Source of the DNA: Defluviicoccus sp. | GTDB lineage: Bacteria > Pseudomonadota > Alphaproteobacteria > MPNO01 | DNA length: 32,692 nt | Direction: 5' to 3' | Assembly: GCA_022826125.1 (NCBI GenBank) | Contig: JAJDVM010000048.1 | Coordinates: 1-32,692 of the forward strand | Shown: piece by piece, positions 1 through 32,692 of the stretch | Layout of the letters: each line of letters begins with the position of its first letter | How positions within the stretch are numbered: the stretch's first letter is position 1 | The notes under the pieces: model-generated | The model's database searches: none | Seen by the model: the letters and a program-made list of their open reading frames with translations, nothing else | Told to the model about the DNA's origin: nothing | Position numbers and translations under genes: made by a program

Positions 1-702
1 GGCCGGCTCGGGGACGAGGGCACCGGCTTCGCCTTCGACAACGAGCGACCGCGGCATCGCGTCGTGCTGGAGGACTTTCGTCTCGCCGACCGCGCGGTCA
101 CCAACGGCGAGTACCGCGCCTTCGTCGAGGACGGCGGATACCGAGACCCGCTGCTGTGGCTCGCCGACGGCTGGGCGACGGTGCAGGCCGAGGGGTGGGA
201 GGCGCCCCTTTACTGGCGCGAGACCGACGGCGAGCGGTCGGAGTTCACCCTCGCCGGCGAGGTGCCGCTCGACCACGACGCGCCGGTCTGCCATGTGAGC
301 CATTACGAGGCCGCCGCCTACGCGACCTGGGCCGGCAAGCGCCTGCCCACCGAGGCCGAATGGGAGGCCGCGGCGCCCGGGGTGGACGAGGAGAACGCCA
401 ACCTGTTGGCCGCCGACCGCCTGCATCCCGCGGCGGCGAACGGCAACGGCCGGTCCGCCACGCGCCAGATGATCGGCGACGTATGGGAATGGACCGCGAG
501 CCCCTATGTTGCCTATCCCGGTTTCCGCACCTCGCCGGGGGCGGTCGGCGAATACAACGGCAAGTTCATGTCGAACCAGATGGTGCTTCGCGGCGGATGC
601 TGCGCGACCCCGCCCGGGCACATCCGCGCCACCTACCGCAATTTCTTCTACCCCCATCAGCGCTGGCCGTTCACCGGGATCCGTCTGGCCGAGGACGGCT
701 AG
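1..702 (+). CDS. egtB: Ergothioneine biosynthesis protein EgtB, C-terminal part (truncated by window start)
   Basis: The open frame runs in from base 1 and ends at a TAG at 700-702, so the N-terminal DinB-like iron-binding region lies outside the window. What remains is the formylglycine-generating-enzyme-like sulfatase-modifying (FGE/SUMF1) fold of EgtB, the non-heme iron sulfoxide synthase that joins (gamma-glutamyl)cysteine to hercynine in ergothioneine synthesis. Diagnostic stretches are FDNERPRHRVVLEDF, VTNGEYRAFVEDGGY, the LPTEAEWE motif, GDVWEWTASPY and the C-terminal RATYRNFFYP. The methyltransferase EgtD, often a neighbour, is not visible to the right and may lie upstream. The gene is followed by 34 bp and then the dienelactone hydrolase. 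Family assignment is firm; the gene is incomplete here only because of the window edge. Confidence 0.93.
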   Translation, partial: GRLGDEGTGFAFDNERPRHRVVLEDFRLADRAVTNGEYRAFVEDGGYRDPLLWLADGWATVQAEGWEAPLYWRETDGERSEFTLAGEVPLDHDAPVCHVSHYEAAAYATWAGKRLPTEAEWEAAAPGVDEENANLLAADRLHPAAANGNGRSATRQMIGDVWEWTASPYVAYPGFRTSPGAVGEYNGKFMSNQMVLRGGCCATPPGHIRATYRNFFYPHQRWPFTGIRLAEDG

Positions 703-736
703 CCACATCGGAATCGACCGACACAAGGAGAGCGCC

Positions 737-1417
737 ATGGCAGGCAAGGACATCGCCTACACGACCCGCAACGGGGAGACCTTCGACGGATATCTGGCCG
801 AGCCCGACGGCGGCGGTCAGGCGCCGGGTCTGTTGCTGATCACGGCGATCTTCGGGATCGACGACGAGATGAAGGAGCTCTCCGACGCCTGGGCGAAGGA
901 CGGGTTCCTGGTCTCGGTGCCGGACATTTTCTGGCGGGTGATGCCGGGCCCGACCGCCGACATGGAAAAGGCCTTCGCGCGCTACGGCGCGTTCGACCAG
1001 GAACAGGGGATGCTCGACATCGAGGATCTGGTCAAGGACCTCAGGGCGAGGCCGCGATGCAACGGCAAGGTCGCGATGCTGGGCTTCTGTTTCGGCGGCC
1101 TCTACGCCCATCTCGGCGCGGCGCGGCTCGGGATCGACGCCGCCGGTTCGTTCCACGGCACGAGGATCGGCGAGGCACTGGACGAAACGCCGAAGATCGC
1201 GTGCCCCGTCAGCTTCCATTTCGGCGACGAGGATCCGGTGGTGCCGATGGACGAGGTGGCCGCCATCCGGGAAGCGTATGCCGGCCGCGACAACGCCGAG
1301 ATCGTCGTCCACCCCGGCGCGACCCACAACTTCGCCATGCCCTACAAGGAGGGCTATCAGGCCGCCGCGGCGACGGCGTCGCGTGCGGCGGTGCTGAAGT
1401 GCTTCCAATCGATGTAG
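737..1417 (+). CDS. Dienelactone hydrolase family protein
   Basis: A 226-aa cytoplasmic alpha/beta hydrolase. The start ATG at 737 is preceded by AAGGAG (725-730), which decides it over upstream in-frame starts. The nucleophile is Cys118 in GFCFGG, the acid is probably Asp166 in GDEDPVVP, and the base is His197 in GATHNF, the Cys-Asp-His triad of carboxymethylenebutenolidase. Length matches the family (about 220-240 aa). True dienelactone hydrolases open the lactone ring in chloroaromatic degradation, but no other degradation genes are nearby, so the physiological substrate is unknown. It lies between egtB and an MFS transporter, all on the same strand. Confidence 0.9.
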   Translation: MAGKDIAYTTRNGETFDGYLAEPDGGGQAPGLLLITAIFGIDDEMKELSDAWAKDGFLVSVPDIFWRVMPGPTADMEKAFARYGAFDQEQGMLDIEDLVKDLRARPRCNGKVAMLGFCFGGLYAHLGAARLGIDAAGSFHGTRIGEALDETPKIACPVSFHFGDEDPVVPMDEVAAIREAYAGRDNAEIVVHPGATHNFAMPYKEGYQAAAATASRAAVLKCFQSM

Positions 1418-1457
1418 GGACGGATCTTCGCCGGGGCGCCCGGGCGGAGTCCCCGGC

Positions 1458-2687
1458 GTGATCGCGGACGCCCTCCGCGGCAACCCGTTCGGCTGGCTGG
1501 TCGTGGCGATATGTTTCGCCGCGCTGATGGCCGTCTATGCGACCCGCAGCTCGATCGGGTTGATGATGACCTTCTGGGAGGTCGAGCCCGGATGGGGACG
1601 CGACCTCGCGTCCAACGCCGGCGCCCTCGGCCTCTTCCTCATGGCGATCGTTTCGCCCTTCGCGGGGAACCTGATCGACCGCTTCGGCCCCCGAATCGTC
1701 TGCGCCGGCGGCCTGTTTTGCGTTGCCGTCGGCATCCTCGCGACATCGGCGGCGACCAGGGACTGGCAACTGATCGCGTTCTATGGCGGGCTGATCGGGA
1801 TCGGCTCGGGCGCGATCGCGATGCCGATGGTTTCCGCCGCCGTCGCCCGGTATTTCGCCCACGGGCGGGGTCTGGCGAGCGGCATCGGATTTTCCGGGGC
1901 GACCGGCGGCCAGCTCGTCGCGCTGCCGGTGCTCGGGGCCCTGGTCGTCGCCCTCGGTTGGCGCGGCACCTACACCGCGCTCGGCGTGGTGACGCTCGCC
2001 GTCGCGGCGATCGCCTGGCTCGCGCTGCGGCGCCCCCCGCAGGTTTCCGAGGAGCTTGACGACCAGACTCTCGCGCCGCTCGGCGAGCGCCTCCGCTATG
2101 TGCTGTCGAGCGGAACCTTCTGGCTGCTCGCCATCGGTTTCCTGATCTGCGGCTTCAGCACGGCGGGCGTGATCGAGGTCCATCTCCTGCCCTATGCCGA
2201 ATTCTGCGGCTTCGCGCCCATCGAAGGGGCGACCGCCTACGGGGTGCATGGCGGGATGAACATGATCGGAGTGGTCCTGTTCGGCTTTCTGTCGGACAAG
2301 CTGCACCGGCCGCGACTGCTGGCCTCGGTCTATTTCACCCGCGTGGCGCTGTTCGTATTGCTGACCCAGATCGCCGGCAGCCTGCCGCTCCTGTTCGTCT
2401 TCGCCGCGCTCTACGGCTTCCTCAACTTCGCCGCGATGCCGGTCATCGCCCACATCATCGCCAGCCGCATGGGGGTCGGCGTGATCGGCCTCGCGATGGG
2501 CCTGATCTTCGGCGGCCACTGGCTGGGCGCGGCGGTCGGCGCCTATCTCGGCGGCGCGTTCTATTCGTTGTGGGCGCGCTATGACGAGCTCTGGATCGTC
2601 GCGGCGCTGGCGGTCGCGCTGGCCGGCTGCCTGTCCCTCTTCGTGCCCGAGGACCGGAGGAGAGAGCCGGCGCTGCAGCCGGCGTGA
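1458..2687 (+). CDS. Major facilitator superfamily transporter
   Basis: A 409-aa inner-membrane protein with about twelve hydrophobic segments spread over its whole length. It starts with GTG at 1458; there is no clear Shine-Dalgarno, although GGAG lies about 12 bases upstream. The loop DRFGPRIV between helices 2 and 3 (residues about 74-81) and SDKLHRPRLL in the second half correspond to the MFS signature GxLaDrxGrkxxl. The sequence resembles the monocarboxylate/oxalate-formate antiporter branch, but the substrate cannot be read from sequence. Its stop overlaps the start of the EamA transporter gene by 4 bases (GTGA), implying translational coupling of two transporters. Confidence 0.88.
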   Translation: MIADALRGNPFGWLVVAICFAALMAVYATRSSIGLMMTFWEVEPGWGRDLASNAGALGLFLMAIVSPFAGNLIDRFGPRIVCAGGLFCVAVGILATSAATRDWQLIAFYGGLIGIGSGAIAMPMVSAAVARYFAHGRGLASGIGFSGATGGQLVALPVLGALVVALGWRGTYTALGVVTLAVAAIAWLALRRPPQVSEELDDQTLAPLGERLRYVLSSGTFWLLAIGFLICGFSTAGVIEVHLLPYAEFCGFAPIEGATAYGVHGGMNMIGVVLFGFLSDKLHRPRLLASVYFTRVALFVLLTQIAGSLPLLFVFAALYGFLNFAAMPVIAHIIASRMGVGVIGLAMGLIFGGHWLGAAVGAYLGGAFYSLWARYDELWIVAALAVALAGCLSLFVPEDRRREPALQPA

Positions 2688-3613
2688 CCGACCGCCCCAA
2701 GAGCTCGTTTCTTGCCGGCGACGGCGTGGCCCATGTGCTGATGGCGCAGGCCGCGCTGATCTTCGCGCTCAACTACGTGATCGGGCGATGGGCGGCGGGC
2801 GAGGTCGCGCCGTATACGCTCGGCTTCACCCGCTGGACGGTGGGCGCGCTGGTCCTCCTGCCGTTTGCCTGGCACCTGATCCGCCGCGACCTCCTTCTGC
2901 TCCAACGGCACTGGAAGCTGCTCTGTCTCTTGGGTTTCCTGATGCCTCTGATGGGCGCCGGGATCACCTATGTCGCGCTCAACTACACGACCGCGATCAA
3001 CGGCGGCGTGATCCAGACCTCGCTGCCGGTGCTGATCGTGGTTCTCGCCTGGATCGTCCTCGGCGACAGGGTTACCCGCCGGCAGCTCTTCGGCGTGGTC
3101 CTCGCCGTCGTGGGGCTTCTCTACATGATCTCGCGCGGCGACCCCGCGATCCTCCTCGACCTCGCCTTCAACCGCGGCGACGCGGTGCTGCTTCTGTGCA
3201 ACCTCTGCCTCGCGGGTTACGGCGTCGCCGCGCGGCTGATGCCGAAGGAGGTGCATACCCTCACTCTTCTGACGATGGTCTGCGCGGTCGGGGCGATGTG
3301 CCACGTACCGTTCTTCGCCTTCGAGCTGGCCCAGGAGGGACTGCCTCCCCTCAGCACGAAAGCGGTCGTCTCGCTGGTGTTCGTCGCCTTTTTCCCCTCG
3401 GTCGTCGCGATCCTCGGCTGGAACGTCGCCATCGTCCGGCTCGGCCCGTCCCGGGCGGGGTTCTACATGTACCTGGTGCCCGTGTTCTCCGCGGCGATCA
3501 GCGTGCCCTTCCTTGGCGAGACGCTGAGCGCTTTTCACCTGATCGGCGTGGCGCTGATCGTCGGCGGCGTTACAGTGTCCACGCGCAAGCCCGGCACGGA
3601 CGAATCCGCATAG
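2684..3613 (+). CDS. EamA/DMT-superfamily transporter
   Basis: A 309-aa inner-membrane protein with two EamA repeats and about ten hydrophobic helices. GTG at 2684 overlaps the MFS stop codon by 4 bases. Typical DMT features are the early NYVIGRWAAGEVAP segment, NYTTAINGGVIQTSLPVLIVVLAW at the end of the first repeat (quoted in part: TAINGGVIQTSLPVL), and the closing FLGETLSAFHLIGVALIVGG of the second repeat (quoted in part: LGETLSAFHLIGVALI). EamA proteins export or import small metabolites such as amino acids or nucleobases; no specific substrate is inferable. Confidence 0.9.
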   Translation: MTDRPKSSFLAGDGVAHVLMAQAALIFALNYVIGRWAAGEVAPYTLGFTRWTVGALVLLPFAWHLIRRDLLLLQRHWKLLCLLGFLMPLMGAGITYVALNYTTAINGGVIQTSLPVLIVVLAWIVLGDRVTRRQLFGVVLAVVGLLYMISRGDPAILLDLAFNRGDAVLLLCNLCLAGYGVAARLMPKEVHTLTLLTMVCAVGAMCHVPFFAFELAQEGLPPLSTKAVVSLVFVAFFPSVVAILGWNVAIVRLGPSRAGFYMYLVPVFSAAISVPFLGETLSAFHLIGVALIVGGVTVSTRKPGTDESA

Positions 3614-3698
3614 GCGCACGCCGGGGCGGGTATAACGGCGCTGCGGTTTGCGCGTACAATCCCGCGAGCGGGGAATAACGGACCGGAGGGCACGCCCC

Positions 3699-4850
3699 AT
3701 GCAGGGACACAAGGACCGCATTCTGACCACCCATGTCGGCAGCCTGCCGCGCACCGTCGAGGTGCTCGATGCGATGAAGGCAAAGCACGAGGGCGAGCCT
3801 TACGACGAGGCCGACTACGAGCGGAAGATCGGCGAAGGCGTTCGCGAGATCGTCCGGCGTCAGGCCGATCTCGGCATCGACGTGGTGGCCGACGGCGAGA
3901 TGTCGAAGACCGGCTTCTTCGCCTATATCGAGGATCGGATCGAGGGTTTCGAGCCGCGCCGCGACGAGAAATACAATCTGTTCGCGGCCGAGACGGCCGC
4001 GTTCCCGGAATATTACGCGGAGTATTTCGCCCGTGTGATGATGGGCGGCGCGATCGTGAAGATGGCTCCCATGTATTGCGTGGGGCCGGTGTCCTACAAG
4101 GGCGAGGCGGTGCTTGCCCGCGACCTCGACAATCTGAAGGCCGCCGTTGCCGATGTCTCCTGCCACGACGCGTTCGTGCCCGCGGTCTCGCCCGCGGGCG
4201 TCGGCTACAACGCCTATTACAACACCGAGGAGGAATATGCCGGGGCGGTCGCCGAGGCGCTCCGGACCGAGTATCTCGCCATCGTCGATGCCGGTTTCCT
4301 GTTGCAGATCGACGACCCGTTTCTCTGCGACATCCTGGTCGATCCCGCGCTCGGCGACGCGGGCAAGGACCGCAAGTGCCGGCTCTATGTCGAGGCGCTC
4401 AACCACGCGCTGCGCGGCATCCCCGAGGACAGGGTCCGCTATCACACCTGCTACGGCATCAACGAGGGTCCGAGGATCTACGAAGCGCCGATGGACGAGG
4501 TGTGCCGGTACATGCTCGACATCGAGGCGGGCAGCTATTCGTTCGAGGCGGCGAACGCGCGGCACGAGCACGAATATCACATCTGGGAGGACATCGAGCT
4601 CGCCGACGGCAAGGCGCTGATCCCGGGTGTCATCACGCATGCGAGCAACATCGTCGAGCATCCGGAGCTGATCGCCGAACGGCTGGTGCGCTACGCCGAG
4701 CGGGTCGGGCGGGAGAACGTGCTGGCCGGCGGCGATTGCGGGTTCTCGTCGCAGGCCTGCTACCACACCGAGGTCCATCCGACGGTGATCTGGGCCAAGT
4801 TCGAGGCGATGGCCGAAGGCGCACGGCTGGCGACGGAGAAACTCTGGTAG
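3699..4850 (+). CDS. Cobalamin-independent methionine synthase (MetE C-terminal-like) family protein
   Basis: A 383-aa cytoplasmic TIM-barrel protein. ATG at 3699 has GGAGGG at 3685-3690, so the in-frame start 51 bases upstream is rejected. It opens with TTHVGSLPRT, typical of the family. Zinc ligands of the MetE C-terminal domain are present: His249 and Cys251 in YHTCYG, and Cys347 in GGDCGFSS, with several Glu candidates in ARHEHEYH. Full MetE is about 750 aa with two barrels; this has one barrel and belongs with the shorter relatives that include epoxyalkane:coenzyme M transferases and uncharacterised methyltransferases. Thiol alkyl transfer is likely, but substrate and methyl donor are unknown. 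It is the last gene before the RiPP cluster, separated by 115 bp. Confidence 0.87.
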   Translation: MQGHKDRILTTHVGSLPRTVEVLDAMKAKHEGEPYDEADYERKIGEGVREIVRRQADLGIDVVADGEMSKTGFFAYIEDRIEGFEPRRDEKYNLFAAETAAFPEYYAEYFARVMMGGAIVKMAPMYCVGPVSYKGEAVLARDLDNLKAAVADVSCHDAFVPAVSPAGVGYNAYYNTEEEYAGAVAEALRTEYLAIVDAGFLLQIDDPFLCDILVDPALGDAGKDRKCRLYVEALNHALRGIPEDRVRYHTCYGINEGPRIYEAPMDEVCRYMLDIEAGSYSFEAANARHEHEYHIWEDIELADGKALIPGVITHASNIVEHPELIAERLVRYAERVGRENVLAGGDCGFSSQACYHTEVHPTVIWAKFEAMAEGARLATEKLW

Positions 4851-4965
4851 CCGAAAACCCGGGCGCGCGGCTCGGGCCTCCCGCCGACGCCGCGACGGCG
4901 GAAATTATCTGTCCGACGCGATCGAGTCCGACGGTATTCCGGGACGGGAACTTGGGAGGCCTTCG

Positions 4966-6267
4966 ATGAAGAAACCCGTTGAAGCGGCGGATCGCCTCCT
5001 GTCGAAAGCCGGTGAAGACGATGACTTTCGCGAACGCCTGCTGGCGAACCCCAGGGAAACCGTGGAAAGGGAATTCGGCGTGACGCTGGCCGAAGGCCAC
5101 GAGATTCACGTGCACGAGGAATCCGACAGCGCGACACATCTGGTGCTTCCGCCACGTAGCAAACTCAGCGAGACCGAGAGAAAGGAGGCCAGGGCCGGTG
5201 CGGCATCGCTCGAGTTTCTTCGCAAGACGCTCCACGACCCCGCGCCGCCCGCTCGTCCCGCCGTTCTCGAACGCGAGCGAGCCCCGGCGACGGCCGCCAC
5301 TCCCGCAGCGCTGGCAAGAGCGGGCCGGGAAAGCATCCGACGCGGTCTCGCTTTCCTGGAAACCGCCATCGACGAAAACGGGGCCTGGCACTGCATCCGG
5401 TTCAATATCGCCGATCCCGACATCCCGCGGCATTTCGAGAGACCGCCCTTCGTGTCGGCTTTCTGCGTACTTGCTCTGGAATGCTGCGACGAACCGCGGG
5501 CCCGGGACCTGTGCGCAGCTGCCCGCAACTATCTCGTCGATACCGCCGAATATCCCGGATTGTGGCGCTACTACCGCCACCTGCCCCGGGATCTCGACAG
5601 TACCGCACTCTGCTCGCTCGTAATTGGCAACCATCCCTGGATTTTCCTGGGGAGAAACGTTCCGTACATATTGGCGAACCGCGACGAGGAAGGTCGTTTT
5701 ACGACCTGGGTGCTGACGGCGGACGAGCCGGACGTTGCCGCGCCGTTTCGTATCGAGGCCGACCCCGTCGTCAATGCGAACGTGATCGCCTATCTCGGCG
5801 ACCGCCCCGAAACCGAGGATGCCCAACGATGGCTGGAAGCGCTGATCGCCGAAGGCAGCGTCGAGGATTCGTCGAAATGGTATCCCGATACGGTCACGAT
5901 CTACTACGCGACGACCCGCGCGATGACTCGCGTGCGGCCGGCCCTCGACCGGCTGCGCCCGATAATCGCGGAACGTGTTCTCGGCCTGTGCAACGAGGAG
6001 GGCGAATTCGGCAACATCCTGCAAACCGCGCAGGCGGTGGCCGCTCTTTACAATATCGGCAGTCTCGAAAGCATCGACGCTAAACGCCTGGTGGAGAATT
6101 TCTTAAGTTCGCAACGCGAGGACGGTAGCTGGCCCGAGCTCCTCGCCTTTGGCGACCAATCGCTGAAATGGGGCGCGATAGGCCGGATAGGGCACGGTTC
6201 GGAAGCCGTGACCTCCGCGTTTTGCATCGAAGCCCTGGAGCGGCTCGTCGAAGTCCTGGGGACGTGA
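4966..6267 (+). CDS. NHLP leader fused to a squalene-hopene-cyclase-like (prenyltransferase/toroid) domain
   Basis: A 433-aa protein. ATG 4966 has GGGAGG at 4954-4959. Residues 1-78 are a nitrile-hydratase-like leader peptide (NHLP): DFRERLLANPRETVEREFG, IHVHE and HLVLPP, ending in Ala-Gly at 77-78. They align without gaps to the leader of the 83-aa precursor at 12336-12587 (27 of 78 identical by my count). A Pro/Ala-rich linker (about 92-117) follows, then an alpha-alpha toroid (about 120-433) with a DLDST motif at 209-213, where squalene-hopene cyclases have DxDDTA, and a QW-type QREDGSW at 383-389. A single roughly 310-aa barrel is shorter than full cyclases (about 630 aa). Whether it is an enzyme targeted by its leader, a carrier, or a protein substrate is unknown. 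It is the first gene of a four-gene + strand block. Confidence 0.82.
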   Translation: MKKPVEAADRLLSKAGEDDDFRERLLANPRETVEREFGVTLAEGHEIHVHEESDSATHLVLPPRSKLSETERKEARAGAASLEFLRKTLHDPAPPARPAVLERERAPATAATPAALARAGRESIRRGLAFLETAIDENGAWHCIRFNIADPDIPRHFERPPFVSAFCVLALECCDEPRARDLCAAARNYLVDTAEYPGLWRYYRHLPRDLDSTALCSLVIGNHPWIFLGRNVPYILANRDEEGRFTTWVLTADEPDVAAPFRIEADPVVNANVIAYLGDRPETEDAQRWLEALIAEGSVEDSSKWYPDTVTIYYATTRAMTRVRPALDRLRPIIAERVLGLCNEEGEFGNILQTAQAVAALYNIGSLESIDAKRLVENFLSSQREDGSWPELLAFGDQSLKWGAIGRIGHGSEAVTSAFCIEALERLVEVLGT

Positions 6268-6344
6268 AGAAATTGCGGGTTACCGTATCCGGTGATACCA
6301 TGAACCTCCGCATAAGGGACCGATAGCCCGTCGGGGAAGCTGCC

Positions 6345-8729
6345 ATGCCGCAAGATACAGCCGTAGGCGGCGGCTTGGGCTCGAACGAGACCGACGTCGC
6401 GCAGCGCATCGAGCCGTCCGTCCTTAACGCCCTTCCGCACTATCTGCCCCTGGGTATTTTTCCGTTGATCGTCGCCGCCGCGATTTATGGCGGCTGGTGG
6501 TTATTGCCGCCATTCGTCTTCATGAGCGTCGCGGGGCCGCTCGACCGGGCGCTGGGAGTCGACGGGCGCAACATGGACCTGGCGAAAACGCCCGAACGCC
6601 GCCTGGTCCTGCACAATCTGCCGGTCTGGATCTGGGCGTTTCTATGGCCGCCGACGCTGGTTTTCGGCATGTGGCAGATCCTTGTCGCCGATCGGTTCGC
6701 AATCTGGGAATGCGCGCTGCTGGCGATCGTGTTGACCATGGAAGCGCAGGCCGTTTTCGTGGTCGGTCACGAGCTGGTTCATCGGCGCTCGGTCTGGGAA
6801 AGGTGGCTCGGAGAGTTCCTGCTGTCGTCGGCTTCCTATCCGCAATACGCCACCGAGCATGTCTATATCCACCATGCCAGGGTCGGCACTCCGCACGACG
6901 TGGGATCGGCTCCGAAAGGAGAGAGTTTCTGGCGGTATTTCCCGAGGGAAGTCGCAAGCAACCTCACCAATTCATGGAAGGTGGTTCGCGAACGGCTGGC
7001 GCGGCGCCGTCTGCCGCTGTGGCATTACAGCAATCCGTTCTGGCGGTACGGCATCGCCGTGGCGTTCTGGTACGCGCTCGTGTACTGGATGAACGGACTT
7101 TGGGCGGTTCCGGTCTTTGCCTTCCTCGGCCTGTGCTGCGTTTTTTCGATGAAGATAAGCAACTATTTTCAACATTACGGTCTCCGCCGGGTCCGCCTGC
7201 CGAACGGGCGATGGGAAAAGGTGATGCCGCGCCATTCCTGGAGCGCGGACTGGAAATTCAGCAACTGGATGTTCTTCAACATGCAGCGGCACGCGGATCA
7301 TCACGCGGCGGCGTCCCGCCACTATCCGCTGCTCCAGGTTCGCGGCGCCGACGAATCGCCGGAACTCCCGGGAACCTACGCCGACATGATGAACATCGTG
7401 CTCAGGCCCAGGCGCTGGTTCGCGAAGATGGATCCGCTGGTGGATCAATGGCGCGAGCGCTTTTATCCGGAGATCGACGACTGGAGCGCCTATGACAGCC
7501 CGATTTCCGCCACGCGGCCCGATGCCTTCGAGGCCATAGTCGAAATCTTCGGCGCGGCCCCGCGGCTCGCCGAACGGATCGAACGCAATTCCGAGCTTCT
7601 CGACAGCCTGCAGGATCGGGAATTCACCGATCTCGACCTCCCGGAGGGATTCGGGCCGGATCGGGAGTCCGAAGCGATCGCGCGGCGCGGGCTCGCGAGA
7701 CTCTACTGGACGCACGAAATGGGCGTTCGGGAAATGAAGGACCTGATCGACGAATTGCCGGCGGTCGATGCGGGCGAGACCGCCGAAATCGTGCGGAACT
7801 GGTCGAACGACAAGGCGTTCCAGATCGGCATGCACGTCGTGCGCGGAAACCTGTCTCCGGCCGAGGCGACGACCGCTCTCTCCAATCTCGCCGAAGCGTC
7901 GATTTCGGCCGTTGTCGCCGCCGTTGTCGCCGATTTTGTCGACCGGGTCGGGCCGGCGCGCGCCGGCGGGATCGCCGCCGTATTTCTGGGCGATCTCGCC
8001 AGCCAGGAGGTCTATCCGAGCGTCGCGATCGAGATACTGTTCGTGCACGACGGCTGGCGGTCCGGCGAAATCGAGCGTCTGTGCAGGCGTTTCCGGGAGA
8101 CCCTGACCGATCTGGCGCGGGACAGTCTCCTGGTCTCTCCGGTGCCGCGCGACTCGAAATCCCTTCTCTCGCTGCCACTTTCCGAGCTGGCCGAGCGCGG
8201 CGAGAGCCTTGTGCCCGCCCTTGCCAGAACGCGCTGCGCGTTCGAGTACGGCGACTCCGGAATCGGCCGACGCTTCGACGCGGCGCGGCGCGACGTTCTG
8301 ACCCGATTTGGCGAGAGCGAGGCCCGGATCGCCCGGCTGCGCGAGCCGCCGGAAGATCCCCCCGAAACGGGCGTCTCCGCTTACGCCCGGATGCGCGGCG
8401 GGCTGGAGGACGTCGAGCGGGCCGCGCGCTTCCTGCAGTTGACCGACGCCGCGATCGGCCACGACGATCCGGCTCCGACCGCCGCCGCCGTGTTCGATGC
8501 GGCGGGCGTCGAACCGCTGGCCCGGGCCTCCGCCATGTGGCGGGACTTGCAGGGCGTCATGCGTCTCGTCGGCGAGGAAGGATTCGACGCGGATGCGGCG
8601 GGGCCGAAGGTCAAGTCTCTCGTTGCGAACGCGTGCGGGTACGAGGACTACGACGCGCTGACGTCGGCGGTCGCCGAAACCGCATCCAGCGCCGCCGCCG
8701 GGGTCGACGCGCTTCTTTCGCGCGCGTAA
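6345..8729 (+). CDS. AlkB-family membrane di-iron hydroxylase fused to a degenerate GlnE-type adenylyltransferase domain
   Basis: A 794-aa fusion protein. ATG 6345 follows GGGGAAG. The N-terminal half (to about residue 385) is a membrane alkane hydroxylase/desaturase: hydrophobic helices plus the histidine boxes HELVH (142-146), EHVYIHH (171-177), QHYG (276-279) and NMQRHADHHA (312-321). These are the di-iron ligands and the AlkB HYG signature. The C-terminal half (about 393-794) resembles the adenylyltransferase half of GlnE: IFGAAPRLAERIERNSELLDSL, a LARTRCAFEYG segment, a GGLEDVERAARFLQL segment, and the closing ACGYEDYDAL. The nucleotidyltransferase DxD reads A561-I-E563, so metal-dependent catalysis is probably lost. 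No rubredoxin or ferredoxin gene is in the window. The likely role is hydroxylation or desaturation of a lipid or alkyl part of the product (inference). Confidence 0.85.
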   Translation: MPQDTAVGGGLGSNETDVAQRIEPSVLNALPHYLPLGIFPLIVAAAIYGGWWLLPPFVFMSVAGPLDRALGVDGRNMDLAKTPERRLVLHNLPVWIWAFLWPPTLVFGMWQILVADRFAIWECALLAIVLTMEAQAVFVVGHELVHRRSVWERWLGEFLLSSASYPQYATEHVYIHHARVGTPHDVGSAPKGESFWRYFPREVASNLTNSWKVVRERLARRRLPLWHYSNPFWRYGIAVAFWYALVYWMNGLWAVPVFAFLGLCCVFSMKISNYFQHYGLRRVRLPNGRWEKVMPRHSWSADWKFSNWMFFNMQRHADHHAAASRHYPLLQVRGADESPELPGTYADMMNIVLRPRRWFAKMDPLVDQWRERFYPEIDDWSAYDSPISATRPDAFEAIVEIFGAAPRLAERIERNSELLDSLQDREFTDLDLPEGFGPDRESEAIARRGLARLYWTHEMGVREMKDLIDELPAVDAGETAEIVRNWSNDKAFQIGMHVVRGNLSPAEATTALSNLAEASISAVVAAVVADFVDRVGPARAGGIAAVFLGDLASQEVYPSVAIEILFVHDGWRSGEIERLCRRFRETLTDLARDSLLVSPVPRDSKSLLSLPLSELAERGESLVPALARTRCAFEYGDSGIGRRFDAARRDVLTRFGESEARIARLREPPEDPPETGVSAYARMRGGLEDVERAARFLQLTDAAIGHDDPAPTAAAVFDAAGVEPLARASAMWRDLQGVMRLVGEEGFDADAAGPKVKSLVANACGYEDYDALTSAVAETASSAAAGVDALLSRA

Positions 8730-8761
8730 GCGTGCCGGCCGATCGGGCGCGGAGACCCCCG

Positions 8762-11080
8762 ATGCCAGAGCAAACGGACACGAACCCCCGGCAAGGGATA
8801 TTGCGCAGGACGACTGCCGCGGACCGGGGCCTCGTCACGCTGCCCGCGCTCGCTCCGCACCTGCAATTCCACGATATCGGCGAACGACAGACGCTGCTGG
8901 TTTCCGAGTCGTTCAATACCCTGCTGCACGGGGAGTTGTACCCCGATCTGCTGCCGTTGCTCGACGGCGGGCACCCGCAAGACGAGATCGTCGCGGCTCT
9001 CGAGGGCACCCATGCCGCCGCCGATGTTCTCGCGGCCATCGTTTCGCTTTCCGCGAAGGGCTATGTGGTCTCCGCCGATCATGGCATGGACCGGCACCGG
9101 GCGGCCTACTGGTCGTCGCTCGGTGCATCGCCGCGCTGGGTCGAACGGCGTCTGTCGGAAACGTCCGTCGCAGTCGAAGGCGACGACGGTCGGTTGACCG
9201 GGCACCTGGAAAAGAGCGGCACCGTCGTGGACGCCCGCGATCCCGGGCTGACCGTCATCGTCTGCGACGATTATCTCGACGCGCGGCTTGCGGAGGCGAA
9301 CCGGCGTCAGCTCGATACGGGCGCGCCGTGGACGCTGGTGCGGCCGCGCGGGATGGAGGCGCTGTTCGGCCCGGTCTTTCGCGCGGACAGGGAAGGACCG
9401 TGCTGGGAATGCCTCGCTTCGCGCTTGCGCGGCCATCGGGAAGTCCACGCCTTTCTGCGCAACGTTGCCGGCGAGGAGGCCGCCTTCAAGCCGTTCGCGG
9501 CGGAGCCGGCGGTGCTGGAATCGCTCTACGGGTTGATCGCGGCGGAGATCGTGAAATGGCTGGTGCTGGATCGGGCGGCGCCGATCGACGAGCGGGCGAT
9601 CGCGATGGATGTCGGCACGTTCGCGAGCTCGCAGCATCGGATCGTGCGCCGGCCGCAGTGCCCGGCCTGCGGCGACGAAGCGTTGCATCGGGCTGATCGG
9701 CCGCCGGTTCCGCTGCGTCTGGAATCGAGCCTCAAGGCTCATCGCAACAGCGGCGGCGCGCGCAGCATGGCGCCCGACGTGACCCTGGCGAAGTACCGCC
9801 ATCTGGTGAGCCCGATCGGCGGTGTCGTGACCTGGCTGTCGCGCACCACCGACGAGACCGATCCCTGGCTGCACGTCTACTGGGCAGGGAGCAATCTCGG
9901 CATGAGAAGCCGAAGCCTGAGCTCGCTCCGGCGCAGCCTGCGCAGCAAGAGTGCCGGCAAGGGCAGCACGCGGGAGCAATCCGAGGTCAGCGCCCTCTGC
10001 GAAGCGATCGAGCGCTATTCGGGCGCCTTTCATGGAGACGAAATCCGTATCCGCGGGCGCCTCGGCGCGTTCGCCGGCGAGGAAGAGGCGATCCATCCCA
10101 ACGACGTACAGCTGTTCAGCGACAACCAGCTCGACAACGCGAAAAGCATCAACGCGGAGGGCCACCCCTACAACATCGTCCCGCCCCGTTTCGATCCCGA
10201 TGCCGAGATCAGCTGGACGCCCGTTTGGTCGCTTACGCAAGAGCGGCATCGCTATCTGCCGACATCGATGCTCTACACAGTGCCGGCCGAGGAGCGCGGC
10301 CCGGCGGACCCGATCGCCGATTCCAACGGCTGCGCCGCGGGCAACACCCTGGAAGAAGCCATCCTGCAGGGCTTCTACGAGCTGGCCGAGCGCGATGCGT
10401 TCGCCATCTGGTGGTATAACCGGCTGCGTGTGCCGGCGGTCGATCTTTCCAGCTTCGACGACGAATATCTCGCCGCGGCCCATGACTATTACGCGCGCCG
10501 CGAACGGGATCTGTGGATACTCGACGTCACTTCCGATATGGGCATTCCCGCCTTCGTCGCGCTCTCGCGGCGGCCGGATGCCCGGACCGAGGACATCATT
10601 TATGGTGCCGGCGCCCACGCCGATCCGCGCATCGCGGCTCTGCGAGCGATCTGCGAGTTGAACCAGTGCCTTACCTGGCTGCCCCGTCCCGGAAAGCAGG
10701 ACGGCCGCCCGACGATCGACGATCCGCTGGCGCTTCGGTGGTGGAAGACCGCGCGACTGGCCGATTGTTCGTGGCTGGCGCCCGCGGAAGGCGCACCGCT
10801 CCGCAAGGCTTCGCACTACCCGGACACCGAGTCGGCGGATACGCGCGAGGACGTCGAATATTGCCGCGCGCTCGTCGAGGCGAAGGGCATGGAATTCCTG
10901 GTGCTGGATCAGACCCGGCCCGACATCGGCATGCCGGTTGCGCGGGTCATCGTGCCCGGCATGCGCCATTTCTGGGCACGTTTCGCGCCCGGACGCCTGT
11001 ACGACGCGCCCGTGAGCATGGGGTTCCGTCCGCGTCCTCTCGCCGAGGCCGACTTGAATCCCGCGCCCGTGATCGCTTGA
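8762..11080 (+). CDS. Fused TOMM cyclodehydratase: E1-like C protein plus YcaO domain
   Basis: A 772-aa cytoplasmic protein. ATG 8762 (GGAG at 8751-8754) is chosen over the long upstream frame, which is a shadow of the preceding gene. Residues about 20-310 form the leader-binding/E1-like region with the zinc pairs CWEC (214-217) and CPAC (300-303). Residues about 330-772 are YcaO, with the ATP/Mg motifs SEVSALCEAIERYS (about 407-420) and SNGCAAGNTLEEAILQGFYELAERDA (cited in part: GCAAGNTLEEAI). In this family the first part binds the peptide leader and YcaO phosphorylates backbone amides so that Cys, Ser or Thr cyclise to azolines. The C terminus ends NPAPVIA, close to but not exactly the PxPxP tail of many azoline-forming YcaOs. 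The probable substrate is the LCCCW-ending peptide. Confidence 0.93.
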   Translation: MPEQTDTNPRQGILRRTTAADRGLVTLPALAPHLQFHDIGERQTLLVSESFNTLLHGELYPDLLPLLDGGHPQDEIVAALEGTHAAADVLAAIVSLSAKGYVVSADHGMDRHRAAYWSSLGASPRWVERRLSETSVAVEGDDGRLTGHLEKSGTVVDARDPGLTVIVCDDYLDARLAEANRRQLDTGAPWTLVRPRGMEALFGPVFRADREGPCWECLASRLRGHREVHAFLRNVAGEEAAFKPFAAEPAVLESLYGLIAAEIVKWLVLDRAAPIDERAIAMDVGTFASSQHRIVRRPQCPACGDEALHRADRPPVPLRLESSLKAHRNSGGARSMAPDVTLAKYRHLVSPIGGVVTWLSRTTDETDPWLHVYWAGSNLGMRSRSLSSLRRSLRSKSAGKGSTREQSEVSALCEAIERYSGAFHGDEIRIRGRLGAFAGEEEAIHPNDVQLFSDNQLDNAKSINAEGHPYNIVPPRFDPDAEISWTPVWSLTQERHRYLPTSMLYTVPAEERGPADPIADSNGCAAGNTLEEAILQGFYELAERDAFAIWWYNRLRVPAVDLSSFDDEYLAAAHDYYARRERDLWILDVTSDMGIPAFVALSRRPDARTEDIIYGAGAHADPRIAALRAICELNQCLTWLPRPGKQDGRPTIDDPLALRWWKTARLADCSWLAPAEGAPLRKASHYPDTESADTREDVEYCRALVEAKGMEFLVLDQTRPDIGMPVARVIVPGMRHFWARFAPGRLYDAPVSMGFRPRPLAEADLNPAPVIA

Positions 11081-11088
11081 GGACGGAC

Positions 11089-12207
11089 ATGGATATTGAC
11101 GAGGCAATCACGCTCACCCAGGACCGCCTCGCCGAGGAGGGCGGCAGCATGGGCGAGTTGCTCGGGCATTTCCGCAGCCGGATTTCGCCGGTGCTCATCG
11201 GAGAACCGGAATGGGAGCGCGTCCTCGAATGCGCCCGAAACCTTCCGGTCACCATGGCCGCCCTTCCGTTCGGCTTCGAGCTGCCGCTGCACGCGCGCAG
11301 GCCGGAGGCGGATTTCGGCGCGTCGCTCGCGAGCGGAACCAGAACGGCGGCGTTTTTCGAGGAGCGCGCACGAACCGACGAGACGGATGGAACCGCGAGG
11401 GCGATCGCAGGGCTGTTCCGGCAAATCGACGCCGAAGATTCGTCCTTGAGAGAAATCGTCGGGCGCAAGCTGATGCTGGAATACGACATCGGCTCGGGAC
11501 GGGACGGCGAGGGTTCGTTTCCGGCATTGTTCCTGCGGCCGGGCGAACGCCCGATAATCGGCGCCGGCGGTCAGGTGGATGACGTCGTCACGGTGGTCGA
11601 TGCGCTCGTTTCAAGCGTAGGTTGGAAAATGAGCGATGCCGAGCGGGAGAACGTCGAGCGCGTTTATCTGGCGCAGCCGGCGGATACCCGCATGGATTCG
11701 TTCGGTATATTCCCGTCTCGTTCACGAGCGATCCGCCTCGCGATAATGGGCTTCAAATCGCAGCCGGAAATATGTTCCTATCTTGAAAACGCAGGTTGGC
11801 CGGGCCGGATTTCGGCCGTCGAGTCCGTAATCGCGCGCTTCAGGGAACGCGCGAATATCGTCCGGACAGGAGCGAATATCGACGTGCGGGAAGACGGTCT
11901 CGGCCCGACGCTCGGTCTTACGCTGATCGTCAAGCAGAGGTACACGAAAGATTCGCGCTATTGGCTCGACGGCCTGACCGATTGGGATCCGTTCCTGGAA
12001 GCCTTGAGCCAGGAAGATATCGTCGTTCCGGAGAAGCTTGCGGCGCTTGCCGGCTGGGTGTCGAAGCCGACGGCGCTTTTTGCGAAGTCGGGGCGTTATA
12101 TTTTGCTGCGCGGGATACACCACATAAAACTGGTCGTATCGGGGAACCGGCTTCGAGAAGCGAAGGCCTATGTGTTCATGGTGCTTTCCGGAGCGGTGCC
12201 CTCTTAA
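11089..12207 (+). CDS. Unrecognised 372-aa cluster protein
   Basis: ATG 11089 lies 8 bases after the YcaO stop, with GAGGA (11079-11083) overlapping that stop codon, so it is almost certainly cotranslated with YcaO. I recognise no domain. The protein is soluble-looking: no signal peptide and no clear membrane helix. It is acidic near its N terminus and has well-formed conserved-looking blocks in the second half: FGIFPSRSRAIRLAIMGF, LGLTLIVKQRYTKDSRYW, and a C-terminal RGIHHIKLVVSGNRLREAKAY. The tail has the feel of a beta-strand core. There are no Cys/His clusters, no nucleotide-binding glycine loop and no flavin motif that I can see. Its position suggests a tailoring or accessory role, but the function is unknown. 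Confidence 0.8.
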   Translation: MDIDEAITLTQDRLAEEGGSMGELLGHFRSRISPVLIGEPEWERVLECARNLPVTMAALPFGFELPLHARRPEADFGASLASGTRTAAFFEERARTDETDGTARAIAGLFRQIDAEDSSLREIVGRKLMLEYDIGSGRDGEGSFPALFLRPGERPIIGAGGQVDDVVTVVDALVSSVGWKMSDAERENVERVYLAQPADTRMDSFGIFPSRSRAIRLAIMGFKSQPEICSYLENAGWPGRISAVESVIARFRERANIVRTGANIDVREDGLGPTLGLTLIVKQRYTKDSRYWLDGLTDWDPFLEALSQEDIVVPEKLAALAGWVSKPTALFAKSGRYILLRGIHHIKLVVSGNRLREAKAYVFMVLSGAVPS

Positions 12208-12236
12208 AATCGGATACTGACGGTCAGACGGCGCCA

Positions 12237-12262
12237 CGCCCGCCCCCGGTCCGAGGCGGGCG
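12237..12262. terminator. GC-rich hairpin between convergent genes
   Basis: CGCCCGCC (12237-12244) and GGCGGGCG (12255-12262) form a perfect 8-bp stem with a 10-base loop, in the 128-bp gap between the converging 372-aa gene and the precursor gene. There is no U-run on either strand immediately after the stem, so it is not a classic intrinsic terminator. It may still slow polymerase or protect 3' ends of both transcripts. Confidence 0.4.
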
Positions 12263-12335
12263 CGAGCAAAAACCGCCATCTAATGCGGCTTCGGATCGTT
12301 CCCCGTCTTTGCCGGCTGCCGGCCGACGATCAGCG

Positions 12336-12587
12336 TTACCAGCAGCAGCAAAGGCCGGCCGAGATGGCTTCGAGCTGCTCCTCGGTAATGTTCGGGTCCG
12401 GCGGCAGGGCGAGATGCACCGTCTGCATGTCGCTCTCGTGGACCTTGATGGTCATCGAATCGGGAATGGTAATGCCCAATTCCTCGCTGATGGTGGTCTT
12501 CGGGTCGGCGAGCAGCTGTCGTCTGAAATCCGTGTCGAGGGCGGATTTCTCGACAATCTGCTGAAGCATTTCGTCGCCGCTTCGCAT
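12336..12587 (-). CDS. NHLP-class TOMM precursor peptide with LCCCW core
   Basis: An 83-aa peptide; ATG at 12587 follows AAGGAG at 12595-12600. Residues 1-78 are a nitrile-hydratase-alpha-like leader (DFRRQLLADPK, EELGITIPDS, IKVHES, HLALPP) ending SAG. The remaining five residues, Leu-Cys-Cys-Cys-Trp (79-83), are the apparent core. The Ala-Gly at 77-78 matches a double-glycine-type cleavage point for the C39 peptidase encoded on the same strand. Three adjacent cysteines suit the YcaO cyclodehydratase and could give up to three thiazolines; the terminal Trp is a possible site for the halogenase-like protein. The leader resembles that of the fused toroid protein at 4966-6267. It lies downstream of the transporter operon but with its own roughly 270-bp, unusually AT-rich upstream region. 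Core processing is inference. Confidence 0.92.
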   Translation of the reverse strand: MRSGDEMLQQIVEKSALDTDFRRQLLADPKTTISEELGITIPDSMTIKVHESDMQTVHLALPPDPNITEEQLEAISAGLCCCW

Positions 12588-12594
12588 AGCGATT

Positions 12595-12600
12595 CTCCTT
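12595..12600 (-). promoter_or_regulatory. Strong ribosome binding site of the precursor gene
   Basis: On the - strand AAGGAG lies 7 bases before the ATG at 12587. It decides the start in favour of residue 1 over the internal Met7 and is stronger than those of most neighbouring genes, as expected for an abundant precursor. Confidence 0.8.
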
Positions 12601-12638
12601 CGTTCGTCGGACGATCGACTTCAGAATATCGGTCGACG

Positions 12639-12667
12639 ACCGTAGTGCCGCCATGTTGCGGGGTCAA
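12639..12667 (-). promoter_or_regulatory. Candidate promoter for the precursor gene
   Basis: On the - strand TTGACC (12667-12662) is followed after exactly 17 bases by TACGGT (12644-12639). The -35 matches the consensus in 5 of 6 positions and the -10 in only 3 of 6. Transcription would start near 12632, giving a leader of about 45 bases before the ATG. This is plausible but unproven; it would let the peptide be made independently of the upstream transporter operon. Confidence 0.35.
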
Positions 12668-12677
12668 GACTCAAAAG

Positions 12678-12700
12678 GACAAAGAAAAACTCATTCGACT
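12678..12700. repeat. Copy A of a 23-bp direct repeat upstream of the precursor
   Basis: This copy matches 12774-12796 in 20 of 23 positions; the shared heart is CAAAGAAAAnCTCATTCG. On the - strand the core reads CGAATGAGTTTTTC. It is directly followed (+ strand) by a small stem CTAAG/CTTAG (12699-12703 with 12711-12715). It shares the core and its flank geometry with copy B upstream of the HlyD-like gene. Confidence 0.7.
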
Positions 12701-12732
12701 AAGGGTAGAACTTAGGAATTTATATGAGTTTT
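12686..12732 (-). terminator. Nested AT-rich hairpin, terminator-like on the - strand
   Basis: AAAACTCAT (12686-12694) and ATGAGTTTT (12724-12732) are perfect inverted repeats. Nested inside are CTAAG (12699-12703) and CTTAG (12711-12715). Read on the - strand, the stem is followed by a T-rich tail (ATGAGTTTTTCTTTG), which resembles a weak intrinsic terminator or attenuator between the RND gene and the precursor gene. The surrounding 12665-12795 stretch is much richer in A+T than the rest of the window. Confidence 0.45.
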
Positions 12733-12773
12733 CGGCCGCGACAGATAAAATCTTTCACCTCAAATTAAGAGAA

Positions 12774-12796
12774 GGCAAAGAAAATCTCATTCGGCT
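12774..12796. repeat. Copy C of the 23-bp direct repeat
   Basis: The start lies 96 bases from that of copy A; the core AATCTCATTCGGCT (12783-12796) is identical to the one at 20925-20938 upstream of the HlyD-like gene. It runs into a stem CTTCC (12795-12799)/GGAAG (12806-12810). Like the other copies, it thus has a conserved sequence adjoining a hairpin whose stem sequence differs. Confidence 0.7.
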
Positions 12797-12859
12797 TCCC
12801 CCGTCGGAAGGGCGCGGGCGTTTCGGGTTTCCCGCGGAGGAACCCGGGAAGACGGTGGA

Positions 12860-15193
12860 TCAGGGATCGGGCGCGTCCCGCTCCCCGGAACACCGGTCCA
12901 CCGCCGTCAACAGCGCTGGCAGGAGCGTCAGGTCGGCGATAAGCGCAAAGGCGATGATCGTCGCGGTGAGAACGCCGACCTGCGCGGTGGGAACGAACGG
13001 AGAAAAGACGAATATCAGGAACCCGGCGACCAGCACGACCGTCGTCGTGAACAGGGCGAGCCCCGCCGTGTCGAAGGCGTAGTGCACCGCTTCGTCGGGG
13101 CTCTGGCCGTATTCGCGCCGCGCGCGGCGGTATTTGCTGAGGAAATGCACCGTGTCGTCCACGACGATCCCTATGGTCATCGCCACGACGACGGACAGCG
13201 ACAAGCTCACCTGTCCTACCGTCAGGCCCCAGACGCCGAAGCCCAGCACGGCGGGGACCAGATTGGGAACGATGCTTATCAGCCCGAGCCGCAGCGAGCG
13301 CAGGGCGAAGAGGAGAATGGCGGATATCGCCAGCAGCACGACCATCGTCCCGACCAGCATGGCGCGTATGTTGCGCTGCCCGATATAAGCGAACAGCGCG
13401 GCGGGGCCGGTGCTGTTGACGCCGGCCACGTGCGGCGCGTTTTCGCTCAGCCAGGCCTCGGCGCGCGCGTTCAGTTCGAGCAGCTCCTGCGAATAAAGCG
13501 TCTCCGCCGATATCGTCACCCGCGTGGCCGATCTCGATCGGTCGATCTGATTGTTCAGGTTGAGACCCTGCGGCAGGGAGAGCTCGTAAAGCAGCAGATA
13601 TTGCGCCGCCAGTTCCCTGCTTTCCGGTATCCGGTAGGCGGCCGGGTCGTCGCCCCGCATGCTCTTGTTGAGTTGCCGGAACGTATCGGTAATGACCGCA
13701 ACATGGCGCACGGGAGGTTGCTCGCGGTACCAGTCGGCGAATTTCGAAACCTCGGTGAGAAAACGGGGATCGGTAACCCCGCCCTCCACGGATGCCTGCA
13801 GCGAGTATTCGAGCAGCGTGTTGCCGCTCAAGCGCTCATCCATGAAATCCGTGTCCTGCCGGAATTCGACGCTCTCGTCGAAGAAGTGAACCAGAACGTC
13901 GTTGAGCTCGTTGCGCGGGATGGCGACCATCATCAGGGGCACGATCACCAGCCATCCCCAGAATATCGGCTTCCTGTGGCGCAGCACGAAGTCCGCCAGG
14001 GCGCTCATCCGGGGCCCGCGGAACCGCCGCTCCTTCCGGGCGCGAATCGGGAGGAGCGAAAGCAGAGCCGGCATAAAGGTGACGGAAAGCAGGAAGGAGG
14101 CGACGATACCGAGAGCGACGAAGTTGCCGAGGTGACGGTAGGGCGGCACTTCGGAAAAGTTCATGCTCAGGAAACCGAGCGCCGTGGTGAGGCTCGCTAG
14201 AAACACCGGGTGCAGGTTGAGCCTGAGGGCCTCGACGATGGCGTCGTGCCTGGAATCGCCGGCCCGCAGACGTTGCTGCAATGCGACCAGCAGGTGGACG
14301 CAGTTCGCCACCACGATCATCAGCACGATCGTCGGCGCCGGGGAGACGGGCGGGGAAAAGGGCAGCCCCGCCCATACACCCAGGCCCAACGACGCGAGAA
14401 TGGAGAAGACGATGACGATCCCGGTGGCCGCCACGCCCGCCCAGCTCCGGGTGAGCACGCCGAGGATCAGGGCCATGAGCAGAAGGCTCGCGGGCAGGAA
14501 GACCATCTGGCTCTCGATCGAGGCTTCCACGAAGGTCTGATTGATCATCACCGTCCCGACGATACGAAGATCGATGTCGGGAAATCGTTCTTCCGCCTGC
14601 GCGGCGACCGACCTGGCGAATTCGGCGACCTCGGCCACCGCCTCCAGCAGGCCCTCCTCCGGCAGTTCGACGGTGACGTTGACGACGCCGACATCGCCTT
14701 TCCGGGAAAGGATGCTGCCCGCGATACGCGGGTCGGTCGAAGCGATGGAACGGATTTGCGCCCGCGCCTCGGCCCGGCCCAGCTCCTCCGGGTCGACAAG
14801 ATCCCGCACATACAGATCGTCGCCGTCGGCGGTCGTGTGCTGGAAATTGGCGAGCGAGTCGACGCGCCTCGAATAGGGCGTCTTCCAGGCGGCTTCCGTG
14901 AGCCAGACCGCAGCCGAGAGCGCGCTTTGCGACGTGGCGTCGCCGTCGTCGGGAACGATCAGGAAGACCAGGTTCTCGTTCTTCCCGTAGGTGTTCTCCA
15001 GCGCTTCCAGCGCCAGGAGCTGTGGATTGTCGTCGTCGAAGAAGATGCGGTAGCTGGCCGAGAACTGGAGCAGGGCGATGCCGCTCGAAGCGCCCGCGAC
15101 CGCGATCAGCGTGATCGCGATGACCAGCCAGCGGGCCGACAGTACCCGCTCGGCGAAACGCTTCGGAAAATTCTCTCCCGCTGCCCGGATCAA
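12860..15193 (-). CDS. RND/MMPL-family inner-membrane exporter
   Basis: A 777-aa protein. The chosen start is TTG at 15193-15191, which overlaps the stop of the upstream ABC gene as TTGA; the long open frame further upstream is a shadow of that gene. The topology is classic RND: one helix near residues 15-35 (RWLVIAITLIAVAGASSGIA, cited in part), a large periplasmic loop, about five helices, then the same again, with helix-4-like stretches carrying acidic residues (VVAMTIGIVVDDTVHFLSKY, cited in part: IGIVVDDTVHF). This matches the MMPL/HpnN-like branch, which moves lipids or hydrophobic molecules and often pairs with a periplasmic LolA-like protein, as encoded here at 21208-22080. The suggested role is export of a hydrophobic modified peptide (inference). 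Confidence 0.88.
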   Translation of the reverse strand: MIRAAGENFPKRFAERVLSARWLVIAITLIAVAGASSGIALLQFSASYRIFFDDDNPQLLALEALENTYGKNENLVFLIVPDDGDATSQSALSAAVWLTEAAWKTPYSRRVDSLANFQHTTADGDDLYVRDLVDPEELGRAEARAQIRSIASTDPRIAGSILSRKGDVGVVNVTVELPEEGLLEAVAEVAEFARSVAAQAEERFPDIDLRIVGTVMINQTFVEASIESQMVFLPASLLLMALILGVLTRSWAGVAATGIVIVFSILASLGLGVWAGLPFSPPVSPAPTIVLMIVVANCVHLLVALQQRLRAGDSRHDAIVEALRLNLHPVFLASLTTALGFLSMNFSEVPPYRHLGNFVALGIVASFLLSVTFMPALLSLLPIRARKERRFRGPRMSALADFVLRHRKPIFWGWLVIVPLMMVAIPRNELNDVLVHFFDESVEFRQDTDFMDERLSGNTLLEYSLQASVEGGVTDPRFLTEVSKFADWYREQPPVRHVAVITDTFRQLNKSMRGDDPAAYRIPESRELAAQYLLLYELSLPQGLNLNNQIDRSRSATRVTISAETLYSQELLELNARAEAWLSENAPHVAGVNSTGPAALFAYIGQRNIRAMLVGTMVVLLAISAILLFALRSLRLGLISIVPNLVPAVLGFGVWGLTVGQVSLSLSVVVAMTIGIVVDDTVHFLSKYRRARREYGQSPDEAVHYAFDTAGLALFTTTVVLVAGFLIFVFSPFVPTAQVGVLTATIIAFALIADLTLLPALLTAVDRCSGERDAPDP

Positions 15194-18132
15194 GCGATCT
15201 GCCTCTTGACCAGTTCGCGGAATACCCCCTCGACTTCCATGAGTTCGCCAAAAGAGCCGCTTTGGACCACTTTTCCGGCCTGCAACACGTAGATGCGGTC
15301 GGCCTGTTCCAGCGTGGACAGACGGTGGGCGATGACGACCCGGGTGGAGGTCAGGGCGGTGAGGTTCCGCATGACCCCGGCCTGGCTTTCGTTGTCCAGC
15401 CAGTTGGTCGCCTCGTCGAACAGCATGATCCGCGGGCTGCCGATCACCGAACGGGCGATCGTGACCCGCTGACTCTCGCCGCCCGATACGAGAGCTCCGC
15501 TGGTGCCAACCATGGTCATCATGCCCATGGGCATGCTCTTGATCTGGTCTTCGACTTCGGCGATCCGGACCGCCGACCATACTTCCTCGGTCGTTATGTC
15601 ATCGTGGTGACTGACCAGATTGTCCCAGAGGTCCAGGGGATGGAGCCCGATCGATTGCGGTACGGCGCCGATTCTCCGGCGCACCTGCTTCAGGTTCATG
15701 TGCCTGAGATCGCGCCCGTCGTAATAGACCGCGCCAGCGGTCGGCCGGTCGATTCCGAGCGCGAGCCGGAAGAGCGTGCTCTTGCCGGCGCCGGACTCGC
15801 CGGCGATCGCGACGAACTCGCCGGGACGGGCGCGGATCGTGACGTCGTCGAGGATCAACGGGCCCTCGGGGTCGTAGCGGAACGAAACGTGGTCGAAGAG
15901 AATGTCGCCGCCGAGAAAATCGACCGGCTCTCCCTCGGCCTCTGTTTCCGGGATTGCGGCGAGCAGCGGGCGCATCTGATCGAACGCCGGCAGCGTGGCG
16001 GCGATGGCGCCGAAGGACTCGCCGAGCCGGGCGACGGCGGACTGGAAAGCGATGAAGATGGTGTAGACGACGAGAAAGTCGCCCACCGGCGCGGTGCGGT
16101 CGCCCGCCTCCATCACCGCGAAGATCAGCACCCCGCCGGCGAGAAACGGGAGCGCGGCGCCGAATGCGCGCGAATGTCCCTCCAGCGCGCCGAGTTCCAG
16201 CTCCGCGCGCTTCTGCTCGCGATAGTCCTGCGCCCAGATGGCGAACGCCGACCCTTCGGCGTTGTCGACGCGCAGCTTGGCAATGCCGCCGACGATCTGG
16301 AACAGCCGGCCAGCCACGCGCCGTGCCGCGCCGATCATCCGCCCGTACGGCGAGATCTGGCCCAACCCGAAGACCACGGTGACCAGCAAGGAGGCCAGGC
16401 TGAATGCGAGGGCGACGAGCCCGAGGGTGGCGTCGTAGAAGAAGATGACGCCGAAGACCGGAAGCAGAAAAAGGATCGAGAGCAGGCTGTCGGCGACGAC
16501 CCCCTGCGAACCGTCGCGAATATTCTGGAACGTCATTCCCGACATGGCCAGATCGCCCGCCGGATGGCGGTGCAGGACGCTCGGCGGGAGGCGCATGAGG
16601 CGGTCCCAGACGGCGGCTTCGACCCGCGACGCGGAGCGCCCCTCGAGCCGCATCATCGCCGTGCTTTGCAGCAGGTGCAGCATGCCGCCGAGCACGCCGA
16701 AGGCCGCCACCGCCACGGCCGCGGCGTAGATCGCTCCCGCGCTACCGCCCTCCGTGACGTGATTGGCGACGAACCCGAGCGCAAGCGCCGGCAGCAGTTT
16801 GATCAGGCCGCCCGGAAGCCCGGCAATCACCAGACGCGCCAGATCCCCGGCCGATCCATGCAGGGCGAGTCGCAAGAGGTCCGCCGGCTTCACGTTGCCC
16901 GACGGCAACGGCCGATAGAACATCCAGGCTTCGTCCCCCAGCGTGCCGGCGCGATCCGCAGTCATCCGCACGCTGCGCTTGCTGACCGGGTCGATTTCGC
17001 GGTAGCGCCCGAACGTTCCCGGCAGCAGCGCCACCGGCCGGCCGTCCTCCGCGCGGAATGCCAGCAGCGCGTTGCTGTCGCCGCGCCACCACTCGCCCTC
17101 TTCCTTGAAGCGCACGCGCCGGGCGCGCACGCCCGACGCATCGAGAATGTCCACCAGCCCGATCGGAGCGTCGGAAGGCCCGGAGCGCGCCGGAATCCTG
17201 AAATCGATCCCTTCGTGTTGGCCGATGACCCGCAGGGCATCCGCCAGAGCCGTGTCCTCGACGCCGGCATCCCGCTCGAGCGGGAGTTCGTAGATATTGA
17301 ATAGCCGCTGGCGGGCTACTTTCTCGGCCGTGCGGCGGCTGGCCGTCCGCGCGCGTTCGAGGTTCGCATCGTCGACCACGGCGAGGCGGCGGTTGAGACG
17401 TTCGAGGGCGAGGGCAACCGCGTGGAAGGAGGCGAGCACCGGCAGCAGCATGCCCCGCTCCGCCAGCGTTTCGGTCGATTGGCCCGAAAGCGTCGCCTCG
17501 TCGAACAGGGTGAGCCAGCTTGTCCGGGTCAACGGTATCAGGGTTTCCTCGGGGCCGCGCGCCCCGGCAACCTCCGCCGGGTCGACGATATCCATGAACA
17601 GGCTCGCCCCGCGCGGCGGCTCGGACACCCAAACCACTTCGCGCCGCACCGACAGCGTGCAAGGGCCCAGGGTCCGCGCCATCCCCGGCTCGGCCAGCGC
17701 CGTCGGGCGCGGAAGGCGGCTCGCAAAACGCGAGAGCGTGTCGGTGATGGCCGTCAGCCAGGTATCGGTCTGTTCCGCCAGATCCGCCGGACGAACCTCG
17801 GACAGCAGGGATGCCGGCAGGCGCTTGAGCATGGTTCCCGGCAATCCCTTGGCAACCAGGCTGAGCGTGGTCTTTTCGTCATTGTCCCGTTCGTCCGGCG
17901 GGACGCCCGGCAGCAGCCAGCCCGCCTCGCGGCGCATCAAATGCTGCGGCGCCGCCTGCTCGACCCCGTCCCTGAATTCCACCAGGAACAGGTTCACGGC
18001 GCCCCGGTCGATGAACCAGACACTGTCCGGGTCGTCGAGTTTGACCGGCAGGTTGCCGGCGCAGGGCACGGACGTACCGGAGCGCGCGGCAAGGTCGGCG
18101 ATCGACGTGTATTCCGGCGCCGTGTCCTGCAT
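15190..18132 (-). CDS. NHLM-type ABC transporter permease/ATPase (second transporter, ABC2 class)
   Basis: A 980-aa protein. ATG 18132 overlaps the stop of the preceding ABC gene by one base (TGATG). The N-terminal roughly 400 residues include a cyclic-nucleotide-binding-like beta region (VWFIDRGAVNLFLVEF) and a long extension with no peptidase motifs. Then come about six membrane helices (about 420-690) and an ATPase domain with Walker A GESGAGKST, signature VSGGESQRVTIARS and Walker B IMLFDEAT. The D-loop reads NWLD instead of the usual SALD. This layout is that of the NHLM bacteriocin-system ATP-binding/permease protein, which normally accompanies a C39-containing partner, exactly as here. 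Probably it forms a heterodimer with, or works beside, the 18132-20342 product. Substrate inferred: the NHLP peptide product. Confidence 0.9.
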   Translation of the reverse strand: MQDTAPEYTSIADLAARSGTSVPCAGNLPVKLDDPDSVWFIDRGAVNLFLVEFRDGVEQAAPQHLMRREAGWLLPGVPPDERDNDEKTTLSLVAKGLPGTMLKRLPASLLSEVRPADLAEQTDTWLTAITDTLSRFASRLPRPTALAEPGMARTLGPCTLSVRREVVWVSEPPRGASLFMDIVDPAEVAGARGPEETLIPLTRTSWLTLFDEATLSGQSTETLAERGMLLPVLASFHAVALALERLNRRLAVVDDANLERARTASRRTAEKVARQRLFNIYELPLERDAGVEDTALADALRVIGQHEGIDFRIPARSGPSDAPIGLVDILDASGVRARRVRFKEEGEWWRGDSNALLAFRAEDGRPVALLPGTFGRYREIDPVSKRSVRMTADRAGTLGDEAWMFYRPLPSGNVKPADLLRLALHGSAGDLARLVIAGLPGGLIKLLPALALGFVANHVTEGGSAGAIYAAAVAVAAFGVLGGMLHLLQSTAMMRLEGRSASRVEAAVWDRLMRLPPSVLHRHPAGDLAMSGMTFQNIRDGSQGVVADSLLSILFLLPVFGVIFFYDATLGLVALAFSLASLLVTVVFGLGQISPYGRMIGAARRVAGRLFQIVGGIAKLRVDNAEGSAFAIWAQDYREQKRAELELGALEGHSRAFGAALPFLAGGVLIFAVMEAGDRTAPVGDFLVVYTIFIAFQSAVARLGESFGAIAATLPAFDQMRPLLAAIPETEAEGEPVDFLGGDILFDHVSFRYDPEGPLILDDVTIRARPGEFVAIAGESGAGKSTLFRLALGIDRPTAGAVYYDGRDLRHMNLKQVRRRIGAVPQSIGLHPLDLWDNLVSHHDDITTEEVWSAVRIAEVEDQIKSMPMGMMTMVGTSGALVSGGESQRVTIARSVIGSPRIMLFDEATNWLDNESQAGVMRNLTALTSTRVVIAHRLSTLEQADRIYVLQAGKVVQSGSFGELMEVEGVFRELVKRQIA

Positions 18133-20342
18133 CAGCCCGACTTGATCAGCTTGTAGTAGGTGCCGTCGCGGTCCTCGATCAGCTCGTCGTGCGTGCCGCG
18201 CTGCACTTCCGCGCCTTTGTCGAGAACGATGATCTCGTCGCAGTCCCGCACCGTGCTCAGCCGGTGCGCCACGATAAGGCAGGTGACGCCGCGACGCCGC
18301 AGGGCGTCGTCGACATATTCCTCGGTCGCGGCATCGAGGGCGCTGGTCGCCTCGTCCAGAATCAGCACCGTCGGGTTGCCCACCAGCGCACGGGCGATTT
18401 CCAGCCGCTGGCGCTGGCCGCCGCTGAAATTCGTCCCGCCTTCCTCGACGAAGGTCGCGTATCCCTGTGGCCTGACCAGGATGTCGTCATGGATCTGGGC
18501 ATCCCGCGTGGCGGCGAAGATCGCCTCGTCCGGAACGGCCGGATTCCACAAGGTTATGTTGTCGCGCAGGGAGGCGGAAAAAAGCACGACTTCCTGATCC
18601 ACCATGGAAATGGACTGGCGTAGCACCTCCTCCGGAATCTCGTCCCGGAGATGGCCGTCGAACAGGATTTCGCCGGACCAGGGCCGGTAGACGCCCGAAA
18701 CCAGACGCGCGAGGGTCGACTTGCCCGAACCGCTGGGACCGACCACGGCCACGCGCTGCCCCGGCTCGATCTTCAGGTTGAAGTCCTTCAACAGGGGCGG
18801 CCGGCTCCTGTTGAAACCGAACGTGACGTTTCGCAGTTCGAGCTGGCCGGCGAGCTGGAGCCGGCCGTTGAACGTCGGGATCGACACCGATTCCGGACTC
18901 CGGCGGCTGAACACCGGGTCTTCGGGGGTCTTGGAGATGTCCTCGAGTCGTTGCAGATCGACTTCGAGCGCCTGGCGTTTGTCGGCGAATTCCAGAAAGC
19001 GCCCGACGGGCGCCAGAAACATCTCCGCCAGGATATAGAACCCGACCAGCGTCCCCAGAGTCATCTCTCCCGCCATGACGAGGTTTCCGCCGACGCCCAG
19101 GATCGCCGCGGCGCGAAGCGCGGCGATCAAACCCGGAAGCGCGGCATTGACGGAGCCCAGTTCGGAATGGAGCTGCCGCGCATGCAGTTCGCGCGCCTGC
19201 TGACCGCTCCAGCGCGAAAAAAACCGGTCGTCCGATCCGGTCAGGCGCAGGTTGTCGGCATGAGTCAGCATCTGCATGCCGGTATCGATCAGCAATCCCT
19301 GTTCGCGCCTCATCGCGTGGCTGCGAACCGCCCGGAGCGCGTTGAGAAAATGGGCCAGCATTCCGTGCAGAAGGGCCAACAGCAACACGATCAGGGCAAG
19401 ACGCGCGTCATAGGCCAGCATCGCGACCAGCAGCACCGCGCTCATCGCCATGTCGATAACGAGCACGAGAAACTGATCCGTAAGATTCTTCGCGATCCTG
19501 TCGATGGACGACACCCGATCGGTCAAATCGCCCACCAGCCGGTGTTCGAAGAACTCCACCGGCAAACGCAGCAGCCGCGACAGGCCCCGGTCGTAGCCGA
19601 TCACCGAAATCCGGACCGCGAGCCGCTTCAGGAATCGGTGCTTGAGCAACGACAGGACGTAAACCAGGACGCCGCCGCCCAGCAAGGCTGCCACCAGCCC
19701 GCCCCAGGCCCCGCGATGTTCCAGAACGTCGTCCACGAAAACGCTGAGGGACGCGGGAACGATAAGCGTCAGCAACGTCAACATGAGACCGCAGGCAAAC
19801 ACCCCGGTCAGCACGGTCCACGACCCGACCGGCAATGTCCCCAGTTGGCGGAACAGGCTGGGCTGCTCGCCGCCGGTCTTGAAATCCGCGCCGTGCTCGA
19901 ACCGCAGCGCGACTCCGCTGTAGCCCTTGTTGAATTCTTCCGCGGAAACCCTGCGCCGCCCGGTGGCCGGGTCGTTGAGATAGAAATAGCGGTCGTCGAA
20001 CCCTTCGAGCACGACAAAATGGCTGAATTGCCAAAACAGTATCAAGGGTAACTCGAGCTTCTTCAGTTGTTCGACGCGTATGCTTAATCCGCTGCATTCG
20101 AGGCCGTAATGTCTGGCGGCGCGCGAGATGCTCGCGGCACTGCTGCCGTCCCGGCTGACTTCGCATTTTTCCCGCAATTCGGTAAGCGGCACCCAGCGTC
20201 CGAAATAGGCCAGTATGCTGCCGAGGCAGGCGGCACCGCATTCCGACGCGTGCATCTGCAACAGAATTGGCGTCGTTATTCTTTGTTTCGATGCGTTCCG
20301 CGAGGCCTTGCCGTTTGCCCCTTTGGAGGCGCGGGACGCCAT
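18132..20342 (-). CDS. NHLM-type peptidase/permease/ATPase ABC transporter (C39 domain)
   Basis: A 736-aa protein; ATG 20342 lies one base after the HlyD-like stop. The N-terminal C39 peptidase is intact: Gln29 and catalytic Cys35 in QMHASECGAACLG, His108 in FSHFVVLEGF and Asp124 in LNDPATG. A six-helix permease core (about 165-450) and a C-terminal ATPase follow, with Walker A GPSGSGKST, signature FSGGQRQRLEIARAL, Walker B LILDEATSALD and the H-loop IVAHRLST. In bacteriocin maturation this class cuts after a Gly-Gly-like pair and exports the core through the inner membrane. The Ala-Gly at the end of both NHLP leaders in this cluster is the expected cut site. It is the second gene of the - strand operon. 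Confidence 0.94.
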   Translation of the reverse strand: MASRASKGANGKASRNASKQRITTPILLQMHASECGAACLGSILAYFGRWVPLTELREKCEVSRDGSSAASISRAARHYGLECSGLSIRVEQLKKLELPLILFWQFSHFVVLEGFDDRYFYLNDPATGRRRVSAEEFNKGYSGVALRFEHGADFKTGGEQPSLFRQLGTLPVGSWTVLTGVFACGLMLTLLTLIVPASLSVFVDDVLEHRGAWGGLVAALLGGGVLVYVLSLLKHRFLKRLAVRISVIGYDRGLSRLLRLPVEFFEHRLVGDLTDRVSSIDRIAKNLTDQFLVLVIDMAMSAVLLVAMLAYDARLALIVLLLALLHGMLAHFLNALRAVRSHAMRREQGLLIDTGMQMLTHADNLRLTGSDDRFFSRWSGQQARELHARQLHSELGSVNAALPGLIAALRAAAILGVGGNLVMAGEMTLGTLVGFYILAEMFLAPVGRFLEFADKRQALEVDLQRLEDISKTPEDPVFSRRSPESVSIPTFNGRLQLAGQLELRNVTFGFNRSRPPLLKDFNLKIEPGQRVAVVGPSGSGKSTLARLVSGVYRPWSGEILFDGHLRDEIPEEVLRQSISMVDQEVVLFSASLRDNITLWNPAVPDEAIFAATRDAQIHDDILVRPQGYATFVEEGGTNFSGGQRQRLEIARALVGNPTVLILDEATSALDAATEEYVDDALRRRGVTCLIVAHRLSTVRDCDEIIVLDKGAEVQRGTHDELIEDRDGTYYKLIKSG

Positions 20343-20343
20343 C

Positions 20344-20910
20344 CTACGGTTGCCTCAAATGCAGGAATGCGATTGGCGATTGCCTGCCGAGCTCGATTAT
20401 AACCCGGCATCTCTTGCCGGCGAGCGGCGTGGAATCAAGCCTTTTGTCGAGCGCGATATCGACGCGGTACACGAACACCGGCGCCTTGGACTGGAAGAGC
20501 GCCAGACGCTCCGACAGGGGTGCAACGGAAATTGTCGCGATCTTTCCGCCGAACGTCTCCGTTTCCCCCTCCGCGACGGTCAGCTCGACCTCCGCCGGCA
20601 ACCCCGGCTTGATTTGCGGCGCGGTGTCGCTCTGCACCCAGAGAAGGACCTGTACGGAGCGTTTTTCATCGGACCCGACCAGCACGCCCTTCACCGCGAG
20701 GCTGCGGTCTATGTTGCCGAAGGCCAGCCATACCGCGAGGAAGAACAACAACAGGGCGATGACGGCGACAAGCAGACGTTCCCGCGGTGTGGAGATTGTC
20801 AGCAGCCGGTCGAGTTGTTCCCGCTCTTCCTTCGCTTCGGCAACGGTGTTGTGAAAAGAGTCGAATGGATTGTTAAACACGGCCTTGTGCAGCCTTCTCG
20901 CCGGGATCAA
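20344..20910 (-). CDS. Short HlyD-like NHLM secretion protein
   Basis: 188 aa from a TTG start at 20910; an in-frame TGA just upstream rules out longer forms. A GTG at 20880 (protein beginning MFNNPFDSF, 178 aa) is equally plausible; neither has a good Shine-Dalgarno. The segment LDRLLTISTPRERLL followed by a single hydrophobic helix (LLVAVIALLLFFLAVWLAF) is typical of the NHLM-associated membrane fusion protein, and IKPGLPAEVELTVAEGE matches the barrel region of HlyD. The long coiled-coil hairpin of ordinary HlyD proteins is absent, so the protein is roughly half the usual length. It heads the - strand operon, one base from the C39 transporter gene. Likely inner-membrane, periplasm-facing adaptor. 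Confidence 0.8.
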   Translation of the reverse strand: MIPARRLHKAVFNNPFDSFHNTVAEAKEEREQLDRLLTISTPRERLLVAVIALLLFFLAVWLAFGNIDRSLAVKGVLVGSDEKRSVQVLLWVQSDTAPQIKPGLPAEVELTVAEGETETFGGKIATISVAPLSERLALFQSKAPVFVYRVDIALDKRLDSTPLAGKRCRVIIELGRQSPIAFLHLRQP

Positions 20911-21207
20911 GAAAGGGCGTCGGAAATCTCATTCGGCTCGGGCGAGGATTCGGAAAACTATATGCAGACCGGACGGGGGAAGGTCAAGCCTCCGACGCGC
21001 CGGCGCGACGACACGGACCCTGCCCGGATGCATCGGCGCCCGGTCGCTTCGCCGTCGGCCGCCTCTCCGGTCGATGCCGGGCCGCCGGCACGGGGTCGCG
21101 TATTCCTTTCCGGGACGCCCCTCTCGAATTTTCCGGCGCGTCCACGGCTTAGCCTTTCCCGGCGAATCGAGGTACAATGCAACATCTCCATCGCAGGATC
21201 CGCGCGG
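20911..21207. promoter_or_regulatory. Divergent intergenic region between the HlyD-like operon and the LolA-like operon
   Basis: This 297-bp gap must hold the promoters for both directions. The left end carries copy B of the repeat and a TATATG/CATATA element (20959-20964). At the right end TACAAT (21173-21178) lies about 30 bases before the ATG at 21208 and could be a -10 box for the + genes, but I find no convincing -35 at the right distance. The middle is GC-rich and shows nothing else I can name. Confidence 0.5.
20923..20940. repeat. Copy B of the shared upstream element, before the HlyD-like gene
   Basis: AATCTCATTCGGCT (20925-20938) is identical to copy C and is followed by a short stem CTCG/CGAG (20937-20940 with 20943-20946). 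On the - strand CATATA (20964-20959), a 20-base spacer, then AGCCGAATGAG reproduce the spacing of CATATA, 20 bases, AGTCGAATGAG at 12726-12690 upstream of the precursor. It sits 15-28 bases upstream of the TTG start. Confidence 0.65.
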
Positions 21208-22080
21208 ATGTTTCCCGACCGCGAAACCGCTGAAAAATGTCCGGTTCGCCAAGCCCGGTCGAAGCGTTTCCCGTACCCCCCGGGCGCGTCGTTCGGTGCG
21301 CTGGTTCTGACGCTGGCGTGCGTCGGCCTGCCAGGCCAGCTTGCGCCCGCCCAGGCGGAAACGCCGGAGGAGAAGGGCCTGAGGCTCGCGCGCGAAGCGA
21401 GCGCCCGCAACGACGGCTACGGGGATTTCACCGCCGCGATGAAGATGGTGCTGCGCGATCGGCACGGTCGGGAAAGCGTCCGTCAGATGCGTTTCAAGGT
21501 GCTAGAGGTGTCCGGCGACGGCGACAAGAGCCTGTTCGTGTTCGACCGGCCGCGGGACGTGCGCGGAACCGCCCTCCTGACCCACTCTCATATCAACACC
21601 CGGGACGACCAGTGGCTGTACCTGCCGGCGCTGAAAAGGGTGAAACGGATTAACGCCGCCAAGCGCTCGGGGTCGTTCATGGGTAGCGAGTTTTCGTACG
21701 AAGACATGAGCTCGCCGGAAGTCGAGGAGTACACCTACAAGTACGTTCGCGACGAGCCCTGCGGCGAACTCACCTGTTCGGTGACCGAGCAATTCCCCCT
21801 CGACAGGAAATCCGGATACAGCCGCAAGGTCGTATGGCAGGATACGGGCGAGCTCCGGACCTGGAAGATGGAGCTTTACGACCGAAAGGGCTCGCACCTG
21901 AAGACGCTTACATTTGCCGATTACCGGCAATATCTGGAGCGCTATTGGCGGGCCGGGGAACAGACGATGGTCAATCATCTGACCGGTGCGAGCACAGTGC
22001 TCGAATGGACCGAATTTCGGTTTCGCACCAATCTCGACAAGAGCGAATTCACCCACACGGCACTTCGACGCATACGCTGA
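21208..22080 (+). CDS. Outer membrane lipoprotein-sorting (LolA-like) periplasmic protein
   Basis: A 290-aa protein from ATG 21208 (AGGA about 9 bases upstream); no later start precedes the signal sequence. The N-terminal region is long and basic, then hydrophobic (FGALVLTLACVG), with a probable signal-peptidase cut after AQA at residue 50. The mature part shows the family blocks MKMVLRDRHGRESVRQMRF, RGTALLTHSH, DQWLYLPALKRVKRI and SFMGSEFSYEDMSS. Members of this family share the LolA fold and commonly pair with MMPL/RND exporters, here encoded on the opposite strand at 12860-15193. It probably shuttles a hydrophobic cargo through the periplasm. Its stop codon overlaps the next start (TGATG). 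Confidence 0.88.
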   Translation: MFPDRETAEKCPVRQARSKRFPYPPGASFGALVLTLACVGLPGQLAPAQAETPEEKGLRLAREASARNDGYGDFTAAMKMVLRDRHGRESVRQMRFKVLEVSGDGDKSLFVFDRPRDVRGTALLTHSHINTRDDQWLYLPALKRVKRINAAKRSGSFMGSEFSYEDMSSPEVEEYTYKYVRDEPCGELTCSVTEQFPLDRKSGYSRKVVWQDTGELRTWKMELYDRKGSHLKTLTFADYRQYLERYWRAGEQTMVNHLTGASTVLEWTEFRFRTNLDKSEFTHTALRRIR

Positions 22081-23288
22081 TGCGACTCGCCGGCGCACTT
22101 GCGGCCCTGGCGCTCATGGCCGCCGCGGATAGCGGCGCTCAAGCGATCGATTTTGCAGGTAAAATCGGTCTGCAGGGGCGATGGTATCCGGATTCGCCGG
22201 CATTCCGGGATCAGCGTTCGGGCACCGGCGGGCTGGTCGTCGAACCGACGCTTTACGGGGAGATCGCGGAAACGACCAGCTTCACCGTCACCCCGCTGTA
22301 CCGCTACGACAGCGCCGATCCGCAGCGCACACATGCGGATCTGCGCGAGGCGTATCTGTTGACGTTCGGCGAATGGGGCGAGAATTCCTGGGAGATCCGG
22401 CTGGGTTTCGATCGCGTGTTCTGGGGCGTGGCCGAAGTTCACAACCTCGTGGATATCGTCAACCAGGTGGACCTCGTGGAGCACCCGCGCGACCGGCCCA
22501 AGCTCGGTCAGCCCATGGCGCATCTGACGATGTCCGGCGATTGGGGCGTCGCCGAGGCGTTTCTGCTGCCGTATCATCGCAAGCGCACGTTTCCGGGGCC
22601 TCGCGGGCGCCACCGGTCGGGCTACCCGATCGACGACGACGCCCTGTACGAGAGCGGCGCGGAAGAGCGCCGTGTCGACCTTGCGTTTCGCTACAGCAAT
22701 GCCGTGGGCCTGCTCGATTTCGGCCTGAGCGTCTTCGCCGGAACGAGCCGCGAACCCGTCTTTCTCCCCACCGGTCCGGCCGGGCCGCTGATCCCGTATT
22801 ACGAGCGGATACGGCAATTCGGGGTCGACGCGCAACTCACGACCGAGCCCTGGCTTTACAAGATGGAGGCGATTCACCGCGGCGGAGCGCGCAATCTTCT
22901 GGGCCGGGAAGAGGATTACGGCGCCCTCATCCTGGGCCTGGAACGCACCCTCTACGCGCTGTTCGGTTCGGGAACGGATTTGACCGCCCTCGCCGAGTGG
23001 CTCTACGACGGCCGCGGACGCCGTGCCACGTCCGTCTGGCAGAACGACGTGTTCGTCTCCGGCTCCCTTGCGTTCAACGACGTGCAGGACACCCGGCTCG
23101 TGGCCGGCCTCCTGGGCGACCTCCGCCACGACTATCGTGCGTTGAACCTGGAGCTGAAGCGCCGGTTGTCGAACAGTTGGACAGTCCGCCTGGAAGGGGT
23201 CGCGACCCTGAGCGCGGATCCGAAGGACCTGACCTACTCCGGACGGCGCGACAGCTTCGCGGGCGTGGATTTCACCTTCAGCTTCTGA
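22080..23288 (+). CDS. Putative outer-membrane beta-barrel protein
   Basis: A 402-aa protein; ATG 22080 overlaps the preceding stop by one base. A signal peptide is clear (MRLAGALAALALMAAADSG, cut near AQA, residue 22 or so). The mature part alternates hydrophobic and polar residues in many short strands, is rich in Tyr, Trp and Asp, and ends FAGVDFTFSF with the C-terminal phenylalanine that marks outer-membrane barrels. It is reminiscent of the DUF1302/alginate-export type proteins found next to LolA-like/RND pairs, but I cannot place it in one family. Tight coupling with the LolA-like gene suggests an outer-membrane acceptor or exit channel for the same cargo. Confidence 0.75.
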   Translation: MRLAGALAALALMAAADSGAQAIDFAGKIGLQGRWYPDSPAFRDQRSGTGGLVVEPTLYGEIAETTSFTVTPLYRYDSADPQRTHADLREAYLLTFGEWGENSWEIRLGFDRVFWGVAEVHNLVDIVNQVDLVEHPRDRPKLGQPMAHLTMSGDWGVAEAFLLPYHRKRTFPGPRGRHRSGYPIDDDALYESGAEERRVDLAFRYSNAVGLLDFGLSVFAGTSREPVFLPTGPAGPLIPYYERIRQFGVDAQLTTEPWLYKMEAIHRGGARNLLGREEDYGALILGLERTLYALFGSGTDLTALAEWLYDGRGRRATSVWQNDVFVSGSLAFNDVQDTRLVAGLLGDLRHDYRALNLELKRRLSNSWTVRLEGVATLSADPKDLTYSGRRDSFAGVDFTFSF

Positions 23289-23403
23289 CGGCGCCCGCGA
23301 CGAAGGGCCCTGAGTTCGAGGCTGTGGTAGCCTGTCGCGCCGACGAAGGGTTCGGGTATCCCCGGATGGCGTAGTCGACCAACCCCTTTGGAAGTCGTGC
23401 GAG

Positions 23404-24678
23404 GTGATACAGCCCGGCGCCAGTTCCCTGCGGAAAATCGCGGTTGTCGGCCAGGGAACGGCGGGGTCCCTGGCGGCCGCCGGCGTATCGCGCCTTCACC
23501 CCCACGGCGACCACGAGCTGCACCACATATACGATTCGCGCATCCCGGTCGTCGGAGTGGGCGAAGGGAGTTGGCCGAGCCTGGTTCAGCACCTGCAACA
23601 GCTGACCGACCTGCCCCATGAAACCGTCCAGCGGCGCTTGATGGGAACCCGCAAGTACGGCGTCGCATTCGAGGGGTGGGGCCGGCGCAACCGCGACTTC
23701 ACCCACTATTTCATGCCGCAACGGGTGTCCTACGCCTACCATCTGTCAGCCGACCTGATGGCGGACCTGCTGCGCGAGAGCACGCGCGCGCGCCACATCG
23801 ACGCGAAGGTGCTCGACATCGCGAAGGTCGAGGGCGGCGCGCAAGTGGAATTCGAGGGTCTGGCGTCCGAGCGCTACGACCTGGTGTTCGATGCACGGGG
23901 GTTCCCGGGAGAGCTCGATCCGGACCGGCACATCGGGATCCCGTTCATCCCGACCGATACGGCCGTCATCCGACGGTGTCCGGCGATCGTCGAAGAAGAC
24001 AGGGAAGGGCCGGTCCTGCAGCCCACCTACACGCGTGCGGTTGCGCGGCCGCACGGCTGGATATTCGTCATCCCGCTCACGGTGCACACGTCCTACGGGT
24101 ACATCTTCAACCGCGAGGTATCCGGCCTTCCGGACATCGAGGCGGATTTCGATGCGTTCCTCGAAGCGGACGGCGTGTCGGAATTCGAGCAACGCGCCGT
24201 CATTCCGTTTCCCAATTTCGTCCACCGCCGGATCTATGACGGGGCGGTGGCCCGCATCGGCAACGCGGCCGCCTTCATGGAGCCGCTCGAAGCAACGGCG
24301 ATCGTATCGGCCCAGCTGCAAATCGGGATGGTGCTTCAAACGCGCCTCAACCGGCCGATGGAGCATCTCGAGCGCGACGCGCCCGCGGTCAACCGGTTCC
24401 TGATCGACAACATGCTCTGCTACGGCCTGTTCGTCGGATGGCACTATTCGTGCGGCTCCAGATACGACAGCGAATTTTGGCGCTACGCGCGCGATTGCGC
24501 CTGGCCTCGACACCGCGAGGCGGCGGACCCCGGGGCGGTGGATTGCGCCGCGCTTCGCAAGTTCGACGAAATGATCGAGCTGTTGAACCGGTCGGCAATC
24601 GACAAGGCGGACCGGGAACGGATGTGCGGGGTTCCCTTCACCAGCTACGTCCAGATGTCCCGGGGTCTCGGCTGTTAG
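23404..24678 (+). CDS. Flavin-dependent tryptophan-halogenase-like oxidoreductase
   Basis: A 424-aa protein from GTG 23404; the ribosome binding site is weak. The N-terminal FAD motif is KIAVVGQGTAGSLAAA. The family stretch GVGEGSWPSL is followed by GTRKYGVAFEGWG, where Lys84 corresponds to the catalytic lysine (Lys79) of PrnA/RebH. The FDH signature WxWxIP is altered to W219-I-F221-V-I223-P224, and the usual EPLESTG segment reads EPLEATA (Glu296 kept, Ser replaced by Ala). Length is below the 500-540 aa of classical tryptophan halogenases. It could halogenate the terminal Trp of the LCCCW core, or be a monooxygenase/dehydrogenase with the same fold. No flavin reductase gene is visible. Third gene after the LolA-like and barrel genes, 115 bp downstream. 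Confidence 0.82.
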   Translation: MIQPGASSLRKIAVVGQGTAGSLAAAGVSRLHPHGDHELHHIYDSRIPVVGVGEGSWPSLVQHLQQLTDLPHETVQRRLMGTRKYGVAFEGWGRRNRDFTHYFMPQRVSYAYHLSADLMADLLRESTRARHIDAKVLDIAKVEGGAQVEFEGLASERYDLVFDARGFPGELDPDRHIGIPFIPTDTAVIRRCPAIVEEDREGPVLQPTYTRAVARPHGWIFVIPLTVHTSYGYIFNREVSGLPDIEADFDAFLEADGVSEFEQRAVIPFPNFVHRRIYDGAVARIGNAAAFMEPLEATAIVSAQLQIGMVLQTRLNRPMEHLERDAPAVNRFLIDNMLCYGLFVGWHYSCGSRYDSEFWRYARDCAWPRHREAADPGAVDCAALRKFDEMIELLNRSAIDKADRERMCGVPFTSYVQMSRGLGC

Positions 24679-24739
24679 CGCCGATCTCCCGACATTTCGA
24701 GAGCGGGTTCGTGTGCGATGGAGACGACCATCGACGGTC

Positions 24740-26146
24740 CTACCGCGCGGCGGGCGCCGCCTCGGCCGGCAGCACCACCTCGAAGACGGTTCCCGTCTCC
24801 CCCGACGCGGCGAGGCGTACGTCCCCGCCGTGTCCGCGCATCAGGTCGCGCGCGATCGACAGGCCGAGACCGGTGCCTCCGATCCGGCTCGAACCCGAGA
24901 AAGGCTCGAACAGGCGCGCGCGGGCCGGTTCCGGGAGGCCCGGCCCGTCGTCGGCGATTTCGATGGTCACCGAGCCGTTCGCCAGGGAGGCGCCGATACT
25001 GACGGTTTTCGCCGTCGCCTGATACGCGTTGAGGATCAGGTTGGTCAGCACGCGGCGGAGCTGATCGCGGTCCGCTTCGACGGCGAAGTCCTGCGGCACT
25101 CGACAGACGAAGCGCGCGCCTTCCGGCCCGGTCTCGCCCAGATCGCCGACGACCTCCTCGACCAACGGGCGGAGGTCGAACCGCGTATGGGACGGCGGCA
25201 GCTCGCCGTCATGCGCGAACGCCAGGGTCTGGCTGCACAGCTTGATCGCCCGGTCCAGCGCGCCCAGCAGCGTCGGCGCGATCTGACGCACCCGCGGGTC
25301 GGGGCTGACCCGGATATGGTCGGATACCAGCTGCGCGCTCGCCAGTATGTTGCGGAGATCGTGATTGATCTTGGTGACTGCCGTCCCGAGTGCGGCGAGG
25401 CGCGAGCGTTGCCGCAGCGCCTGCCGCAGCGCGCTCTGCATCGACGCGAGTTCGCGGCGCGCCCGTCCGATCTCGTCCGTTCGCGAGCTGGGGGCGACCG
25501 AATACCGGGCGTCCTCGGGATCGGCGCGGAACGCGATCATGCTTTCCGTGATGCCCAGCATCGGCCGGACGAAGAGAAGCTGGAGGCTGATATAGACCAG
25601 CGTCGCGGTGATCAGCGAAATGACGATCGAAAGGAACAGGATCCGTTCCGAATAGCCCAGCATCTCGTATCGCATGGGCGCTTCGTCGATCACCGTCCGA
25701 ACTAACGTTTCGGGGGCCCGGGGCGACGGGCCGACGACCTCGATTATCCGGTTCCCGCCGCGCCCCAGGACCAGGAACGCCTCCCAGATCAACGGGAAGA
25801 AAGCCGCTTCGCGCAAGTCGTAGATTTCGTCGATCTTGAGCGAGGCCTCGCCGACAAGCGTCTTCAATTCGGATGTGCTGCGGCAGACGATGCGGTGCGA
25901 GCGGGCATGTTCGAGGATTTCGGCGGTCAGCCGCGGGGACATGGCGCCGCCCTCCGGAGAAGCCGTCGCCAGCGCGGCCAGGTGGGCGGCCGCGATCCGT
26001 TCCTCCATGTAGACGAGGCGATAACGTCCGATCGACGGCGCATAGATGAACACCTCGCTCAGCATCACGAAAAAAATCGTCAACACGAGCAAGCGCGCCG
26101 ATAGCCCCGTAAGCGGGCTTGAGCCAACACCTTTGGGCGTGGGCAT
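24740..26146 (-). CDS. Sensor histidine kinase with HAMP domain
   Basis: A 468-aa membrane kinase; the chosen ATG at 26146 gives MPTPKGVGS and puts the first helix at about residues 15-40. A periplasmic sensing region (about 40-155), a second helix (ILFLSIVISLITATLVYISL, cited in part: SLITATLVYISL) and a HAMP linker follow. The phospho-acceptor is His262 in KINHDLRNILAS. The ATPase part has N box NLILNAYQA, G1 box DDGPGLP and G2 box GGTGLGLSIARDLM. No response regulator is adjacent, so the partner is encoded elsewhere. It is convergent with the halogenase-like gene and probably not part of the RiPP cluster, though a sensing role for it cannot be excluded. Confidence 0.9.
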   Translation of the reverse strand: MPTPKGVGSSPLTGLSARLLVLTIFFVMLSEVFIYAPSIGRYRLVYMEERIAAAHLAALATASPEGGAMSPRLTAEILEHARSHRIVCRSTSELKTLVGEASLKIDEIYDLREAAFFPLIWEAFLVLGRGGNRIIEVVGPSPRAPETLVRTVIDEAPMRYEMLGYSERILFLSIVISLITATLVYISLQLLFVRPMLGITESMIAFRADPEDARYSVAPSSRTDEIGRARRELASMQSALRQALRQRSRLAALGTAVTKINHDLRNILASAQLVSDHIRVSPDPRVRQIAPTLLGALDRAIKLCSQTLAFAHDGELPPSHTRFDLRPLVEEVVGDLGETGPEGARFVCRVPQDFAVEADRDQLRRVLTNLILNAYQATAKTVSIGASLANGSVTIEIADDGPGLPEPARARLFEPFSGSSRIGGTGLGLSIARDLMRGHGGDVRLAASGETGTVFEVVLPAEAAPAAR

Positions 26147-26154
26147 GTGCCCAC
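26139..26154. promoter_or_regulatory. Palindrome overlapping the kinase start codon
   Basis: GTGGGCA (26139-26145) and TGCCCAC (26148-26154) are perfect inverted repeats around the ATG of the histidine kinase. A TATAGT -10-like box (- strand, 26158-26153) abuts it, placing a possible transcription start right at the ATG. It could be an operator or a start-codon-sequestering hairpin. Confidence 0.35.
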
Positions 26155-26241
26155 TATACGGCACTTGTAACTCCGACAAAATTGCGTTGGATCGAAGGGA
26201 GCGGACCGGCGCGGGACGTCGCGTTCCCGCCGTCCTCGGGA

Positions 26242-27663
26242 TCACCCGAGCCGGGCCAGCAGGCGCACGATGCGCTTCATCCGGGGTCCGAACAGGGTGG
26301 GCGTGAAGAACGAGCCCGCCGCCCGCTTGTTCGCTTCGCCGAGCGTCGGATAGGGCAGGATTAGCCCGGCGACGTGCTTGACGTGCATCGCCTTCGCGAC
26401 CGGCAGGATCCAGCTCTGGATCAGCTCGCCCGCGTGGGCGCCGACGATGCTGGCGCCCAGCACCGCGCCTTTCTTCGAGGTCACGACCTTGACGAAACCG
26501 TCGGTCGCGCGTTCCGCCCAGGCGCGGTCGTTCTCTGCGAAGGGGAAGCGGAGCACCCGGATATCGCCGACGCGTTCCCGCGCCACCGCTTCGGTCATAC
26601 CGACATGGGCGAGCTCGGGATCGGTGTATGTCACCCAGGGAACGGCGCGGTCGTCGACCTTTGCCGGAAGCCGGAACAGCGCGTTACGGATGACGATGCC
26701 CGCATGGTGGGAGGCGACGTGGGTGAACTGGTACTTGCCTGCCGCGTCGCCCGCCGCATAGACCCGGCGGTTGGTGGTTCTCAACCTGTCGTCCACCGCC
26801 AGCCCCGCCTTGTCGCGCTCGATCCCCGCGGCTTCGAGCCCGAGATCGTCGATGTTCGGGCGCCGGCCCGCGGCGACCAGCAGGTCGGCGGCGGTAAGCG
26901 TCTCGGTCTTGCCGTTTTCCTCGACTTCCACCTCGACGCCGGATTCGGTCGCCGCGACCCTGGCGACCCCCACCCCTTCGCGCAGGGCGATGCCCTCGTC
27001 GCGGAGCCGCGCGGTGACGATCCCCGCGAGCTCCGGATCGTCCTTGCCGAGCGCCGTGAACATTTCCAGCACCGTGACCTCGGCCCCGAGGCGGCGATGC
27101 GCCTGGGCGAGCTCGAGCCCGATCGGGCCGCCGCCGATCACGATCAGCGGCGAGGGCAGGACGGTGCGGTCGAATACGGTCTCGTTGGTGAGGTAGGGGA
27201 CGTCCTCCAGCCCCGGGATCGGCGGCGCCGCCGGCCTCGATCCCGTGGCGATGACGAAGCGCCGCGCCTCGATCTCGTGGTCGCCCGCCGCCACCGTCCG
27301 GGGGCCGGTGAAGCGTCCGTGCTCCTGGATCACCGTCACGCCGAGCGCCTCGAAGCGCTCCACCGAATCGTGCGGAGCGATCGCCGCGATCACGCCGTGG
27401 ACGTGGTCGTGCACCGCGGCGAAATCGATCTCCGGCGGGCCGAGGCGGATGCCGAACTGGCTCGCGCCCCGTGCGGCTTCGGCCGCCCCCGCGGCCGCGA
27501 TCAGCGCCTTCGACGGGACGCAGCCGACATTGAGGCAATCGCCGCCCATCCGGTCGCGCTCGATCAGCACCACCGAGGCGCCCATCTGGGAGGCGCCGGC
27601 GGCGATGCTGAGCCCGCCGGAACCGGCGCCGATCACGCAGAGATCGACGCGGTGCTTCTTCAT
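26242..27663 (-). CDS. Mercuric-reductase/lipoamide-dehydrogenase-like FAD disulfide oxidoreductase
   Basis: A 473-aa cytoplasmic flavoprotein; ATG 27663 overlaps the upstream stop (ATGA). It has an FAD-binding GAGSGGLSIA, redox-active Cys43 and Cys48 in GGDCLNVGCVPSK, an NAD(P)H-binding GGGPIGLELAQ and a second FAD contact VYAAGDAA. The C-terminal dimerisation domain is present, but where lipoamide dehydrogenases have the catalytic HxHPTxSE this protein has ILPYPTLGE, so the base histidine is Tyr. There are no N-terminal metal-binding repeats or C-terminal vicinal cysteines of MerA. It pairs with the TMEM64 protein as in many proteobacteria; the electron acceptor is unknown. Confidence 0.9.
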   Translation of the reverse strand: MKKHRVDLCVIGAGSGGLSIAAGASQMGASVVLIERDRMGGDCLNVGCVPSKALIAAAGAAEAARGASQFGIRLGPPEIDFAAVHDHVHGVIAAIAPHDSVERFEALGVTVIQEHGRFTGPRTVAAGDHEIEARRFVIATGSRPAAPPIPGLEDVPYLTNETVFDRTVLPSPLIVIGGGPIGLELAQAHRRLGAEVTVLEMFTALGKDDPELAGIVTARLRDEGIALREGVGVARVAATESGVEVEVEENGKTETLTAADLLVAAGRRPNIDDLGLEAAGIERDKAGLAVDDRLRTTNRRVYAAGDAAGKYQFTHVASHHAGIVIRNALFRLPAKVDDRAVPWVTYTDPELAHVGMTEAVARERVGDIRVLRFPFAENDRAWAERATDGFVKVVTSKKGAVLGASIVGAHAGELIQSWILPVAKAMHVKHVAGLILPYPTLGEANKRAAGSFFTPTLFGPRMKRIVRLLARLG

Positions 27664-28394
27664 CGGTTTGCGCCGCGCCGCGCCTGGATCCGCTTGTAGA
27701 GGATCGGGATGCAGGCGAGCAGGGCGAGCCCGACGATCGGGGCCAGGAAGCGAGGCTCGAATATGATCCCGAGGTCGAGATCGCCGCCCGCGTCGAGCAC
27801 CGCACCGGCCCCGTCGCCGACCAGCGCATAGACGAACGTCCCCGGAATAATGCCGACCAGAGTGCTCAGGAAATAGGTCCGGAGCTTCACGCCGAGAAAG
27901 GCCGGCACGAGGTTGACAAGCCAGAACGGAAACAGCGGAACCAGGCGGAGGACGAGCATGTAGCTCACCGGGTTCTCGTTGAACCCGGCCTCCATCCGCC
28001 GCAGGGCGCCGCCCGTCTTGCCGCGCAGGTAATCGGCGAAGGCGTAGCGCGCGGCCAGGAACAGGAGAGTCGCGCCGCAGGTCGCGCCGATGACCACGAC
28101 CGCGGTGGCGACGAAGGGCCCGAACATGAAGCCGCCGGCGATCGTGAGCACCGCGCCGCCCGGGATCGAGAACGCGACCGCCGCCATATAGATGGCGGCG
28201 TAGACGAGCCAGGCGACGACCCCCTGCGAGGCGACCCATCCCTGCAGCGCCTCGCGGTGGGTCTTGAGCGCATCGAGCGTGACGAACCGGTCGAGATCGA
28301 ACGCGAAGAACGCGACCAGGCCCGCGACCAGGACGGCGATCGGAAGCAGGCGTTTGACGTTAAGGCCGCCAGAGGGGGGTTCCGTCTCGGACAT
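27660..28394 (-). CDS. TVS38/TMEM64 (VTT-domain, DedA-like) membrane protein
   Basis: A 244-aa inner-membrane protein with about five or six helices. The VTT/SNARE-associated core is seen as FSIPGGAVLTIAGGFMFGP, then LVLRLVPLFPFWLVNLVPAF and GIIPGTFVYALVGDG (all cited in part or below twenty residues). VTT proteins are thought to act on membrane lipids or small-ion transport, but the role of this bacterial branch is unclear. The stop codon overlaps the start of the flavoprotein gene by four bases, so the two are coupled. Confidence 0.88.
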   Translation of the reverse strand: MSETEPPSGGLNVKRLLPIAVLVAGLVAFFAFDLDRFVTLDALKTHREALQGWVASQGVVAWLVYAAIYMAAVAFSIPGGAVLTIAGGFMFGPFVATAVVVIGATCGATLLFLAARYAFADYLRGKTGGALRRMEAGFNENPVSYMLVLRLVPLFPFWLVNLVPAFLGVKLRTYFLSTLVGIIPGTFVYALVGDGAGAVLDAGGDLDLGIIFEPRFLAPIVGLALLACIPILYKRIQARRGANR

Positions 28395-28837
28395 CGGCTA
28401 GGGCCTCGCGCTGGTCTCGCTATCCTGATGTATGGGCGGGAGGTTCGTCTTTCGAGACCCTTCCCGCCCCCGGAGGTCGAATTGCGCCCCATGTTCGGCA
28501 TCCGGGCGCCGTCGGAAAGCGTTTATATACCCTGCGAAGTTGCCCGGTAACCGAGGCAAGGCGATGAAACGGCCGGGACACGTCATTGTGAACGTCGTGA
28601 AACGTGCCGTGGGTCGCCTCGATTCCCCCGGTCACGAGGAACCCGGCCACGTTTGCCCGGGACGCAACCGTTTCGGGAGGCCGTAATCGCCGTCGGGGCC
28701 GCCGCAAAGCGGCTTATGGCTCGGAATTCGACAGGAAACGCTCCCGTGCCGGTTGTTCGCCCTCCCTATGGCGGCGAAGATCGGGCCATCGCGGGCGGAC
28801 CGGGCGCCGTTCGGCCGCTCCCTCAGGAGGACAAGCG
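28395..28837. other. Intergenic stretch, divergent
   Basis: A 443-bp gap between the divergently transcribed TMEM64 and glutathione transferase genes. No credible ORF, RNA gene or repeat was seen. It presumably holds promoters for both sides; TTATATA near 28523 and a small stem GCCGC/GCGGC near 28699-28714 are the only things that stand out, and neither is convincing. Confidence 0.5.
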
Positions 28838-29527
28838 TTGATCGATCTTTATTTCTGGACGACCGACAACGGCTACAAGGCGCGACAGATGGTCGAGGAA
28901 ACCGGGTTCGACCATACGATCCGGCACGTCAGCCTGCGCAAGAGGGAACAATTCGACCCGGCGTTCCTCAGGATCAGCCCGGGACACAAGATCCCGGCGA
29001 TCGTCGATCGGGACGGGCCGGACGGACGGCCCATGGCGCTCTGCGAGTCGGGCGCGATCCTCAAATACCTGGCCGAGAAGGCCGGCGGCGGTCTCTATCC
29101 CGCCGGGTCCCGCCGGCGCGCGAGGGTCGATCAGTGGTTCTTCTACGGCAGCTCGACCCTCACCCCTCTTGCCCAGCCGTTCAACCTGTTCTCTTTCCGG
29201 TTCGAAACCGACGTTCCGCCAGCGAAGGCCCATTACCACGGCGTTTTACGCGATCTTCTGTCGATTCTGGACCGGCATCTGGCGGACAACGAGTACCTCG
29301 CCGGGGAATATTCCATCGCGGACATCGCCTGCTATCCGGACGTCCATATCCACGGCACCGACATCTCGTTCTATTCCGATGCCGACGTCCGCCCGGCCCC
29401 CAATGTCGGGCTGGAGGAATTTCCGAATGTCGGGCGCTGGCACGACGCGATCGAGGCGCGTCCCGCCATCCGGCGCGCCTGGGCCGACCTGAAGTCGGTC
29501 GGAATGCCGCCTCGCGGATACGGTTAG
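28838..29527 (+). CDS. Glutathione S-transferase family protein
   Basis: A 229-aa cytoplasmic protein. TTG at 28838 is the start: AGGAGG lies 7 bases upstream (28825-28830) and the protein then opens with MIDLYFWTTDNGYKARQM, the first strand and helix of a GST thioredoxin fold. PGHKIPAIVDRD carries the cis-proline and LCESGAILKYLAEK the glutathione-contacting Glu-Ser of the N-terminal domain. YLAGEYSIADIACYPDV is the helix-6 N-capping motif of the C-terminal domain. Of the Ure2/YghU-like class by appearance; the substrate is unknown. Converges on the CmcJ-like gene with 27 bp between. Confidence 0.9.
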   Translation: MIDLYFWTTDNGYKARQMVEETGFDHTIRHVSLRKREQFDPAFLRISPGHKIPAIVDRDGPDGRPMALCESGAILKYLAEKAGGGLYPAGSRRRARVDQWFFYGSSTLTPLAQPFNLFSFRFETDVPPAKAHYHGVLRDLLSILDRHLADNEYLAGEYSIADIACYPDVHIHGTDISFYSDADVRPAPNVGLEEFPNVGRWHDAIEARPAIRRAWADLKSVGMPPRGYG

Positions 29528-29554
29528 CCTCCGATCCGGAATCGGCGCGTCGTC

Positions 29555-30427
29555 TCAGTCCCAGAACATCAGGGTCCGAACCTCGACACTCTCGCGCGGC
29601 GTTGCATCGGATCTGGTGTCGGGGTGGTGGAAGGAGCCGTGAGCGGTGAAGCGCGCCGTGCCGTCGGTCCTGGAATCGTAGTTCTTGAACAGCACCGCCT
29701 CGTCTTCGTCGAGGCCCGGGAAGTAGTACCAGCGGTGGTCGGGGTTGTAGCGGAGGTTCAGCGTCACCCCCACCCGATCCGGGTAGTGGCGTTCCAGGGC
29801 GATCCAGTCCCTGGCGTCGTCGATGCTCCTGGCGTCGCATACGACCAGCGGCCGGGTCTGGACGGGGCCGGCGATCGAGCGCCAGACGTTGATCGAGCCG
29901 TAACGCTTCTTCAACCGCGCCTCGGCCTCGTCGGGCGGCAGCAGGTCGCGGACGCGCCTGGGCGCGGATATCTCCGCGAAGTCGTTATGCATGTTGCGGA
30001 CCGGAGCGCGCACTTTCAGAGCGGCCTGTTTGAGCTCATCGTCGATGCGGATCGTGTGATCGAAGACGACGACTTTGTCCGCTCCTGTCGCGGCTTTGAC
30101 GATCGCCTCGACCTCCGGGTAGTAGACCGGGACGACTTCCGAATCGTCGTAAAAGTTCTTCACCGCAGTACTGTGTTCCAGCAGCACCACACCTTCGCGG
30201 TCGAGGTCGAAGCCCGGAGCCAGGGGGCGGGCGTCACGGATGGTGACGTCGTGGGGGTCGAAGACCACGCCGGTCCGCTCTCCCCGACCCTCTCCCGGCG
30301 CCTTGACCGTGTCGACCGGCGGCTCGCCGGTATCGACGGAGTAGTTGAGCCGGGCCCGTACCGTGCCGTCGCCCGAGGCACTTTCGCCGCGCCGCCCCAT
30401 CAAGCGGTTCCCCGATAATCCCCGCAT
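29555..30427 (-). CDS. CmcJ/NvfI-family (putative non-heme iron) oxidoreductase
   Basis: 290 aa from ATG 30427; ATG 30400 (MGRRGESAS) is an equally good start and neither has a strong Shine-Dalgarno. The family pattern is present: VRARLNYSVDTGEPP at the front, VVVFDHTIR, the metal-type motif NMHNDF, GSINVWRSIAGPVQ, RYNPDHRWYYFPGLDEDEA (in part) and AHGSFHHPDT, closing with ESVEVRTLMFWD. Relatives include CmcJ of cephamycin synthesis and fungal NvfI, so oxidation of a small molecule is plausible, but most bacterial members are uncharacterised. It is outside the RiPP cluster and stands alone. Confidence 0.85.
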   Translation of the reverse strand: MRGLSGNRLMGRRGESASGDGTVRARLNYSVDTGEPPVDTVKAPGEGRGERTGVVFDPHDVTIRDARPLAPGFDLDREGVVLLEHSTAVKNFYDDSEVVPVYYPEVEAIVKAATGADKVVVFDHTIRIDDELKQAALKVRAPVRNMHNDFAEISAPRRVRDLLPPDEAEARLKKRYGSINVWRSIAGPVQTRPLVVCDARSIDDARDWIALERHYPDRVGVTLNLRYNPDHRWYYFPGLDEDEAVLFKNYDSRTDGTARFTAHGSFHHPDTRSDATPRESVEVRTLMFWD

Positions 30428-30548
30428 GTCCCAGGCTGACAGTCTGTCGGACTTGAGGACGTTCCGGTAGGGGCATTGGCGGTGGGCCGGCTTGATCTGC
30501 CGTCACGCCCCTTTTACGGTCTGCCGACAACAAACAGGGAGCGCAAAC

Positions 30549-31619
30549 ATGCACAAGGGTCCGACGCTGTTGCTTGCCGGCCTCGCCGGCTTCGGATTGG
30601 CGATAGGCGGTATGCCTGCGGGCGCGCAGGATTTTTCCGGCAAGACGATCGAGTTGATCGTTCCGGCCGGTGCGGGAGGAGGGCTGAGCCGCCAGGCGCA
30701 GCGCTTCGCCAAGACCTTCTCCGACCACATCCCCGGCAAGCCCAGCATCAAGGTGCGCAACATCGTCGGCGGCGGCGGCCAGAAGGGAATCAACTTCGTC
30801 TTCAACCGGGCCAAGAAGGACGGCACCCAGATGCTCTGGGGACCGATGAACTTCCCCGGCCTGCTGTTCGGCCTCAAGGGCGTCAAGTACGTCCCGGCGG
30901 AATTCAACGCGGTCGGCGTTATCGGGGTCAATTTCGTTACCATCGCGCGGTCGGACCTGGCGGGCGGGTTGAAGAGCCGGGACGACATCGTCAAGGCCAA
31001 GAACTTCAACGTCGGCGCCCGCATTCCCGGCGGCGCGCTCGGTCTGTTCTCGCGCTTCTCCTTCGACATGCTGGGCATCCCCTACCGTTTCGCGATCGGC
31101 TACAAGAACCAGCCGAAGCTCAAGGCGGGGCTGATGCAGAACGAGATCCAGGCGATCTCGACCGGCGATATCGGATACTGGGTGTTCTACAAGCACGACC
31201 TGGTGAAGAAGGGCAGCGCGGTCGACCTCTTCTACCACTCTTCGTTCCCGATCGGCTCGAACACCCCGGAGGACCACGACAAGACCTTCGGCGACGTGCC
31301 CAACTTCGTCGCGTTCTACAAGAAGGTGAAGGGGAAGGCGCCGTCGGGGCCGATGTTCGACGCCTATAGATGGTTCGCCGCGCACCAGGTCTGGGCGATG
31401 TGGATGATGCTCCCGCCGGGCACGCCGGACAATGTCGTCGCGGCGATGCGCAAGGCCTATGCGGCGAACTGGGCCGACAAGCGCACGGTGGCGAATTTCA
31501 GCAAGGCGACGAAGTCGGCGCCGTTCTGGCTCGCAGGCGACAAGGCCGGCGCTCTGCTTAGCGGCTACACCAATATCGGCGCGGACGCGAAGGCATACCT
31601 CAAGTCGATTATCCGCTGA
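30549..31619 (+). CDS. Tripartite tricarboxylate transporter substrate-binding protein (TctC-like)
   Basis: A 356-aa periplasmic protein; ATG 30549 with GGGAG just upstream. The signal peptide covers about residues 1-26 (hydrophobic LLLAGLAGFGLAIGG, cut after AGAQ). The mature part starts FSGKTIELIVPAGAGGGLSRQAQ, the first strand and ligand-binding loop of the Bug/TctC family (cited in part: IELIVPAGAGGG). The protein is somewhat longer and more divergent than the usual 320-330 aa Bug receptors. It captures a carboxylate or related ligand for the TctA/TctB membrane pair; TctA follows 91 bp downstream. The ligand is not inferable. Confidence 0.87.
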   Translation: MHKGPTLLLAGLAGFGLAIGGMPAGAQDFSGKTIELIVPAGAGGGLSRQAQRFAKTFSDHIPGKPSIKVRNIVGGGGQKGINFVFNRAKKDGTQMLWGPMNFPGLLFGLKGVKYVPAEFNAVGVIGVNFVTIARSDLAGGLKSRDDIVKAKNFNVGARIPGGALGLFSRFSFDMLGIPYRFAIGYKNQPKLKAGLMQNEIQAISTGDIGYWVFYKHDLVKKGSAVDLFYHSSFPIGSNTPEDHDKTFGDVPNFVAFYKKVKGKAPSGPMFDAYRWFAAHQVWAMWMMLPPGTPDNVVAAMRKAYAANWADKRTVANFSKATKSAPFWLAGDKAGALLSGYTNIGADAKAYLKSIIR

Positions 31620-31649
31620 CCGACGGGACCCTGACCCGCTGCGGCTAAG

Positions 31650-31696
31650 GTCCGGACGGGTGCCGGGAGTTTCGAGACTCCGGCACCCGCACGGAC
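31650..31696 (+). terminator. Intercistronic hairpin between tctC-like and tctA-like genes
   Basis: GTCCG (31650-31654) pairs with CGGAC (31692-31696), and inside it GGGTGCCG...GAGT (31658-31670, one bulged G) pairs with ACTCCGGCACCC (31677-31688). It makes a long stem without a U-run, so it is more likely an mRNA-stabilising or partial-termination element that favours expression of the binding protein over the permease. Confidence 0.55.
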
Positions 31697-31710
31697 ATCC
31701 AGGATAGCGC

Positions 31711-32692
31711 ATGCTCGAGGCCCTGCTCACCGGCCTGGACTCGATCTTCGAGTTGCAGGTGCTGCTGTTCCTCGGGCTCGGGATCTTCATCGGCATCTGG
31801 CTCGGAGCGGTCCCCGGGCTCGGCGGCATCATCGGGATGCTGCTGCTGCTGCCGTTTACCTTCGACATGGAGCCGCTGAGCGCGATCGCGCTGCTGCTGG
31901 GGCTCTTTGCCGTCACCACCACCAGCGACACGATCGCCTCGGTCATGCTCGGGATCCCGGGCACGGCGGCCTCCCAGGCGACTATTCTCGACGGGTACCC
32001 GCTTGCCAAGCGGGGCGAGGCGCCGCGCGCCTTCGGCGCCGCCTTCACGGTCTCGGCCTATGGCGGGGTCTTCGGCGCGGTCGCGCTGGCGATCTCCCTG
32101 CCGATCGTCCAGCCGCTGATCCTGGCCTTCGGCTCTCCCGAGATCTTCGCGCTCGCGCTTCTGGGGTTGGCGATGGTCGGCGCGCTGAGCGGCGGATCGA
32201 TGATCAAGGGCCTCGCCGCCGCCGCGATGGGACTGCTCCTGTCGACCGTCGGCGCGGCGCAGACCGTGGCCGAGGAACGCTATTCGTTCGGTCTGGAATA
32301 TCTCCTCGACGACTTGCCGCTGATCCCCGTCGTGCTCGGCATCTTCGCGATTCCCGAGCTCATGGAGCTCGCCACCCGTAACATCGCGATCGCCCGGGAG
32401 ACCCGGAACCAGGACGCCGACAGCAGCATCGGCGACGGCGTGCGCGATGCGATCCGGCACGGCTGGCTGGCGACGCGCTGCGCGGCCATCGGCACCTATG
32501 TCGGCATGCTGCCCGGGCTCGGCGCCGCCATCGTCGACTGGGTGGCCTACGGCCACGCGGTGCAGTCGGCGCGCGACAAGAGCCGCTTCGGCGAGGGCGA
32601 CATCCGGGGCGTGATCGCGCCCGAGGCGGCCAACAACGCGACCAAGGGCGGCGCGCTGATTCCCGCCGTGGCATTCGCGATCCCCGGCAGCC
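31711..32692 (+). CDS. Tripartite tricarboxylate transporter permease TctA-like (truncated by window end)
   Basis: ATG 31711 opens MLEALLTGLDSIFELQV and the frame stays open to the end of the window (327 codons of about 500). Family motifs are clear: GAVPGLGGIIGMLLLLPF in the first helices, GIPGTAASQATILDGYPLAK (cited in part: GTAASQATILDGYPL), and APEAANNATKGGALIP near the window end. TctA is the large twelve-helix inner-membrane subunit that uses the binding protein encoded just upstream. The small subunit TctB is not between them; it may lie beyond the window or be missing. Confidence 0.93.
   Translation, partial: MLEALLTGLDSIFELQVLLFLGLGIFIGIWLGAVPGLGGIIGMLLLLPFTFDMEPLSAIALLLGLFAVTTTSDTIASVMLGIPGTAASQATILDGYPLAKRGEAPRAFGAAFTVSAYGGVFGAVALAISLPIVQPLILAFGSPEIFALALLGLAMVGALSGGSMIKGLAAAAMGLLLSTVGAAQTVAEERYSFGLEYLLDDLPLIPVVLGIFAIPELMELATRNIAIARETRNQDADSSIGDGVRDAIRHGWLATRCAAIGTYVGMLPGLGAAIVDWVAYGHAVQSARDKSRFGEGDIRGVIAPEAANNATKGGALIPAVAFAIPGS

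Follow-up and report, generated by a model that had tools for sequence, protein, structure and literature searches.

We propose, at a probability of roughly 55%, that the 433-aa toroid protein encoded in the window (the whole stretch of 32,692 nucleotides of Defluviicoccus sp. DNA analysed here) is an isoprenoid-cyclising enzyme of the srp pathway, which acts after a prenyltransferase and carries a permanently fused NHLP leader as a docking or activating domain. The fusion, its conservation, the lost motifs and the context of leader-free relatives were computed, and the folds were predicted. As to substrate, step order and catalysis, we infer that the separate ABBA prenyltransferase would attach an isoprenoid to the Trp that ends the SrpE core LCCCW, and that the toroid would then close the rings, with protonation by D211. 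Residues 1-97 would derive from the leader of an NHLP precursor and would now be permanently fused to the cyclase. This fused leader would have kept the leader body and lost the L(X)4L pair as well as, in most members, the Ala/Gly-Gly protease site; because of these losses, the leader is presumably not removed from the toroid. It may bring the cyclase to some other pathway component that binds leaders, or it may fill the leader site of the cyclase itself.

We assign the window to the srp cluster known from sponge symbionts because it combines the LCCCW core with a YcaO protein and with a halogenase that has both K84 and, at 105-109, PQRVS (Table 1). The LCCCW core of SrpE, as well as K84 and the 105-109 loop of the brominase, are named in the accessible part of PMC10858898, and srp is presented there and in the accessible part of PMC10286304 as an azoline and bromination pathway. 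According to the title of the 2021 srp paper (Nguyen 2021, PMC8780398), srp clusters are highly distributed in sponge microbiomes. The source genome comprises 5.87 Mb in 377 contigs.

Table 1. Features of the window, with the basis of each assignment
Feature	Position	Strand	Basis
Toroid protein ORF, 433 aa	4966-6267	+	residues 1-78 = 4966-5199
NHLP-derived leader-mimic module (putative), residues 1-97	4966-5256	+	TIGR03793, conservation among 81 homologues, dN/dS, model
Variable linker, residues 98-114	5257-5307	+	identity, dN/dS, pLDDT
Class II isoprenoid cyclase-like toroid, residues 115-433	5308-6267	+	Foldseek, profile match
DLDS motif, residues 209-212	5590-5601	+	invariant, 81/81
FA_desaturase/AlkB-like membrane domain with GlnE-like C-terminal region	6345-8729	+	PF00487 92.4 bits, PF03710 28.1 bits
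TIGR03882 + YcaO cyclodehydratase, SrpC-like	8762-11080	+	TIGR03604 291 bits, TIGR03882 137 bits, PF02624
ABBA-fold aromatic prenyltransferase-like protein, 372 aa	11089-12207	+	AlphaFold2 and Foldseek, no family annotation
SrpE-type NHLP precursor, 83 aa	12336-12587	-	TIGR03793 69.2 bits; core LCCCW at 12339-12353
HAE3/MMPL RND transporter with sterol-sensing-type domain	12860-15193	-	profile matches
NHLM ABC2 exporter subunit	15190-18132	-	TIGR03797 662 bits, under the 709 cut-off
NHLM ABC1 exporter with C39 peptidase	18132-20342	-	TIGR03796 843 bits, just under the 853 cut-off
Short HlyD-like subunit	20344-20910	-	TIGR03794 E 3e-6, partial
LolA-like periplasmic protein (domain)	21520-22080	+	PF17131 194 bits
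DUF1302-like outer-membrane-type protein, weak match	22059-23288	+	PF06980 17.3 bits, cut-off 23.2
SrpI-like flavin-dependent peptidyl brominase	23404-24678	+	PF04820 151 bits; K84, PQRVS 105-109

The leader module fused to the toroid

Over residues 1-78, the 433-aa protein and the 83-aa precursor align without a gap at 27 identical positions; this recount agrees with the original prediction and lies far above the values obtained from 20,000 shuffles (mean 5.2, maximum 15). The predicted common residues D20-F21, V49-H50-E51, L61-P62-P63 and A77-G78 are all present in both leaders. NCBIfam TIGR03793 assigns both to the NHLP leader type, with 54.0 bits over residues 6-70 of the 433-aa protein and 69.2 bits for the precursor (cut-off 50.9); some other toroids score just below this cut-off, at 45-49 bits. 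The description of the two segments as the same 78-residue leader was thus right as to the type of leader, but too strong in two respects. Since toroid and SrpE leaders have a mean identity of 34.5% over residues 5-66 and fall into separate clades, the toroid leader is a homologue of the SrpE leader and not the same leader. Moreover, residue 78 is not the end of the module, because the conserved N-terminal part reaches about residue 97 and is followed by the fast-evolving linker.

The module is composed of helices within residues 7-37, a segment bearing VHE and LPP, and an altered helix region at 65-97. The AlphaFold2 model of the protein, which like the others was read from confidence and secondary structure only, predicts helices in this part at 7-17, 19-27, 29-37 and 69-76. 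Confidence is low over residues 71-110 (block means 63, 62, 66 and 52, with the linker at pLDDT 52 over 101-110), and toroid helices begin at 113. Among 81 toroids, mean identity and median dN/dS are 66% and 0.26 for residues 1-64, 72% and 0.21 for residues 65-97, and 31.8% and 0.77 for the linker, and the cyclase part has a mean identity of 77% with a dN/dS of 0.17; these ratios are rough because dS is high (about 0.85-0.99).

Such values bear on the view that the leader part is the functionless relic of a chance fusion between a precursor and a cyclase. The loss of known binding motifs and the presence of the same partners beside leader-free relatives would fit a relic, but the ratios of 0.26 and 0.21 in the two parts of the module, against 0.77 in the linker (with a high dS of about 0.85 on average), and the presence of the leader in all of the best 80 loci, from nine named phyla, in a scan that ranked full-length matches first, make this view improbable. 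It is also unlikely that the NHLP module has a structural role only, dimerising or stabilising the cyclase and recruiting nothing. Residues 65-97 are indeed strongly constrained, the whole-model pTM of 0.87 is compatible with a fixed arrangement of the predicted parts, and fungal HAD-type terpene cyclases are described as dimerisation-dependent in the accessible part of PMC13244436; against such a role speak the variable linker, the low model confidence over 71-110 and the existence of related toroids without the module.

When 385 genomes of the class were scanned with TIGR03793, three srp toroids stood among the matches listed above the cut-off in frames longer than 300 aa, and so did one apparent precursor. 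The latter, a 462-aa frame in genome G105, was rejected as a fusion: with an in-frame ATG start assumed, it seems to encode a peptide of some 106 aa, preceded by open frame. Within the source genome, NHLP matches on two contigs (C236 and C334) lie in 217-aa frames carrying VCTLCSC, which we take to be the nitrile hydratase metal motif. A frame on another contig (C171) holds two NHLP-like stretches and no VCTLCSC.

Motifs kept and lost by the fused leader

The hydrophobic L(X)4L pair at positions 67 and 72 is present in none of 81 toroids, in contrast to all 58 SrpE precursors, and position 72 is Arg in 79 of the 81 toroids. The Ala-Gly end ascribed to both leaders is real in the window pair and does not extend to the family: position 77 is mostly Thr in the toroids (60/81; Ala in 11/81), whereas it is Ala in 58 of 58 precursors, and [AG]G at 77-78 is kept in 14 toroids, the window protein included. 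G78 itself is present in all 81, and residue 78 of the window protein is followed by about 350 residues and no short core. As E71, A75, G78 and S81 are invariant among the toroids, the stretch from 71 to 81 appears to be under a constraint of its own.

In the accessible parts of the respective papers, the L(X)4L pair at 67/72 is required by the brominase SrpI (PMC10858898) and, together with helix 1, by the YcaO protein MprC (PMC12455567). The published NHLP interfaces are for the most part built around L(X)4L. As the toroid has no such pair, it is unlikely to bind YcaO or brominase in the manner described for them; a docking role is plausible, because the leader domain is under purifying selection. 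Judged from sequence, the fused leader appears to serve permanently in docking or activation. Of the two functions originally suggested, docking is plausible, and cleavage or export of the toroid is disfavoured by the lost motifs.

Cleavage and export were given up as the leading view with L(X)4L gone in 81/81 and [AG]G left in 14/81. In such a scheme, the C39 domain of ABC1 would cut after G78 and the toroid would be exported or matured like a giant core. The invariant G78, the Ala-Gly of the window protein and the position of the toroid gene directly after the NHLM exporter genes in most loci are what one would expect of a substrate. However, besides the motif counts, conservation continues past residue 78 to 97, leader-free relatives exist and the domain resembles terpene cyclases, and we regard the toroid as very unlikely to be a substrate. 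The invariant G78 is not accounted for by pure docking, and this, together with the Ala-Gly kept in the window protein, counts against our main reading.

A narrower version of the docking or activating domain is that the toroid is a natural leader-in-cis RiPP enzyme, in which the disarmed leader would occupy the leader site of the cyclase or of the prenyltransferase and keep it permanently on; we advance this tentatively. If it is true, a module of one precursor family could work on SrpE, which has a different leader, or on a core freed of its leader, and the srp product would be a peptide with thiazoline, bromo-Trp and a polycyclic isoprenoid. As regards a docking partner, the partial distance correlation as a measure of co-evolution was 0.26 for ABC2 (0/500 permutations) and 0.21 for ABC1 (7/500), in a set that left out locus L048 and loci with a short, absent or frame-broken partner gene. 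Naming a partner from co-evolution was dropped, as cyclase slices of equal length reached or exceeded the ABC2 and ABC1 values in most or several cases.

The toroid, its prenyltransferase-like partner and their distribution

The AlphaFold2 model of the toroid protein (mean pLDDT 83, pTM 0.87), built on an alignment of 42 proteins of the window and the loci, has a predicted alpha/alpha toroid fold that Foldseek matches to the drimenol synthase AsDMS (9m7f, E 6e-12, TM 0.58 by query length) and, after drimenol synthases, to an Actinoplanes protein, single-domain SHC-type entries and MstE (6sbc, E 1e-9). A profile of 17 toroids (11 leader-bearing, six leader-free) matches drimenol synthase by sequence as well (E 2e-9) and aligns the toroid DLDST with its DLDTT. 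By predicted fold, the toroid is thus most like class II isoprenoid cyclases such as drimenol synthase and MstE. The squalene-hopene-cyclase-like domain of the original prediction is borne out in this sense by fold and profile, with a weak match to the Pfam cyclase profile PF13243, which at 24.3 bits for the whole protein and 25.4 for the toroid alone stays under its cut-off of 26.1. D211, present in 81 of 81 toroids, aligns with the second Asp of the drimenol synthase DLDTT, and an entry titled D333N mutant has Asn at this position, presumably that mutation; from these alignments, D211 is a candidate catalytic acid. The fourth acid of DxDD is Ser in the toroid, which counts against a cyclase.

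The 372-aa protein is probably a prenyltransferase, as suggested by its model (pLDDT 89.5), for which Foldseek returned EpzP (4ee6, E 4.5e-7) first and then NphB, CloQ, DMATS1 and AmbP1. The modest quality of these ABBA matches (TM-scores 0.4-0.6, rmsd 7-11) counts against this call; the protein has no prenyltransferase family match in NCBIfam, Pfam or PDB sequences, and Pfam over 43 members of its family gave scattered chance-level matches only. A homologue is present in all 41 loci with at least 20 kb of sequence. Neither this assignment nor that of the cluster to srp was part of the original prediction.

The change of DxDD to DLDS would also suit a non-catalytic scaffold or chaperone for the azoline or bromination steps. 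In the accessible part of PMC10286304, SrpC is hard to purify and co-expression of srpC with srpE yields partly modified SrpE, which would fit a missing partner, though other explanations exist. We nevertheless consider a scaffold rather unlikely, in view of the presence of DLDS in 81/81, its alignment with drimenol synthase DLDTT and the tie to a prenyltransferase-like gene, which is found also in six stretches without a YcaO or halogenase match.

Scanning bacterial species genomes gave 114 relatives of the 433-aa protein, of which the best 80 were retained; these are 68-79% identical to it (best segment) and match from residues 1-11 on, except for one that starts at residue 29 at a contig end. 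Because the best 80 of 114 were kept and full-length matches ranked first, loci with a lost leader are possibly under-represented. NHLM ABC genes (at least 60% identity) occur in 75 of these 80 loci, in line with the predicted co-occurrence of NHLP-toroid proteins with NHLM transporters. By record title, the best 80 comprise 40 Pseudomonadota, 17 Gemmatimonadota, 9 Acidobacteriota, 3 Nitrospirota, 3 Latescibacterota, 2 Myxococcota, 2 Nitrospinota, 1 Binatota, 1 Verrucomicrobiota and 2 without assignment, that is, nine named phyla, although single assignments may be wrong because nearly all loci come from binned metagenome assemblies. Most of the record titles do not name a host. Within the 41 loci of at least 20 kb, we found the SrpE-type precursor in 39, YcaO in 38, ABC2 in 38, ABC1 in 37, the halogenase in 34, the RND transporter in 18, the LolA-like gene in 13 and the outer-membrane-type gene in 10; L048, which starts inside the leader, was left out of the counts of partner genes and leader identity. 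The RND, LolA-like and outer-membrane-type genes would fit a lipophilic product.

Of the toroids found by searching the 385 genomes of the class, eight bear the leader (one of these is truncated at a contig end) and six do not, namely those of G285, G059, G187 and G284 and the second copies in G210 and G389. This search scored four candidates per genome; a second one, extended to 398 genomes from the phylum, scored five, so that copies may be missed in both. The second returned the toroid of the window and G682 only. G682, a seventh leader-free toroid, is an outlier with the motif DMDDT and has no NHLP or prenyltransferase match within 19.9 kb. The leader is also borne by three other srp-type loci (65-67% identity) from the genus of G285, and among the further srp toroids, full or partial and these three included, it is present from residue 1 in 13 of 14, the remaining one being cut by a contig end.

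For each of the six leader-free toroids of the class, the stretch around the toroid gene also contains NHLP precursors and a prenyltransferase-like gene. The prenyltransferase-like gene adjoins the toroid in five of them (gap 0-32 bases; in G284 it reads in two pieces) and in G285 lies 8.3 kb away, among the precursors. The precursors are found 0.3 kb from the toroid in G059, G187 and G284, and at 5.6-7.7 kb in G285, G210 and G389. The original prediction had named leader-free homologues without NHLM neighbours as evidence against it, and half of this is seen: leader-free toroids exist, and NHLM transporters were matched in the stretches of G285, G210 and G389 and gave no match within those of G059, G187 and G284. 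The six stretches examined gave no YcaO or halogenase match and all 11 G285 precursors end in Trp, which argues for Trp as the substrate. The G210 precursor likewise ends in Trp and that of G389 in Tyr; the G059 precursor ends in the non-aromatic NFPM, with a Trp earlier in the core, which counts against a C-terminal Trp. The motif reads DLDSL in G285, DLDST in G210, EVDST in G389 and DCDDT in G059, G187 and G284.

Regarding the origin of the fused leader, a tree with 13 of the 81 toroid leaders places these in one clade (100/99) apart from the SrpE leaders (98/96), and the idea that the toroid leader is a recent copy of SrpE is not supported, given these separate clades. In a first tree (20 of the 81), the toroid leaders were nested among G285-type leaders with weak support. 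All 80 of 80 toroid leaders are closer to the G285 type (42.3%) than to SrpE (34.5%); the G285 leaders, too, have their higher identity with SrpE (48.3%), and a grouping of toroid and SrpE leaders is not rejected by the AU test (p 0.30). The closeness to G285-type leaders fits a precursor captured out of a cluster of the isoprenoid type, but the AU test is also compatible with other arrangements (p about 0.3). Since a prenyltransferase-like gene and NHLP precursors accompany all six leader-free toroids of the class, the leader is probably a later addition; judging by how leader-free forms are distributed, it was likely gained by srp toroids rather than lost elsewhere.

Comparison with known systems

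The window has in common with the described srp system (SrpE, SrpC and SrpI) the LCCCW core, YcaO with TIGR03882, the K84 brominase and the NHLM exporter. It differs in the toroid and the prenyltransferase-like gene: in the accessible parts of the srp literature we met no mention of these genes, of an srp cyclase or of prenylation of SrpE, nor of a natural NHLP-enzyme fusion in the literature at hand, and the 2021 srp paper may already list the genes. The nearest parallel is NctPC (Hubrich 2024), an ABBA prenyltransferase fused to an MstE-like cyclase, which, according to the accessible part of PMC13290415, geranylgeranylates a peptide Trp and then cyclises. Compared by description and fold matches, both systems pair an ABBA with an MstE-like fold, but here they are encoded by two genes, as they also are at the six leader-free loci, and what is fused to the cyclase of the window is an NHLP module and not a prenyltransferase. 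By analogy, the two srp proteins would represent NctPC in split form. If the prenyltransferase and cyclase act as a pair, the srp end product as described so far would lack a whole isoprenoid part, and this would redirect the search for the product in sponge extracts.

With MstE and the drimenol and drimenyl synthases, the toroid shares its predicted fold and the DxD(D/T/S) motif; unlike them, it is a single toroid tied to peptide genes, with Ser in the fourth position and an N-terminal NHLP module. Its leader resembles those of MprE7, OspA and SrpE in its TIGR03793 score over the cut-off, its N-terminal helices, VHE and LPP, and departs from them in having no hydrophobic L(X)4L, no short core and usually no [AG]G. 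A disarmed leader on an enzyme offers a natural test of which surface of the folded leader docks, a question that is open in NHLP biochemistry. Leaders have been attached covalently to RiPP enzymes by engineering, giving an always-on enzyme (accessible part of PMC13003496). The toroid differs from such constructs in that its fusion is natural, conserved and located on a terpene cyclase-like protein, where in-cis activation would hold by analogy. Our analysis suggests that a type of leader-bearing enzyme which chemists have until now made by engineering has also arisen in evolution, and the leader module is a possible part for peptide engineering.

A conserved stretch of the toroid

Despite strong conservation, model confidence is low over residues 65-97 of the toroid, a stretch that is a candidate binding motif.

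Features of the window and of related loci (L057; L133 from genome G285; L137 from genome G284)
Feature	Location	Strand	Remarks
Conserved toroid stretch	5158-5256		residues 65-97; invariant E71, A75, G78, S81
FA_desaturase/AlkB-like gene	6345-8729
ABBA prenyltransferase-like protein, conserved	11089-12207		372 aa; predicted model matches ABBA prenyltransferases
HlyD-like subunit	20344-20910		188 aa vs 421-position model
Core variant LCCCGW	L057:12623-12877	-	replaces LCCCW
G284 prenyltransferase-like homologue	L137:6233-7328	-	two overlapping pieces, different frames
G285 cluster	L133:334-13562		NHLP precursors around prenyltransferase-like gene

Genes of the srp cluster

Each of the 41 srp loci covered by 20 kb or more of sequence contains the prenyltransferase-like gene, for whose product no family annotation was found. 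The FA_desaturase/AlkB-like gene adjoins the toroid in many srp loci and lies elsewhere or has no match in others; in the window, its product oddly pairs this domain with a GlnE-like region (PF03710, 28 bits). The HlyD-like subunit is short, and a space like its own is also present in other srp loci. The core variant was seen in one srp locus.

NHLP matches and precursors elsewhere

Outside the srp cluster, the NHLP model matched three contigs of the genome to which the window belongs, C236 (L097), C171 (L098) and C334 (L099). The matches in C236 and C334 are nitrile-hydratase-like frames; the C171 frame holds two NHLP-like stretches of unclear kind.

Among the genomes that carry the toroid without the leader, the split match of the G284 prenyltransferase-like homologue is a frameshift or a sequence error. 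In G285, where neither YcaO nor the halogenase had a match within the stretch, all 11 NHLP precursors have a C-terminal Trp, and the cluster also contains an NHLM exporter and the leader-free toroid; it is probably a prenylated-peptide cluster.
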